DNA from: Massilia rubra
Lineage (GTDB): Bacteria > Pseudomonadota > Gammaproteobacteria > Burkholderiales > Burkholderiaceae_D
NCBI RefSeq assembly: GCF_011682065.1
Contig: NZ_VUYU01000013.1
Span: forward strand, 62,001 to 126,000
Direction of reading: 5' to 3'
DNA: 64,000 nucleotides
Each line of letters opens with the position of its first letter. The first letter of the stretch is position 1. Shown in pieces: positions 1 to 64,000 of this stretch. The notes under the pieces were generated by a model. The model made no database searches and had not been told where the DNA came from. It worked only from the letters and a program-made list of their open reading frames with translations. A program made the position numbers and the translations under genes.

Positions 1-1805
1 CCGACGACCTGATCGATGTGACCGTGGGGACCACCACCACCACCATGTACCCGGTCGGACGCCACATGGGCGGCGGCGTGCGTTCGCAACTGGTTGGCGT
101 AGCGGCCGGCGGCGTTGACGTATTCCAGGCAAGTTTCGACCGCAATGGCGCGGCCACGCCACCGATCATTACCGAAGTCGATCCGATCGTCATGAAGGGT
201 GAGCGCGGCGTGTCCGGCGGCCACTTCGATACCGACTTTTTCTGCTACACCCTGTGCGGCGGCGCCCAGAGCAACGATAAAGGTACGGCGCAGTACGGCT
301 ATCTGAAAGTCGCTGGCGGTTACTACGGCTTAGGTCGCGCCTCCGACACGGCGTCGGTGGGTGCCAAGCTCAATTACATTCACGTGCATGAATACGATGA
401 TATCTACGATGTCACCGGCATCAGCATGATCAATCCGAGCCAGGATCTGCAGCGTCTGCACAAGGCGTTCAGCGCCACCAGCACGAGCACCACGTACTCG
501 GTCGATACGCCAGGTTATAAGGCGACGAAGACGTATCCGTCCAGCGCCATAGTGACGGCCGGCCCGACCAAAACCGAGACCCTGGTGAACTCCGACAATC
601 AGAAAAACCAGATCAGTTACAACGCCGATACGGCCTACGAGTATGTGTCGGGACCGGTACCGGCTCTGGTTGGCGGTAAGTTTGCCATGGTGACGACGAG
701 AAAATACACATCGACCGTGGTGTTGAACAACTACAGCTTCGCGCCTTCCGGCAACAGCAAGTATCCGTACAAACAAACCCGCGAGAGGATCGAGAAATCG
801 TGGGACACCGTCGTAACGGAGAACGTGTTCGCGGAGAACAAGGAGTTCAAGTTGTTGATGGCAAACCAGGAAAATTCGCCGGCAATCAACTTCAATGTCC
901 TCGGTGCGCTGGTGGCGGGCAAGCAGGCGGAGTATAACGGCAGGGTCACCGGATTCCAGACTGAGGACAATTTGAAAGTGTCTGAAATGACGAAATATTC
1001 GATGGCGACCGTGAAAGAGATGATGTGGTCGATGCCCTTGAATGCGTTTAACGTCAAGGAATGGGTGCCGGGTCCGGTCCGTACCGGCGTCCATCCGATG
1101 AGTCCAGTCTGCGCCGGTATCAGCGTGGCTGAGCCGCGCGAGGGCAAGGATAAGTCCTGGCGCAATGGCGCGCTGACGCTGCAAGTGGTCTCGGCCAACA
1201 TTACCCAGGACGACATCCAGATGAATGTGCCTGGCCAGCCGGCGCTCGGCTACCGCCTCAAGTCAACCAGCTACGGCGAAAGCAAAGGCAAGCTGATTGC
1301 GGAGTACCTGATCTATTGGCACCATCCAATCGTTACCTGCATGACCGATGCCGGCTTTACGATGGCGCCGGAAAAGACCGACAAAATCGTGGGCGCCGTC
1401 GCCGTGGCCGCCAGTCCGGCGCAGGGCTCGAAAGATCCGCACGGTGTATTCGTTCCAGGCACCGGTGAAACACCGTCGACGATTCCACCGCCTCCGGAGA
1501 ATACCGTGATCAAGAACGACAACGGCAGCATCACCACGATCGTCTGGCGGCATGAGGCGTCGGGGCCGGATGGCGGCTACATCCGCACGGGCACGCAGAC
1601 GATTTCGTGGCCGAATGGCGGTCCTGGCACGGGAAGCGGTGGCGAGGCGCCTGGCGCGTCGGACGGTGGTGGCATCCTGGTCGGTGGCGAGCAGGTCCCG
1701 CCTGCCAAAGCATGCAAGGACGATTGCGAGCAGGTCGATAAAGATGGCGGCAATGCACAGTCGCCCAACATTGGCCGCATCAACTGGCGGGAGCTGCAGC
1801 GATGA
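1..1805 (+). CDS. pilY1: PilY1-like type IV pilus tip/assembly protein, 3' part
   Basis: The gene enters from the left edge: the frame is open from base 3, so only the last ~600 residues are visible. PilY1/PilC proteins sit at the tip of type IV pili and act in pilus extension and adhesion. The visible part has the Burkholderiales-type tail, with an HVHEYDD-YDVTG segment near residue 125, an RNGALTLQVV-type segment, a W-HHP--TCM segment and the terminal INWREL motif typical of PilY1 C-termini. A Gly/Pro-rich linker lies near residues 495-560 and a CKDDC pair close to the end. The canonical calcium-binding propeller would lie upstream and cannot be checked. The stop codon overlaps the next start (ATGA at 1802-1805), placing it in one operon with the pilin gene. 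The family call is from remembered motifs and context. Confidence 0.68.
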   Translation, partial: DDLIDVTVGTTTTTMYPVGRHMGGGVRSQLVGVAAGGVDVFQASFDRNGAATPPIITEVDPIVMKGERGVSGGHFDTDFFCYTLCGGAQSNDKGTAQYGYLKVAGGYYGLGRASDTASVGAKLNYIHVHEYDDIYDVTGISMINPSQDLQRLHKAFSATSTSTTYSVDTPGYKATKTYPSSAIVTAGPTKTETLVNSDNQKNQISYNADTAYEYVSGPVPALVGGKFAMVTTRKYTSTVVLNNYSFAPSGNSKYPYKQTRERIEKSWDTVVTENVFAENKEFKLLMANQENSPAINFNVLGALVAGKQAEYNGRVTGFQTEDNLKVSEMTKYSMATVKEMMWSMPLNAFNVKEWVPGPVRTGVHPMSPVCAGISVAEPREGKDKSWRNGALTLQVVSANITQDDIQMNVPGQPALGYRLKSTSYGESKGKLIAEYLIYWHHPIVTCMTDAGFTMAPEKTDKIVGAVAVAASPAQGSKDPHGVFVPGTGETPSTIPPPPENTVIKNDNGSITTIVWRHEASGPDGGYIRTGTQTISWPNGGPGTGSGGEAPGASDGGGILVGGEQVPPAKACKDDCEQVDKDGGNAQSPNIGRINWRELQR

Positions 1806-2224
1806 TGGCAACAGCACGCATGATGCCGGGGCGTCGCCGCTCCGGCGGCTTCACCCTGATCGAGTTGATCGTGGCGTGCGCCGTGGTGGGCATCTTGTCC
1901 GCCATTGCGTACCCGTCATATACCCAGTACGTGTATTCCTCGCACAGGTCGACCGCCAAGGCCATCCTGAGCGAGCAAGCGCAGTTCATGGAGCGCTACT
2001 ACACGACCAATTCGACCTATGTGGGTGCGACGGTCTTGGCAGCGCAGTCGCCGAAAACGGGGCAAGCCAAGTATGTGATCGCGCTCACCCCGGTAGCGAC
2101 AGCGACCACGTTCAGCGTGACCGCCACGCCGCAGGGGCAGCAGGCCAACGATAAATGCGGCGTGCTGACGCTCGACAGCACCGGCTTGACCAAGGTCAGT
2201 ACCACCGCCACCGGCTGCTGGTAA
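1802..2224 (+). CDS. pilE: Type IV pilin PilE-like (minor pilin)
   Basis: A 140-residue prepilin. A short basic leader ends in Gly16, followed by the type III signal F-T-L-I-E-L with Glu at mature position 5. A hydrophobic helix of about 20 residues comes next. Prepilin peptidase should cut between Gly16 and Phe17 and methylate Phe17. Two cysteines near the C-terminus (KCG and the terminal GCW) could form the usual D-loop disulfide. Its position directly after pilY1, with an ATGA overlap, matches the fimT-pilV-pilW-pilX-pilY1-pilE order of Burkholderiales. A second in-frame ATG at 1805 is an equally possible start. Its position fits a minor pilin, but sequence alone does not exclude a role as the major subunit. 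Confidence 0.88.
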   Translation: MMATARMMPGRRRSGGFTLIELIVACAVVGILSAIAYPSYTQYVYSSHRSTAKAILSEQAQFMERYYTTNSTYVGATVLAAQSPKTGQAKYVIALTPVATATTFSVTATPQGQQANDKCGVLTLDSTGLTKVSTTATGCW

Positions 2225-2245
2225 GCCAGCGGCAGGCGGCAGTAA

Positions 2246-2270
2246 CAGGCGCGGCTCCCCGCCGCGCCTG
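2246..2270 (+). terminator. GC-rich hairpin after pilE
   Basis: A perfect 9-bp stem (2246-2254 with 2262-2270) closes a 7-base loop 22 bases after the pilE stop. No T-run follows, so it may be a Rho-dependent or mRNA-stabilising end rather than a classical terminator. Confidence 0.4.
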
Positions 2271-2332
2271 AATCAGTTCACACGAGCAGGGCAAGTATCG
2301 GTAAAATCGTGGGTTTTGTGCGAGGCCATGTT

Positions 2333-4021
2333 ATGGCTGAGAATATGGCCAACGATACCGATACTTCCCTTCCCGCTTCAGACCTTCCCGATTCCGACAC
2401 GCCCGCACCCGGCGCGACGCTCGCCCCGGCGGCGATTGCCCGCGAAGTGGCGCGCCGTCGTACCTTCGGCATCATTTCCCACCCCGACGCAGGCAAGACC
2501 ACGCTGACCGAAAAGCTGTTGCTGTTTTCGGGCGCGATCCAGATGGCCGGCACGGTCAAGGCCCGCAAAAGCGGCCGTCACGCCACCTCCGACTGGATGG
2601 AGATCGAAAAGCAGCGCGGCATTTCCGTGGCCAGCTCGGTGATGCAGTTCGAGCACCGCGACCACGTCATCAACCTGCTCGACACCCCCGGCCACCAGGA
2701 CTTTTCGGAAGATACCTATCGTGTGCTCACGGCGGTCGACTCGGCCCTGATGGTGATCGACGCGGCCAAGGGCGTCGAAGCGCAGACCATCAAGCTGCTG
2801 GCGGTGTGCCGCATGCGCAACACCCCGATCGTCACCTTCATGAACAAGATGGACCGCGAAACGCGCGATCCGCTCGACCTGCTCGACGAACTCGAATCGG
2901 TCCTGAAAATCCAGTGCGCCCCGGTGACCTGGCCGATCGGCATGGGCAAGAACTTCCGCGGCGTGTACCACCTGCTGCGCGACGAAATCATGCTGTTCAA
3001 GGCCGGCGAAGAAAAGGCCGACGGCGCCTTCGAGATCGTCAAGGGCATCGACAATCCGAAGCTGGCGGCCATGTTCCCGCTCGAAATCGAGCAGCTGAAA
3101 ATGGAAGTGGAGCTGGTGCACGGCGCCTCGCACCCGTTCGACCTGGATCAGTTCCTGGCCGGCGTGCAGACCCCGGTGTTTTTCGGTTCGGCGATCAACA
3201 ACTTCGGCGTGCGCGAAATTCTCTCGGCGCTGGTCGACTGGGCCCCGGCTCCGCGCGAGCGCGACGCCACGGTGCGCGTGGTGGGCCCGGGCGAACAGCC
3301 GTTTTCCGGTTTCGTCTTCAAGATCCAGGCCAATATGGACCCGGCCCACCGCGATCGCATCGCGTTCCTGCGCGTGTGCTCGGGACGCTTCGAGCGCGGC
3401 ATGAAGATCAAGCACCTGCGCCTGGGGCGCGACATCAAGGTCTCGTCGGTGGTCACCTTCATGGCGTCCTCGCGCGAACAGGTCGAGGAAGCCTATGCCG
3501 GCGACATCATCGGCTTGCCGAACCACGGCAACATGCAGATCGGCGACAGCTTCTCGGAAGGCGAGATGCTGCAATTTACCGGCATTCCGTATTTTGCCCC
3601 GGACTTCTTCCGCTCGGTGCGCATCCGCAATCCGCTCAAGATCAAGCAGTTGCACAAAGGCTTGCAGCAACTGGGCGAAGAGGGCGCGGTGCAAGTCTTC
3701 AAGCCGGTCCAGGGCGGCGAGCTGGTACTCGGCGCGGTCGGGGTGCTGCAGTTCGAAGTGGTGGCCAGCCGCCTGCTCAACGAGTACGGCGTCGACGCCG
3801 TGTTCGAAGGCACCAGCATCAGCAGCGCGCGCTGGGTCAGCGGCGAAGACAAGCGCATCCTGTCCGACTTCGAAGCGGCGCTCGGCCACAACGTCGCCTA
3901 CGATGCGGCCGGCAACATGGCGTACCTGGCCACGTCCAACGTCAACCTGCGCCTGACCGAAGAGCGCTGGCCCAAGCTGACCTTCCACGCCACGCGCGAA
4001 CACGCCGTCAAGCTGGCCTAA
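2333..4021 (+). CDS. prfC: Peptide chain release factor 3 (RF3)
   Basis: A GTPase that removes RF1/RF2 from ribosomes after peptide release. The P-loop is SHPDAGKTT near residue 50, G3 is [12 protein letters not shown] and G4 is NKMD, followed by the RF3-specific domain II and C-terminal domain. About 560 residues, slightly longer than the E. coli protein (529) because of an Asp/Ser/Pro/Ala-rich N-terminal extension of ~35 residues before the conserved [15 protein letters not shown] block. I chose ATG 2333 because GAGG at 2322-2325 is well placed. GTG 2309 has no visible ribosome site, and ATG 2345 is an alternative. Single-gene unit followed by a strong terminator. Confidence 0.95.
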
Positions 4022-4046
4022 GCCGCCTGCCGGCGGCTACCCCCGC

Positions 4047-4082
4047 AACCGTCGTCCCGCATCGCCGCGGGCGACGGTTTTT
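4047..4082 (+). terminator. Rho-independent terminator after prfC
   Basis: The arms 4047-4060 and 4067-4080 pair with one bulged base around a 6-base loop. A T5 run ends the structure. It lies 26 bases after the prfC stop and faces the convergent cupin gene. Confidence 0.8.
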
Positions 4083-4125
4083 GCGTTTACACCACAACGG
4101 TTGCGCCACAACCGCCCGCCGACGC

Positions 4126-4530
4126 TTACCTGGCCGGCGTGGCGAGCGGCTGCTTCCTGTCGACCATGAACACGCCGACCAGGCGCATGCCGGCGCTGCC
4201 CGGGTTGTGGGCGTCATGCACCACCCCGGCCGGCACCACGAAGGCGTCGCCGGCGCGCAACAGGCGCGCTGGCGCCCCGTCTATGAGCAACTGGCCTTCG
4301 CCTTCGAGCACGTAGCCGATTTCATCGCCCGGGTGGGTGTGGCGCCCGGCGCGCGCGCCGGGCGCCAGTTCGACCCGCATCACCACCGCATCGGTGCCGG
4401 GAAACGAGGATGCGGCCCGGTGCACCGGCGTGCGCACGATGCCGCCCGCCGCCGGGGTAGGCGTGGGCGTGGGCGCGGCGCAGCCGGCCAGGCCCAGGCC
4501 GAGCAGGCAAACCAGGGCGGGGCGCCTCAT
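4126..4530 (-). CDS. Cupin-domain lipoprotein
   Basis: A 134-residue protein. The N-terminus from Met encoded at 4530 is a lipoprotein signal ending in the lipobox LAGC (Cys17), followed by a Thr/Pro-rich spacer. The rest is one cupin barrel. Motif 1 reads H-T-H-P-G-D-E-I-G-Y-V with the His, His, Glu metal ligands. Motif 2 reads G-D-A-F-V-V-P-A-G-V-V-H with the last ligand. This is the conserved metal-cupin pattern, but the substrate is unknown. The longer frame reading from 4602 is rejected because the start at 4530 yields the clean signal and an ATGA overlap with the upstream gene, implying co-translation. It is probably anchored in the envelope. Confidence 0.78.
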   Translation of the reverse strand: MRRPALVCLLGLGLAGCAAPTPTPTPAAGGIVRTPVHRAASSFPGTDAVVMRVELAPGARAGRHTHPGDEIGYVLEGEGQLLIDGAPARLLRAGDAFVVPAGVVHDAHNPGSAGMRLVGVFMVDRKQPLATPAR

Positions 4531-4883
4531 GGCGTCGCTTTCGCGTCGCGCGCGATGGCGCGCGCCAGCAGCCAGGCGTCGACCACGCTGGCCAGCCAGC
4601 ACACCAGCATCACGCTGGCGGCCAGGTTCATCATGGGCGAGGCGGCGTCGCCCTGCTGGTGCAGGCGTTCGGCGATCAACACCGGATCGGCCGGCAGCGC
4701 GCCGCGCAGGACTTCATCGACCAGCGCCGAGGCGCTGTCCATCACCTTTTTGAAAAAATAGATGGCCGCCATCAGGGTCGGCACGATGAACAGGCAGGCG
4801 CGCGCGCGCCGGCGCAGGTAATACTGGCCGGCGCCCGGAAACACCAGGCCTGACAATAACAGGGCGACAACTGAACGATCCAT
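4527..4883 (-). CDS. Small membrane protein of unknown function
   Basis: About 118 residues. The start at 4883 is chosen because AGGAAGAGAG lies directly upstream, whereas the longer frame has no such site. Residues 1-15 form a hydrophobic stretch with a G-A-G-Q-Y-Y-L-R-R turn, seen in small TM2-like or DUF-type inner-membrane proteins. Two more hydrophobic segments follow, near residues 25-45 and 85-105. It is co-transcribed with the cupin lipoprotein. I do not recognise a specific family and cannot assign a role. Confidence 0.6.
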   Translation of the reverse strand: MDRSVVALLLSGLVFPGAGQYYLRRRARACLFIVPTLMAAIYFFKKVMDSASALVDEVLRGALPADPVLIAERLHQQGDAASPMMNLAASVMLVCWLASVVDAWLLARAIARDAKATP

Positions 4884-4925
4884 CTCTCTTCCTAGACTGG
4901 TTGGCGCGGTCCGCACGATTGATCC

Positions 4926-5003
4926 TGCGCAAACCGGCGCCCCGCGCGAACGCGTAAATTTACCTATGCGCTCAGGAAACATTGCGCAAACTCATTTTGC
5001 GCA
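4926..5003. promoter_or_regulatory. TGCGCAAA-type sites in divergent promoter region
   Basis: Between the leftward membrane-protein gene and the rightward Cache gene lie a perfect 7-bp inverted repeat (4984-4990 with 4996-5002, 5-base spacer) and a third TGCGCAAA copy at 4926-4933. The arrangement suggests an operator for a shared regulator. This is inference from spacing only. Confidence 0.35.
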
Positions 5004-5074
5004 GGCCGGCGGGCAGACAATGATACCTGCGCCGGCGCCGGAATGCGCGTTCATCGACGTTGAAGGACATCATA

Positions 5075-5539
5075 GTGAAGATTCTCATCAAGGCTGGCGT
5101 CTGGCTGGCCTGTTTCTGGGGCGCGGCGGGGGCATGCGGCGTGACGGCGGCGGCCGAACCGAGCGAAAAGGATGCGGTCGCGCTGGCCGAAAAGGGCGCG
5201 CGCTTCATGCGCCTCAAGGGGAAGGAAGAAATGATCCGCCTGATCATTTCCCGTGACCCCGAGTACAACCAGGGCTCGCTGTACCTGGCCATGCGCGACC
5301 TGGGCGGCATCACGGTAGCCCATCCGACCGTGGCCCTGATCGGCAAGGACCTGCGCGATGTCCCGGACGCCGATGGAAAACTGTTCCGCCACGAGATGAT
5401 TGCGGTCGCCAACGGTCCGGGGCGCGGCTGGGTCGACTACAAGTTCAAGAATCCGGTCAGCGGCAAGGTCGAGGCCAAGACCACGTATGTGTTGCGCATT
5501 GGCGACGTGGCCCTGGAAGCCGGCGTCTACAAGCACTGA
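5075..5539 (+). CDS. Secreted single-Cache sensory protein
   Basis: About 154 residues. GTG 5075 is preferred over TTG 5060 because AAGGA (5063-5067) sits 7 bases before it. The first ~26 residues are a Sec signal peptide with a hydrophobic core ending T-A-A-A. The mature part carries the marks of a small Cache domain: an alpha-helical entry with K-G-A-R-F, a DLGG-ITVAHP strand segment, K-DLRDVPDADGK-LFRHEM, and the closing W-DYKF-NP-SGK---K-TYV strand run. Cache domains bind small ligands in the periplasm. The gene ends one base before the chemoreceptor start, so it may serve as a detached ligand-binding subunit. The ligand cannot be told. Confidence 0.78.
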   Translation: MKILIKAGVWLACFWGAAGACGVTAAAEPSEKDAVALAEKGARFMRLKGKEEMIRLIISRDPEYNQGSLYLAMRDLGGITVAHPTVALIGKDLRDVPDADGKLFRHEMIAVANGPGRGWVDYKFKNPVSGKVEAKTTYVLRIGDVALEAGVYKH

Positions 5540-5540
5540 C

Positions 5541-7163
5541 ATGCTCGAGCGCCTGCGTATCGGTCCCAAGCTGCTGCTCGCACCGTGCATGGTGCTGATG
5601 CTGCTGATCGCCTCGTCCGGCAGCGCGTGGCATGCGATGGCGCGCCAGAACCAGGCGTTCGAGATCATCGTCAACGAGCGCGCCGCGCGCATCCGCGAGG
5701 CCGGCGAACTGGCCAGCGACGCCCAGCAGGCGCACGCGCGCATGTATCAGCTGCTGACCTGGATCGGCGCCAGTTTTTCGGCGCCGCGCATCGATGGGCT
5801 GGGCCAGGATATCTATCGGCGCCACGCCGCCATCGAACACAGGTTCGCGGCCCTGACGCGGCGCACCGGCGGCCATGGTCCGGAGCAGCGCTTCATCGCC
5901 CAGGCCGGGGCCGCGCACGCCACCTACGTGCGCGCCATCCTCGACGTGATCGAGTTTTCGCCGGTCGATCATTCGATGAGCGCGAACGCCATGTCCAAGG
6001 CCGAACAGGCCTTCGCCGTGGTGACGCAGCGACTGGCCGAACTGGCGCGCTTCGAGCAGGAACTGAGCGAGCAGGCGGCCAGCCGCGCGGCCGCCGATCT
6101 TGCCGCCTTGTCGGTGCTGATGCCGCTGCTGGTGGCGCTGTCGATGGTGGCCACGTTCGGCATCAGCATGCTGGTGCGGCGCGCGCTGTTGCGCGGCGTG
6201 GCGGGCATCAGCGCGGCCGCCGGCGAACTGGCCAGCGGCAACCTGACCCCAAAAAACCGCAGCTACGGGCGCGACGAAATCGCCGACAGCGCGCGCACGC
6301 TCGACGCGGCCGTCGGCGCCCTGAACGCCACCCTGAAAAGCATGCTGGCCTCGGCGCGCTCGATCGACACGGCCTCGCGCGATATCGCCACCGGCAGCGC
6401 CGGACTGTCCACCCATGCCAGGGCCCAGGCCGGCGTGCTGCGACGCGCGGCCGGCACGGTGGGCGCGCTTGGCGCGGCGGCCGGCGGCGCGCTCGAGGGC
6501 GCGCGCGGCGCCAACCGGCTGGCCGACGAAGCGTCGATGCAGGCCCTGTGCGGCGGCGGCGTGCTGGACCGCCTGGTCTTGTCGATGGCTGCGCTGCGCG
6601 GCAGCGCGCAGCGCATGGCGCAGGTGGCGGGGGTGATCGACAAGCTGGCTTGCCAGACCAATGCGCTGGCGCTCAATGCGGCGGTGGAAGCGGCCAGGAT
6701 CGGGGAGCAGGGCAGCGGCTTTGCCGCGCTGGCGGGAGAAGTGCGCGCGCTGGCGCAGCGAACGGCTGGCGCCGCGCAGGAAATCGAGGGCCTGATCGCG
6801 CATTCGCTGGCCGACATCGACGGCGGCAGCGCCATCGCCTCGGAGGCGGGCGCGCGCATGGCCGGCATTGCGCAGTCGGTGCAGCAGGTGGGGGACATGG
6901 TCGGCCGGATCGGGCAAGCGAGCGTGGGCCAGGCCGGCGTGATTGGCGCGGTGAGCGAGGCGATCGTCGAGATCGACCAGATGACGCGCCACAATTCGGT
7001 GCTGGTGAAAGAGGCCGCAGCGGCGGCCCGAAGGCTGCAAGGCCAGGCTTCAAGCCTGTCGACAGCGGTCGGCGGGTTCCAGCTTGAGGACAGCGTGCCC
7101 GAGATGGAAGGGCCGCCGAAGAAAGCCGCGCCGCATCTGCGGCTCGCTTCCCGGCGGCCCTGA
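5541..7163 (+). CDS. Methyl-accepting chemotaxis protein
   Basis: A 540-residue chemoreceptor. TM1 lies near residues 9-30. A ~160-residue helical periplasmic domain of four-helix-bundle style follows, then TM2 near 195-215 (LVALSMVATFGISMLV), a HAMP region, and the cytoplasmic coiled coil. The signalling tip reads I-D-K-L-A-C-Q-T-N-A-L-A-L-N-A-A-V-E-A-A-R followed by G-E-Q-G-S-G-F-A, the conserved hairpin with which CheA and CheW interact. The C-terminus ends basic (HLRLASRRP) without a CheR pentapeptide. It begins one base after the Cache gene stop, so the two are co-expressed. Confidence 0.9.
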   Translation: MLERLRIGPKLLLAPCMVLMLLIASSGSAWHAMARQNQAFEIIVNERAARIREAGELASDAQQAHARMYQLLTWIGASFSAPRIDGLGQDIYRRHAAIEHRFAALTRRTGGHGPEQRFIAQAGAAHATYVRAILDVIEFSPVDHSMSANAMSKAEQAFAVVTQRLAELARFEQELSEQAASRAAADLAALSVLMPLLVALSMVATFGISMLVRRALLRGVAGISAAAGELASGNLTPKNRSYGRDEIADSARTLDAAVGALNATLKSMLASARSIDTASRDIATGSAGLSTHARAQAGVLRRAAGTVGALGAAAGGALEGARGANRLADEASMQALCGGGVLDRLVLSMAALRGSAQRMAQVAGVIDKLACQTNALALNAAVEAARIGEQGSGFAALAGEVRALAQRTAGAAQEIEGLIAHSLADIDGGSAIASEAGARMAGIAQSVQQVGDMVGRIGQASVGQAGVIGAVSEAIVEIDQMTRHNSVLVKEAAAAARRLQGQASSLSTAVGGFQLEDSVPEMEGPPKKAAPHLRLASRRP

Positions 7164-7165
7164 CT

Positions 7166-10063
7166 TTACTCGTAGTCGCTGATCGGCGCGCAACCGCAGA
7201 ACAGGTTACGGTCGCCGTACACATTGTCGGCGCGGCCGACCGGCGGCCAGTACTTCTGCTTGCGCAGCGACGCCACCGGGAAGGCGGCCGCCTCGCGGCT
7301 GTACTTGTGCTCCCAGACGTCGGCGGTGACCACTTCGGCCGTGTGCGGCGCACCTTTGAGCGGATTGTCCATGCGGTCGTACTCGCCGCGCTCGACCTTC
7401 ACGATCTCGGCGTGGATGGCGATCATGGCGTCGATGAAGCGGTCCATCTCGGCCTTCGACTCGCTTTCGGTCGGCTCGATCATCAGCGTTCCCGGCACCG
7501 GGAAGCTCATGGTCGGCGCATGGAAACCGAAGTCCATCAGGCGCTTGGCCACGTCTTCGTTGCTGATGCCGGTGGCGTCAGTGATCGGACGCAGGTCCAG
7601 GATGCACTCGTGCGCCACCAGGCCGTCGTGGCCCGTGTACAACACCGGATAGTGCGGCGCCAGCCGGCGCGCGATGTAGTTGGCGGCCAGGATCGCCGTT
7701 TCGGTGGCGGCGGTCAGGCCTTCGCCGCCCATCATCGCGATGTACATCCACGAAATCGGCAGGATGCTGGCCGAGCCGAAGGGCGCCGCGCTGACCGCGC
7801 CGATGCCCGCTTCGTCACGCGTGTAGCCGGTCGAACGCTGGTTCGGCAAGAATTTGGCCAGGTGCGCGCCCACGCCGATGGGACCGACGCCGGGGCCGCC
7901 GCCGCCATGCGGGATGCAGAACGTCTTGTGCAGGTTCAGGTGGCTGACATCGCCGCCGAAGCTGCCCGGCGCCGCCACGCCGACCAGCGCGTTCATGTTG
8001 GCGCCGTCGATGTAGACCTGGCCGCCGTGCGAATGAATGATCTCGCACAGCTCGGCGATGCCTTCTTCGAACACGCCGTGGGTCGATGGATAGGTGACCA
8101 TCACGCAGGCCAGGTTGGCGCTGTGCTGTTCGGCCTTGGCCTTCAGGTCCGCCAGGTCGACGTTGCCGCTGGCGTCGCAGGCGGTGACGACCACCTTCAT
8201 GCCGACCATATTGGCCGACGCCGGGTTGGTGCCGTGCGCCGACGAGGGGATCAGGCAGATATTGCGATGGCCTTCGCCGCGCGATTCATGGTAAGCCTTG
8301 ATCACCAGGAGGCCCGCGTACTCGCCCTGCGAGCCGGCGTTCGGTTGCAGCGACACGGCCGCGTAGCCGGTCAGCGCGCACAGCATGTCTTCCAGCTGGC
8401 CGATCATCTCGCGGTAGCCGACCGTCTGCGCGTCGGGTGCGAACGGGTGGATGTTGGAGAACTCGGGCCAGGTGACCGGGATCATCTCGCTCGTTGCGTT
8501 CAGTTTCATGGTGCAGGAGCCGAGCGGGATCATGGTGCGGTCCAGCGCCAGGTCCTTGTCGGCCAGGCCGCGCAGGTAGCGCAGCATTTCGTGTTCCGCG
8601 TGGTAGCGGTTGAAGGTCGGATGCGTCAGATACGTGCTGCTGCGCGCCAGCGCTTCAGGGAAGCCGTCCTGCGCGCTCGCATCAAACGCGTCGAAATCGG
8701 GCGACGCCGGGGCGTTCGGGACGCCTTGCGAGAAGATCGTCCACAGCAGCGCGATATCTTCGCGGGTGGTGGTTTCGTCGAGCGAGATGCCGACGTGCTT
8801 GTCATCGACCTTGCGCAGGTTCACGCCGTGTTCGATGGCGATGGTGTGCAGTTCGGCCGCGCGCGCGCTCTTGACGGTGAGCGTGTCGAACCAGGTCGTG
8901 TTGACGATCTCGTAGCCGAGCTGGCCGAGTTTGGCGGCGGCGATGGCGGTGAAGCGGTGTACACGTTGGGCGATGCGCTGCAAGCCTTTGGGGCCATGGT
9001 AGACGGCGTACATCGAGGCCATCACCGCCAGCAGGACCTGCGCGGTGCAGATGTTGGAGGTGGCTTTTTCGCGGCGGATGTGCTGCTCGCGCGTTTGCAG
9101 CGCCAGGCGGTACGCCTTGTTGCCTTGCGCGTCGATGGTCACGCCCACCAGGCGGCCGGCCATGCTGCGCTTGAATTCGTCGCGCGTGGCCAGGTAGCCG
9201 GCGTGCGGGCCGCCGAAACCGAGCGGCACGCCGAAGCGCTGGCTGTTACCGACGACCACGTCGCAGCCCCAGTCGCCCGGAGGCGTCAACAGGGTCAACG
9301 CCAGCAGGTCGGCGGCGGCGACGACCATGGCGCCGGCCGCGTGCAGTTTTTCGACGGCGGCGCGGTAGTCGCGCACATCGCCATTGACGCCCGGGTACTG
9401 GATCAGCACGCCGAAGCAGGGCTCGGTCAAGGCGCCGATGTCGGCCGCCGCGATCGTGCGCACTTCCACGCCGATCGGCTGGGCGCGCGTCTGCACCACT
9501 TCCAGCGTTTGCGGCAGCACGTCGTCGGCGACGTAAAACACGTTCGAGGCCGACTTGCCGACGCGCTGGATCAGGGTCATGGCTTCGGCGGCGGCGGTGC
9601 CCTCGTCGAGCATCGACGAGTTGGCGATGCCCATGCCGGTCAGGTCGGTGATCATTTGCTGGAAGTTCAGGATCGCTTCCAGGCGGCCTTGCGAAATCTC
9701 GGGCTGGTAAGGCGTGTAGGCGGTGTACCAGGCCGGGTTTTCAAAAATATTGCGCAGGATGACGCCCGGCGTGTGGCTGTTGAAGTAGCCCTGGCCGATC
9801 ATCGACTTCATGACCTTGTTCTTGGCGGCGAGCGCCTTGAGTTTGCCCAGCGCCGCCTGCTCCGGCATCGGCTCGAAGAACTGGCCCAGTTCCAGCTTGC
9901 TCTTCTTGCGGATATTGGCGGGCACGATGGCGTCGATCAGCGCCGCGCGCGACGGATAGCCGAGCGTGGCCAGCATGGCTGCCTGTTCGGCGGTGGACGG
10001 GCCGATATGGCGCGGGATGAACGAGTCGCGTGCTTCGAGTTGGGTCAGGCTGGTGCGGGTCAT
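7166..10063 (-). CDS. gcvP: Glycine dehydrogenase (decarboxylating), P-protein
   Basis: A 965-residue PLP enzyme, near the E. coli length (957). It decarboxylates glycine and passes the aminomethyl group to the lipoyl arm of GcvH. Homologous N- and C-terminal halves are present. The N-terminal half has RHIGPS and [16 protein letters not shown]. The C-terminal half holds the PLP lysine in [16 protein letters not shown], within a Gly-rich loop, with DGANMNA before it. It is the last gene of the leftward gcvT-gcvH-gcvP operon controlled by the glycine riboswitch. Its stop lies two bases from the stop of the convergent chemoreceptor gene, with no terminator visible between them. Confidence 0.98.
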
Positions 10064-10101
10064 GGTAGTTGGGGGCCGGTAGTGGAGCCGAAAAAGGGAC
10101 T

Positions 10102-10164
10102 GCCGCCGCTGGACGCGGCGGCGGACTGAAAAGAAAGGCCGCCGCGATGGTCATCGGGGCGGCC
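10102..10164 (-). other. Intergenic hairpins between gcvH and gcvP
   Basis: The 108-base gap between gcvH and gcvP holds two GC-rich inverted repeats, one around 10102-10123 and one with arms 10138-10144 and 10158-10164. Neither has a U-run on the minus strand, so they look like mRNA-processing or stability elements rather than terminators. Confidence 0.4.
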
Positions 10165-10171
10165 AGGAGTT

Positions 10172-10552
10172 TTACTCTGCGGTGGCTTTGCCGTAAGCGG
10201 TGGCGTCGAGCAGGCCGTCGATGGCGCCGGCGTCGCTCGGCTTGATCTTGAACAGCCAGGCCGCGTAGGCGTCGGTGTTGATCGAGTCCGGCGCGTCGGC
10301 GACACTGTCGTTGACGGCGATGCACTCGCCCGACACCGGCGAATAGATGTCGCTCGCTGCCTTGACCGATTCGACCACGGCGGCGTCGTCGCCGGCGGTG
10401 AAGACCTTGCCCACTTTTGGCAGTTCGACGAAGACGATGTCGCCCAGCGCGTCCTGCGCGTATTCGGTGATGCCGACGGTGAGGGTGCCGTCAGCTTCGG
10501 CGCGTACCCATTCGTGGGACTCGGTGTATTTCAGGTCGGCTGGGATGTTCAT
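10172..10552 (-). CDS. gcvH: Glycine cleavage system H protein
   Basis: 126 residues, standard length. It carries the lipoyl-lysine arm that shuttles the aminomethyl group between P, T and L proteins. The lipoylation site is Lys64 in ESVKAASD. The flanking [14 protein letters not shown] and YSPVSGE segments are the usual hammerhead barrel. GGAGC precedes the start by 7-8 bases on the minus strand. It is the middle gene of the operon. Confidence 0.97.
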
Positions 10553-10614
10553 AGTGTTTGCTCCAAAAGGTCGCGGTCGATGTAAATACTGCTCATTAGT
10601 GTAGGTGCCAGGAA

Positions 10615-11733
10615 TCAGGCAGCGAGGATTTTACCGTTTCGCACGAACGGCAGCTTGATCACGCTGGCGGCCAGCTTCTTGTCGCGGATTTCGACGTGCA
10701 CGGTGTCGCCTACGGCCACGCCCATCGGCACGCGCGCCAGCGCGATCGCTTCCTGCATGGTCGGGCTGAAGGTGCCGCTGGTGATCTCGCCGGTGGTGCC
10801 GTCGGCGGCGAGCACTTTCTGGTGCGCGCGCAAGATGCCGCCTTTTTCGCGCAGGATCAGGCCCACGTACTGGGCATTCTGGCCCATCGCCTTGAGCGCG
10901 GTCTTGCCGATGAAGTCGCGCTCGGCGGCCAGGTCGATGGTCCACGCCAGGCCGGCGTCGAGCGGGTTGACCGTGTCGTCCATGTCCTGGCCGTACAAAT
11001 TCATGCCCGCTTCCAGGCGCAAGGTGTCGCGCGCGCCCAGGCCCGCCGGCTTGACGCCGGCCGCCACCAGCGCATTCCACAGGTTCTCGGCCTGCGAAGC
11101 GGGGAAGGCCAGCTCGAACCCGTCTTCGCCGGTGTAGCCGGTGCGCGCCACCATCACGTCGCCGAAGGCGGTGTCCTTGACGATGACGGCGTTAAATGGC
11201 TTGAGTGGCTCGGAGGCGGCCTGGGTGGTTGGCAGTACCTGCCACACCTTGGCGCGCGCGTTCGGGCCCTGCACGGCGATCAGCGCCATTGGTTCGTTGC
11301 CGTCGCGGCGCTCGGTGATCGTCACGCCGCTTTTGGTGGCGTCGTTCTGGGCGCTGATCCAGGCCACGTCTTTTTCGGCGGTGCCGGCGTTGACGACCAG
11401 GCGGAACCAGGTCTCGCTGAAGAAGTAGACGATCAGGTCGTCGATGACGAAGCCCTGCGGATTGAGCATGCACGAATACAGGGCCTTGCCGGCCACTTGC
11501 AGCTTGTCGACGTTATTGGCCAGCAGGGCGCGCAGGAAAGGGCGGGCGTTCTCGCCTTCGATATCGACCACGCACATGTGGGAGACGTCGAACATGCCGA
11601 CATCGCCGCGCACGGCGTGGTGTTCTTCGATTTGCGAGCCGTAATTGACGGGCATGTCCCAGCCGCCGAAATCGACCATCTTGGCGCCGGCGGCGCGGTG
11701 TGCGGAATTGAGCGGGGTCGCTTTAAGCGTCAT
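10615..11733 (-). CDS. gcvT: Aminomethyltransferase (glycine cleavage T protein)
   Basis: 372 residues. It transfers the one-carbon unit from GcvH to tetrahydrofolate and releases ammonia. Family marks visible are the N-terminal [27 protein letters not shown] block, D-V-S-H-M, the catalytic-region segment [12 protein letters not shown], and [13 protein letters not shown]. First gene of the leftward operon, with the tandem glycine riboswitch in its leader. The lipoamide dehydrogenase of the system is not in this window. Confidence 0.97.
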
Positions 11734-11819
11734 GGAATCCTCAAGGCAGAGTGAATGGGGGTACGACGAGCAGACGTGGCGCGCCCAAGGGAGTACCTTT
11801 GGCCGTTCCGTCTTGCTTC

Positions 11820-12022
11820 GCGCCCCTCTGTCCTTGGTACCTGAGAGATAGCGGATGATGCTCCGCCTGCCCCTTCGGTGGGCCGCCGGCGTGGTGCCGC
11901 GGCCGCTCTCCAGAGTTCAGTCGTTGGCGCTGTGCGCCGCCGACCCCTGACCGGTCCTTTTGCCTGAGAGTTTTTGGGTGATGCCCCTTCGGCGGCAGCG
12001 TGCGCTGCCCTCTCCCGATCAA
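11820..12022 (-). ncRNA. Tandem glycine riboswitch upstream of gcvT
   Basis: Read leftward, two aptamers are obvious. Aptamer 1 (about 12022-11944) begins CGGGAGAGGGC, has the conserved GCCGAAGGGGCA, and ends AACTCTCAGGCAAAAGGAC. Aptamer 2 (about 11917-11823) begins CTCTGGAGAGCGGCC, has ACCGAAGGGGCAGG, and ends CTCTCAGGTACCAAGGACAG. These are the hallmark conserved strings of glycine-binding RNAs, which turn on gcv genes when glycine is abundant. The ~90 bases from 11819 to the gcvT start form the expression platform. I did not find a clear terminator hairpin there, so control may be at translation. Confidence 0.95.
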
Positions 12023-12030
12023 GACTGTGG

Positions 12031-12059
12031 AGGATATGCCAGCAGGGCGGAACTGTCAA
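12031..12059 (-). promoter_or_regulatory. Sigma70-type promoter of the gcv operon
   Basis: On the minus strand TTGACA (12059-12054), 17 bases, then TATCCT (12036-12031). The predicted start, about 12024, coincides with the first base of the glycine riboswitch. Confidence 0.8.
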
Positions 12060-12161
12060 CCTTGCCAGGGGTATGCGCGGGTGCGCACGAATGAGATGCG
12101 CGGAAAACCATGCTTGGCCCGATTTGTTAAAATAATTCATCTACTTTGCGAGCAGACAGCC

Positions 12162-12722
12162 ATGAGCGAAGAAAAAACGACCCCATCGACGGATGCCTGG
12201 TTCACTTTGTCGGGCGATGTCAACAGCGATATGGTGCACCGCGTGTTCGATGCGGTGGCCGGCATGAGCGAAAACGGCGTCGAAACGGCGCACGTCTTGA
12301 TCCAGTCGAACGGCGGCTATGTCAGCGACGGGCTTTGCCTGTACAACTTCCTGTCGAATGCGCCGGTTAAGTTTGTGATGTACAACGCGGGAGCGGTGGC
12401 GTCGATCGCCGTGATCCTGTTTTTGTCCGGCACGCGGCGCTACGCCAGCGAAACGGCGCGCTTCATGGTGCACAAGTCGCATGCCACGGCCTCGCCGGGG
12501 GCGCGTCCGGATGCGCTCAACATCATTGTCGAAGGGTTGCGCGCCGACGACGCCCGCACCGAATCGATCTTGCGCAAGCATATAGAACTGTTGCCCGAGC
12601 AGTGGGCGATCCACCAGTATTCCGACCTGCACCTGACCGCGCGCGACGCCAAGGTGGCGCGCATGGTCAATGACGTGGCCGACTTTTCCCCGCCCAAGGG
12701 CGCGCGCATCCGCAATATCTAG
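12162..12722 (+). CDS. ClpP-family serine protease (ClpP-like)
   Basis: 186 residues. The ClpP/crotonase fold motifs can be followed: L-I-Q-S-N-G-G-Y-V-S-D-G-L (oxyanion region), G-A-V-A-S-I-A-V with the nucleophile Ser, F-M-V-H-K-S with the catalytic His, and an Asp shortly after (RPDALN) that could complete the triad. It differs clearly from housekeeping ClpP (no clpX beside it), so it belongs to the stand-alone ClpP-like group, probable substrates unknown. It starts at ATG 12162. The longer frame from 12000 overlaps the riboswitch region and is not used. It is transcribed divergently from the gcv operon. Confidence 0.75.
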   Translation: MSEEKTTPSTDAWFTLSGDVNSDMVHRVFDAVAGMSENGVETAHVLIQSNGGYVSDGLCLYNFLSNAPVKFVMYNAGAVASIAVILFLSGTRRYASETARFMVHKSHATASPGARPDALNIIVEGLRADDARTESILRKHIELLPEQWAIHQYSDLHLTARDAKVARMVNDVADFSPPKGARIRNI

Positions 12723-12774
12723 GCCGGTGCAGCCGGTCGCCGGGCCGGTGTGCGCCCCAGGGCCGCAAGCGCGC

Positions 12775-12817
12775 AAAAAAAAGAGCCTGTCAACGGCCAG
12801 GCCGAGGCAGACTCTTT
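12775..12817 (-). terminator. Terminator for the leftward stress-protein gene
   Basis: Arms 12780-12790 and 12807-12817 pair with one mismatch and one G-U. Read leftward the hairpin is followed by eight U (A8 at 12775-12782 on the plus strand). It may also slow transcripts leaving the convergent clpP-like gene. Confidence 0.75.
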
Positions 12818-12888
12818 CTATTGCTTCCTGTTGGTTTGGTGCATGGCGCCGCCCGGAAACCCGGCGACGCCAGCCGGGGTCACGCTAA

Positions 12889-13164
12889 TCAGCTTTTGCT
12901 GCCGCTGCCGCCGCTTTTGCTGCCGCTGCCGGAAGACGTACCCGACTGTTTGCTGCCCGAGCCGGAACCGGACTGTTTCGAATTGCTGTCGTCATTTTTG
13001 TGGCTTTGACGGCCCGCTTCCACATGCTGCTCATGGGTACCGCCCTGGGTGCCGCCGCTTTTGCCGCCCGAGCCGCTGCCGGAGCCTTGCGAGCCCGATT
13101 GCTTGTTCGAGCCGGAGCTATCGCTTTGCTTGTTGCCCTGACCGCTTTTCTGATTCGAGTTCAT
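12889..13164 (-). CDS. Ser/Gly/Lys/Gln-rich stress-type hydrophilic protein
   Basis: About 91 residues of extreme composition, almost entirely S, G, K, Q, N and D with no hydrophobic core, so it is expected to be disordered. The only conventional patch is G-G-T-H-E-Q-H-V-E-A-G-R-Q-S-H-K-N-D near the middle, which resembles the KGG/stress-induced repeat of general stress proteins. The ATG at 13164 is favoured over 13170 because AAAGGA ends right at 13170 and would be well spaced only for the second ATG. Single-gene unit with its own terminator. The function is not known. Confidence 0.65.
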   Translation of the reverse strand: MNSNQKSGQGNKQSDSSGSNKQSGSQGSGSGSGGKSGGTQGGTHEQHVEAGRQSHKNDDSNSKQSGSGSGSKQSGTSSGSGSKSGGSGSKS

Positions 13165-13297
13165 GTTCATTCCTTTTCAAAGTTTGAAAATGTCGTGCTC
13201 GCCGGTGGAGCTGAAGAGGCGCTCTCGTCTGCGTTTCCGGTGACACAATCATGCGAGCCGCACTGTTGAAGAGGTATCGGAATGCGCCTTGAACTCG

Positions 13298-13316
13298 TGT
13301 AGGATTAGTTCCTACA
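13298..13316. promoter_or_regulatory. 19-bp perfect palindrome upstream of the stress-type gene
   Basis: TGTAGGA, five bases, TCCTACA. It lies ~130 bases upstream of the leftward Ser/Gly-rich gene and 31 bases past the end of the chemoreceptor remnant. Dyad geometry suits a dimeric regulator. There is no U-run, so a terminator is unlikely. Confidence 0.4.
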
Positions 13317-13346
13317 AAATTGAAACAAATGCTGACAGGAATGGTC

Positions 13347-13928
13347 TTAACGATTCGGCGGCATGCGGCTGCCGCGTTGCGCCTCGACGGCGGCGTTGAC
13401 CGCCAGCAGGGTGGTCTGGAACGCCAGGTTGTCGATGATGCGCGCCAGCCGCACCGAAGTCTCTGCCGAGCACGACGATGCCGGCCGGCTGCGGATGGCG
13501 GCGCGCGGGGCGCTGTCGATACAGGCGCCGTGCGCGCCGCCGCTTTGCATTGCCCGTTCGATCAGGTTGCCGCGCGGCGCCGGCAGCGTTGCGGGCAGGC
13601 GGCGCGCGGGGGCGGCCGGGGCGCTCATGCTGGCCCTGAGCCACAGGCCGAGCAGGGCCACTCCGGCGCCGTTGGCCATGATACAAAACCATACCCACAG
13701 GCGCGCGGTGGTGTAGCTCGCTTCGGTCCCGGTGGCGATCGTGCCGGAGGCGGCGAAGCGCAGGGCGTCGCTATTGTCGGCTAAACTTTGGGCGGCCGGC
13801 GCCGTTACCGGTTCCATCAGGGCAAGCTGGCTCAGCAGTACCACGGCCAGCCAGGCGCTGAGCGCGACCAGGATGGCGAAGCAGAGCGTCAGGGTCAGCT
13901 TGAGGTGGGCACGGCGGCTGCTTATCAT
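13347..13928 (-). pseudogene. Truncated chemoreceptor remnant
   Basis: 193 residues. There are TM segments near residues 10-32 and 77-97, a ~40-residue loop between them, then a very short linker leading straight into I-I-D-N-L-A-F-Q-T-T-L-L-A-V-N-A-A-V-E-A, the signalling-tip signature of methyl-accepting chemotaxis proteins. The frame ends nine residues later (RMPPNR). The whole return arm of the coiled coil, HAMP-sized spacing and methylation helices are missing, so it cannot fold as a normal receptor. I read it as a degraded or internally deleted receptor. A functional mini-protein is possible but less likely. No recognisable receptor sequence continues downstream. Confidence 0.65.
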
Positions 13929-14186
13929 GGCATGGTCCTTGAGAAAGGGGTTGCTCTATGGAATTGTTATTATGTTAGAGAAACTCTCAGGCTCGGATTT
14001 GTTTTTAATCAACAGTTGAAATGACGATTTGGAGCTCCTTATTGAGGGAAAAGCAAGAATGAGCATACTCACCATGCGATTAAACAAAAAATAACACTTT
14101 GTTTCAAACTTTCCGGTTGCCGGTCGGCAATAATGTGAGAGAATGTTTGTTATGGCAAAAGATCTTTAACCCCGAACGAGCAGACA

Positions 14187-16613
14187 ATGGCTCCACCTTC
14201 ACCCTCCACAGCTGCTAGGAAGACAGGTCCGTCACGCCACGAGTTGCTGGAAACGCTGCTGGGTAGCGTGACCAAGCACGTCAATGACCAATTGATGGCG
14301 GTAGCGACACGTCTCGTTGCGGCGTTGCTGGATGTGACCGATCCCGCGCTCGATGCGCGCACGGTATTCCTGCGGGTGAAGTCGGGCAATCTGCTGAAAA
14401 ACAACACTTACGCCTTCTTTCATGTTGCCGCTTCCGGCATCGTGCGTTCCATGCGCGCCGAAATCGAATTACTGGCGCCATCGCCCAAGAAGACCTTGGC
14501 AAGCTTGCCAACCACGCTCGAACTGGTGCCCTACGAAGAGATGGACAGCCGGGTCGCGTTCGACGCCATCAGCCGCCCCTTCGAAATGCAGTATGCGACC
14601 CAGATCGCCACGCTCAATGTCCGGCTCGGTTTCCTGCTCGAACGCGACGTGCTGCGCATCAGCCAGAATCCGTTCCGGCCCGAGATGTTCCTGTCGGCGC
14701 TACAACAGGCCTGGCGCGAGTTCGAACCGGATATCGAGGCCCATGGCCTGATCCTGCCGATGCTGCGCCCCTCCTTGCTGTTCGACTTCGCGCCGATGTA
14801 CGACGCCCTGTGCGACGTGCTGATCAACAAGAACGTGCAGCCAGGTTCGGTGGAAGCGTTCAAGATCAAGAAAACCGAAAGCGCGGTCGCCGCCAAAAAA
14901 GCGCGCGCCAGCAGCCAGGCCGAGCTGGCCAAGCAATTGCGCCAGTTCCTCAGCGATGAAGAAGAAGCGCCGGCCGCGTCGTTCGACATTCCGATGATCC
15001 CCGACCTGCCGGCCATGGCGCCGGCCGCCGGCGGCTGGCGCCCGAGCGGCGCGGCCGCGTTCCAGGGCGCGCCCGGCGCCGACAGCGTCGCGGCCAGCGT
15101 GCCCGCGCCGTGGCAGGGCGGCGCGCCGGCCCATGGTGGAGCTGCAGGGCCGGGCGCGCATGCCGCCGCCGGCTTTGCGGCGCCGCAGTTTGCCGGTGGT
15201 GGTGGTATCGCCGCGGGCGCTTTCGGCCACCCGGCCGAGGCAGGCCAGGTGATGGTGCCGGCCTCGCTGATCGAGGTGCTCAAGGGCTTCCAGGGTTTCC
15301 AGGGCGGCTTGCCGGCCCAGTTCAGCAACGTCGCCCCGACCCCGGTGGAAGCCCAAACGGGGAATCTCTTCTATTTGCCACGCTTGAAGGAAAGCATTCC
15401 AAAAGGAACACTTTCGCGCGGCGACGAGAGCACCATCGACCTGCTGTCGAAGATTTTCGAGACGGTGTTCCTCGACCCTAACATTCCCAAGGATTCGCGC
15501 GACCTGATCCAGTCGCTGCAAATTCCGGTGCTCAAGGCCGCGCTGGCCGACAAGAATTTCTTCTTCGAAGAAACGCACCCGGCGCGCCGCATGATCGACC
15601 TGATGTCGACCATGGGCCTGGAGCAGCGCTCCGGCCCGGACGATCCGCTGTTCCAGGTGATGCAGCGCGGCGTCGAGCGGGTCGGGCGCGACCAGGACGA
15701 GGGCAGCGAGCCGGCCGATGTGTTTTCGGAAGTGGTGGCCGAGCTCGAAGAAACCATCAAGGCCGAGGAGCACGCGGCGGCCACCGCCATTGCCGCCCCG
15801 ATCGCGGATGCCTTGCGCAAGGAAAAAGTCACCGCCGCCACGCGCTCGGCCAGGACCGCGGTCGCGGCCCGGGTCGGCAGCGGCCAGGTGGTCGCCATGC
15901 TGGAAACCTTCCTTGAAAAGAAGTGGACTTCCGTGATGACGGTCGCCTACAGCGTCGAGGACGACAAGCCGGGGGCGGTCGGCAACGCCACCAAGACCAT
16001 GGATGAGCTGATCTGGAGCGTCAAGCCGAAGATCACGCACGAACAGCGGCGCGACCTGATCGGCAAGCTGCCGAGCCTGCTGGCAACCCTGAACAAATGG
16101 CTCGACGTCATCAAGTGGCAAGACGCCGACCGCATCCAGTTTTTCGCCGACCTGGCCGAGTGCCACGCGTCGATCGTGCGCGCGCCTCTCGACATCACCC
16201 CGGAGCGCCAGCTCGAAATCGCCGTCGAAGTTGCCCAGCAAGACGCGATGCGCCGGCTGGACAAGGAGAACGAAGCGCTGGCCGAGGCCGAACAAGCCGC
16301 CCATGCCGAGCTGGACGACGCGGAACTCGGCGTCGACGCCCTCGAACGCAATATGTGGATCGAATTTACCGATCCGGACGGCAGCATCCGCAAGGTCAAG
16401 CTGGCCTGGATCAGCCCGCTGCGCACGCTTTACATTTTTTCGACCGGGGCGCGGCAGGAAGCGTTTTCGCTCTCGTCCGACAAGCTCATCGAAGCTTACC
16501 GCGCCCAGCGGGTGCGCGTGATGACGGTCGAAGGCGTGGTCAGCCGGGCGCTGTCGCAAGCCATGGACGAGGCGCTCAGCGACTCGGAGAAGGCGCAATC
16601 GGTCGCCGCCTGA
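14187..16613 (+). CDS. DUF1631 family protein
   Basis: 808 residues, cytoplasmic, no signal or membrane segment. The N-terminal ~230 residues contain the RPEMFLSALQQAW and LLFDFAPMYDALCDVL type blocks that I associate with the DUF1631 family of beta- and gammaproteobacteria. An Ala/Gly/Pro-rich low-complexity linker (about residues 270-375) separates them from a long helical C-terminal half with a PilZ-like closing region (WIEFTDPDGSIRKVKLAWISP--TLYIFSTGARQEAFSLS). That last segment resembles the DUF1631 C-terminal PilZ-type barrel. The role is unknown. It is a single gene with ~250 bases of upstream DNA. Confidence 0.75.
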   Translation: MAPPSPSTAARKTGPSRHELLETLLGSVTKHVNDQLMAVATRLVAALLDVTDPALDARTVFLRVKSGNLLKNNTYAFFHVAASGIVRSMRAEIELLAPSPKKTLASLPTTLELVPYEEMDSRVAFDAISRPFEMQYATQIATLNVRLGFLLERDVLRISQNPFRPEMFLSALQQAWREFEPDIEAHGLILPMLRPSLLFDFAPMYDALCDVLINKNVQPGSVEAFKIKKTESAVAAKKARASSQAELAKQLRQFLSDEEEAPAASFDIPMIPDLPAMAPAAGGWRPSGAAAFQGAPGADSVAASVPAPWQGGAPAHGGAAGPGAHAAAGFAAPQFAGGGGIAAGAFGHPAEAGQVMVPASLIEVLKGFQGFQGGLPAQFSNVAPTPVEAQTGNLFYLPRLKESIPKGTLSRGDESTIDLLSKIFETVFLDPNIPKDSRDLIQSLQIPVLKAALADKNFFFEETHPARRMIDLMSTMGLEQRSGPDDPLFQVMQRGVERVGRDQDEGSEPADVFSEVVAELEETIKAEEHAAATAIAAPIADALRKEKVTAATRSARTAVAARVGSGQVVAMLETFLEKKWTSVMTVAYSVEDDKPGAVGNATKTMDELIWSVKPKITHEQRRDLIGKLPSLLATLNKWLDVIKWQDADRIQFFADLAECHASIVRAPLDITPERQLEIAVEVAQQDAMRRLDKENEALAEAEQAAHAELDDAELGVDALERNMWIEFTDPDGSIRKVKLAWISPLRTLYIFSTGARQEAFSLSSDKLIEAYRAQRVRVMTVEGVVSRALSQAMDEALSDSEKAQSVAA

Positions 16614-16743
16614 AGAGGTCGCGCACGCGAGGGTGTTCCGTTAGTATCCGCACATTGTTAACATTCGCGTATCATTCGGGCCGGGCTTGTGCCGTGCTGC
16701 GGCGCCGGCCTTGCCCGGCTTTATTCACTTCCGGCTTTTGTCT

Positions 16744-17412
16744 ATGAATTGGTATCACCTTAGTGCGCTGGGCGGCATTGCCGTCACCGCACCCCTGGGC
16801 GTGGCGATCGCCGTCTGGCTGGCCGCCGCCCATTGCCGCCGCCGCGCCCTGTACTGGTGCCTGCTGTTCGGCGCCACCCTGCTGGTGGTCATCGGCAGCA
16901 AGATCGCCTTCCTCGGCTGGGGCGTCGGCATCGAAGCGGTCCATTTCGCCGGTTTCAGCGGCCACGCCACGCGCGCCGCCGCCGTGTTCCCGGTGGCCGC
17001 TTACCTGGCGCTGTGCGGACGGACCAAGGCCTGGCGCTACGTGGCCGTCGCCCTGGGCGTGGCGCTGGCCGTGGCGGTGACGCTCTCGCGCGTGATGGTC
17101 GGCACGCACAGCGCTTCGGAAGCGATCCTCGGCTGCCTGCTGGGGCTGGCCTGCGCGGCCGCTTTCATCGCCCTGGTGCGCTCGAACCGCCAGTTCCAGC
17201 CAAGTCCGGTCCTGATCGCCGTGAGCCTGGCGCTGCTGTGCATTCCCTACAAGGGCGAGGCGCACAGTTCCCAGCAATGGATGACGGGCCTGGCGCTCGG
17301 CCTGTCCGGCGCCGACCGCGTCTACACCACGGCCACCTGGGGGCCGACCCGCAATCCCTACTCGCCGCCATGCCCGAAGGCTGAACGCTACTTCAATTAC
17401 GTGTGTTTTTGA
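16744..17412 (+). CDS. PAP2-superfamily membrane phosphatase
   Basis: 222 residues with about five hydrophobic segments in the first 170 residues. Two of the three phosphatase signature pieces are plain: S-G-H-A-T-R-A-A (motif 2 with the general-acid His) and S-R-V-M-V-G-T-H-S-A-S-E (motif 3 with nucleophile His). Motif 1 (K-x6-RP) is not evident. The N-terminal KIAF segment may replace it, so activity is uncertain. Members remove phosphate from lipid phosphates or related substrates. The C-terminal ~45 residues (SSQQWMTGLALGLSGADRVYTTATW onwards) are outside the core fold. ATG 16744 is taken as the start. The longer reading would add a non-membrane leader. Confidence 0.72.
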   Translation: MNWYHLSALGGIAVTAPLGVAIAVWLAAAHCRRRALYWCLLFGATLLVVIGSKIAFLGWGVGIEAVHFAGFSGHATRAAAVFPVAAYLALCGRTKAWRYVAVALGVALAVAVTLSRVMVGTHSASEAILGCLLGLACAAAFIALVRSNRQFQPSPVLIAVSLALLCIPYKGEAHSSQQWMTGLALGLSGADRVYTTATWGPTRNPYSPPCPKAERYFNYVCF

Positions 17413-17547
17413 CGCCGCAGTCGCAGGCCCGCCCGGCGGGCGCCGCGCAGGGGTGGTTTCGCGGGCCGTACCGACGGCTCATCCCCGAAAACATGACAAC
17501 AAATGGTATGATGGACACCTTTAAGATTCCCGAGCTATCTATACAAC

Positions 17548-20500
17548 GTGCGCCTGTCTTCCATTAAATTGTCGGGATTTAAGTCATTCGTCGATCCCAC
17601 CAATTTCCAGGTGCCGGGGCAGCTCGTTGGCGTGGTCGGTCCTAACGGTTGCGGCAAGTCGAACATCATCGACGCGGTGCGCTGGGTGCTGGGCGAATCG
17701 AAAGCATCCGAGCTGCGCGGCGAGTCCATGCAGGACGTCATTTTCAATGGCTCGACCCACCGCAAGCCGGCCGGGCGCGCCTCGGTCGAACTGGTGTTCG
17801 ACAATAACGACGGCAAGGCGTCCGGCCAATGGGGCCAGTACGCCGAAATCGCCGTCAAGCGCACCCTCACGCGCGATGGCACCTCGACCTACTACATCAA
17901 CAGCCAGCCGGTGCGCCGGCGCGATATCCAGGACATCTTCCTCGGCACGGGCCTGGGTCCGCGCGCCTACGCCATCATCGGCCAGGGCATGATCTCGCGC
18001 ATCATCGAATCGCGCCCGGAAGAACTGCGCGTGTTCCTGGAAGAAGCGGCCGGCGTATCGAAGTACAAGGAACGCCGGCGCGAGACCGAAAACCGGCTGG
18101 GCGACACGCGCGAAAACCTGCTGCGCGTGGAAGACATCTTGCGCGAACTGAACGCCAATCTCGAAAAACTCGAGGCCCAGGCGGTCGTGGCCAACCGCTT
18201 CCACTCGCTGCAGGCGGACCAGGAAGAAAAACAGAAGCTCCTCTGGCTGCTGCGCAAGAACGAAGCGCAAACCGAGCAGAATCGCTACTTCCGCGAGATG
18301 GAACAGGCCCAGACCGACCTGGAAGAGCAGACCGCCAAGCTGCGCCACGTCGAACTCGATCTCGAACACCTGCGCCAGGCGCACTTTTCGGTGGGCGACC
18401 GCCTGCATACCGCACAGGGCCACCTGTACCAGACCAACTCCGAAATCGGCAGCCTGGAAGCGCAGATCAAGTTTGTGATCGAATCGCGCAGCCGCCTGCA
18501 TAACCAGTTGCTGGCGCTGAACGCCCAGCGCAACCAGTGGCAGGCGCAAAGCGGCGACTACCAGCAGCAGATCGAAGAAGCCGAGTACCTGCTCGAAGAA
18601 CTCGGTGGGCGCGTGGAGCAGTCGCAGATGAACGCCGAAGCGCAGGGCGAACGCTTGCCCGAGCTCGACGCGGCCTGGCGCGCGGCCCAGCACAAGACCA
18701 CCGAATCGCGCGCCCGCATCATGCAGGCGCAGCAGCAGATCGAACTCGAATCGGCGCACCAGCGCAACGCCTCGAATATCCTCAATGGCCTGCAAACGCG
18801 GCGCGAGCGCCTGCAGCAGGAAAAGAACGGCCTCAATCTGCCCGACAGCAGCCACCTGGCCAACCTGCGCATGCAGTTGGAGGAAAAGCAGCAGGCGCTG
18901 GAAGAGCAGACCATGTTGCTGGAAGAAGCGAGCGAACAGCAGCAACGCACCGAGGAAGAACGCGCCGCCGCCCAGGCCCAGGTGAACGCCGAGACGGCCG
19001 CCAACGCGCAGCTCGAAGCGCGCCTGTCGGCCCTGAAGCAGCTGCAGGAACGCGTGCAAACGCAGGGCAAGGTCCAGCCCTGGCTGCAAAAACACGAACT
19101 CGATGCGCTGCCGCGCCTGTGGCAAAAGCTGGGCATCGAACAAGGCTGGGAAACGGCGCTCGAATCGGTGCTGCGCGAGCGCACCGGTGCGCTCGAAATG
19201 TCGAACATCGAATGGGCCAAGGCTTTTTTCAGCGATGCGCCGCCGGCCAAGCTGGCGCTGTATGCGCCCTCCATCGCCAGCGTCGCCGTGGCGCCCGATA
19301 CGCCGGGCATGAAACCCTTCGCCAGCCTGCTCAAGCTGAACGAGCCGGGCCTGCGCGGCTTGATGCAAGACTGGCTGCACAATGTGTTCGCCGCCGACGA
19401 CACGGCCAGCGCCTTTGCCGAGCGCGCGCGCCTTCCCCAGGGCGGCGCCTTCATCACGCGCCAGGGCCATATGGTGACGCAGTCGAGCGTGCGCTTTTAC
19501 GCGGCCGATAGCGAACAGGATGGCATGCTGGGACGCCAGCAGGAGATCGACAACATCGGCAAGCAGCTGCGCGCGCAGACCATGCTGGCCGACGAAGCGC
19601 GCGCCCGCGCGGTGTGCGCCGACGCCGCCATGTCGGACCTGACGCGCCGCCTGCAGGATGCGCGCCAGCGCGTCGCCACGCTCACCCAGGGCGTGCACGC
19701 GCTGCAGATCGAGGTGGTCAAGCAGTCCGAAGTCGAGGCGCGCTTCAACCAGCGCAGCACGCAGATCCACGCCGACCTGGCCGAGATCGCGGCGCAGGAA
19801 GAAGAGCAGCAGCAGATCCGCATGGAGTCCGAAGAAAAATTCGAACAGCTCGACATGGAACTGGCCGAACTGCAGGGCGCGCACGAAGATGGCCAGACCG
19901 AATTCCTGGCGCGCGAACAGGCGCTGGCCGACGCCCGCGAAAAACTGCGCGAGCTCGAACGGGCCGCGCAGGAAGCGCAGTTCGCCGAAAAATCCCAGCG
20001 CAGCAAGATCGAAGAACTGCGCCGCAGCATCGCCACCGCCACGCAGCAGGCCAGCCAGGTGGGCGAATCGATCGCGGTCGGCCAAATGGAGCTCGAAGCG
20101 CTGGAAAGCGGCGCCGCCAGCGACGGCCTGCAAGACTTGCTCGAGCGCCGCACCAACCAGGAAAAGGCGCTGTCGGACGCGCGCCATGAACTCGACCAGA
20201 TCACGCAGCAACTGCGCGCGGCCGAAGACGCGCGCACCCAGTCCGAACGCAGCCTGCAACCGCAGCGCGACAAGATCATGGAAATGCAGCTCAAGGAGCA
20301 GGCCGCGCGCCTGAACCAGGAGCAGTTCGCCGACGCGTTGAAGACGGTCGACGCCGACGAAGCCGCGCTCAGCGAAAAGCTCCATCCCGACATGAAACCA
20401 TCTTACCTTCAGGGCGAGGTGACGCGTTTGACGAATGCCATCGCGCTGCTCGGGGCGGTCAACCTGGCCGCGCTCGACGAGCTGGCGCAGGCGTCCGAGC

Positions 20501-21075
20501 GCAAGAATTTTCTGGACGCCCAGAACAACGACCTGGTCGAGGCGATCAACACGCTGCAAGACGCGATCGCCCGCATCGACAAGGAAACGCGCGAACTGCT
20601 GCAAGATACCTTCGACAAGGTCAATCACCATTTTTCGGAACTGTTCCCGATCCTCTTCGGCGGCGGCAACGCCAAGCTGGTGATGACGGGCGACGAGATC
20701 CTCGACTCCGGCGTGCAGGTCATGGCGCAGCCGCCGGGTAAAAAGAACGCCACCATCCACTTGCTGTCGGGCGGCGAAAAAGCGCTGACCGCGACCGCGC
20801 TGGTGTTCTCGATGTTCCGCCTCAATCCGGCGCCATTCTGCCTGCTCGACGAGGTCGATGCGCCGCTGGACGACGCCAACACCGAGCGCTTTTGCCGGAT
20901 GGTGAAACGGATGTCCGACCATACTCAATTCCTTTTCATCTCGCACAATAAAATTGCGATGGAAATGGCCAATCAACTGATCGGTGTGACGATGCAGGAG
21001 CAGGGCGTATCGCGCATTGTGGCGGTGGACATGGAGTCCGCCGCGAATTTTGCTACCGAGGCACAAGCAGCATGA
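17548..21075 (+). CDS. smc: Chromosome segregation protein SMC
   Basis: 1175 residues with a GTG start. The N-terminal ATPase half has Walker A G-P-N-G-C-G-K-S-N-I, followed by VRWVLGE. Long coiled coils (Glu/Gln/Ala/Arg-rich, about 170-500 and 680-1000) surround a hinge near residues 520-670. The C-terminal half has the ABC signature L-S-G-G-E-K-A-L-T-A and Walker B F-C-L-L-D-E-V-D-A-P-L-D. SMC dimers, with ScpA/ScpB, compact and segregate chromosomes. It starts the smc-zipA-ligA-galU-def string and its stop overlaps zipA (ATGA). Confidence 0.98.
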   Translation: MRLSSIKLSGFKSFVDPTNFQVPGQLVGVVGPNGCGKSNIIDAVRWVLGESKASELRGESMQDVIFNGSTHRKPAGRASVELVFDNNDGKASGQWGQYAEIAVKRTLTRDGTSTYYINSQPVRRRDIQDIFLGTGLGPRAYAIIGQGMISRIIESRPEELRVFLEEAAGVSKYKERRRETENRLGDTRENLLRVEDILRELNANLEKLEAQAVVANRFHSLQADQEEKQKLLWLLRKNEAQTEQNRYFREMEQAQTDLEEQTAKLRHVELDLEHLRQAHFSVGDRLHTAQGHLYQTNSEIGSLEAQIKFVIESRSRLHNQLLALNAQRNQWQAQSGDYQQQIEEAEYLLEELGGRVEQSQMNAEAQGERLPELDAAWRAAQHKTTESRARIMQAQQQIELESAHQRNASNILNGLQTRRERLQQEKNGLNLPDSSHLANLRMQLEEKQQALEEQTMLLEEASEQQQRTEEERAAAQAQVNAETAANAQLEARLSALKQLQERVQTQGKVQPWLQKHELDALPRLWQKLGIEQGWETALESVLRERTGALEMSNIEWAKAFFSDAPPAKLALYAPSIASVAVAPDTPGMKPFASLLKLNEPGLRGLMQDWLHNVFAADDTASAFAERARLPQGGAFITRQGHMVTQSSVRFYAADSEQDGMLGRQQEIDNIGKQLRAQTMLADEARARAVCADAAMSDLTRRLQDARQRVATLTQGVHALQIEVVKQSEVEARFNQRSTQIHADLAEIAAQEEEQQQIRMESEEKFEQLDMELAELQGAHEDGQTEFLAREQALADAREKLRELERAAQEAQFAEKSQRSKIEELRRSIATATQQASQVGESIAVGQMELEALESGAASDGLQDLLERRTNQEKALSDARHELDQITQQLRAAEDARTQSERSLQPQRDKIMEMQLKEQAARLNQEQFADALKTVDADEAALSEKLHPDMKPSYLQGEVTRLTNAIALLGAVNLAALDELAQASERKNFLDAQNNDLVEAINTLQDAIARIDKETRELLQDTFDKVNHHFSELFPILFGGGNAKLVMTGDEILDSGVQVMAQPPGKKNATIHLLSGGEKALTATALVFSMFRLNPAPFCLLDEVDAPLDDANTERFCRMVKRMSDHTQFLFISHNKIAMEMANQLIGVTMQEQGVSRIVAVDMESAANFATEAQAA

Positions 21076-22235
21076 CAGATTTACAAATGAGCCTGATCGG
21101 CGCGGCCGGCGTATTCGTCGCCGGCGTCTTCGCGTATAACAAATGGCAGGAGCACAAGGCCAAGAAGAGCGTCGAACGCGCCTTCGCGTCCGAGCACGAC
21201 GACGTGCTGCTGCGACCCGGCGACATCGTGCGCAACGAACCGACCCTGGACCCCAATCCGGCGCCGGTGCTGACCGACGTCGTGGCGCCGGTAGCGGCGC
21301 CTGTTTCGGCTCCGGCTGGCGCCAGCGCGCCGGTGGCGGCGCCGCCCGCCGCGCACGCCGACGACGCCCCCGTGGCGCCCCCCGTTCCGATGGCGCCCGT
21401 GGCGGCGCCGGTGGAGTTGATCACGCCGGCCGCCGAACAGGCCACCAGCCTGGTCGACCCGCTGATCGATGTGCTCATTCCGCTGGCGCTGGAAGCGCCC
21501 GTGCGGGGCGATAAAATCCTGCCGATCCTGCAGACTTTGCGCCACGTCGGCAACAAGCCGGTGCACTTCATCGGCCTGCACGTCAACGGCGACTGGGAGC
21601 CGATCGTCCACGGCGGCGTCTACACCAAGCTGCAGGCCGGCGTGCAGATGGCCAGCCGCACCACGGCGCTGAACGAACTCGAATACTCCGAACTGGTCAC
21701 GCGCCTGCGCGCGCTGGCCGACGATATCGGCGCCGAGCCGGAAATTCCGGACATGATCGAAGTCATGGGCGAGTCGCGCACCTTGCACCGCTTCGTGGCC
21801 GGGCACGACGCGCAATTGGGCGTGAACCTGATGTCCTACGGCGCGCCGTGGTCGATCGCAACCCTGATCGGGGCGCTCGAAAAGCAGGGCTTCGACGTGC
21901 GTCCCGACGGCCGCTACATCATGCCCGACGGCGATGGCGGCCAGCTGTTCACCCTGACCACCAACGTCACCCTGGGCGCCGACACCACCTCGCGCCTGAC
22001 GCTCCTGCTCGACGTGCCGTGCGTGGCGCCGGCGCGCAACGGCTTCGGCGCCATGCTCGATTGCGCCCGGGCGCTGGTGGGCCGCCTGGACGCCGTCATC
22101 GTCGACGACAGCGACCAGCCGCTGACCGACCAGGCGCTCAATGAAATCAACAGCCAGGTGCTCGATTTCTACCAGGAGATGGACGCGGCCGACATTCCGG
22201 CCGGTTCGACGCGCGCCATGCGCTTGTTCAGCTAA
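21072..22235 (+). CDS. zipA: Cell division protein ZipA
   Basis: 387 residues in the ZipA layout: N-terminal membrane anchor (residues ~5-23), a basic patch (K-W-Q-E-H-K-A-K-K), an Ala/Pro/Val-rich flexible tether (~65-130), and a C-terminal FtsZ-binding domain of about 230 residues. The tether has been expanded by repeats of A-P-V. ZipA links FtsZ protofilaments to the membrane in early divisome assembly. The position between smc and ligA is the standard betaproteobacterial arrangement. The sequence of the C-terminal domain is less conserved than in gamma species, so the name rests partly on position. Confidence 0.9.
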   Translation: MTDLQMSLIGAAGVFVAGVFAYNKWQEHKAKKSVERAFASEHDDVLLRPGDIVRNEPTLDPNPAPVLTDVVAPVAAPVSAPAGASAPVAAPPAAHADDAPVAPPVPMAPVAAPVELITPAAEQATSLVDPLIDVLIPLALEAPVRGDKILPILQTLRHVGNKPVHFIGLHVNGDWEPIVHGGVYTKLQAGVQMASRTTALNELEYSELVTRLRALADDIGAEPEIPDMIEVMGESRTLHRFVAGHDAQLGVNLMSYGAPWSIATLIGALEKQGFDVRPDGRYIMPDGDGGQLFTLTTNVTLGADTTSRLTLLLDVPCVAPARNGFGAMLDCARALVGRLDAVIVDDSDQPLTDQALNEINSQVLDFYQEMDAADIPAGSTRAMRLFS

Positions 22236-25214
<2,979 letters not shown>

Positions 25215-25218
<4 letters not shown>

Positions 25219-25751
25219 CGGTCCGCGAAATTCTCAAGATGGGCGATCCGCGCCTGCTGCGCGTGGCCGAACCGGTCACCGAGTTCGGCACGCCGGCCAT
25301 GGACGCCCTGATCGCCGACATGTTCGACACCATGCACCATGCGAATGGGGCCGGGCTGGCGGCGCCGCAGATCGGCGTGAACCTGCAGCTGGTGATTTTC
25401 GGCTTCAAGGACAATGGCCGCTATCCCGACGCGCCGGCGGTGCCGCAGACGGTGCTGATCAATCCCGTGCTCACGCCGCTCTCCGACGAACAGGAAGAGG
25501 CTTTCGAAGGCTGCCTGTCGGTGCCGGGACTGCGCGGCAGCGTGCCGCGCTTTACCCGCCTGCGCTACGAAGGCGTGGACCAGCATGGCAATCGCATCGA
25601 GCGCGAAGTCGATGGCTTCCATGCGCGCGTGGTGCAGCATGAAGTCGACCACCTGCTCGGCATCCTGTATCCGATGCGGATCACGGATTTCAGCAAATTT
25701 GGCTATACGCAGGTCATGTTCCCCGACCTCGATCCCGACGAAGACGATTAA
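25215..25751 (+). CDS. def: Peptide deformylase
   Basis: 178 residues. It removes the formyl group from nascent peptides, with Fe/Zn held by one Cys and two His. All three motifs are present: [15 protein letters not shown], and Q-H-E-V-D-H-L. ATGA overlap with galU. It lacks the usual partner fmt next door, as expected for this second-copy context, and another def may exist elsewhere in the chromosome. Confidence 0.95.
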
Positions 25752-25756
25752 TCACC

Positions 25757-26263
25757 ATGATATTGAAAAATTTGACAGCCCTTGGCCTGGCGCTGCTGGC
25801 CTGCGCCCCGGCGCTGGCGGAGGATGCGGCCACGCCCGAGGCCAAGGCGTTCGACGGCAGCGCAAAACGCAGCCAGCTGTGGCTGACCAGCGGCTTTGCG
25901 ACCTACCACTTCCAGAGCGACAAGGACCTGAACGGGCGCAATCCCGGGCTTGGCGTCGAGTATCGCCTGTCGGAAGACTCGGCGCTGACGGCGGGGCGCT
26001 TCTTCAACAGCGACCGCCAGCACTCGAAGTACGCAGGCGTGTATTACCAGCCGCTGTCGTATATGGGCGTGCGCTTCGGCGCGGTGTTCGGCGGCTTTGA
26101 CGGCTATCCCAAAATGCGCGACGGCGGCTGGTTCCTCGCTGCGATTCCGACCGCCACGTTCGAATACAAGCGCGTGGGTGTGAACGTGGCGGTGGTGCCG
26201 ACCTATAAAGACCGGCTGCATGGCGGGATTTCGGTACAGCTCAAACTCAAGCTGTTCGAGTAA
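25757..26263 (+). CDS. Outer-membrane beta-barrel protein (PagP-like shape)
   Basis: 168 residues with a clear Sec signal (first ~21 residues, ending A-L-A). The rest alternates short hydrophobic/aromatic strands with Gly/Asn/Asp turns, as expected for an 8-strand barrel, and ends in an aliphatic-aromatic strand (KLKLFE). Overall length and the late I-P-T-A-x-x-E-Y plus V-V-P-T-Y pattern bring PagP and related acyl-chain enzymes to mind, but I see no decisive catalytic signature. It starts five bases after def, so it may share that transcript. Its stop is three bases from the stop of the convergent hydrolase gene. Confidence 0.6.
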   Translation: MILKNLTALGLALLACAPALAEDAATPEAKAFDGSAKRSQLWLTSGFATYHFQSDKDLNGRNPGLGVEYRLSEDSALTAGRFFNSDRQHSKYAGVYYQPLSYMGVRFGAVFGGFDGYPKMRDGGWFLAAIPTATFEYKRVGVNVAVVPTYKDRLHGGISVQLKLKLFE

Positions 26264-26266
26264 GCC

Positions 26267-26962
26267 TTACTTGAGATGCTGCGCGAAAAATGCCCGCGTC
26301 CTGTCGTTGGCCTGCGCTGCCGCTTGCGCGTCGAAGTGCATCCCGTTCCAGCGCGCGAAGGCGTGGTTCTGGCCGGGATAGGTAAACAGGTGCACCAGCG
26401 GGTTGCCCTCGGCGGCCCTGGCGATGGTGGCGCGCGCGTCCGCCGAAATGTATTCGTCGGCTTCGCCCAGGTGCATCATGAGCGGGCAGGCGAGCGTCTT
26501 GAAGGCGTCGACGTGCTTCTCGGTGCCGCCGCCGTAGTAGGCCACGGCGGCGTCGGGTTTGGCGCGGGTGGCCGTGAGAAAAGTCAGCAAGCCTCCCATG
26601 CAAAAGCCCATCACGCCGGCCTTGCCGGTCGCACCGGGCAGCGCGCGCGCCGCCGCCAGCGTGGCGGCGATGTCGTCGACGCCCTTGTCGATGTCGAACG
26701 CCTTGTACAGCGCCATGGCTTTTTTCCATTCGGCGTCGCTTTTGTCGGTCAGTTGCACGTTCGGTTCGAGGCGCCAGAACAGGTCGGGGCAGACGGCGAT
26801 GTAGCCTTGCGCGGCCAGCCGGTCGCAGGTCTCGCGCAGGTCGGCGTTGATGCCGAAGATCTCCTGCAGGACGACGATGATTGGTGCCGGCGTGGCGGCC
26901 GGGCGGGCGACATAGGCGCCAAAACCGCCATCCGGCGTGTCGATGGTGATGCGTTCGTTCAT
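26267..26962 (-). CDS. Dienelactone hydrolase family protein
   Basis: 231 residues of alpha/beta hydrolase fold. The nucleophile elbow reads G-F-C-M-G-G with Cys in place of Ser, typical of dienelactone hydrolases. Other family landmarks are V-V-L-Q-E-I-F-G-I-N near the N-terminus, an Asp in A-D-E-Y-I-S, and the His in G-Q-N-H-A-F. The start at 26962 is supported by GAGGAGG eight bases upstream. The natural substrate need not be a dienelactone. Confidence 0.9.
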   Translation of the reverse strand: MNERITIDTPDGGFGAYVARPAATPAPIIVVLQEIFGINADLRETCDRLAAQGYIAVCPDLFWRLEPNVQLTDKSDAEWKKAMALYKAFDIDKGVDDIAATLAAARALPGATGKAGVMGFCMGGLLTFLTATRAKPDAAVAYYGGGTEKHVDAFKTLACPLMMHLGEADEYISADARATIARAAEGNPLVHLFTYPGQNHAFARWNGMHFDAQAAAQANDRTRAFFAQHLK

Positions 26963-27021
26963 GTGCTGCCTCCTCTCGGTAGTGAGGAGGCGATCATGGC
27001 ACAAACCGGCAAATCGGCTCG

Positions 27022-27094
27022 CCCGCCTAGCAGGCGGGAATCCTAGGCCAGCGTTATGCAGACCGACTTGGGTTCCCGCCTGCGCGGGAACGAC
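27022..27094. repeat. REP-like palindromic repeats
   Basis: The gap between the hydrolase and the M28 peptidase holds a 7-bp-arm palindrome (27022-27038) and a 29-base unit at 27066-27094 whose core pairs TTCCCGC with GCGGGAA. The 29-base unit recurs identically at 36809-36837. This is the usual form of short palindromic intergenic repeats in betaproteobacteria. Confidence 0.7.
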
Positions 27095-27097
27095 GCT

Positions 27098-28735
27098 CTA
27101 GCGCTTGGTTCGCCCCAGTGGATCGCCCTTGTTCCAGGTCGGCATGCTTGCCGCATTCGCCACGTCGTATCCCAGGTTGAGCGTGAACTGCGCCTGCTGC
27201 ACCATGCCGCGCAGATCCCAGGCCGGGTTGTACTCGTCGCTGACCTGATGGTAGTGATCCTTGAAGCCCACCATCTTCGCGCTGGACGCGCCGTGGTCAT
27301 GATCGAACTCGAAGCTGCCGTCGCCCGAGAACACGGCCGATCCCACATTAAACGCCGGCACGCCCGCTTTCGCGAAATTGAAATGGTCGGCGCGGAAGTA
27401 CGCTCCTCCCAGGTCGGGCATCGGCGGCGCCAGACGCAGCCCCATCGCCCGGGCCACCTTGGCGGCGCTCGCTTGCAGGCTGCTGCGCTCCGCGCCGGCC
27501 ACGCCGATGTCGCGCGTGAGGCCCACAAAATTCATGCTGTCCAGGTTCAGGTCCGCCGCCGTTTTCGCCAGCGGCCAGAGTGGCTCGCGCACGTAAGCGA
27601 GGCTGCCGATCAGGCCTTGTTCCTCGGCGCACGGCCACAGGAAAATCTGGGTGCGCCTGGCCGGCTGGCGCACCGCCGCCTGCGCCATCGCCAGCAGCGC
27701 CGCCGAACCGGAGGCGTTATCGACCGCGCCATTCCAGATGTGGTCTGGCTTGCCGTCACCGCTGTCGATGCCGAGATGGTCCCAGTGCGCCGAGTAGATC
27801 ACGGCCTGCTCCTTGAGCTTGGGATCGGTGCCGGGCACGATGCCGGCCACGTTGAACTGTTCGACCGGGCGGATCGCGCTGTCGACGGCGACCTTGGCGC
27901 GCGCGTTCAGTTCGACCGCCTTGAAGCCGCGTACTTCGGCCTTGGCCCGCAGCGCATCGAGATCCTGGCCGGCGGCGGCGAACAGGGCGCGCGCGGTGTC
28001 TTCCTGCAGCCAGCCTTGCAGCGCGTTGCCGGCGCCGGCCAGGTGGAACTGCTCCTTGCTCATGCCGTTGGCGGGCACGCTCCACGGGTAAGATGCCGAC
28101 TCGGTGGTGTGGATCAGCAGCACGCCGGCCGCGCCACGGCGCAGCGCCTCGTCGTACTTGTACATCCAGCGCCCCGGATAGGTGAGCGACTTGCCGCCGA
28201 AGCGGTTCGGTTCCGCCGCCGTCGGCTTGGGATCGTTGACCATGATGATCAACAGCTTGCCCTTGACGTCGACGCCTTTGTAGTCGTCCCAGTTTTCATC
28301 GTCGGCGCTGATGCCGTAGCCGACGAACAGCACCGGCGCATCGAAGCGCACCCTGGACTTGCCGCTGGCGTTGTTGAAGACGATCTCCGTACCCAGTTTC
28401 GGCGCGAGCGTCTTGCCGCCCACCTCGAAGCTGACCGCGCTGGTCGGCAGCGTCCTGGTGCCGATCATTTTCACGGACTGGCGGTAGCTCTTGCCGGCGC
28501 CGGGCAACAGGCCAATGGCGGCGGCTTGCGTTTCGAGGTAGCGCACGGCCAGTTCGCCGCCGCGCTGGCCGGTGCCGCGCCCTTCGAGCATGTCGTCGGC
28601 GAGGAAGGACAGGTGCGCGCGCAGCGGCGCTTCGGCGACCGTCGGCGTGGCGGCCGCGCCGGCGGCGCGTTTCTGGGCGAGGGCCGGGGCGCTGGCGAGG
28701 ACGAGGCCGATGGCGAGTGCGGAAACGCGGCGCAT
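27098..28735 (-). CDS. M28-family zinc aminopeptidase, secreted
   Basis: 545 residues with a Sec signal (M-R-R-V-S-A-L-A-I-G-L, cleavage after A-L-A-Q region). The lid or PA domain occupies ~130-280. The catalytic domain follows, with a metal His in Y-S-A-H-W-D-H-L-G, Asp in G-A-V-D-N-A-S-G, Glu pair in C-A-E-E-Q-G-L-I-G, and later Asp/His ligands (D-L-N-L-D-S-M, F-K-D-H-Y-H-Q). These are the M28 binuclear zinc ligands. It probably trims peptides in the periplasm or outside. The start at 28735 was chosen for the intact signal peptide, with TTGGAG upstream. The longer frame reads through non-coding sequence. Confidence 0.9.
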   Translation of the reverse strand: MRRVSALAIGLVLASAPALAQKRAAGAAATPTVAEAPLRAHLSFLADDMLEGRGTGQRGGELAVRYLETQAAAIGLLPGAGKSYRQSVKMIGTRTLPTSAVSFEVGGKTLAPKLGTEIVFNNASGKSRVRFDAPVLFVGYGISADDENWDDYKGVDVKGKLLIIMVNDPKPTAAEPNRFGGKSLTYPGRWMYKYDEALRRGAAGVLLIHTTESASYPWSVPANGMSKEQFHLAGAGNALQGWLQEDTARALFAAAGQDLDALRAKAEVRGFKAVELNARAKVAVDSAIRPVEQFNVAGIVPGTDPKLKEQAVIYSAHWDHLGIDSGDGKPDHIWNGAVDNASGSAALLAMAQAAVRQPARRTQIFLWPCAEEQGLIGSLAYVREPLWPLAKTAADLNLDSMNFVGLTRDIGVAGAERSSLQASAAKVARAMGLRLAPPMPDLGGAYFRADHFNFAKAGVPAFNVGSAVFSGDGSFEFDHDHGASSAKMVGFKDHYHQVSDEYNPAWDLRGMVQQAQFTLNLGYDVANAASMPTWNKGDPLGRTKR

Positions 28736-28970
28736 TGATGCTCCAATGAAAATGTACAGGGAAAGCATCCTGCCATGAATGTGGCAGGGAAGCAATGCGG
28801 GTTCGCCGCAGGCGCGGGTCGCCATGCGGGACGCTACGCAACTTGGTATTTACTTACGCGTCGTTTATCAATTACAATTTTGCAACTTTGGCGGCCCGTG
28901 GGCATGCCAGGAGATTGCCCCATTCCCTTGTCGCCATTTATGCCGTAGCCAGCCTGATCGGAAAACCCGC

Positions 28971-29858
28971 ATGATTCATCTCTCCGCCGCGCTCGTGACG
29001 ACCTACGGCCTGCTGGCGCTCGCTGTCTGTTCGCTGTGGCTCGCGCCCGTCAAGCTGCGCTCCGGATGGAGCGTGGCGCCGTGGCTGTGCTTGCTGGTAC
29101 TGGCCTGCGCCAGCGGGGTGGTGACCGGCCTCTTGTCGCTGCCAGCGATCGGGGCCATCGTCGTCCTGGGCGCGCTGGCGTATGCCGCGCGGCGCAGTCG
29201 AAGCGGGCCGCCGCAGGTGCTGTTGATGGTGGCGATGGGGTGCATGATGGTGGCGATGTCGATGCACCTTTTTCCGGGTTTCGTCAATCCGCCGCTGGTG
29301 ACCGACCTGCTGATCAGCGCGGCGGCCAAACCAGTGACGCAGCGGCTCAATTTCGATACGGCCGCCGCCGGCCTGATCCTGTTCGCGCTGTTTTGCGTGC
29401 CCGCGCGCACCCGCGAGCAGTGGCGCGAAGTCGGGCGGCATTACTGGATCATCCTCGGCACGCCACTGCTCGTGCTGCCGGTCGGGCTGCTGGTCGGTTA
29501 TGTCGATGTCGACTTCAAGCTGCCCGCGTACACGCCGCTCTTCGTTGCGCTCAATCTGCTGTTTACCTGCGTGACGGAGGAAGCGTTTTTCCGTGGCTTG
29601 ATCCAGGGCCAGTTGACGCGGGCGCTGGGCCGCTGGAAGGCGGGTCCGCTCATCGCCATGTGCGTGGCGGCGCTCCTGTTCGGGCTTGCGCACGCGCGCG
29701 GAGGGTGGCTGTTCGTCGGCCTCGCGACCCTGGCCGGGCTCGGCTACGGCTATGCCTACCTGCGCTCGCAGCGCATCGAAACGGCAATCCTGGCGCACTT
29801 GGCGCTCAACAGCATTCATTTCCTTGCATTTACCTACCCACGGCTGGAGGCGGTGTGA
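28971..29858 (+). CDS. CPBP-family intramembrane metalloprotease
   Basis: 295 residues with about eight hydrophobic segments. The Abi/CPBP motifs are present: T-E-E-A-F-F-R-G (motif 1, Glu-Glu and Arg), L-L-F-G-L-A-H (motif 2 His), and A-H-L-A-L-N-S (motif 3 His). These proteins are related to CAAX prenyl proteases, and bacterial members have roles in bacteriocin immunity or protein processing. It is a single gene transcribed divergently from the M28 peptidase. ATG 28971 is used. The codons before it give no membrane-compatible extension. Confidence 0.85.
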   Translation: MIHLSAALVTTYGLLALAVCSLWLAPVKLRSGWSVAPWLCLLVLACASGVVTGLLSLPAIGAIVVLGALAYAARRSRSGPPQVLLMVAMGCMMVAMSMHLFPGFVNPPLVTDLLISAAAKPVTQRLNFDTAAAGLILFALFCVPARTREQWREVGRHYWIILGTPLLVLPVGLLVGYVDVDFKLPAYTPLFVALNLLFTCVTEEAFFRGLIQGQLTRALGRWKAGPLIAMCVAALLFGLAHARGGWLFVGLATLAGLGYGYAYLRSQRIETAILAHLALNSIHFLAFTYPRLEAV

Positions 29859-30020
29859 TCTTGCGGGCTCGCGCGACGACCCGTTTCGCATGATCAATTC
29901 CCCAATTTTATTGTTGCGATAATTCTTTATCGCTGGCAACATGCTTTCTAAGCGGGCACTGCTTTAACTGTCGCGCCGGATGCCTTTTTTCGAAACCATG
30001 TCAGTGATAAGGATAATTTT

Positions 30021-30743
30021 ATGAAACAGTACAGCGCCGAGTTTCTCGGTACATTCTGGCTCGTGCTCGGCGGTTGCGGCAGTGCCGTGCTGGCGGCGGC
30101 GTTTCCGGGCGTCGGCATCGGCTTGCACGGCGTCTCGCTGGCCTTCGGCCTGACGGTGCTCACCATGGCCTACGCCATCGGCCATATCTCGGGCTGTCAT
30201 TTGAACCCGGCGGTGTCGATCGGCTTGTGGGCCGGTGGGCGCTTTCCGGCCTCCAAACTGCTGCCGTACATCGGCGCCCAGGTCATCGGCGCCATTGCGG
30301 CCGGTGGCGTGCTGTATATCATCGCCAGCGGCGCCGCCGGCTTTGATGTCAGCAAGGGTTTTGCGTCGAATGGCTACGGCGCGCATTCGCCGGGCGGTTA
30401 CTCGATGCTGGCCGCGCTGGTGACGGAAGTGGTGATGACGATGTTCTTCCTGATCGTCATCATGGGTGCGACCGACAAGCGGGCGCCGGCCGGCTTTGCG
30501 CCACTGCCGATCGGGCTGGCATTGACCCTGATTCACCTGATTAGTATTCCGATCACCAACACCTCGGTCAATCCGGCGCGCAGCACCGGCGTGGCGCTGT
30601 ACGTGGGCGATTGGGCGGTCGGGCAACTGTGGCTGTTCTGGGTCGCGCCGATCGTTGGCGCCGTGCTGGGCGCGCTGGTCTACCGCTTCATTGCGAGCGA
30701 AGAGCCGCAAGCCGCCGCTTCCGCGGCGAACAAGCCGGCCTGA
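30021..30743 (+). CDS. aqpZ: Aquaporin Z
   Basis: 240 residues, six membrane spans and two half-helices with N-P-A motifs (H-L-N-P-A-V-S near residue 62, V-N-P-A-R-S-T near 185). The second carries the selectivity-filter Arg. A loop and helix pattern matching the water-specific AqpZ group rather than GlpF is suggested by [10 protein letters not shown] and the compact length. The C-terminal tail is short and Ala-rich. A ribosome site GGATAA is weak. Confidence 0.95.
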
Positions 30744-31223
30744 TCGCCAGCCTCCTCCCGCTTGCGCCTGTGTTGCCGCGATCGATGCCGATCAACAGCC
30801 GCGCACAGGAAAACAGCCCAACTGTTTGACGATGCGTTGCGGTTTTCGTTATCGAATCACAGAACACTGGGGTGAGGAATCAAAAACCGATGCTGGTCTT
30901 GCGCGCGATAATTGACGCGGCCATCCAGTGCGGCATCCGCCTCGGATACGCCGTTCTGCCCAGAACGTTTCCTGCAGTTGCACAGGCAGTAGCGAATCGG
31001 ATGCACGCTTGTGGCGTACACCCGCGGTTATTTCATAGGTGGAATTGGTTGATGACTACGAGCTTTCAAATAGTTTGCGGTCCAGTTATGCGAACCGCAT
31101 TGCGCGAAGCGAGGTCGGCGCTTGCGTTTGAGGTGGAGGGCGGTTCGGCGATGCGATGAGTGGAACCGGGTATCATTCCGCCAGGGAGCAATAACGCACC
31201 GCGAACAAGAGATTGGATTTTTT
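30744..31223. other. 480-base gap with no supported gene
   Basis: Between aqpZ and the MYG1 gene I see no RNA gene or terminator of clear form. A 95-codon frame (30872-31159, plus) exists with at best a distant GAGG before ATG 30890. Its product has no family I recognise, so it is not called. The base before the MYG1 gene is slightly T-rich near 31215-31223. Confidence 0.5.
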
Positions 31224-32180
31224 ATGGTCATAGTGACTCACAGCGGCAAGTTTCACGCCGACGACGCATGGGCTGTTGCAGTGCTGAAGATATTGTTTCC
31301 GCAGGCGGAGGTTGTACGCACGCGCGATGCGGCACGGGTCGAGGCGGCTGACTTTGCCGTCGATGTCGGCGGTATCTGGGACGCCGCCACGGGGCGCTTC
31401 GACCATCACCAAAAGGGTTTCAGCGGCGCGCGCCAGACGGGCGTGCCCTACGCAAGCGCGGGATTGGTGTGGAAGGAATACGGGGCACGCTGCGTGAGCG
31501 CGCTGGCGGCGGCGCATACGGGCCATCGCTTGTCGGATGACGAGGCGGCCGAGATGGCATGTTCAATCGACGCCGATGTCGTGCAGTACCTGGACCTGTC
31601 CGACGTGGGTGCGGCCAAGAATGCGCCGGGCGGCTATGGCCTGTCGGCGGTGGTGTCCGGGTTTAATCCGAACTGGCTCGACGAACAAAGGCTGGGCTAC
31701 GGCGACGCCGATGATGCCTACCGGCTCAGTCAATTTACCCGCGCCATGGACATGCTCACCGACATCATGACCAATGCCGTGAAATACCGCGTCGGCGTTT
31801 TGCTCGCGGTGGAGCAGGTGAGGCAGGCCGAAGTGCTGGAGGAGGGCAGGGTACTGTTCCTGCAAAATGGCGCAGTGCCATGGGGGCAAGTGGTGCGCGA
31901 GGAAATGCCGGCACTGCTGTTCGTCATGAGTCACAATATTGCCGAGCAGCGCTACATGATCCACACAATTCCGGTCAGCCCCGACAGCTTCAAGGCGCGC
32001 GCGGATTTGCCGGAGGCATGGGCCGGCTTGCGTGACGCGCAGCTGGCCGCGGTGACCGGGGTTGAAGATGCCGGCTTCTGCCACAATGGCCGGTTCATTG
32101 CGTCGGCCAAGTCGTATGAAGGTATACGCCGCATGGCGTCCCTGGCGCTCGAAGCGCTTAAGCACCAGCGCGACGTCTAA
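31224..32180 (+). CDS. MYG1 family (UPF0160) protein, DHH-type fold
   Basis: 318 residues. The family is named after the eukaryotic nuclear/mitochondrial exonuclease MYG1 and shares the metal-binding DHH phosphoesterase fold. Visible marks are T-H-S-G-K-F-H-A-D-D near the start (D-D ligands), R-F-D-H-H-Q-K-G with the DHH signature, and a conserved C-terminal run including S-H-N-I-A-E-Q-R-Y-M and G-R-F-I-A-S-A-K-S-Y-E-G. The probable activity is a 3'-5' RNA exonuclease, as proposed for MYG1. In bacteria its role is not established. The start at 31224 follows the only sensible ATG. The stop codon is inside the 163-bp palindromic element. Confidence 0.9.
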   Translation: MVIVTHSGKFHADDAWAVAVLKILFPQAEVVRTRDAARVEAADFAVDVGGIWDAATGRFDHHQKGFSGARQTGVPYASAGLVWKEYGARCVSALAAAHTGHRLSDDEAAEMACSIDADVVQYLDLSDVGAAKNAPGGYGLSAVVSGFNPNWLDEQRLGYGDADDAYRLSQFTRAMDMLTDIMTNAVKYRVGVLLAVEQVRQAEVLEEGRVLFLQNGAVPWGQVVREEMPALLFVMSHNIAEQRYMIHTIPVSPDSFKARADLPEAWAGLRDAQLAAVTGVEDAGFCHNGRFIASAKSYEGIRRMASLALEALKHQRDV

Positions 32181-32339
32181 GTAAGTGCGCATAAATTCTT
32201 GTAATTTCTAGCTTCCATAAGCGGCGCCTTGCTGCGTTGCCCACCGCTAGCAGTGCTCGCACTGCGTCGCGGCGTGCGCCTTGCAAGGCATCCGCTTCTG
32301 TTCGCTATAAATCACAATAATTTCTGCACACTTACTTAG
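32177..32339. repeat. 163-bp element with 31-bp imperfect inverted ends
   Basis: The left end (32177-32207) and right end (32309-32339) match as inverted repeats at 27 of 31 positions, both starting CTAAGTAAGTG. Inside there is a further stem (32250-32265, GCAGTG-CTCG-CACTGC). The whole could fold as one long hairpin. The MYG1 stop codon lies in the left end. No target duplication could be recognised. This resembles a miniature inverted-repeat element or a large intergenic palindromic repeat. Confidence 0.65.
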
Positions 32340-32376
32340 CACTTCACCATGGCTGCCACGCAATTGCTCGATCGCG

Positions 32377-33123
32377 TCAGAACTGCTCGTCGGGCCGCAG
32401 GTAACGCCACTGCCCGACCGGCAAATCGCCGAGCTTGACCTTGCCGATGCGCACGCGCTTGAGGCCGATTACTTTCAAGCCCACCATGTCGCACATGCGG
32501 CGGATCTGGCGCTTCTTGCCTTCTCGTAATGTGAAGCTGAGCTGGTCGTCGTTCTGCCAGCGCACCTTGGCCGCCAGCAAGGGTTTGCCGTCCATCCAGA
32601 GTCCGAAGCACAGTTTCTTCAGGTCCGATTCGGGCAGCTTGCCTTCCTTGGTGTACTGCACGCGCACCAGGTATTCCTTTTCGATGGCGGTATCCTGCCC
32701 GATCAGGGTCTTGGCCACGCGCCCGTCCTGGGTGAGGATCAACAGGCCGACCGAGTCGATGTCGAGCCGTCCGGCCGGCACCAGCGAGCGCAGCTGGGTC
32801 GGGTGGAAGGTTTCCGGCGACGGGTCGTCGGCCCAGCGGTTCTCGGCCTTGATCAGCGCGATCGCCGGTGTGTAGCCGTCCTCGGCCTGGCCGCTGACAT
32901 AGCCCATCGGCTTGTTGATCAGTACGGTAACGCGCTTGGATTGCTCGGCCGCGGCCTGGCGCTCGACCGTGATTTTCTGGTGCGGCAGCACTTTGCTGCC
33001 CAGTTCGGAGATGACCTGGCCATCGACCCGCACCCAGCCGCGTGCGATCCATTCATCGGCTTCGCGGCGCGAAGAGAGCCCGAGTTCGGACATGCGTTTG
33101 GAGAGGCGTACTAATTCAGTCAT
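32377..33123 (-). CDS. Pseudouridine synthase, RluF/RsuA-like
   Basis: 248 residues: N-terminal S4 RNA-binding domain (V-R-L-S-K-R-M to about residue 60), then the RsuA-type catalytic domain with the conserved Asp in A-G-R-L-D-I-D-S-V-G-L. The downstream blocks E-K-E-Y-L-V-R-V and G-K-K-R-Q-I-R-R-M-C and the final L-P-V-G-Q-W-R-Y-L are closest in my view to RluF (pseudouridine of 23S rRNA), but RluB/E/RsuA cannot be excluded. Here it is a separate leftward gene next to glnD, 55 bases away. Confidence 0.82.
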   Translation of the reverse strand: MTELVRLSKRMSELGLSSRREADEWIARGWVRVDGQVISELGSKVLPHQKITVERQAAAEQSKRVTVLINKPMGYVSGQAEDGYTPAIALIKAENRWADDPSPETFHPTQLRSLVPAGRLDIDSVGLLILTQDGRVAKTLIGQDTAIEKEYLVRVQYTKEGKLPESDLKKLCFGLWMDGKPLLAAKVRWQNDDQLSFTLREGKKRQIRRMCDMVGLKVIGLKRVRIGKVKLGDLPVGQWRYLRPDEQF

Positions 33124-33178
33124 GGCTTGCTTTGCTAAGGTTACGTAAAAGGGTTTCTGGAAAGGGAATTCTGCAACG

Positions 33179-35761
33179 CTACACGCGCAGCACGTCGATC
33201 AGGTCGGTTTCGAGCTGGATCTGGTTGCGCGCGTTGTTGAGCACGGCGCCATCGACCAGGAACACGTCTTCGACCCGCTCGCCCAGGGTCATGATCTTGG
33301 CCGTGTGCAGGTTGATGCGGTAGCGCGTGAGCACGTTGGCGATCGCGTACAGGAGCCCGGTGCGGTCGTTGGCCGCGATCGAGAGCAGGTAATACTGGCC
33401 GCGCTCGTCGGGCCGCAAATCGACCGTCGGCGTGATCGGGAAGGTGCGCGACAGGCGCGACAGGCGTCCGCGCGTCGGGGCCGGCAAGGGCGCCTGCGAG
33501 GTCAGCAGTTCGCAGATTTCGTGCTCGATCAGGTTGATGATGTCGCGGTAGCTCTTGGCGAAGCTTTGCTCGGTCACCATGAAGGTATCGAGCGCGTAGC
33601 CGTGTCTTGTCGTGTGGATCTTGGCGTCGAGAATGCTGAAATTCTTGCGGTCGAAATAGCTGCAAATGCGCGCGAACAGGTCGGGCTGGTCCTTGACATA
33701 GACCGCCACCTGCAAGCCTTCGCCGATCGGCGCCAGGCGGCATTTGACGACCGGCTTGCCGCTGTTGAACTTGTCCCACAGGCAGCGCGTCTGCCAGGCG
33801 ATGTCGGAGGCGTCGTGGCGCAAGAAATAGGCGACGTCGAGTTGCTTCCAGAAGTCGACATGGGCGATGTCGGGCAAGCCGTACAGGCGCAGGGTGGCCA
33901 TCGCTTCTTCCTGGCGGTTCTTCAGTTCGCGGTCGGCCGAGTGCGGCTCGCCGCCCAGCACGCGCAAGGTGATGCGGTACAGGTCTTCGAGCAGCTTGGC
34001 CTTCCACGCATTCCACACCTTGGGGCTGGTGCCGCGAATGTCGGCCACCGTCAGCAGGTACAGCGCGGTCAGGTGGCGCTCGTCCTTGACCACTTTGGCG
34101 AAGGCTTCGACCACGTCCGGGTCCGACAGGTCCTGCTTTTGCGCGACCTGCGACATGGTCAGGTGATTCTCGACCAGGAACACCACCAGTTCGGTGTCTT
34201 CCGAGCCGATCGCGTGTTCTTCGCAGAACTGGGCGGCGTCGACCGTGCCGAGCTTGGAATGGTCGCCGCCGCGGCCTTTGGCGATGTCGTGGAACAAGGC
34301 CGCCACATACAGCAGCCAGGACTTGCGGAAGTTGGCGATCAGCTGGCTGCAGAAGGGATACTCGTGCGCGTGCTCGGTCATCGTGAAGCGGCGCATGTTA
34401 CGCACTACCATCAGGATATGCTGGTCGACCGTGTACACATGGAACAGGTCGTGCTGCATCTGGCCCACGATGCGGCGAAAGTTCGGCAGGTAGCGCCCCA
34501 GGATGCTGGTGTCGTTCATGCGCCGCAGCGCGTGCACCAGGCCCACCGGCGCTTGCAAGATGCGCAGGAAGAGGGCGCGGTTGACCGGGTCTTCGCGGAA
34601 CTTGGCGTCGATCTCGAAACGCGCATGCCACAGCGCGCGCATGGTGCGCGCCGTCATGCCCTTGAGGTGCGGGTGCCCGGTCATCAGCACGAACACTTCC
34701 AGCACCGTCGAGGGCTGCCGGGTGAAGGTGTCGTCGTGGGCGATGTCGATCAGGCCGTTGACATCGTTGAAGCGCTCGTTGATCGCCTCGGCCTCGTTGG
34801 CCTCGGGGAATAGCTGCGCTTCGATATTTTGCAGCATGATGGTGTTGAGCTGGGTGACCGTCTTGGCCGCCCAGTAGTAGCGCTGCATCAGGTATTCGCT
34901 GGCGCGGCGCGCGTTGATGCCTTCGCCGGTGGTTTTCAGGCCGAAGCTTTCGGCGATCGGCGTTTGCACGTCGAACACCAGGCGGTCTTCGCGCCGGTTG
35001 GCGTGCAGGTGCAGGCGCACACGGATATCTTTAAAGGCGCGTTCCTTTTCCATCAACTGGCGCGCTTCGGTCTGCGTGATCAGGCCGCGCGTGGCCAGCT
35101 GGCTCCACGAGTTGGCCAGCCCGGCCGCCTTGGCCACCCACAGGATCACTTGCAGGTCGCGCAGGCCGCCAGGGCTTTCCTTGACGTTCGGCTCCAGGCT
35201 GAAGGCCGTGTCTTCGTACTTGGCGTGGCGCAGGCGCATTTCGGCCGCCTTGGCGTGGAAAAACGCTTGCGGGTCGAGCGCGTCAAGGTAGCGCTCCTGC
35301 AACCGCCCGAACAGGAGCGCATCGCCGCACACCAGGCGCGCCTCAAGCAGGCTCGTTTGCACGGTGATGTCGGCCTTCGACTCGCTCATGCACTCGTCGA
35401 TGGTGCGGATGCTCGAGCCGATTTCCAGGCCCAGGTCCCACAGCATCTGCACCAGCTCTTCCAGCTTGGCCTGGGTGATGGCGTCGGCCGGTTCCGACAG
35501 CAGGATCAGCAGGTCGACATCGGAAAACGGGAACAGTTCGCCGCGCCCGTAGCCGCCCACGCCCACCAGCGCGGTGGAGGCGGGCAGGCCGATCGTTTGC
35601 CACGCTTCGCTGAGCACCTCGTCGACGCTGTGGCGCAGGCCGCGCAGCAGCTTTTCGGGCTTGCCGTCGGCGCGGAAGGCGGCGATCAGCAGGGCCCGCT
35701 CCGCCTTCAGCCTTTGCTTGAGGAGGTCGCGGGACTGCTTCTTGAGCGCGGCGGCGGGCAT
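33179..35761 (-). CDS. glnD: [Protein-PII] uridylyltransferase/uridylyl-removing enzyme
   Basis: 860 residues. It senses glutamine and modifies PII, setting nitrogen regulation. In order: nucleotidyltransferase domain with [18 protein letters not shown] (catalytic GG and D-x-D), an all-helical region, HD phosphohydrolase domain ([12 protein letters not shown] near residue 480), and two C-terminal ACT domains. It is co-transcribed after map, which ends 13 bases upstream, the order also found in many proteobacteria. Confidence 0.97.
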
Positions 35762-35774
35762 GGCGGTGGGCGCT

Positions 35775-36602
35775 TTACGCCACTGCGGGCGCGGCGGCCT
35801 GGGTGATGAAGGCCGGCGGCGGCGGCGAGCCGGCCGAAACGGTCAGCACTTCATAGCCGGTCTCGGTCACCAGGATCGTGTGTTCCCACTGGGCGGACGG
35901 CTTCTTGTCCTTGGTCTTGATGGTCCAGCCATCACCCATTTCCTTGATTTCGCGGCGGCCGGCGTTGATCATCGGCTCGATGGTGAAGATCATGCCCGCT
36001 TCCAGGCGCTCCAGGGTGCCCGGACGGCCGTAGTGCAGCACCTGCGGCTCTTCGTGGAAGACCTTGCCGATGCCGTGCCCGCAGAATTCGCGCACCACGC
36101 TGTAGCCATTCTTTTCGGCGTGCTGCTGGATCACGTGGCCGATGTCGCCCAGGTGCGCGCCCGGCTTGACCTGGGCAATGCCGAGCCACATGCATTCGTA
36201 GGTGACTTCGTTGAGGCGCTTGGCCAGGATCGACGGTTTGCCGACCAGGAACATGCGGCTGTTGTCGCCGTGGTAGCCGTCCTTGATGACGGTGATGTCG
36301 AGGTTGACCATGTCGCCATCCTTGAGCGCCTTGTCGCCCGGGATGCCGTGGCAGATCACGTCGTTGACGGAGGTGCAGATGGCTTTCGGGTAGGGCGTGT
36401 AGCCCGGCGGGCAATAGTTCAGCGGGGCCGGAATGGTGCCCTGCACCATCACCATGTATTCATGGCAAAGACGGTCCAGTTCGCCGGTGGTGACGCCGAC
36501 CTTGACGAAGGGCGTGATGTAGTCGAGCACTTCGGAGCCAAGACGGCCGGCGATGCGCATGCCTTCGATGTCGGCGGGGGTTTTGATCGAGATGTTGGAC
36601 AT
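35775..36602 (-). CDS. map: Methionine aminopeptidase, type I
   Basis: 275 residues. It trims the initiator Met from new proteins. The five metal ligands are all in place: D in V-N-L-D-I-T, D in H-G-D-N-S-R, H in F-C-G-H-G-I-G, E in F-T-I-E-P-M and E in Q-W-E-H-T-I. The true start is ATG at 36602 (S-N-I-S-I-K-T-P); the longer frame upstream runs through the divergent promoter region. It is transcribed away from rpsB and leads the map-glnD unit. Confidence 0.95.
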
Positions 36603-36860
36603 AAGTTGGCAATCAGCAATGAAACAGTAAGATTGAGTAACAGCGGGACGATGCGGCGAAAACCCGTGCAAATATGGCGACCATTATAAGGGATAACGAC
36701 CGCTTCGTTCCCGCACGCCCGTCGTCTCTGGCATTGCCAGACCCGACTTCCCGCGCCAAGGCGGCCCTCGGCGGGAACCTAAGTTGTCGCGCAGCCACTC
36801 AATTGCGAACTTGGGTTCCCGCCTGCGCGGGAACGACGGGGCGAATAGGCTGCGTGGGAC
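36603..36860. repeat. map-rpsB spacer with REP-like palindromes
   Basis: The spacer holds a mosaic of GTTCCCGC / GCGGGAAC arms, including TTCCCGC (36748-36754) with GCGGGAAC (36772-36779), and an identical copy of the 29-base repeat at 36809-36837 also seen at 27066-27094. No gene is supported. Confidence 0.6.
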
Positions 36861-36889
36861 TTGAAAAATTCCCACATTCCGGTTAGAAT
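36861..36889 (+). promoter_or_regulatory. Sigma70-type promoter of the rpsB operon
   Basis: TTGAAA (36861-36866), 17 bases, then TAGAAT (36884-36889). The transcript would start near 36896 and have a leader of about 130 bases. A second TAAAAT box at 36949-36954 lacks a good -35. Confidence 0.7.
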
Positions 36890-36957
36890 CTCGGGTTGCT
36901 TGAATTCGCTTTCGAGCAACGTTGTTTAAGTAATGCCACAAATCTTGTTAAAATCGC

Positions 36958-37001
36958 GAATCCGGTCGCAAAGGGTGCCTGTATGGTGACTGACCGGATT
37001 C
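36958..37001 (+). promoter_or_regulatory. rpsB leader hairpin, candidate S2 autoregulatory site
   Basis: A perfect 10-bp stem (36958-36967 pairs with 36992-37001) encloses a 24-base loop and ends 24 bases before the rpsB start. In E. coli S2 represses rpsB-tsf translation through a leader structure. The position fits but I have not aligned it to the known element. Confidence 0.5.
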
Positions 37002-37024
37002 CAGACCCAACCCTGGAGAATTAC

Positions 37025-37774
37025 ATGTCCGTAACAATGCGTGAAATGCTGGAAGCCGGTGTCCACTTCGGTCACCAAACCCGTTTTTGGAACCCAAAAA
37101 TGGCGCCGTTCATTTTCGGCCACCGCAACAAGATTCATATCATCAACTTGGAAAAGACGATGGGTATGTATCAGGAAGCCATGAAAACCATCAAGCAAGT
37201 CGCGTCCAACCGCGGCACGATCCTGATGGTCGGCACCAAGCGTCAAGCGCGCGAAATCATCGCCGCTGAAGCTGCACGCGCCGGCGTTCCTTTCGTCGAC
37301 CAGCGCTGGTTGGGCGGCATGCTGACCAACTTCAAAACCATCAAGACCTCGATCAAGCGCCTGAAAGACATGGAAGCGCAAGTTGAAGACGGTTCGGTTG
37401 AGAAGCTGTCGAAAAAAGAAGGCCTGATGTTCCAACGCGAAATGACCAAGCTGCAAAAGGCCATCGGCGGTATCAAGGACATGGGCGGCGTTCCTGACGC
37501 AATCTTCGTCGTCGACGTCGGTTACCATAAAGGCGCGATCACCGAAGCCGGCAAGCTGGGCATCCCTGTTATCGGCATCGTCGATACCAACCACTCGCCA
37601 GAAGGCGTGACCCACGTCATTCCAGGCAACGACGATTCGTCCAAAGCGATCATGCTGTACGCCCGCGGCGTTGCCGATGCGATCCTGGAAGGCCGTGCAA
37701 ACGCCTCCAACGAAATCGTTGAACTGGTTAAATCGGCTGGCGACGAATTCGTCGAAGTCTCCGAGCAAGCGTAA
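37025..37774 (+). CDS. rpsB: 30S ribosomal protein S2
   Basis: 249 residues. Family blocks are visible: [18 protein letters not shown] near the N-terminus, [11 protein letters not shown] and P-D-A-I-F-V-V-D-V. The start ATG 37025 has CTGGAGAA directly before it. The longer frame upstream covers the leader hairpin and is not translated. It leads the rpsB-tsf-pyrH-frr cluster. Codon use is visibly more biased (fewer rare codons) than in the neighbouring genes, as expected for a ribosomal gene. Confidence 0.98.
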
Positions 37775-37808
37775 TTGCTTCAGGCGCCCCTGAGGCGCCG
37801 CGGAAATC

Positions 37809-37840
37809 AAAAGGGGTAGCAGCAGCTCCCCCTTTTTTTT
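37809..37840 (+). terminator. rpsB-tsf intergenic terminator/attenuator
   Basis: The arms AAAAGGGG (37809-37816) and CCCCTTTT (37829-37836) form a hairpin that runs into eight T. Located between rpsB and tsf. In E. coli a partial terminator at the same place balances S2 and EF-Ts, and this is probably the same device. Confidence 0.8.
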
Positions 37841-37873
37841 AAACAGAATATGTCACAAATTTAGGAGAAACAC

Positions 37874-38782
37874 ATGGCAGCGATTACAGCAGCGATGGTA
37901 GGCGAACTGCGCGCGAAAACCGACGCACCGATGATGCAATGCAAAAAGGCACTGACCGAAGCCGATGGCGACATGGCGCGTGCGGAAGAAATCCTGCGCG
38001 TCAAACTGGGCACCAAAGCGACCAGCAATGCTACCCGCATCACCGCTGAAGGCGTTGTAGCAACCTTCATCGCTGGCAATATCGGCGCCCTGGTTGAAGT
38101 CAACAGCGAAACCGACTTCGTCGCCAAGAACGACGACTTCCTGGCCCTGGCGAACAATGCCGCGCGCCTGGTTGCCGAAAACAACCCGGCCGACGTCGCC
38201 GCCCTGCTGGCCCTGCCACTCGATGGCAAGACCCTGGACGAAGTGCGTATCGCTCTGATCGGCAAGATCGGCGAGAACATGACGATCCGCCGCTTCCAGC
38301 GTTTCGAAACCACCGCCAAGCTGGCCTCGTACCTGCACGGCACCCGTATCGGTGTCGTGGTCGACTTCGATGGCGCCGACGAGCAAGTTGGTAAAGACGT
38401 GGCCATGCACATCGCCGCCATGAAGCCAGTGTCGCTGTCGTCGGAGCAGGTTCCTGCCGAACTGATCGAAAAAGAGCGCTCGGTTGCTGCTCTGAAAGCT
38501 CAGGAAGATGCGGACAAAGCCGTTGCCGAAGGCAAGCCGGTACAATCGGCTGAAATCCTGGCCAAGCGCCTGGAAGGCTCGATCCAGAAGTATCTGAAAG
38601 AAGTCTCGCTGCTGAACCAATCGTTCGTCAAGAACGACAAGCAGTCGATCGAACAGATGCTGAAAGAAAAAAGCACCAGCGTGAAAGCATTCACGATGTA
38701 TGTTGTCGGTGAAGGCATCGAGAAAAAGCAAGACGATTTCGCTGCAGAGGTTGCGGCGCAAATGGCTGCTAACAAGCAGTAA
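37874..38782 (+). CDS. tsf: Elongation factor Ts
   Basis: 302 residues, usual length. It is the nucleotide exchange factor for EF-Tu. Conserved elements: [20 protein letters not shown] near the start, [12 protein letters not shown] (core domain entry), and Q-S-F-V-K-N-D near the C-terminus. TTAGGAGAAAC precedes ATG 37874. A strong terminator follows. Confidence 0.98.
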
Positions 38783-38791
38783 GTGTGAAAG

Positions 38792-38814
38792 CGGGCCGGA
38801 AGGCCCGTTTTTTT
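38792..38814 (+). terminator. Rho-independent terminator after tsf
   Basis: CGGGCC (38792-38797), loop GGAA, GGCCCG (38802-38807), then T7. A strong stop within the operon, so pyrH probably has its own promoter or relies on read-through. Confidence 0.85.
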
Positions 38815-38884
38815 AATCTGCGCACATGAAAGTGTGCGCACGGCAAGACCGAATACAAACCGTCATTTTTTGGAGCCCACCCCC

Positions 38885-39601
38885 ATGTCGAAACCAGCCT
38901 ACAAACGCGTACTCCTGAAATTGTCTGGCGAAGCACTGATGGGCGATGATCCTTACGGCATCAACCGCGCCACGATCGAGCGCATGGTCGCCGATGTCGC
39001 GGAAGTGGCGAACCTGGGCGTGGAACTGGCCGTCGTCATTGGCGGCGGCAACATCTTCCGCGGCGTCGCACCCGGCGCCCAGGGCATGGACCGCGCCACC
39101 GCCGATTACATGGGCATGCTGGCCACCGTGATGAACGCGCTGGCCCTGGCCGACGCCATGCGCCACGTCGGCATCGTCGCCCGCGTCATGTCGGCGATTG
39201 CCATCGAACAGGTGGTCGAGCCCTACGTGCGCCCGAAAGCGCTGCAATACCTGGAAGAAGGCAAGGTTGTCGTGTTCGCCGCCGGCACCGGCAACCCGTT
39301 CTTCACCACCGATACCGCCGCCGCCCTGCGCGGTTCGGAAATCAGCGCCGAAATCGTGCTCAAGGCCACAAAGGTCGATGGTGTCTACACCGCCGACCCG
39401 AAAAAGGACCCGAACGCCACCCGCTACGAGTCGATTACCTTCGACGAAGCCATTTCCAAGCACCTGCAGGTGATGGATGCGACCGCGTTCGCGCTGTGCC
39501 GCGACCAGAAACTGCCGATCAAGGTGTTCTCCATCGTCAAGCCGGGCGCGCTCAAACGCGTGATCATGGGCGAAGACGAAGGTACACTGGTACACGTTTA
39601 A
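38885..39601 (+). CDS. pyrH: UMP kinase
   Basis: 238 residues. It phosphorylates UMP to UDP. Conserved pieces: K-L-S-G-E-A-L (phosphate loop), [10 protein letters not shown], and the nucleotide-binding region with [11 protein letters not shown]. The start is ATG 38885 (S-K-P-A-Y-K-R) with TTGGAG before it. The longer frame from 38834 has no ribosome site. It is followed 28 bases later by frr. Confidence 0.97.
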
Positions 39602-39629
39602 TTATCATTACGAGCTACAGGAGAGCAGC

Positions 39630-40190
39630 ATGACTATCGCTGACGTCAAGAAAAACGCGCAAGAGCGCATGAACAAGTCGATCGACACCCTTAAAAGCGA
39701 TCTGGCCAAGGTCCGTACCGGCCGCGCCCACACCGGCATCCTCGATCACGTGATGGTCGATTACTATGGTTCGGCCACCGCGCTGACCCAGATCGCCAAC
39801 GTGACCCTGATCGACGCCCGCACCATCGGCGTGCAGCCGTGGGAAAAGAAGATGCTGACCACCGTCGAAAAGGCGATCCGCGACGCCGACCTCGGTCTGA
39901 ATCCATCGTCGCAGGGCGACATGATCCGCGTGCCGACCCCGCCGCTGACCGAAGAACGCCGCAAGGAAATGGTCAAGCTGGTCAAGAGCGAGGCGGAAGA
40001 TGCCAAGATCGCGATCCGCAACATCCGCCGCGACGCCAACGAATCGCTCAAAAAGCTGGTCAAGGACAAGGCTTGCTCGGAAGATGACGAGCGTCGTGCA
40101 TCGGAAGAAATCCAGAAACTGACCGACAAGTTTGTCATCGATGTCGATAAACTGGTTGCTGAAAAAGAAAAAGAAGTCCTGACAGTGTAG
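39630..40190 (+). CDS. frr: Ribosome recycling factor
   Basis: 186 residues, exact family length. It releases ribosomes after termination, with EF-G. Conserved stretches include [18 protein letters not shown], and [17 protein letters not shown] strong CAGGAGAG precedes the ATG. Confidence 0.98.
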
Positions 40191-40280
40191 AGTCGGGGAA
40201 AGCGCGAAGGCAGGGTCTGCCCACGCTGAGGCGGACCCGGCGTCCGCTTCCCATGCATTTGTTCAAGATAGTCTGGATTT

Positions 40281-41033
40281 ATGATCTATAAAAGTTCGAC
40301 GACAGCAGTACCCGAAGTGGCCCGCGTGCCGCGTCACGTTGCGATCATCATGGACGGCAACGGCCGCTGGGCCACCAAGCGCTTCCTCCCGCGCGTGGCC
40401 GGCCACGTCAAGGGCGTCGAAGCCGTGCGCGGCTGCGTCGAAGCCTGCATCCAGCGCGGCATCGAGTACCTCACCCTGTTCGCCTTTTCCTCCGAAAACT
40501 GGCGCCGCCCCGAAGAAGAAGTCTCGCTCCTGATGCGCCTGTTCGTCACCGCGCTCGAACGCGAAGTGGCGAAGATGCACGCAAACAATATTCGCCTGAA
40601 AGTCGTCGGTGATTTGTCGCGCTTCGATTCCAAGCTGCAAGACATGATCGCCTCGGCCCAGCGCCGCACCGCCAACAACACGCGCCTGACGGTGACCATC
40701 TGCGCCAATTACGGTGGCCGTTGGGACATCATGCAGGCCACCAGCAAGATGGTTGCCGCCAATCCCGGCCTGACTGCCTTCCGCGAAGAACAATTGGCCG
40801 AGCACCTGGCCATGGCCTACGCGCCCGAGCCGGACCTGTTCATCCGTACCGGCGGGGAAGAGCGCATTTCCAACTTCCTGCTGTGGCAACTGGCGTATTC
40901 CGAGCTGTATTTTACCGATACCTACTGGCCCGATTTTTCGATCGAGTCCCTGGACGCGGCCATCGCGTCCTATCAAAACCGGGAGCGCCGTTTCGGGCGC
41001 ACCGGCGACCAACTGGCTGGAAAGAAAAGCTGA
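40281..41033 (+). CDS. uppS: Isoprenyl transferase (undecaprenyl diphosphate synthase)
   Basis: 250 residues, cis-prenyl chain elongation enzyme that makes the lipid carrier for peptidoglycan and polysaccharides. Motifs: [26 protein letters not shown], and [16 protein letters not shown]. The stop overlaps cdsA (TGATG at 41031-41035). Members of the operon start without clear ribosome site, so reinitiation may be used. Confidence 0.97.
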
Positions 41034-41866
41034 TGCTAATTACCCGGATCATCACCGCTGTCGTCTTGCTTGTCGTCTTGCTGGCGGTGCTGTTTGGCGG
41101 GTATTACCCCGCCTTTGCCGCGGTGGTGCTGCTGTTCCTCACGGCCGCCGTCACCGAAAGCTTTCAGCTGTTCAAGTCTTCGCGCAAGCAAGCCTTCCTG
41201 GTCGCCCTGTTCTGGAGCGCCGCGTTCGCCTACGCTTTCCTGTACAAGGACAACAGCGCGGTCAAGTTCTGGTTCGGCCTGTCGACCCTGCTGTGGCTGT
41301 TCCGTTTCGTGCCGGCGCTGAAAACCGGCTTGCCGCCGCCCGAAGGCGGGCGCAACACCATGCTGGCGACCATGTACGCCGTTTCCATCGTCGCCTGTTT
41401 CGCCGCCATCGTGCTGTTCTTCAAGCATTCCGCCGTGTACTTGCTGTCGGTCATGGCGCTGGTCTGGATCGCCGATATCGGGGCCTATTTCTCCGGCAAG
41501 GCTTTCGGCAAGCGCAAGCTGGCGCCGACTATTTCCCCAGGTAAATCGTGGGAAGGCGCGATCGGCGGCGGCATTGCCGTGCTGATCCTGTCGAGCCTGT
41601 TGATCATGTTCGCCGGCCCGCTGCTGGCCGATACCTTCCCGGTTCACCTGCACGCCAAACTGGGCTGGGGCGGCGCCCTGGCGGTGCTGGTGGTGCTCGT
41701 TGCCGCCAGCGTGGTGGGCGACCTGGTCGAATCGCAGCTCAAGCGCCGCGCCGGCGTCAAGGACAGCAGCAACCTGCTGCCCGGCCATGGCGGCGTGCTC
41801 GACCGTATCGATGCGCTGGTACCGGTCATGCCGCTGGCCGCCCTGATTTACACCGGGATGCTGTGA
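41033..41866 (+). CDS. cdsA: Phosphatidate cytidylyltransferase
   Basis: 277 residues, about eight membrane spans. It makes CDP-diacylglycerol from phosphatidate. The signature near the C-terminus S-x8-D-x3-R-x-x-x-K-D region is represented by V-V-G-D-L-V-E-S-Q-L-K-R-R-A-G-V-K-D-S-S and L-P-G-H-G-G-V-L-D-R-I-D. One-base overlap with uppS (TGATG). Confidence 0.96.
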   Translation: MLITRIITAVVLLVVLLAVLFGGYYPAFAAVVLLFLTAAVTESFQLFKSSRKQAFLVALFWSAAFAYAFLYKDNSAVKFWFGLSTLLWLFRFVPALKTGLPPPEGGRNTMLATMYAVSIVACFAAIVLFFKHSAVYLLSVMALVWIADIGAYFSGKAFGKRKLAPTISPGKSWEGAIGGGIAVLILSSLLIMFAGPLLADTFPVHLHAKLGWGGALAVLVVLVAASVVGDLVESQLKRRAGVKDSSNLLPGHGGVLDRIDALVPVMPLAALIYTGML

Positions 41867-41899
41867 ACGTAGTTTGATAAAAAGTTTGAAAGAACGCCT

Positions 41900-43084
41900 A
41901 TGCAACGCATCACCATTCTAGGCGCGACCGGTTCGATCGGCGTGTCCACCCTGGACGTGCTTGCACGCCATCCCGACAAATACCAGGTGCTTGCGCTCAG
42001 CGCGCATGCCAGGGTGGAAGAACTGGCGGAACAGTGCGCGCAGTTCCGTCCGGCGCGCGCCGTGGTCGGCAGCGCCGACGCGGCAACGCGCCTGAGCGCC
42101 TTGCTGCGCGCACGCGGCCTCGATCATATCCAGGTCGAACACGGCGAAGCGGCGCTCTGCTCGATCGCTTCCAGCGCTGAAGTCGACACGGTCATGGCCG
42201 CCATCGTCGGCGCCGCCGGCCTGGCGCCGACCCTGGCGGCGGCCCGTGCCGGCAAAAAAATTCTTCTCGCCAACAAGGAAGCGCTGGTCATGTCCGGCCA
42301 GTTGTTCATGGACGCGGTGCACCAGCACGGCGCCACCTTGCTGCCGATCGACAGCGAGCACAACGCGATTTTCCAGTCGCTGCCGCAAGCGTATGCGCGC
42401 CAGCCCGGCGCGGCCGGCGTGGCCAAGATCTTGCTGACCGCGTCCGGCGGCCCGTTCCTGAACCGCGCGGTCGAGACGCTCGAACACGTCACGCCCGACG
42501 AAGCCTGCAAGCATCCGAACTGGTCCATGGGGCGCAAGATCTCGGTCGACTCGGCCACCATGATGAACAAGGGCCTGGAAGTGATCGAGGCGCACTGGCT
42601 GTTCGGCGCGCCGGCGTCCTTGATCGAAGTGGTGATCCATCCGCAAAGCGTGATCCATTCGATGGTGTCGTACGTGGACGGCTCGGTGATCGCCGAACTG
42701 GGCAACCCCGACATGCGCACCCCGATCGCCAACGCGCTCGCATTTCCTGAACGCATAGAATCCGGCGTGGCCCAGCTCGACCTGACCAGCATCGGCACCT
42801 TGCAGTTTTACAAGCCGGATTTTGCGCGTTTTCCCTGCCTGGCGCTGGCCTTCGAGTCGCTTGAAGCGGGCGGCACCGCGCCGGCCCTGCTCAACGCCGC
42901 CAATGAAGTGGCGGTGCAAGCCTTTTTGGAGCGCCGCATCGGTTTCCGTGATATCGACCGCGTGATCGCGCGCGTCATGCACGAGAACGCGCACCACGCC
43001 GCCAGCAGCATCGAGGCCGTGATGGACTGCGACGCCCGCGCCCGCGCCGCCGCCCAGGCCATCGTCGCCGGCCTCGCCAGATGA
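41900..43084 (+). CDS. dxr: 1-deoxy-D-xylulose 5-phosphate reductoisomerase
   Basis: 394 residues. First committed step of the MEP isoprenoid route (DXP to MEP, NADPH). The NADPH site is G-A-T-G-S-I-G at the start. The catalytic region contains [13 protein letters not shown] and the metal/substrate segment T-A-S-G-G-P-F. Typical length. Its stop overlaps rseP (ATGA). Confidence 0.97.
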
Positions 43085-44475
43085 CTTTATTCACCACCAT
43101 CCTGGCGTTCCTGTGCTCGCTGGGACCGCTGATCATCTTCCACGAACTGGGCCACTACACGGTGGCCCGCCTGTGCGGCGTCAAGGTGCTGCGCTTTTCG
43201 CTCGGCTTCGGCAAAGTGATCTGGTCGCGCCGCTTCGGCGCCGACCAGACCGAGTGGGTCATCTCGATCCTGCCGCTGGGCGGCTACGTGCGCATGCTGG
43301 ACGACCGCGATCCCGGTACCCGCGCCCTGTCCGAGGCCGACCAGGCGCGCGAATACACGCGCAAGAGCGTCTGGCAGCGCATCGCCATCGTGGCCGCCGG
43401 CCCGGTCGCCAATTTCCTGCTGGCGATTGCGGTGTTCGGTGGCCTGTACATGGTTGGCATGGACGAGATCGGCACCCGCGTGCGCGGCATGGAAGCGAGC
43501 ACGCCCGCTTACCAGGCCGGCCTGCGCGGGGGCGACCGCATCGTCGCCGTCAATGGCGCGCCGGTCGCCACGTACGCCGAACTGCGCTGGGAAACCCTGA
43601 AGGCCGTGCTCGATAAAGGCGGCGTGCGTTTCGACGTGGCCCAGCAGGGCGGGGCGCGCTACAGCGCCACCTTGCCGCCGGCTGCGCTGGCTGGCAAGAA
43701 TGTCGAAGGCGACCTGCTTGGGGAACTCGGCATTTCCACCTTCCTGAGTCCGGTAACGATCGGCAAGATTCCCGATCCGGCCGGCCCGGCGGGACGCGCC
43801 GGCATGCAGCCGGGCGACCGCGTGCTCAGCATTGACGGTCAAGCGGTGCCGGACGGCGCGGCGCTGATGAAACTGGTCGGCCAATCGTGCGGGCGCACCC
43901 TGCAATTCGTGATCGAACGCGGCGGCCGCAGCTTGAGCCTGACGGTCACGCCGGAACTGAACAAAGCTACTAATATCTCGCGCATCAATGCCCAGATCAT
44001 CTCGTCGCCGGAGATGGTGAAGGTCACCCTGGGGCCGCTTGACGCCATCGCCGCCGGCGCTGCGACCACCTGGCAGCAAAGCGTGATGAGCCTGAAGATG
44101 ATCGGCAAGATGGTGACAGGGCAGGTCTCGCTGGCGAACCTGACCGGCGTGGTCACGATTGCCGACTACGCCGGCAAGACCGCGCGCCTGGGCCCGATTG
44201 AATTTTTAAGCTTCATCGCCGTCGTCAGCGTCAGTCTCGGGGTGATGAATCTGTTACCAATTCCGGTTCTGGACGGTGGGCTTTTGCTGTATTATTCGCT
44301 GGAAGTTTTGACCGGGCGCCCCCTGCCGGGCCGGATAGTCGAGCTGGCGCAGTATGCCGGCATGGCGTTGCTGGTGATGCTGATGGGCCTTGCGCTCTTC
44401 AATGACGTGAACCGCCTGACGCAACCGGCGCCCACGCCTCCCGCGAATACATATATACGTTGTCCAAACGATTGA
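43081..44475 (+). CDS. rseP: RIP metalloprotease RseP
   Basis: 464 residues. Site-2 intramembrane protease that activates sigma-E by cutting RseA. The active site H-E-L-G-H is near residue 22 and the third metal ligand is in [10 protein letters not shown] near residue 390. Two PDZ domains lie between (about 115-185 and 205-285). Four hydrophobic segments. ATGA overlap with dxr, and bamA follows after 16 bases, so envelope-stress control and outer-membrane assembly are co-expressed. Confidence 0.97.
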
Positions 44476-44491
44476 CCATTGAATAACCCCA

Positions 44492-46825
44492 ATGAAATTA
44501 AATTCTGAACGTTTTGCCTTGCCTTTCTTTCGTCGCAGCTTAATCGGCGCTGCCGTCCTGGCGCTGTGCGCCGGACAAGCCCTCGCAGTGAACCCGTTCG
44601 TGGTCAAGGATATCCGGGTCGAGGGCATCCAGCGTACCGAAGCCGGTACCGTGTTCAGCTACCTCCCGGTGCGCGTGGGTGAAACGTTCAACGACGAAAA
44701 GAGTATCGCCGCCATCAAGGCCCTGTACGCGACCGGCTTCTTCAAGGACGTGCGCCTGGAAGAAGAAAAGGGCGTGCTGGTCGTGCTGGTCGAAGAACGG
44801 CCGGCGATTGCCACGGTCGACTTCACCGGTACCAAGGAATTTGAAAAGGACGTGCTGGTCAAGGCGCTCAAGGAAATCGGCGTCGGCGAGACCAAGATTT
44901 TCGATAAGGCGTCGGTCGACCGCGCCGAGCAGGAGCTCAAGCGCCAGTACCTGTCGCACGGCCTGTACGGCGTGAAGATCACCACCACCGTCACCCCGAT
45001 CGAACGCAATCGCGTCACCGTCATGTTCAATGTCGACGAAGGCGAGGTCGCGCGCATCAAGCAGATCAGCATCGTCGGCAACAAGACCTTCTCGGACAAG
45101 GAACTGCGCGAAGTGCTGCAACTGGGCACCTCCGGCTGGTTCACCTGGTACACCAAGGCCGACCAGTATTCCAAGACCAAGCTGACCGGCGACATCGAGT
45201 CGATCAAGTCGTTCTACCTGAACCGCGGCTACCTGGAAGCGAACGTCGAATCGACCCAAGTGTCGATCACGCCCGACAAAAAAGACATCTACCTGACGAT
45301 CAACATCACCGAAGGCGAGAAGTACACCGTCTCCGGCATCAAGCTCGAAGGCGAAATGTTCGGCCGCGAGGACGAGCTGAAAGAACTGGTGCGCCTGCGC
45401 GAGGGCCAGACCTACTCGGGCGAGCTGCTCACGCTGAGCAACAAGCTCATTTCGGACCGCATGGGCACCTTCGGCTATGCGTTCGCCAACGTCAATGCGA
45501 ACCCGGAAATCGACCGCGAAAAGCGCCAGGTGGCGTTTACCTTCTTCGTCGACCCGGGCAAGCGCGCTTACGTGCGCCGCATGAACATCGCCGGCAACAC
45601 CACCACGCGCGACGAAGTCATCCGCCGCGAGTTCCGCCAGTTCGAAGGCTCCTGGTACGACGGCAACAAGATCAAGATGTCGCGCGACCGCGTCGACCGC
45701 CTCGGCTACTTCAAGGAAGTGACCATCGACACGCCGGAAGCGCAGGGCACCTCCGACCAGGTCGACGTGAACCTGACCGTGGTCGAAAAACCGACCGGTA
45801 ACTTCCTGATCGGCGGTTCGTTCTCGCAGGCGGAAAAATTCACCTTCACCGCGTCGATCCAGCAGGCCAACTTTGCCGGCAGCGGCAACACGGTCGGCAT
45901 GGAGCTCAACACCAGCGACTACAGCCGCACCATCGCGCTCTCGCACACCAATCCGTACTTCACCGAAGACGGCGTGTCGCAGCAGTTCGAACTGTATTTG
46001 CGCACCCTGAACCCGCCGGCGCTGAACCAGGGCACCTACAAGGTCAAGCAGACCGGTGGCCGCGTGAGCTACGGCGTGCCGTTCTCCGAAACCGACACCG
46101 TCTACTTCGGTATCGGCATCGAACGCACCACCATCGAAACCGATATCACCAGCCCGACCCGTTACCAGGACTACGTGCGCCAGATTACCGGCATCGAGAG
46201 CGGCATCGGCAGCGCCACCACCAACGCCTTGCCGCTGACGGCCGCCTGGCAGCGCGACAGCCGCGACAGCGCGATCACGCCATCGGCCGGCCGCTACCAG
46301 CGCGCCAACCTGGAACTGGACGTGGCTGGCGACACCAAATACTACCGCATGATCTACAACCATGAATGGTTCCGTCCGTTGACCAACAAGATCACCCTGG
46401 CGCTGCGCGGTGAATTCGATTACGGCCACGGCATCAAGGGTAGCCCGTACCCGGTCTTCAAGAACTTCAACGGCGGCGGTATCGGTTCGGTGCGCGGCTA
46501 CCTGAGCTCCTCGCTCGGCGTGGTCGACCGCAACGGCGACGCGGTCGGCGGCGCCAAGCGCATCATCGGCAATGCCGAACTGCAGATGCCTTTCCCCGGC
46601 AGCGGCACCGACCGCAGCCTGCGCTGGTTCGGCTTTGCCGACGCCGGCCAGGTCTACAGCGAAGACCAGAAAATGCGCCTGAACGAACTGCGTTATTCGG
46701 CAGGTCTGGGCGTGAGCTGGATTTCGCCGGTCGGCCCGCTCAAGTTGAGTTATGCTAAGCCTTTGAACGCGAAACCTGGCGATCGCCTGGAACGCTTCCA
46801 GTTCCAGATGGGTACCGGTTTCTGA
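44492..46825 (+). CDS. bamA: Outer membrane protein assembly factor BamA
   Basis: 777 residues. It folds and inserts beta-barrel proteins. Signal peptide ends A-L-A near residue 32, then five POTRA domains (~35-430) and a 16-strand Omp85 barrel with V-R-G-Y motif (S-V-R-G-Y-L). The terminal strand ends in Phe (Q-F-Q-M-G-T-G-F), the usual barrel C-terminal signal. Skp gene follows 40 bases later. Confidence 0.97.
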   Translation: MKLNSERFALPFFRRSLIGAAVLALCAGQALAVNPFVVKDIRVEGIQRTEAGTVFSYLPVRVGETFNDEKSIAAIKALYATGFFKDVRLEEEKGVLVVLVEERPAIATVDFTGTKEFEKDVLVKALKEIGVGETKIFDKASVDRAEQELKRQYLSHGLYGVKITTTVTPIERNRVTVMFNVDEGEVARIKQISIVGNKTFSDKELREVLQLGTSGWFTWYTKADQYSKTKLTGDIESIKSFYLNRGYLEANVESTQVSITPDKKDIYLTINITEGEKYTVSGIKLEGEMFGREDELKELVRLREGQTYSGELLTLSNKLISDRMGTFGYAFANVNANPEIDREKRQVAFTFFVDPGKRAYVRRMNIAGNTTTRDEVIRREFRQFEGSWYDGNKIKMSRDRVDRLGYFKEVTIDTPEAQGTSDQVDVNLTVVEKPTGNFLIGGSFSQAEKFTFTASIQQANFAGSGNTVGMELNTSDYSRTIALSHTNPYFTEDGVSQQFELYLRTLNPPALNQGTYKVKQTGGRVSYGVPFSETDTVYFGIGIERTTIETDITSPTRYQDYVRQITGIESGIGSATTNALPLTAAWQRDSRDSAITPSAGRYQRANLELDVAGDTKYYRMIYNHEWFRPLTNKITLALRGEFDYGHGIKGSPYPVFKNFNGGGIGSVRGYLSSSLGVVDRNGDAVGGAKRIIGNAELQMPFPGSGTDRSLRWFGFADAGQVYSEDQKMRLNELRYSAGLGVSWISPVGPLKLSYAKPLNAKPGDRLERFQFQMGTGF

Positions 46826-46865
46826 TCGCTAACGCGACCGTTTCCATTTTAGATTGCGGAGAACT

Positions 46866-47381
46866 ATGTTGAACACTGTGACTGCCTCCTGGCCCAAGCA
46901 TCTTGCCCTGCTGGCTTTGTGCGCGTGCTCGCTGGCCCAGGCGCAAACCGCGCCGAGCAGGATTGGCTACGTTTTCACCGAGCGCCTGATGACCGAGTCC
47001 AAGCTGGCCAAGGCCGCCGACGCCAAGATCGAAGCCGAGTTTTCCAAGCGCCAGAAGTCGATCCAGGACACGGTAACGCGCTTCAAGTCGATGGAGGCGA
47101 AGTTCGAGACCGAGGCGCCGACCCTGCCCGAACTGGAACGCACGCGCCGTGCGCGCGAACTGCTCGACCTCGAAAAAGACGTGCAGCGCACCCAGCGCGA
47201 GTTCCGCGAAGACCTGATCCAGCGTAAGAGCGAAGAGCGCGCCAACATCGCGCAAAAGGCGTACAAGCTGATTGAACAGATCGCCGAGCAGGAAAAGCTC
47301 GATATCGTGCTGCAGGAATCGGCCTGGACCAGCCCGCGCATCGATATCACGGACAAGATCCTCAAGCAGCTCGACAAATAA
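46866..47381 (+). CDS. skp: Periplasmic chaperone Skp/OmpH
   Basis: 171 residues with a cleavable signal (C-A-C-S-L-A-Q-A region, ~28 residues), then a long coiled-coil-rich body as expected for the trimeric jellyfish chaperone that shields outer-membrane proteins. Start ATG 46866 is set by GCGGAGA before it. The upstream TTG 46854 has no such site. It lies between bamA and lpxD as in most Gram-negatives. Confidence 0.93.
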
Positions 47382-47413
47382 CACCAATACAAACTCAAGA
47401 CAGGACTAAAAAG

Positions 47414-48463
47414 ATGGGCACTCGACTAGGTCAATTGGTCGAACGCTTGGGAGGACAGCTGATTGGCGACCCGAATACCGAGGTATCCGGGGTCGCGCCA
47501 TTGGCTGACGCAGGCGTTTCGCACATCAGTTATCTAAGCAACAGCAAACTGCGGGCCCAGGCCGCGCAGAGCGGCGCGGCGGCCATGATCGTATCAAGCG
47601 CCGACGACGAGATCGTTGGCGCGACCTACCAGGGCGCGCGTATCGTCGTCAAAAATCCGCACGTCTACTTCGCCTACGCCGCCCAGTATTTCGCCTCGCT
47701 CGACCCGATCGTGGCGCCGGCCGGCATCGACCCCAGCGCCAGCGTGCATCCGACCGCCAAGGTCGACCCGAGCGCGCATATCGGCCCGCAGGTGACCGTG
47801 GAAGCCGGTGCGGTGATTGGCGCGAACGCCGTCATCGACGCCGGCAGCTTCGTCGGGCGCGACGCCGTCATCGGCGAAGGCACCCACCTGTTCGCGAACG
47901 CCACCTTCCATGCGCGCTGCCAGATCGGCAAGCGCGGCATCATCCACTCGGGCGCCGTGATCGGCACCGACGGCTTCGGGTTTGCCAACGAAGGCGGCGT
48001 GTACATCAAGATTCCGCAGACCGGGCGCGTGATGATCGGCGACGACGTCGACATCGGCGCCAACACCACGGTCGACCGGGGCGCCATGGCCGACACCATC
48101 ATCGAAGACGGCGTCAAGCTCGATAACCTGATCCAGATCGGCCATAACTGCCATATCGGCGCGCACACGGCGATGGCCGGCTGCGTCGGCGTGGCCGGCA
48201 GCGCCACCATCGGAAAATACTGCACCTTCGGCGGCGCGGCCATGGTATCGGGCCACATCACCATCGTCGACAAGGTGTACGTCACCGCCGGCAGCCTGGT
48301 TGCCAACTCGATCAAGGAAGCGGGCCAGTACACGGGCTTTTACCCGATCGCCAAGAACAGCGACTGGGAAAAGAACGCCGTCCTGCTGCGCAACCTGACG
48401 TCGATGCGCGAAAAAATCCGCGCGCTCGAAAAAGCCGTCAAGGCACTCACAGAACAAAAATAG
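47414..48463 (+). CDS. lpxD: UDP-3-O-(3-hydroxyacyl)glucosamine N-acyltransferase
   Basis: 349 residues. Third step of lipid A synthesis, transferring an acyl chain to the glucosamine nitrogen. An N-terminal uridine-binding domain (~1-100) is followed by a left-handed beta-helix built from hexapeptide repeats (V-I-G, A-H-I, A-V-I) and a short C-terminal helix ([12 protein letters not shown]). The catalytic His is expected in the H-N-C-H-I-G region. Just upstream of fabZ, seven bases apart. Confidence 0.97.
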
Positions 48464-48470
48464 AAGACAT

Positions 48471-48971
48471 ATGACCATTACCGACAACAAAGGCGTACCC
48501 GGCAAGACCCTCGACATCTGCCAGATCAAGGAATACCTCCCGCACCGCTATCCGATGCTGCTGGTGGACCGCGTGCTGGACTGGGAAGCGCACAAGTCGA
48601 TCAGCGCGATCAAGAACGTCACCGCCAACGAAGAATTCTTCAACGGGCACTTCCCGCACAAGCCGGTCATGCCGGGCGTGTTGATGATCGAAGCGATGGC
48701 GCAGACCGCGGCGATTTTGTCGTTCATGTCGATCGGCGTCAAGCCCGACGCCAATTCGGTGGTCTATTTCGTCGGCATCGACAACGCGCGCTTCAAGCGC
48801 CCGGTCGGCCCTGGCGACCAGCTGCGCATGGATATCGAGATCATTCGCTGCTCGCGCGGCATCTGGAAGTACAAGGCGGTCGGCAGCGTCGATGGCGCCA
48901 TCGCCCTCGAAGCGGAGCTGATGTGCACCATCCGCAGCGCGGTCGACGCGAGCCAGCCGATGGGGAACTAA
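48471..48971 (+). CDS. fabZ: 3-hydroxyacyl-ACP dehydratase FabZ
   Basis: 166 residues, somewhat longer than the usual ~150. Dehydration step of fatty acid elongation; hot-dog fold. Active-site parts are [12 protein letters not shown] and the His/Glu helix [17 protein letters not shown]. Its stop touches the lpxA start (48971/48972), so it is translationally coupled. Confidence 0.97.
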
Positions 48972-49760
48972 ATGGCCACGATCCATCCCAGCGCCATTGT
49001 CGATGCGCGCGCGCAGCTCGACTCCAGCGTCGAAGTCGGCGCCTTTTCGATCATCGGCCCGCACGTGTCGATCGACGCCGGCACGGTGGTCGGCCCGCAC
49101 GTGGTCATCGAAGGCCACACCACCATCGGCAAGGACAACAAGTTCTTCCAGTTTTCGTCGATCGGCGCGCCGCCGCAAGACAAGAAGTGGGATGGCGAGC
49201 CGACCCGCCTCGAAGTAGGCGACCGCAATACGGTGCGCGAATTTTGCACCTTCAATACCGGCACCGTCCAGGATGAAGGCGTCACGCGCCTGGGCCACGA
49301 TAACTGGATCTCGGCCTACTGCCACTTGGCGCACGACTGCCAGGTCGGCAGCAACACGATTTTCTCGAACAACGCGCAACTGGCCGGGCACGTGGAAGTG
49401 GGCGACTGGGCGATTTTGTCGGGTTTCGTCGGTGTGCACCAGTTCTGCAAGATCGGCGCGCATGCCTTCCTCGGCATGTACACCAGCCTCACGCAAGACG
49501 TGCCGCCGTTCGTGCTGGTGTCGGGAAATCCGGCCAGCGCCCACGGCGTCAACATCGAAGGCATGAAACGGCGCGGCTTTACCCGGCCGCAGATCGACGG
49601 CGTGCGCGCGGCCTACAAGCTCATTTACCGCTCCGGCATGACGCTCGAACAAGCCAAGGCGGCCCTGGTCGACCAGCAGCACGAGTCGCCCGCCGCCGCG
49701 CTCGATATCGGCGCCATGCTCGCTTTCCTGGGGACTGCGTCCCGTGGCATTGTCCGCTGA
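48972..49760 (+). CDS. lpxA: UDP-N-acetylglucosamine acyltransferase
   Basis: 262 residues. First step of lipid A synthesis. It shows a hexapeptide-repeat beta-helix (A-I-V-D-A-R, I-G-P-H-V-S, V-V-G-P-H-V-V) and a helical C-terminus. The catalytic His lies in C-H-L-A-H-D-C-Q-V-G. Its 3' end overlaps the GTG start of lpxB by 17 bases. Confidence 0.97.
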   Translation: MATIHPSAIVDARAQLDSSVEVGAFSIIGPHVSIDAGTVVGPHVVIEGHTTIGKDNKFFQFSSIGAPPQDKKWDGEPTRLEVGDRNTVREFCTFNTGTVQDEGVTRLGHDNWISAYCHLAHDCQVGSNTIFSNNAQLAGHVEVGDWAILSGFVGVHQFCKIGAHAFLGMYTSLTQDVPPFVLVSGNPASAHGVNIEGMKRRGFTRPQIDGVRAAYKLIYRSGMTLEQAKAALVDQQHESPAAALDIGAMLAFLGTASRGIVR

Positions 49761-50946
49761 TCCACGGCCAGGCGCCGGGGCTGCATCGACCGGGGTATCT
49801 GTTGCACTGGTGGCGGGCGAAGTATCCGGCGACATGCTCGCCGCGCGCCTGCTGGCCGGCCTGCGCCCGCACCTGCCCGAGGCGCGCTTTCACGGCATTG
49901 GCGGCCCGCGCATGATGGAGCAGGGTTTTGTGTCGGACATCGAGATGGACCGCCTGACCGTGCGCGGCCTGTTTGAAATTATTCCCCGCTACCGCGAAAT
50001 CAAGGGCATCCAGAATACGCTGCGCGACCGCCTGCTGGCCGAGCGCCCGGACGTGTTCATCGGCGCCGACTATCCCGGCTTTAACCTCGGGCTGGAACAA
50101 CAGCTGAAAGAAGCCGGGATACCGACCGTGCACTTCGTCAGTCCGCAGATCTGGGCCTGGCGCGGTGGGCGCATCAAGAAGATCATCAAGGCCGTCTCGC
50201 ACATGCTGGTGATCTTTCCGTTCGAGGAAGAGATTTATCGCAAGGCTGGCGTGCCGTGCACCTACATCGGCCATCCGCTGGCCGAAGTCATTCCCATGGA
50301 GCCAGACGTGGCGGCGGCGCGCACGGCGCTCGGCATGCCTTTGGGGGCGCGCGTGATCGCGCTCATGCCGGGCAGCCGCATGGGCGAACTCAAATACCTG
50401 GCCGAGCCCTTTGTGGGCGCGGTCAAGCTGCTGGCCGCGCGCGACCCGGACCTGCGCTTTGTCGCGCCCATGGCGGGCGAGCGCCAGCGTCAATACTTTA
50501 CCGAATTGATCGCCAAGGCCGGCTTGCAGTCGGTGCGCATCGACCTGCTCGACGGCCGCTCGCACGACGCCATTGCCGCCGCCGACGCGGTGCTGGTGGC
50601 GTCCGGCACGGCGGCCCTGGAAGTGGCGCTGTTCAAGAAGCCGATGGTCATTGCGTACAAAGTCATGCGCGCCTCCTACGAGATCATGCGCCACATGGGC
50701 TACCAGCCGTGGATCGGGCTGCCGAATATCCTGGCGCGCGAATTCCTGGTGCCGGAAATCCTGCAGCATGACGTCACGCCGCAAAAGCTGGCCGACGCCA
50801 TGTGGGAACAACTTAATAACGCGGCCAACCGCAAGCTGCTGGTGCAGCGCTTCACCGAGATGCACCACAGCCTCTTGCGCAACAGCGCGCAGGAAAGCGC
50901 GGCCGCCGTCATGCGCGTGATCGCGGCATCGAAAAAGTCATCATGA
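49744..50946 (+). CDS. lpxB: Lipid-A-disaccharide synthase
   Basis: 400 residues. It joins the two glucosamine units of lipid A. Conserved items: V-A-G-E-V-S-G-D near the start, [22 protein letters not shown], and [16 protein letters not shown] start at 49744 is used. TTG 49750 is possible, and the ~20 residues before V-A-G-E are not conserved. ATGA overlap with rnhB. Confidence 0.96.
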
Positions 50947-51629
50947 GAACCAAAAAAGTCAATTTTTATCCGGGGCTGAAAAAGAACGCCTATCCGTTCA
51001 CGCCCGACGATATCGTCTGCGGCGTGGACGAAGCAGGGCGCGGCCCGCTGGCCGGCCCGGTGTTCGCCGCCGCCGTGATCTTGCATCCGGACCGCCCCAT
51101 CGAGGGCCTGCGCGACTCCAAGAAGCTGACCGCCGAGAAGCGCGAAGCGCTGGCGCCGCAGATCAAGGAATATGCGCTGGCCTGGGCGATCGCTGAATGC
51201 TCGCACGAAGAAATCGACAGCATCAACATTTTGCAAGCGACCATGCTGGCCATGCGGCGCGCGGTGGAAGCCCTGTCGACCATGCCGACCATTGCCCTGA
51301 TTGACGGCAACCGCAGTCCGGTGATGCAGGTGCGCTGCCATCCGATTATCGAAGGCGACGACAAGGTGCACGCCATTTCGGCCGCGTCGATCCTGGCCAA
51401 GACCGCGCGCGACGCCGCCCTGGTGGCGCTGCACGCACTGTATCCGCAATACGGCTTCGACCAGCACAAGGGCTACGGCACCGCGCTGCACCTGGCGCGC
51501 CTGCGCGAGCATGGCGCTTCGCCCGTGCACCGGCGCTCGTTCGCGCCGGTGCGCGCCACCTTGCCGGTGTCGGTGGCCAACACCATCGTCGGCATGGACA
51601 TGTCGTTCGATTTTGGCGAGGCCGCATGA
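50943..51629 (+). CDS. rnhB: Ribonuclease HII
   Basis: 228 residues. Cuts RNA in RNA-DNA hybrids and at single ribonucleotides. The catalytic start is [15 protein letters not shown] (Asp-Glu), with further acidic residues in L-I-D-G-N and the [11 protein letters not shown] segment. A short basic N-terminal extension ([18 protein letters not shown]) precedes the fold. ATGA overlaps on both sides. Confidence 0.97.
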
Positions 51630-52414
51630 AAACCATCACCTCGCGCGACAATCCGCTCTATAAAGACCTGAAGCACCTCGCCGGCAGCTCGCAGGCGCGG
51701 CGCAAGGCTGGCCAGACCCTGCTCGACGGCGTGCACCTGTGCCAGTCGTATTTGCAGCTGCGCGGCGCGCCGCTGCACTGCCTTGTTTCCGAAGGCGCGC
51801 TGGCCAACCCGGAAGTGGCCGACATCGTGATGCAGTGCGAAACAGCGCGCGCGCATGTCACCGCCATGCCGGACGCGCTCTACAACGCCTTGAGCCAGGT
51901 CGAACACGGCGTCGGGCTGATGTTCCTGATCGCCACCCCGGCGCTGGCCGCGCCGGGGGTGCTCACCGCCTCGGCGGTCCTGCTGGACAACCTGCAAGAC
52001 CCTGGCAATGTCGGCTCGATCCTGCGCAGCGCGGCGGCGGCCGGCATCACCCAGGTCTATTGCAGCGGCGGCACGGCCTTCTGCTGGTCGCCCAAGGTGC
52101 TGCGCGCGGCCATGGGCGCGCACTTCGTGGTCGACATCCACGAAAACGTCGACCTGGCCGACCTGGTGAAGGCGTCGGCGATTCCGGTGCTGGCCACCAG
52201 CGGCTACGCCACGCAGCGCCTGTACGACGTGGACCTGGCGCGCCCGGTGGCCTGGCTGCTGGGGCACGAAGGGCAGGGCGTGGCGCACGACCTGCTGGCG
52301 TTGGCAACTCATCAAGTCGTCATTCCGCACATGGGCCAGATCGAGTCGCTCAACGTGGCCGCGTGTGCGGCTGTCTGTTTTTTTGAACAGTTGAGGCAGA
52401 TTCAATCAAAGTAA
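51626..52414 (+). CDS. SpoU-family RNA methyltransferase (TrmH-like)
   Basis: 262 residues. It carries an N-terminal substrate-binding part ([12 protein letters not shown]) and a C-terminal SPOUT knot. Three motifs are visible: [26 protein letters not shown], and [15 protein letters not shown]. These are 2'-O-ribose methylases; whether tRNA or 23S rRNA is the target cannot be read from sequence. ATGA overlap with rnhB and the last gene of the lipid A run. Confidence 0.93.
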
Positions 52415-52490
52415 GGCGAAACAGTTTCTTGACAGCATAGACGAGGCTGCTTTCCGGGGGTAATGTCAATACCACGACTTCAGCGGAGGT

Positions 52491-53693
52491 ATGATGGACA
52501 TCGCCCACTTGCATTTTATGGTCGCCGACGGCGACGCAGCGCAGCGCCAGACCCTGATCGACATGCTTGGCCGCCTGGGCGCCACCCGCATCAGCGTGGC
52601 GGCCGACGGCGAGGCCGCGCTGCGCCAGATCGAAGCGCCGGGCGGGCCGCCGATCGACATCGCCGTGATCGACCTGGCCCTGTCCGGGCGCGACGGCCTG
52701 GAGCTGATCCGCGACATCACCGTGCTCAATGCCGGCACGCGGGCGATTATCACCGGTTCCTGCCACGCCAGCCTGCTGTTTTCGGTCGAAAGCCTGGCGC
52801 TCGCGTATGGGCTCGACCTGCTCGGCACCATCCCCAAGCCGCTCACCAGCGGACATCTGGAAGCGGTGCTGTCGCACTACACGCCGCCTGTCGCCCAGGT
52901 ACAGGAGCGGCGCGCGCTGCCGCGTTTCAGCTTTGCCCAGGTGGGCGTGGGCCTGCAGGCGCGCCAGTTCGAACCGTTTTTCCAGCCCAAGATCGAACTG
53001 GCCAGCGGCGAGGTGAAGGGGCTGGAAGTGTTCGCGCGCTGGATCCACCCCGAGCACGGCGTGCTGGGGCCGGCCGCCTTTATCGATGCGCTGGAACAGA
53101 ACCACCGCATCGATTTTCTCGACTGGACCATGATTGAAAGCGCGGCCGAACATTGCCGCGCCTTCCAGGACAAGGGACTTCCCGCCGCGATCTCGCTCAA
53201 CCTGTCGGCCGAAACGATCGGTCACCCGGACTTCTTGCGCCAGATTGGCGTGTGCACCGGCCGCCACGGCGTGGCGCCATCGCTGCTCACGTTTGAATTG
53301 CCCGAATCGGCAGTGCTGACCAACGATCCGAGTTTTCTGGAACGCCTGCTGCGTCTGCGCATGATGGGTTACGGACTGGCGGTGGACGACTACGGCACCG
53401 GGCGCTCGAACGTGCAGCAACTGGCGCGTGTGCCGTTTTCGGAGTTGAAGATCGACCGCAGCTTTGTCGACGGCGCCTCGCGCAAACGCTCGCTGGCGAC
53501 CGTGCTCAGTTCCTGCCTGGGACTGGCGCGCAGCCTTGACCGCAAGTCTTGCGCGGTGGGCGTGGAGACGCGCCAGGATTGGGATTTTTTGCAGGGGCTG
53601 GGCTGCACGTATGCGCAGGGCCACCACATCGCCCGGCCGATGGAGGCGGCGCGCTTTCCGGACTGGCTGGCCGACTGGCGGCAGTTTTTTTAG
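52491..53693 (+). CDS. REC-EAL response regulator (c-di-GMP phosphodiesterase-type)
   Basis: 400 residues. REC domain ~1-125 with acidic pocket (A-D-G-D), phosphate acceptor Asp in I-D-L-A-L-S-G-R-D-G, and Lys in I-P-K-P-L. EAL domain ~155-395 with altered signature L-E-V-F-A-R-W in place of E-A-L-L-R-W, F-E-L-P-E-S, D-D-Y-G-T-G for DDFGTG, K-I-D-R-S-F-V, and a closing G-V-E-T for GVE(T/N). The catalytic Glu and Asp pair are kept, so activity is possible but the A to V and L to F changes leave it uncertain. The layout matches RocR/VieA type proteins. GGAGG precedes the start. Confidence 0.85.
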   Translation: MMDIAHLHFMVADGDAAQRQTLIDMLGRLGATRISVAADGEAALRQIEAPGGPPIDIAVIDLALSGRDGLELIRDITVLNAGTRAIITGSCHASLLFSVESLALAYGLDLLGTIPKPLTSGHLEAVLSHYTPPVAQVQERRALPRFSFAQVGVGLQARQFEPFFQPKIELASGEVKGLEVFARWIHPEHGVLGPAAFIDALEQNHRIDFLDWTMIESAAEHCRAFQDKGLPAAISLNLSAETIGHPDFLRQIGVCTGRHGVAPSLLTFELPESAVLTNDPSFLERLLRLRMMGYGLAVDDYGTGRSNVQQLARVPFSELKIDRSFVDGASRKRSLATVLSSCLGLARSLDRKSCAVGVETRQDWDFLQGLGCTYAQGHHIARPMEAARFPDWLADWRQFF

Positions 53694-53786
53694 CTGTTAC
53701 GTGAGCTCAGCGCGAGGGTTGGGAGTATACATCCGCCGTGCGATACACTATACCGATACTGGCATTCACCTGATCGGAGGTCTGTT

Positions 53787-54020
53787 ATGGCAACCTTGAA
53801 GCACTCACGCGATAAGCCTCGTGTTATCGCTGCGACCGGGCCAGCCGACGCAGTAGCCGACGCAGTAGCCGACGCGGTAGCGGAAGAGCCGATCGAAAAA
53901 CGCCGTGCCCGACGTATGGCTGCTCTAAAGAAGATTGCAGGTATTTGGGCGCAGCGCCCGGATATCCCGGCGGACGGCTTGGACTATCAAAGAGAGTTGA
54001 GATCCGAATGGCGGGATTAG
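53787..54020 (+). CDS. VapB-like antitoxin
   Basis: 77 residues. Upstream partner of a PIN-domain toxin and overlapping it by 13 bases, the usual antitoxin-first order. There is no recognised DNA-binding fold in the first half. Residues 20-33 are A-D-A-V repeated three times from a 12-base tandem repeat, followed by a basic segment (K-R-R-A-R-R-M). The C-terminal W-A-Q-R-P-D-I-P-A-D-G-L-D-Y-Q-R-E-L-R-S-E-W resembles the toxin-binding tails of VapB/Phd-type antitoxins. CGGAGG lies 6 bases before ATG 53787. Confidence 0.7.
   Translation: MATLKHSRDKPRVIAATGPADAVADAVADAVAEEPIEKRRARRMAALKKIAGIWAQRPDIPADGLDYQRELRSEWRD
53844..53879 (+). repeat. Three 12-base tandem repeats in the antitoxin gene
   Basis: GCCGACGCAGTA is repeated at 53844, 53856 and 53868 (one base change in the last), giving in-frame Ala-Asp-Ala-Val units. 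Copy number could change by slippage without frameshift. Confidence 0.85.
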
Positions 54021-54487
54021 TTCTGTTCGACACCAATATCCTGATCGACTGGAGCAAGGGCTACGCGCAAGCGCTAATCGAACTGTCGCATTGGGACAAT
54101 CCGGCCATCAGCGTGATTACCTGGATGGAGCTGTATGGCGGCGCCGACTTGACCGACGTACCGCGATTCGACGAATTCATGGTCGATTTCGGCTTCGAAA
54201 TTATCGAGATCGACGCTGTGATCATGCAGGCGGCAGCAGCCATCATGTCCGAGCGTCGACGCTTGGGTCCTAAAATTGGATTGGCGGACGCGATCATTCA
54301 GGCAACAGCTGACATCAAAAAGCTGACGATCATCACACGCAATACGAAGGATTTCCGGCGGCAGGACGTGCGCGTGCCTTACGAGCTAAAAACGACATCG
54401 ACGGTGACGATTATAAACGTCGACCCTCCTGGAGACACGCCACTCCCGCCACGATCAAGACGGAGTGCGCTGAAGCGTACCAAATAA
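54008..54487 (+). CDS. VapC-like PIN-domain toxin
   Basis: 159 residues, a little long because of a C-terminal tail (~25 residues, P-P-R-S-R-R-S-A-L-K-R). The four acidic PIN residues are visible: Asp in L-F-D-T-N-I-L-I-D-W, Glu in W-M-E-L-Y-G-G, Asp in G-L-A-D-A-I-I-Q-A, and Asp in T-R-N-T-K-D-F-R. PIN toxins are Mg-dependent RNases that cut tRNA or rRNA. Start ATG 54008 overlaps the antitoxin; the longer frame from 53945 is not used. Confidence 0.88.
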   Translation: MAGLVLFDTNILIDWSKGYAQALIELSHWDNPAISVITWMELYGGADLTDVPRFDEFMVDFGFEIIEIDAVIMQAAAAIMSERRRLGPKIGLADAIIQATADIKKLTIITRNTKDFRRQDVRVPYELKTTSTVTIINVDPPGDTPLPPRSRRSALKRTK

Positions 54488-54591
54488 TCGCTTTGCCCAA
54501 AAGCGGTGTACGGCGGAGGATGACTAATTAAGAAGGTAGTCCGCCTCCTGCCGGACTTGGGCCCGTAATAGACTTCCCCGCTGGTTCGCTC

Positions 54592-55641
54592 TTACGCCAC
54601 CATCGACTTCATATCGATGACAAACCGGTAACGCACATCGCTCTTGACGACGCGCTCGTAGGCGTCGTTAATCATTCCGATATCAATGAGTTCGATATCC
54701 GAGGTGATGTTGTGCTTGCCGCAGAAATCGAGCATTTCCTGGGTTTCCTTGATCGAGCCGATCATCGAGCCGGCCAGGGTGCGGCGCGCGCCGATCAGGT
54801 TGAAGGCATTGACCGGCGGCGTGGCCGCGTCGGGCACGCCCACCAGGGTCATGGTGCCGTCGATCTTGAGCAGGCGGATGTAATCGTTCCAGTCGACGGC
54901 AGCACCGACCGTATTGATGATCAGGTCGAACTGGCCGGCCAGCTTTTTGAACGTTTCCTTGTCGCTGGTGGCGTAATAGCTGGCGGCGCCGAAACGCAAG
55001 CCGTCTTCCTGCTTGGACAGCGACTGGCTCAATACCGTTACCTCGGCGCCCATTGCGTGCGCGATTTTCACGCCCATGTGGCCCAGGCCACCCAGGCCGA
55101 TGATGGCGACTTTCTTGCCCGGACCGGCTTTCCAATGGTTCAGCGGCGAATACAGCGTGATGCCGGCGCACAGCAGCGGCGCGGCCTTGTCCAGCGGCAG
55201 ATTGTCGGGAATCGACAGCACGTAGCCTTCCTTGACGACGATGTGGTTGGAATACCCGCCGAAGGTGGGCGTGACGCCGTCAGCCTCCACGCTGTTGTAG
55301 GTCTGGACCAGCCCTGGCATGTATTGCTCCAGATCCACGTGGCGGGTGCCGCAGGTGGTGCAGGAGTCGACGAAGCAGCCGACGCCGACATGGTCGCCCA
55401 CTTTGAATTTGGTGACATCGGCGCCGACGGCGGTGACGACGCCGGCGATTTCGTGCCCCGGCACCATGGGAAAGGTCGCACCGCCCCATTCGTCGCGCGC
55501 CTGGTGGATATCGGAGTGGCAGACGCCGCAAAACTTGATGTCGATGGCCACGTCATCGGCGCGCGGGGCGCGGCGCTCGAATGAGAAAGGGACCAGTTTT
55601 TCCTTGGCGGCCAGCGCCGCGTAACCTCGTGCGAGTGTCAT
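54592..55641 (-). CDS. NAD(P)-dependent zinc alcohol dehydrogenase (YahK/AdhC type)
   Basis: 349 residues, medium-chain family. Catalytic zinc ligands C-G-V-C-H-S-D and P-G-H-E-I-A-G are intact and the cofactor loop reads [13 protein letters not shown]. The structural zinc lobe is odd. The segment [16 protein letters not shown] keeps only two of the usual four Cys (C-x2-C then no third and no fourth). Substrates of relatives are aldehydes and cinnamyl-type alcohols. Single leftward gene. Confidence 0.9.
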
Positions 55642-55833
55642 GGGTGATAATCCTGTTTAGATGAGAAGAGGGATGCGTACGGGGGCATTGCGTATCGCCG
55701 CGCCGGTCCGCAGATCGGCTACAGGAACAATATACGCGCTGCCGGGCGATTCGACAGGACTGCACGATGCCCGCGTTCTCACGTCCCTCCATTTTTTGAA
55801 GATGGTAGGGATGGCCTGGCTGGTGTTTGACGG

Positions 55834-56865
55834 TCACAGAAAGTCGAAAGCGCTGAACAGCCTTTTCCACCCGGCGCCGTCGTGCAGGCAAGCGCCGTAT
55901 GGGCCGGCGGTCAGGAGGAATTTGCCATCGGGAGTGACGTCGAGCCGGCCGCTGTTGGTCGCATTCGGCGCGTCGCTCTCCGTGTCGGCCAGCGGCACCA
56001 GTGTTTTGTGTTCGGCGTCGATGAGCCACACGCCTTCCTGGCCACCCAAATACAGCCGGTCGTTAAACCATGCCGAATCGACCGGTTGAAAGCCGGCTGC
56101 AATGTCGGACGTCGCGACGCGGGTCCATTTGCCTTCGCGGCCTGCCCACACGCTTCCATTCAATTCCGTGATATAGACTTGCCCGTCGCCGGCGCAGCAG
56201 ACGGTGTACAGCGGCGCCTTGGTCGGCAAGCGACAGTCATGCCAGGTTTTTCCATCGAATCGCCAGGCATCGCCATCGCCGCCGACGGCGTACATGTCGT
56301 CCGGCGAAAAGGCGCTCATGTCGCGGAATCCCATGCTCATGAAGTAGCTCGACCTGGTTTCGATATCGGGCGGCATGGGGACGCCTTTGCCTTCGCTTCC
56401 CAGCTCGATCCATTGTTCGACGCCGATGCGGCGATAAATCTTGCGGTAGCTCCCCAGGGCAAACACCTGGCCGGCGGCGCGCACCATTTTCCTGACAACG
56501 CCGACGCCGTTTTGATGCGTGCGCATATCGATGACTTCATCGATCGCTCTTTCCGTGTTGTTGCGCTGGGCGCTACCAGAATAGACATTGCTTCTGGTGT
56601 CGACAGCGACATATTCGGCAGGGCTGGTGCCGCGAACAACGGTGCAAAAATTGAAATCTCCCACTTCAACCATGGGCAGCGAACCGACCGTTATCGGCTT
56701 GTCGTACATGACGCTGAGAAGCCGGGTACGCGGCAAGAGATCCCGGTTTTCCTTTTCTTCGATCAGGACCAGGAAAAATCCATGCTCGCGAAAAATGGCG
56801 CAGTCGTGGATTGTGTAGCCGCGCAGGTATTTGTTCCAGGTCGACTCGTTGAAAATGGAATTCAT
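55834..56865 (-). CDS. Predicted beta-propeller-like protein of unknown function
   Basis: About 343 residues after choosing ATG 56865 (N-S-I-F-N-E-S-T-W). The longer reading would start inside the exonuclease gene. The body shows repeating W-R-F-D-G-K-T-W, Y-T-V-C-C-A-G-D-G-Q-V-Y and V-W-L-I-D-A-E blocks, a pattern of blades as in WD40/YCF48-type propellers, and there is no signal peptide. No enzyme motif was recognised. It lies 49 bases downstream of the exonuclease gene on the same strand, so the two are probably co-transcribed. Confidence 0.6.
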   Translation of the reverse strand: MNSIFNESTWNKYLRGYTIHDCAIFREHGFFLVLIEEKENRDLLPRTRLLSVMYDKPITVGSLPMVEVGDFNFCTVVRGTSPAEYVAVDTRSNVYSGSAQRNNTERAIDEVIDMRTHQNGVGVVRKMVRAAGQVFALGSYRKIYRRIGVEQWIELGSEGKGVPMPPDIETRSSYFMSMGFRDMSAFSPDDMYAVGGDGDAWRFDGKTWHDCRLPTKAPLYTVCCAGDGQVYITELNGSVWAGREGKWTRVATSDIAAGFQPVDSAWFNDRLYLGGQEGVWLIDAEHKTLVPLADTESDAPNATNSGRLDVTPDGKFLLTAGPYGACLHDGAGWKRLFSAFDFL

Positions 56866-56914
56866 TGTGTTGTAGATGCCGTAGTCAGGGAAATGCGTCG
56901 TTTGGGCAGGCGCG

Positions 56915-57448
56915 TCAAAAGAACAGGTAAGGCGCCAGATTGGCCATATTGCGCGCGTCGTCGATCCCGCGGTGCGGTTGCCCTTCAAACTCAAGTCCGA
57001 CTTTGGCCAGCGCCTGTTCGAGTCCGCACGGCTTTCGCATGCTCATATTGTCGGCGAAGCGCTTCTTGATGTTGATGTGTTCATCGCCGAACGGATAGCG
57101 AACGTCATGGTACGCACAGTCTTGTCGCAACTGATGCTTGTCGTAGTCGCCCCAGCTGCAAAAAACCGCATCATCGAATGAGGCTATCCAGGTGGAGAAA
57201 CGCTCCATGACGGCGCCAAAGGCGTCGGCGCTGTCCACTTCTTGCTGCGGGATGTTTGTCAGCTGCTTGCAAAAGGCGGTCAGCTGCGTGTGCCGGACTG
57301 GTTTGACGAATGACTGGAACTCGCCGAGCGTGAACGGGCCATTGCCGTGCAAAGCGACCGCACCAATCTCGATGATCTCCATTTCATCCCGCGCAATCTG
57401 TTCGGTGTTGCAGCAGGTTGCCTCGAAATCGACAATGATGTAAGTCAT
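56915..57448 (-). CDS. DEDDh-type 3'-5' exonuclease
   Basis: 177 residues. The exonuclease core begins I-V-D-F-E-A-T (first D-x-E). The second acidic motif sits in S-W-G-D-Y-D-K, and the last motif G-Q-P-H-R-G-I-D-D-A-R-N carries the His and Asp. This set is the ERI-1/KapD-like and RNase T-like group rather than proofreading subunits, and there is no other domain. Target not known. The start at 57448 follows TGGAACC. The upstream reading of 41 codons has no ribosome site. Confidence 0.85.
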   Translation of the reverse strand: MTYIIVDFEATCCNTEQIARDEMEIIEIGAVALHGNGPFTLGEFQSFVKPVRHTQLTAFCKQLTNIPQQEVDSADAFGAVMERFSTWIASFDDAVFCSWGDYDKHQLRQDCAYHDVRYPFGDEHINIKKRFADNMSMRKPCGLEQALAKVGLEFEGQPHRGIDDARNMANLAPYLFF

Positions 57449-57549
57449 GATGGTTCCAGGTTGTGCCGTGCGCGCGTGTCGTCGGCTTGGCCGGCTAGCG
57501 TGCACCAGCGGGTGTTGAGCATGTGAGCGAGCCAGAAGAGCGGGGCACG

Positions 57550-57711
57550 TCATGGCACCACCAGAATACAAATCGGCACCAGTAGCACCGAGAAAAACAG
57601 GCGGTTTCCCTCCCGGCGGTCAACGGCATGCCGGGCAGCGCGGTAAAGACGGCGGGGACTGTATTCGGCAGCTTGCCTCGCCTGAGGAGAGCAAGGATAG
57701 CGCTGTAGCAT
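57550..57711 (-). CDS. Possible 53-residue small membrane protein
   Basis: An open frame of 53 codons starting at ATG 57711. The first half is basic (R-R-L-Y-R-A-A-R-H-A-V-D-R-R-E-G-N-R), followed by a C-terminal hydrophobic run of ~15 residues (L-F-F-S-V-L-L-V-P-I-C-I-L-V-V) ending the protein, as a tail-anchored helix would. There is no convincing ribosome site. It could be a remnant of a larger membrane protein. Weak call. Confidence 0.25.
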   Translation of the reverse strand: MLQRYPCSPQARQAAEYSPRRLYRAARHAVDRREGNRLFFSVLLVPICILVVP

Positions 57712-57736
57712 AATTCACAGATAACAACATTGACGC

Positions 57737-57765
57737 TTGGTAAACTTCCAGTTGTTATGTATAAT
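57737..57765 (+). promoter_or_regulatory. Putative promoter upstream of the EagR-Rhs module
   Basis: TTGGTA (57737-57742), 17 bases, TATAAT (57760-57765), in an AT-rich island. It would transcribe rightward toward the chaperone gene with a ~350-base leader. Confidence 0.5.
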
Positions 57766-58124
57766 ACAATTATAGCAACATGTTGGCGAGGCGGACGACA
57801 TCGCTAAAACCCAGGCTATCGGCTTTTGCGCGGTCGATCTGGTGCGCACGATACCTCCTCGGGTAGGGCAAGAAATCTGGTACATCTGTGCAGTTTTCCT
57901 CGTGCAAGAGTGATCACAGTCCAGAGCGATGAGCCAGCATCGCTCAGCTGCACAAGATGGCCGCCGCGATGCAGCATCGTACGTGCTTGGATCTCTTGCC
58001 ATCATCTTCCTCGACAACATCACGTTGACCTGCGCAGCCAGTGAAAAAGTCGTCACGTCGCTGCGCAGTCAAGTTCCATCGCGGGTTTAGCCCCCCACCT
58101 ATTCTACCAACGATAAACACAGCA

Positions 58125-58601
58125 ATGAGCCAATACAATATCGACGAAGCCAGCTTCGAGCTGCATCCCAGCTTGAAAGACCGCACGGTCAATCAATTCA
58201 TCATCAATGACTCCGGTCCGAGCGATTTCTCTTTCGTTATCTCGCGCGCCGAGGCCTTCACCGAAACGACCGTCGATGCTTTCGCCGATACGCTTGCCAA
58301 CGAGATGCGCAAGGCATTGCCAAAGTTCGAACTGCTCAACAAGCGCGCGCTCGTCGTCGACGGCTCGGCGGCGATGGAATTGTACTTTTCCTGGCGCAAC
58401 GGCGATACCGAAATGCATCAGCGCCAGGTCGCTGTCTTTGTCCAGGCCGCCAGCGCTGACCGTAGCAAGGCATTGCTGCTGACCGGCACCAGTTATGGCG
58501 CCTTCAAGGACGAGTGGAATCTGGCGTTCGAGACCATGCTCGGCAGCATGCGCCTGCACGCGCCAGTGCCAGCTGTGGCCCAGCCGGCGCAGGAGTCCTG
58601 A
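58125..58601 (+). CDS. EagR-type (DUF1795/DcrB) chaperone of the Rhs effector
   Basis: 158 residues. Members of DUF1795 (EagR) bind and shield the N-terminal membrane helices of prePAAR effectors and load them onto VgrG. Visible features are the compact alpha/beta fold with N-Q-F-I-I-N-D-S-G-P-S-D-F-S-F-V-I-S-R-A, a central V-D-G-S-A-A-M-E-L-Y-F-S-W-R, then R-Q-V-A-V-F-V-Q and a terminal L-A-F-E-T-M-L-G-S-M-R-L, typical of this family. ATG 58125 is taken as the start. Its stop is directly followed by the TTG of the Rhs gene, whose ribosome site AGGAG lies inside this gene's 3' end. The gene order chaperone-Rhs is diagnostic. Confidence 0.85.
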   Translation: MSQYNIDEASFELHPSLKDRTVNQFIINDSGPSDFSFVISRAEAFTETTVDAFADTLANEMRKALPKFELLNKRALVVDGSAAMELYFSWRNGDTEMHQRQVAVFVQAASADRSKALLLTGTSYGAFKDEWNLAFETMLGSMRLHAPVPAVAQPAQES

Positions 58602-61600
58602 TTGGGCGCGGCGGCCGGACGTATCGACGATCCCATTGCCCATAGCCATGCCATGGCCGGTCTGGTGGTCGGTTTGGCGCTGGGCGCGGTCGCGGGCGTG
58701 GTGGCGGCCGCGCTGGTTGGTGTCGCCGTCATCGCCACCGGCGGCCTGGCCCTGGTCGCCGTCGCTGGGGTGGTGGCGGCAGCGGCCGGTGGCGCTGGTG
58801 TCGGGGAAGTGATCGGTTCGATGGACATAACGAGCCAGATATTCGGCGCCAACGTGACCGGGCTGGTCAAGACCGGCTCGCCGAACGTGTTTGCGAACGG
58901 CAAGGCGGTGGCACGTGCCCAGGTCGATGTCGCCGCCTGCTCCAGCCACGCCCCCACGCCCCAGCTTGTGGCGGAAGGCTCGTCCACGGTGTTCGTCAAC
59001 GGCAAGCCCTTTGCCCGCGTGGGCGACATGATTCTGTGCAGCGCAAAGATACAGTCCGGCTCGCCCAATGTCTTCGTGGGCGGCCCGACGGACACCACGA
59101 TGGCAGAACTGATCACGCCCGAGGTCTCGGACGAGGTGCATATGGCACTGCTGGTCGCAGGCGTGGGCGCCGGCTTGTTGGTGGCCGGCCCGGTGGTCGT
59201 GGGCGTCGCACTGGTGGGCGGCTACGTGGGCGGTGCGGTCGGCGCTTGGGCCGGTGGCGTGCTGTTCGGCAAAGGTTCGGACGGCCAGAAGGCGATGATG
59301 CTGCTTGGCGCCTGGCGCGGGGGCGCGTGGGGCGCCAAGTTAGGGACTGGCGTTGGCAACAGGGTCATTGCCGATCCGAAGACACCGGCCACTGCCTTTA
59401 TTAAAGAAGGCTTGCCCGGCATGAAGAAATTCAACGCCGCCAAGGAACGGCCGGACGAGACCATCTGCAAGTGCGGCGATCCGATCGACGTCGTCACGGG
59501 CAATGTCATCCTGGAACAGCCCGATATTGCCTTGCCGGGCGCATTGCCGATCGTTCTGCGCCGCCTGCACAACTCGGGCAATCCGAGTGGCACGGTATTC
59601 GGCAAAGCCTGGGCCAGCACCTGGGGCCAATGGATCGAAGTCGTCGGCGAGGCGGAGCTGGTGTTCCATGCCGAGGACGGCGCATCGATGCGTTTCGACA
59701 TGCCGGAGCCGGGCGCGAGCGTCACCCATTGCGTCTATCAAGCTTACAGCGTGACCCGGCGTGACGACCACTTCTTGCTCGAGCAGCGGCACCAGCCTAC
59801 TTTGCGTTTTGATCAGCGCAACGCGAGCCACTGGCATCTGTCGGCCATTACTGACCGCAACGCCAACCAGATTGGGCTGGTCTACGACGGCGCGGTGCTG
59901 ACCGAGGTGCGCCACAGCGGTGGCACGCGGCTCAAGGTCGATGCCAGCGAGCACGCCATCAGCCGCATCAGTTTGCTGGAAGCGAACGGCGCACTGACCA
60001 CACTGGTCAGCTACACTTACCATGATGATGGCGAGCTGTCAGCTATCGTCAACAGCAGCGGCTTGCCGCTTACCTACACCTATGACGATGCCCATCGCCT
60101 GACGCGTTGGCAAGATCGTAATGGCGTGTGGATTGGCTACCGTTACGATGCCAAGGGGCGTTGCGAGCAGACCAGCGGCGGTCGAGGCGGCCACATGACC
60201 GGCGGCTTCGTCTACGACGACGAGCGCAAGGTCAACACGTACACCGATTCACTGGGTCACCCGACCGAATTCCACTACAACGACGCACTCCAGGTCATCA
60301 AGCAAGTCGATGCCCGCGGCGGAGTCAGCCAGTTCGACTACGACGCGCACTACAACCTGGTCACTGCGCTCACGCCGGGCGAGGCGGTTCTGCGCTGGGC
60401 ATACGATGCGCGTGGCAATATGGTCGGGCACATCGATGCGTTGAGCAAAGAAACGGTGGTGAACTACAACCAGCTCGACTTTCCGGTCGCCGTGACCTCG
60501 CCGGATGGCAAGCGCGTTGAGCGCGTGTACGATGAACGCGGCAACCTGGTCCAGGTCGGAGAGAGCGGCGCGTGGACGCGCTTCGAGCATGACGCGCACG
60601 GTAATGTGCTGCGCGTCATCAATCCAGCCGGTGCCACGGCCGCCTTCGCGCACGATCAGCGCGGTTTGCTGACCAGTGCCACCGATTGGCTGGGCAACCC
60701 GACCCGGCTCACGCGCGACGCCTTTGGCCGCGTTACCGCGCGCACCGACCCGCATCAAAATACCAGCCACTATGTTTACAACGTCGAAGGGAAGGCGCTG
60801 GAGATCGCTTTGCCGGACGGTGCGCGTCACCTCGCCAAGTACGATCCCGAAGGCAATTGCATCGTCCGTACCGATGCGCTGGGCAATGTGACACGCCATG
60901 CTTATGGCGCCTTCGACAGGCTGACACAGACCACCGAGGCCAACGGCGCCGTCACGCGCTACGAGTACGATACCGAGCTGCGCCTGGTTGCCGTTATCAA
61001 CCCGACCGGCGAGCGCTGGAGCTATGCGAGAAACGCTACCGGCGATGTGATTGCGGAAACCGATTTTGCCGGTCGCAAGGTCGAATACGACGTCGATGCC
61101 GACGGTCTGGTTATCGGGAAACGCACGCCTTCGGGCCAGCACACGCGTTACCGGCGCAACCACGCCGGCCAGTTGCTTGAGCAGATCGCCAGCGAGGGTA
61201 GCACCCACTATACTTACGATGCGCTGGGTCGCTTGAGCAGTGCCGTCAACGCCGACAGCGACATCCGCTTCGAGCGCGATGACCAGGGCCGCGTTGTCAG
61301 GGAAACCCAGAACGGCCGCAGCATCACCAGCGATTACGACCTGATGGGCCGGCGCACCGAGCGCGCCAGTTCCTGCGGGCATAGCAGCGTTTGGGAATTC
61401 GACGCCAACAGCCTGCCGATTGAGTTGACGCTGCCGGATGCGCAGACGTTCAGTTTCCTTCATGACAGCAGCGGGCGCGAAACGGGTCGTCAATTGCCGG
61501 GTGGCGTCCGTATCGACCAGCAATATGATCAGCTCAATCGTCTGACCCGTCAGTGGACTGGCATCGGGGCGGACAAAGGCGGTCAGGCGCGCACGCTGCA

Positions 61601-62942
61601 GGAACGCGCGGTCAATTACGACGGCAACGGCAACCCGCGCAAGCTGGGCGAGCGCAGCGCCGGCGTCATCGATATCGGTTACGACAAGGTTGGCCGGGTT
61701 ACGCAAGCGAGCCGCGACAAGGGCGGCGAGCAGTATGCCTATGATCTGGCGGGCAATCTGATCGACGCCATCAAGCAAAAGGCGCTGCTCGGCAGCGACG
61801 AGAGCAATGCCGATGCGAGGGGGCAACGTGTTCATCGGCGCGGCAGGCTCATGCAAGCTGGCAAGGTCAAGTATGAGTACGATCTTGAAGGCCGCGTGAT
61901 TACCCGCATGGAAGGCAAGCGCTGGGGCCGGCAACAGCATTGGCATTATGTCTGGAACAGTGAGAACCGCCTCAAGCGCGTGATCACGCCCGATGGCGAT
62001 GCCTGGGAATACACGTACGATGCCTTGGGCCGCAGGCTGAGCAAAAAGCAGGTTCCGAGCGATGGCACTGCGCGCTTTACGGAAGTCGATTACCTGTGGG
62101 ATGGTCACACGGTCGCGGAAGAGCGGCGCTTTGGCAGGAAGCCCGATGGCAATGGCGGATCGGAGCTCATCGAGGAGATTTGCGCCACCTGGGACTACGA
62201 GCCCGACAGCTTTAGGCCACTCGCCAAAACAGAGACGATCCGGCGCAAGGGCAAGGAAACCAGCCAGACGTATGCGGTGGTGCTGGACCATATCGGAACG
62301 CCAAAGGAGTTGATCGATGCCGACGGCGGTATTGCGTGGCAAGCGAAAAGCAATTTGTGGGGCGAGGTCGAGGAAACGATGGTCAGCAAGACCGACTGCC
62401 CGATCCGCTTCCAAGGGCAGTATTACGATGACGAATCGAAGCTGGCCTACAACTGGCATCGCTATTATGATGCGAGTACCGGGCGGTATCTGACGCCGGA
62501 TCCGTTGGGCTTGGAGGGTGGGCCCAATCCGTATGCCTATGTCGATAATCCGTTGAGTTCCACTGATCCGCTAGGGTTGATGGATGAATGTAAGCCGGCA
62601 AATTCAGGCGCCAAATCTGCAGATGGGCAAGATGAGGGACCGCTGCTTCCTGACAAGTACTGGATTGATAAGCGACCGCTCACGCAGGTAACGCCGGGTA
62701 TAAGGAAAATAGATTTAACGAAGGCAAGTTCCGCTGGGGGAGAGTATCATCAAACTATTCATTACGATAAGTATGGAAGGGAGATTGCTCGCACTGACAG
62801 GACAAGTCACGGATACAATAACCCGAATGATCCCCATTATCACCCTAATCCGCACCATCATCGGGTTCATCCGGTTACAAGAGAGCAACTAAAAGACCCT
62901 GCAAGCGGTAAACGACTTTGGCCGGGTGTATTTGATGATTAA
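58602..62942 (+). CDS. prePAAR-PAAR-Rhs polymorphic toxin (predicted T6SS effector)
   Basis: 1446 residues with a TTG start (AGGAG at 58591-58595, 6 bases before). Residues 4-16 match a prePAAR motif (A-A-G-R-I-D-D-P-I-A-H). A hydrophobic Gly/Ala/Val region at ~17-66 (two helices) follows, then a PAAR domain ~79-161 (tip of the VgrG spike), a second Gly-rich hydrophobic region ~181-222, and the Rhs cage from ~290 (C-G-D-P-I-D-V-V-T-G-N-V) with many Y-D-x-x-G-R units. The core closes with G-R-Y-L-T-P-D-P-L-G-L, P-N-P-Y-A-Y-V-D-N-P and D-P-L-G-L (~1322-1326), where relatives self-cleave. Residues 1327-1446 are the toxin tip. The immunity gene candidate starts 13 bases after the stop. No VgrG or apparatus genes are in the window, so delivery is inferred. 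Confidence 0.93.
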   Translation: MGAAAGRIDDPIAHSHAMAGLVVGLALGAVAGVVAAALVGVAVIATGGLALVAVAGVVAAAAGGAGVGEVIGSMDITSQIFGANVTGLVKTGSPNVFANGKAVARAQVDVAACSSHAPTPQLVAEGSSTVFVNGKPFARVGDMILCSAKIQSGSPNVFVGGPTDTTMAELITPEVSDEVHMALLVAGVGAGLLVAGPVVVGVALVGGYVGGAVGAWAGGVLFGKGSDGQKAMMLLGAWRGGAWGAKLGTGVGNRVIADPKTPATAFIKEGLPGMKKFNAAKERPDETICKCGDPIDVVTGNVILEQPDIALPGALPIVLRRLHNSGNPSGTVFGKAWASTWGQWIEVVGEAELVFHAEDGASMRFDMPEPGASVTHCVYQAYSVTRRDDHFLLEQRHQPTLRFDQRNASHWHLSAITDRNANQIGLVYDGAVLTEVRHSGGTRLKVDASEHAISRISLLEANGALTTLVSYTYHDDGELSAIVNSSGLPLTYTYDDAHRLTRWQDRNGVWIGYRYDAKGRCEQTSGGRGGHMTGGFVYDDERKVNTYTDSLGHPTEFHYNDALQVIKQVDARGGVSQFDYDAHYNLVTALTPGEAVLRWAYDARGNMVGHIDALSKETVVNYNQLDFPVAVTSPDGKRVERVYDERGNLVQVGESGAWTRFEHDAHGNVLRVINPAGATAAFAHDQRGLLTSATDWLGNPTRLTRDAFGRVTARTDPHQNTSHYVYNVEGKALEIALPDGARHLAKYDPEGNCIVRTDALGNVTRHAYGAFDRLTQTTEANGAVTRYEYDTELRLVAVINPTGERWSYARNATGDVIAETDFAGRKVEYDVDADGLVIGKRTPSGQHTRYRRNHAGQLLEQIASEGSTHYTYDALGRLSSAVNADSDIRFERDDQGRVVRETQNGRSITSDYDLMGRRTERASSCGHSSVWEFDANSLPIELTLPDAQTFSFLHDSSGRETGRQLPGGVRIDQQYDQLNRLTRQWTGIGADKGGQARTLQERAVNYDGNGNPRKLGERSAGVIDIGYDKVGRVTQASRDKGGEQYAYDLAGNLIDAIKQKALLGSDESNADARGQRVHRRGRLMQAGKVKYEYDLEGRVITRMEGKRWGRQQHWHYVWNSENRLKRVITPDGDAWEYTYDALGRRLSKKQVPSDGTARFTEVDYLWDGHTVAEERRFGRKPDGNGGSELIEEICATWDYEPDSFRPLAKTETIRRKGKETSQTYAVVLDHIGTPKELIDADGGIAWQAKSNLWGEVEETMVSKTDCPIRFQGQYYDDESKLAYNWHRYYDASTGRYLTPDPLGLEGGPNPYAYVDNPLSSTDPLGLMDECKPANSGAKSADGQDEGPLLPDKYWIDKRPLTQVTPGIRKIDLTKASSAGGEYHQTIHYDKYGREIARTDRTSHGYNNPNDPHYHPNPHHHRVHPVTREQLKDPASGKRLWPGVFDD
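62580..62942 (+). other. C-terminal toxin tip of the Rhs protein (unassigned)
   Basis: The last ~120 residues after D-P-L-G-L. Key features are H-Y-D-K-Y-G-R-E-I-A-R-T-D-R-T, then an H/N/P-rich stretch with H-Y-H-P-N-P-H-H-H-R-V-H-P and a closing G-K-R-L-W-P-G-V-F-D-D. Seven His in ~25 residues suggest a metal-dependent nuclease or hydrolase active centre; I could not assign a family with confidence (a type 24-like polymorphic toxin is a guess). GC is lower: a 60-base row at 62701 has 24 G+C against 40 in a row at 60361 of the Rhs core. Confidence 0.6.
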
Positions 62943-62955
62943 ATTAGGGAAAAAC

Positions 62956-63408
62956 ATGGACTCAATCACCATTGCGCTTTTCGCAATTATTCAAGCAAAG
63001 TATGTTAATGTGGATTTCTTAAATAGCTGGGCTATTAGGATGCGGTGTAAATTACCCGAACATACCGATTGGCTGGGTCAACTGGAGGTTTGCCAGAACC
63101 TTGAGTGTGCTGAAGGCGTGCTCAGAGAAGAAGTGATAAATTCTGGGATTGATGTAAGTAAAACTTTGCCAAAACTATTTGTGGGCTTCCTATATTTGCG
63201 ACTGAAGAAAAAAGAGTTGACCTTGCAGGAGTTTGAAAGTGAGCTGATCGATATTGCCGATGCTTACGATATAGCGGGACTGGAAATTGAGCGCATCAAA
63301 GTCGCACTTCCTGAATTGGAAGCGAATTTTGAATTTCAGAAACTACTCGACGAGATGGCGTGCCAGAGTTTAGACCACTTACGCCAGGTTGAAGCGTTAG
63401 CGATTTAG
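62956..63408 (+). CDS. Candidate immunity protein for the Rhs toxin
   Basis: 150 residues, predicted mostly helical and acidic (calculated by eye). AGGGA lies 5 bases before ATG 62956, 13 bases after the Rhs stop. A small, low-GC (25 of 60 in the row at 63181), family-less protein directly behind a polymorphic toxin is the standard position of an immunity gene. I do not recognise an immunity family in it. It would protect against kin toxin by binding the tip. Confidence 0.7.
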   Translation: MDSITIALFAIIQAKYVNVDFLNSWAIRMRCKLPEHTDWLGQLEVCQNLECAEGVLREEVINSGIDVSKTLPKLFVGFLYLRLKKKELTLQEFESELIDIADAYDIAGLEIERIKVALPELEANFEFQKLLDEMACQSLDHLRQVEALAI

Positions 63409-63701
63409 TTTTCAGTGCGTCGTGGTGGCTTGGGCTAATTAATGTAGCCGCCGTTACGGAGCCTTGATCGAAAGCGTTGGACGATGTTTTATAGAATTAG
63501 GTTCAGCGGCGCATGCTAAGGAGGTGCTGCCTTAGTCGATTTCTAAGAAATTCGGAGACGAGTTTTCCGGCGCGACTTAACGGCTTCGGCTTTTAGAACG
63601 AATTCATGCCAACACACACGTTACCGGCGCAATCACGCGGGACAGTCAATCATCACGCTTATATCGCGTCACAAATCATCAATTGAATTGGGGGATTGAT
63701 T
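63409..63701. other. 293-base spacer between the two small ORFs
   Basis: No frame with start, ribosome site and length. Stops occur in all frames. Some fragments look like broken coding sequence (for example H-V-T-G-A-I-T-R-D-S-Q-S-S-R-L-Y-R-V), so it may be a decayed toxin tip or immunity gene. This is a guess. Confidence 0.35.
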
Positions 63702-64000
63702 GTGGCTAAGTTTTCGTTAATCAGAGGGTGGTTGGAATGTTCTTTTGAGGATATTCCTCAAATAAGAGTAGCGATAGATGAGCATTGGAAATATTATGAG
63801 CCTTACGCTCTGACGGAAAAGCAGGCGGAATTATATAAAAACGGCTGGATTTTCCCTTCCGCTCCGATCAACTGGATCAGTCTCGTATTTTACGGCGGCA
63901 ATGTGAACGAACGAGCCACTCAGTTCTTGAAGGAGTGTCTCGAAAAAATATCACGCATGGAGTTGGAGGTCTGCGGGACATTTTTTGTTGATGACGAAGA
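63702..64000 (+). CDS. Unidentified protein, 5' part, in the toxin locus
   Basis: GTG 63702 with GGGGGA 6 bases before. 99 complete codons run to the window edge. The visible start is A-K-F-S-L-I-R-G-W-L-E-C-S-F-E-D-I-P-Q-I-R-V; later comes I-N-W-I-S-L-V-F-Y-G-G-N-V-N-E-R. Composition is low GC (23 of 60 in the row at 63781), so it probably belongs to the same imported cargo, perhaps a second immunity gene. It continues beyond the window. Confidence 0.6.
   Translation, partial: MAKFSLIRGWLECSFEDIPQIRVAIDEHWKYYEPYALTEKQAELYKNGWIFPSAPINWISLVFYGGNVNERATQFLKECLEKISRMELEVCGTFFVDDE

Follow-up and report, generated by a model that had tools for sequence, protein, structure and literature searches.

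A chaperone–Rhs effector–immunity module of Massilia rubra, with a probably exchangeable toxin tip, on a contig apart from the T6SS loci of its genome

A string of genes in the order of a T6SS effector set, in a stretch of DNA where no secretion gene is seen, raises the question of whether it is a working weapon, by which apparatus it could be delivered, and what its toxin and its protection might be. In the window, by which we mean the whole stretch of 64,000 nucleotides analysed here (Massilia rubra, contig NZ_VUYU01000013.1, positions 62,001 to 126,000), a chaperone gene, a prePAAR-PAAR-Rhs effector gene and a small open reading frame follow one another in a compact string, and a further small gene lies behind them. 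We propose that they very probably form a class I prePAAR-type Rhs effector set of a T6SS encoded elsewhere in the genome, in which the C-terminal toxin domain (the tip) and its immunity gene make up an exchangeable A+T-rich cassette. This type of module is already well described, and the fourth gene and the exchange of tips are our additions to the first-pass annotation.

The three genes lie where that annotation had drawn them, all on the forward strand, and the two gaps it had given were found again. The first gene (58125..58601) encodes an eagR-type chaperone (DUF1795/DcrB, Eag) of 158 aa; it matches PF08786 with 82.5 bits (cut-off 27.2), which places it in the family to which it had been assigned by eye, and it has EagR homologues 82–88% identical in four other species of the genus. 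Its TGA stop (58599–58601) abuts the TTG start (58602) of the effector gene (58602..62942, 1446 aa) with 0 bases between, and the AGGAG described inside the chaperone gene is present at 58591–58595 on the forward strand, 6 nt upstream of the TTG, as the probable ribosome-binding site of the effector. The junction made of AGGAG, TGA and TTG, AGGAGTCCTGATTG, is identical in all five sister loci in which the effector start was read, and a translational coupling of chaperone and effector through it is plausible. The open frame of the effector is not a product of chance, because 200 single-base shuffles of the 4341-nt gene gave frames of at most 303 codons against its 1446, and because AGGAGTCCTGATTG is kept in the sister loci. 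The ATG of the third gene (62956) lies 13 bases past the effector stop; an in-frame GTG is found at 62926, and a start there would bring the third gene into overlap with the effector. Promoter-like sites number 6 against 2.8 (sd 1.8) expected, terminator-like sites 4 against 6.7 (sd 2.4), and an Rfam search of 55000–64000 at gathering scores gave no match.

The effector matches PAAR (79.7 bits, cut-off 27), DUF6531, the RHS repeats (PF05593, 240 bits), the RHS core and Rhs_assc_core (TIGR03696, 82.8 bits). Its N-terminal part (58608..59054, forward strand) holds a prePAAR-like motif, a stretch (aa 15–72) that is hydrophobic by hydropathy only, and the PAAR domain (aa 85–151). Against the consensus AARxxDxxxH (PMC7773334) the motif of the window reads AGRIDDPIAH, where a G replaces the second A and the R, D and H are retained, and the sister locus L099 has AARVDDPIAH. 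The prePAAR_I score of 23.4 bits falls just below the Pfam cut-off of 25 and counts against our explanation; the class I assignment also has against it a second hydrophobic stretch (aa 178–217, again by hydropathy) after the PAAR domain, since the published description of class I effectors has a single TM region, in front of PAAR (PMC7773334). About 90% of prePAAR effector genes are reported to adjoin an eag gene (PMC7773334). The Rhs repeats are followed by the aspartyl self-cleavage region RYLTPDPLGL...NPLSSTDPLGL (62484..62579, forward strand), in which NPLSSTDPLGL is a motif of the PxxxxDPxG[WLF] type and Asp1300 and Asp1322 stand 22 residues apart, and then by the tip (62580..62942, forward strand; 120 aa). 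The GC content falls from 62.9% in the rest of the effector gene to 47.7% in the tip and 43.0% in the third gene.

We suggest that the hydrophobic N-terminus of the effector would be covered by the Eag chaperone, and that the effector would sit on a VgrG spike by its PAAR domain. The tip would lie inside the Rhs cocoon, which would release it by cleavage after DPLGL (residue 1326). Once free, it would be toxic in a rival's cytoplasm, most likely by nuclease activity, which is a guess; the 150-aa product of the third gene would neutralise it in kin. The order of the genes is that of known T6SS Rhs effectors, as the first reading had it (PMC7773334). The EagR1-RhsA-RhsI set of Pseudomonas protegens has the same chaperone-effector-immunity order, the same prePAAR-like/PAAR/Rhs layout and the same PxxxxDPxGL motif, with Asp1324 and Asp1346 of RhsA also spaced by 22 residues, whereas there vgrG1 lies upstream of eagR1, and the effector of the window differs by its further hydrophobic stretch after PAAR (PMC8765631, PMC7773334).

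Which apparatus could deliver the effector? The genome has two T6SS loci, one on a contig (C31) that carries TssF, TssM, TssK, TssJ, FHA and AAA+, and one on a contig (C32) with TssL, TssK and TssF, and its profile matches comprise 2 for TssC, 12 for VgrG (11 over the cut-off) and 7 for Hcp. The statement that the window holds no vgrG or tss gene stands for VgrG, TssC and Hcp, the families searched, which had no match on the whole 182-kb contig of the window, and the T6SS that it had been said to need is present in the genome. Loading by a distant T6SS is a reasonable reading of these matches. The absence of a VgrG match from the contig, which leaves the neighbourhood without a candidate carrier, too counts against our explanation.

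The tip matched no entry at threshold in Pfam, NCBIfam or the PDB, and a PDB search by sequence gave nothing meaningful. Its relatives sit at the ends of Pseudomonas haemagglutinins (CdiA-like), Lachnospiraceae PT-HINT proteins or Rhs proteins. A single-sequence search of the phylum with the tip gave matches at E ≤ 0.1 in 57 of 398 genomes, and among the 11 of 19 non-self loci from that search that were read only L025 and L027 resemble toxin tips; a profile search over the 398 genomes left two at E ≤ 0.001, the genome of the window itself and G430. L025, from G430, and L049, from Pseudomonas poae, have the same tip sequence and are very probably one locus. No relative was found among viral contigs and phages, nor in a first contig scan with the window tip alone; the contig scans rely on short patterns, so that relatives may be missed. 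The tip alignments (A3, A4) took in 13 of the 18 relative loci and left out L044 (whose tip frame stops short of the motif), L057 (incomplete), L059 and L060 (both cut short) and L061 (a doubtful match of 17 residues). The signature of the tip family is YDxYGR...TxHG...H..PHxH. The structure model of the window tip is poor (pLDDT 54.6) and its fold searches against the PDB returned nothing significant; the model of the L055 tip is better (pLDDT 76.5), and its searches gave a best Z of 5.0, no Foldseek match at E ≤ 0.001 and no trustworthy one. The polymorphic toxin PT7 (8owu) was listed at a Z of 4.0 amid unrelated rows, and DUF2963, seen for some tip relatives at a best E of 0.017, is weak and under its cut-off, and was set aside. 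The tip is small and probably mostly beta. Our tentative reading, which we hold at close to an even chance, is that it belongs to a polymorphic-toxin family unnamed in the searched libraries, separate from Ntox24 and with an activity of its own, which is paired with a model-less 150-aa immunity family and spans a T6SS Rhs effector, Pseudomonas CdiA-like haemagglutinins and Lachnospiraceae PT-HINT toxins. The locus points in this way to a toxin domain for which libraries have no model and which is common to very different delivery systems, and the residues that it conserves open its chemistry to experiment.

The tip could also be a divergent Ntox24 (PF15529) domain, a metal-independent RNase, and we take this as a serious possibility, if one that stays under an even chance. 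PF15529 is the sole Pfam-A match of the L055 tip (15.3 bits, E 0.026), and the top Ntox24 match of the L055 genome lands on that tip; the score lies under the cut-off of 24, however, as does every score seen in the tip family, and in the genomes of L053 and L048 no Ntox24 match falls on the tip. The tips of L053, L047 and L052 have no Ntox24 match, and the window tip, which is not recognised by any Pfam model, reaches 2.2 bits, within the decoy range. When the Ntox24 profile was run against 14 tips, the best scored 14.9 bits compared with 13.4 for the top of 14,000 shuffled decoys, but with the comparison turned round, the best true Ntox24 sequence was beaten by three shuffled decoys. hhalign on shallow profiles puts PG...YD..G...R.D in register with a probability of 31%, which becomes 4% with the window-led alignment, also shallow. 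In a BLAST database of 14 sequences only, a Nostoc Ntox24 protein matched the relatives L046 and L058 at E 2e-6. The faint YD..G...R.D pattern is shared by Ntox24 and some tip relatives, whereas the tip family has further conserved H and PHxH positions; the link appears faint, and the RNase activity of Ntox24 is itself a prediction only (PMC3482391).

What protects the producing cell is the other point at which readings diverge. The third gene (62956..63408, forward strand, 150 aa) is our candidate for the cognate immunity gene. It could instead be another orphan, the true immunity gene lying elsewhere or having been lost, which we consider unlikely. Six genes downstream of tip relatives (from 5 of the 18 relative loci, plus L023) were compared with the 150-aa protein, and the best match, 20.8 bits over 29 aa at E 0.004, is unconvincing, so that the pairing of tip and immunity gene rests on position. 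The protein itself was matched in 2 of 195 family genomes, one of them its own; the other match, a 49% identical homologue, belongs to a congener, where it stands about 5 kb downstream of an Rhs frame that has a different tip, with small genes around it, and does not adjoin a tip of the window kind. Against the orphan reading, the gene starts 13 nt past the toxin stop with a GC content as low as that of the tip, T6SS Rhs effectors are described as having their cognate immunity gene in that position (PMC10539506), and several immunity families are possible for one toxin family (PMC3482391). KwaB (E 0.08 and 0.029) and PHROG entries (best E 0.0094) gave weak matches to this protein, which were set aside. 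The whole module might even be a decayed or silent relic, whose effector no VgrG of the genome loads and in which only the immunity genes are under selection. The contig without a VgrG, TssC or Hcp match, the non-ATG start of the effector, and the finding that this Rhs stands in the genome with no other close copy (33% identity at most among the other long matches, up to 50% among short ones) would fit such a relic, but the frame of 1446 codons is intact, TTG and AGGAG are kept in the five sister loci, all with long Rhs frames, and the genome retains T6SS and VgrG genes; we regard decay as very unlikely.

Five sister loci (L096–L100), in three genomes from three of the four species with a close EagR homologue, contain six Rhs frames with 76–87% identity in the cores and with tips that are visibly different and richer in A+T. 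The window locus is, judging from these sequences, one allele of a tip-swapping platform that several species of the genus have in common. For the exchange of tips and for protection by orphan genes there is a tested precedent in Serratia (PMC10539506). The Rhs1 locus of Serratia marcescens (EagR1, Rhs1, RhsI1) likewise combines an Rhs core with an exchangeable tip-immunity cassette and is followed by orphan immunity genes, with one gene whose homologue serves as cognate immunity gene for the tip of a different strain; it differs in that it ends a T6SS gene cluster, unlike the module on the window contig, and in that its tips are NADases of tested function, whereas the window tip matches no Pfam family (PMC10539506). 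Our locus extends this pattern to another genus: a single Rhs platform takes different tips, and immunity genes left behind correspond to tips that sister species carry.

The leftover gene is the one that the first-pass annotation had left outside a module taken as complete at 63408. It starts at 63702 on the forward strand, runs through 64000 and ends 91 bases past the window (L020:9091), encodes 129 aa, and belongs to the locus. Its most likely role is that of an orphan immunity gene for a Tox-REase-3 tip carried on the same platform in a sister species, since its homologue in L096 sits directly behind such a tip. No Pfam family at E ≤ 10 was found for the fourth gene or for its L052 homologue, and as the immunity families Imm7 and SUKH are listed for Tox-REase-3 (PMC3482391), we count this against our explanation. 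The window tip differs from Tox-REase-3 systems in having no match to PF15647. The L096 tip matches that family with 129 bits, and the gene behind it, which overlaps its stop by 4 nt, encodes a protein to which the fourth-gene product is 75.8% identical over 128 aa. L052 has a further homologue, 40% identical over 119 aa, which follows a Tox-REase-3 fragment.

Four genes read in the same direction lie within the last 6 kb of the window. The first-pass annotation had described here an EagR-Rhs-immunity module, and our profile search places the product of the first gene (58125-58601, 158 aa) inside the DUF1795/DcrB chaperone family (PF08786, 82.5 bits). It is followed by the Rhs effector gene (58602-62942, 1446 aa), with PAAR, DUF6531, RHS repeat and RHS core matches in Pfam, by a putative immunity gene (62956-63408, 150 aa), and by a fourth gene (129 aa, from 63702 to 91 bases beyond the window end), neither of the last two having a credible Pfam assignment. 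The prePAAR_I score of the effector is 23.4, slightly below the Pfam cut-off of 25, and its motif reads AGRIDDPIAH, the published consensus being AARxxDxxxH (PMC7773334), a form carried exactly by the sister effector at locus L099. We conclude that this is an intact, ordinary T6SS Rhs module, with an uncatalogued toxin tip on a shared tip-swapping platform. The module type is well described, since around 90% of prePAAR effector genes adjoin an eag gene according to PMC7773334; a literature search of limited coverage found no published report of this locus. Class I prePAAR effectors have been described with a single TM region, whereas the effector studied here has a second hydrophobic, glycine-rich stretch after the PAAR domain (aa 178-217).

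The chaperone stop abuts the TTG start of the effector, with 0 bases between the genes, as had been noted before, and 6 nt separate the end of AGGAG from the TTG. The sequence AGGAGTCCTGATTG is unchanged in all five sister loci in which the effector start was read, and therefore supports the predicted TTG start and the predicted translational coupling of chaperone and effector.

The platform is common to several species of the genus. Among 17 genus genomes searched, that of M. rubra included, seven gave an EagR match at E <= 0.001, and homologues 82-88% identical to the window chaperone occur in four other species. Six copies are full-length and one, 76% identical, is partial; the loci of the six full-length copies were those examined. 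Five of the six, from three genomes, have long Rhs frames that run through the cleavage motif into a terminal tip; there are six such frames, as L096 holds two in tandem. At the sixth, L095, a pattern search found no complete Rhs frame, and DNA similarity to the core extends to near the contig end. The sister cores are 76-87% identical to that of the window (87% for the frame lacking its N-terminus), while their tips differ by eye, have a GC content below that of their own cores, and in one of six cases match Pfam above cut-off (Tox-REase-3). In the window, GC falls from 62.9% in the core to 47.7% in the tip, 43.0% in the third gene and 42.8% in the fourth. The tandem frames of L096 (genome G192, reverse complement) span 3018-7364 and 7922-11515; the second lacks the N-terminus yet has a tip of its own and is followed by a small gene, and the tandem is a possible tip reservoir.

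The 120-aa tip (62580-62942) begins after DPLGL (residue 1326). The aspartates of the cleavage motif, 1300 and 1322, are 22 residues apart, the same spacing as in RhsA (Asp 1324 and 1346; PMC8765631). No entry of Pfam, NCBIfam or PDB matched the tip at threshold, and a search of 195 family genomes gave no match beyond M. rubra itself. Relatives were found in a Fusobacterium plasmid protein without a Pfam match (41% over half of the tip), at the C-terminus of a 4864-aa frame from genome G430 (43%), a locus that is very probably identical with L049 of Pseudomonas poae, and in the Rhs protein L027 (38%), which has RHS repeats. A pattern search of genome contigs added 18 loci, one of them (L061) doubtful; nine are titled Pseudomonas, and the others include Lachnospiraceae and other Clostridia. 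The three Pseudomonas frames tested (L044, L045, L049) carry DUF637, two of them with haemagglutinin repeats too, and a PT-HINT domain precedes the tip in L054 and L055. In L047, L048, L051 and L052 the tip lies within short frames of 107-199 aa, perhaps detached cassettes. Fourteen aligned tips share 15 invariant columns, including Y, D, Y, G, R, H, G, H and H-x-H.

Could this tip be related to Ntox24, a metal-independent RNase by prediction (PMC3482391)? Ntox24 is the sole Pfam-A match of the L055 tip (15.3 bits, E 0.026; cut-off 24), and the best Ntox24 match of that genome falls on this tip; in two other genomes searched, no match was located on the tip. The best of the 14 tips scored above all 14,000 shuffles against the Ntox24 profile, and in the reverse test three shuffles outscored the best true sequence. 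By hhalign, Nostoc and Streptomyces Ntox24 domains are in register with the tips, at probabilities of 31% and 4% in two comparisons. These profile comparisons suggest a link in the case of the Firmicutes members; for the window tip, which scores 2.2 bits, it is unproven.

By position, GC content and size the third gene fits an immunity protein. Six downstream genes of tip relatives (L046, L048, L053, L054, L055, L023) showed no convincing similarity to the third gene, the best alignment scoring 20.8 bits across 29 aa, and we therefore infer its neutralisation of the window tip from position. The sole relative of this gene among the 195 family genomes, 49% identical, lies in genome G148, some 5 kb past an Rhs frame whose tip is different, amid small genes, as expected for an immunity bank. 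The run of many small genes behind that frame (L064, 2741-11836), some alike by eye, is a probable bank of this kind.

Homologues of the fourth gene occur at L096, L099 and L052. That of L096 (75.8% identity, 128 aa aligned) overlaps the stop codon of an effector with a Tox-REase-3 tip (PF15647, 129 bits); that of L099 (71.9%, 96 aa) is a frame behind a different tip; and that of the Pseudomonas locus L052 (40%, 119 aa) immediately follows a Tox-REase-3 fragment. Since the window effector bears another tip, the most likely role of the fourth gene is orphan immunity. It matched none of the immunity families catalogued in Pfam, which counts against this reading; Imm7 and SUKH are those listed for Tox-REase-3 in PMC3482391. 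The Serratia Rhs1 locus has the same arrangement, and orphan protection was tested there (PMC10539506).

The module had been considered an orphan loaded by a remote system, and indeed the VgrG, TssC and Hcp matches of the genome (7.57 Mb, 118 contigs) all lie off the 182-kb contig that holds it. T6SS genes are present elsewhere: two TssC genes, 12 VgrG matches (11 above cut-off) and seven Hcp matches. Ten selected reading frames were scanned in the TssC neighbourhoods, which hold a ClpB/ClpV-type AAA+ ATPase, TssF, an FHA protein, TssM, TssK and TssJ on one contig (C31), and TssL, TssK and TssF on the other (C32), where a 216-aa frame gave a TPR match and nothing else. Because these VgrG, TssC and Hcp genes exist, all on other contigs, loading by a remote T6SS is possible. 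Neither result that the first-pass annotation named as refuting its reading was obtained: the chaperone falls within DUF1795, and the genome has T6SS genes. Contigs C33, C118, C74, C42 and C60 carry other long Rhs matches, whose identity to the window's Rhs does not exceed 33%; on C33 a DcrB match stands beside an Rhs frame, and on C60 VgrG, DcrB and a PAAR-like frame lie in a row.

Upstream of the module, the minus strand encodes a 386-aa protein (55834-56994) with no Pfam family above cut-off and a faint Tectonin match (E 0.063). On the plus strand, two small overlapping frames (53787-54487), the second presumably starting like a PIN-domain toxin, are possibly a toxin-antitoxin pair.
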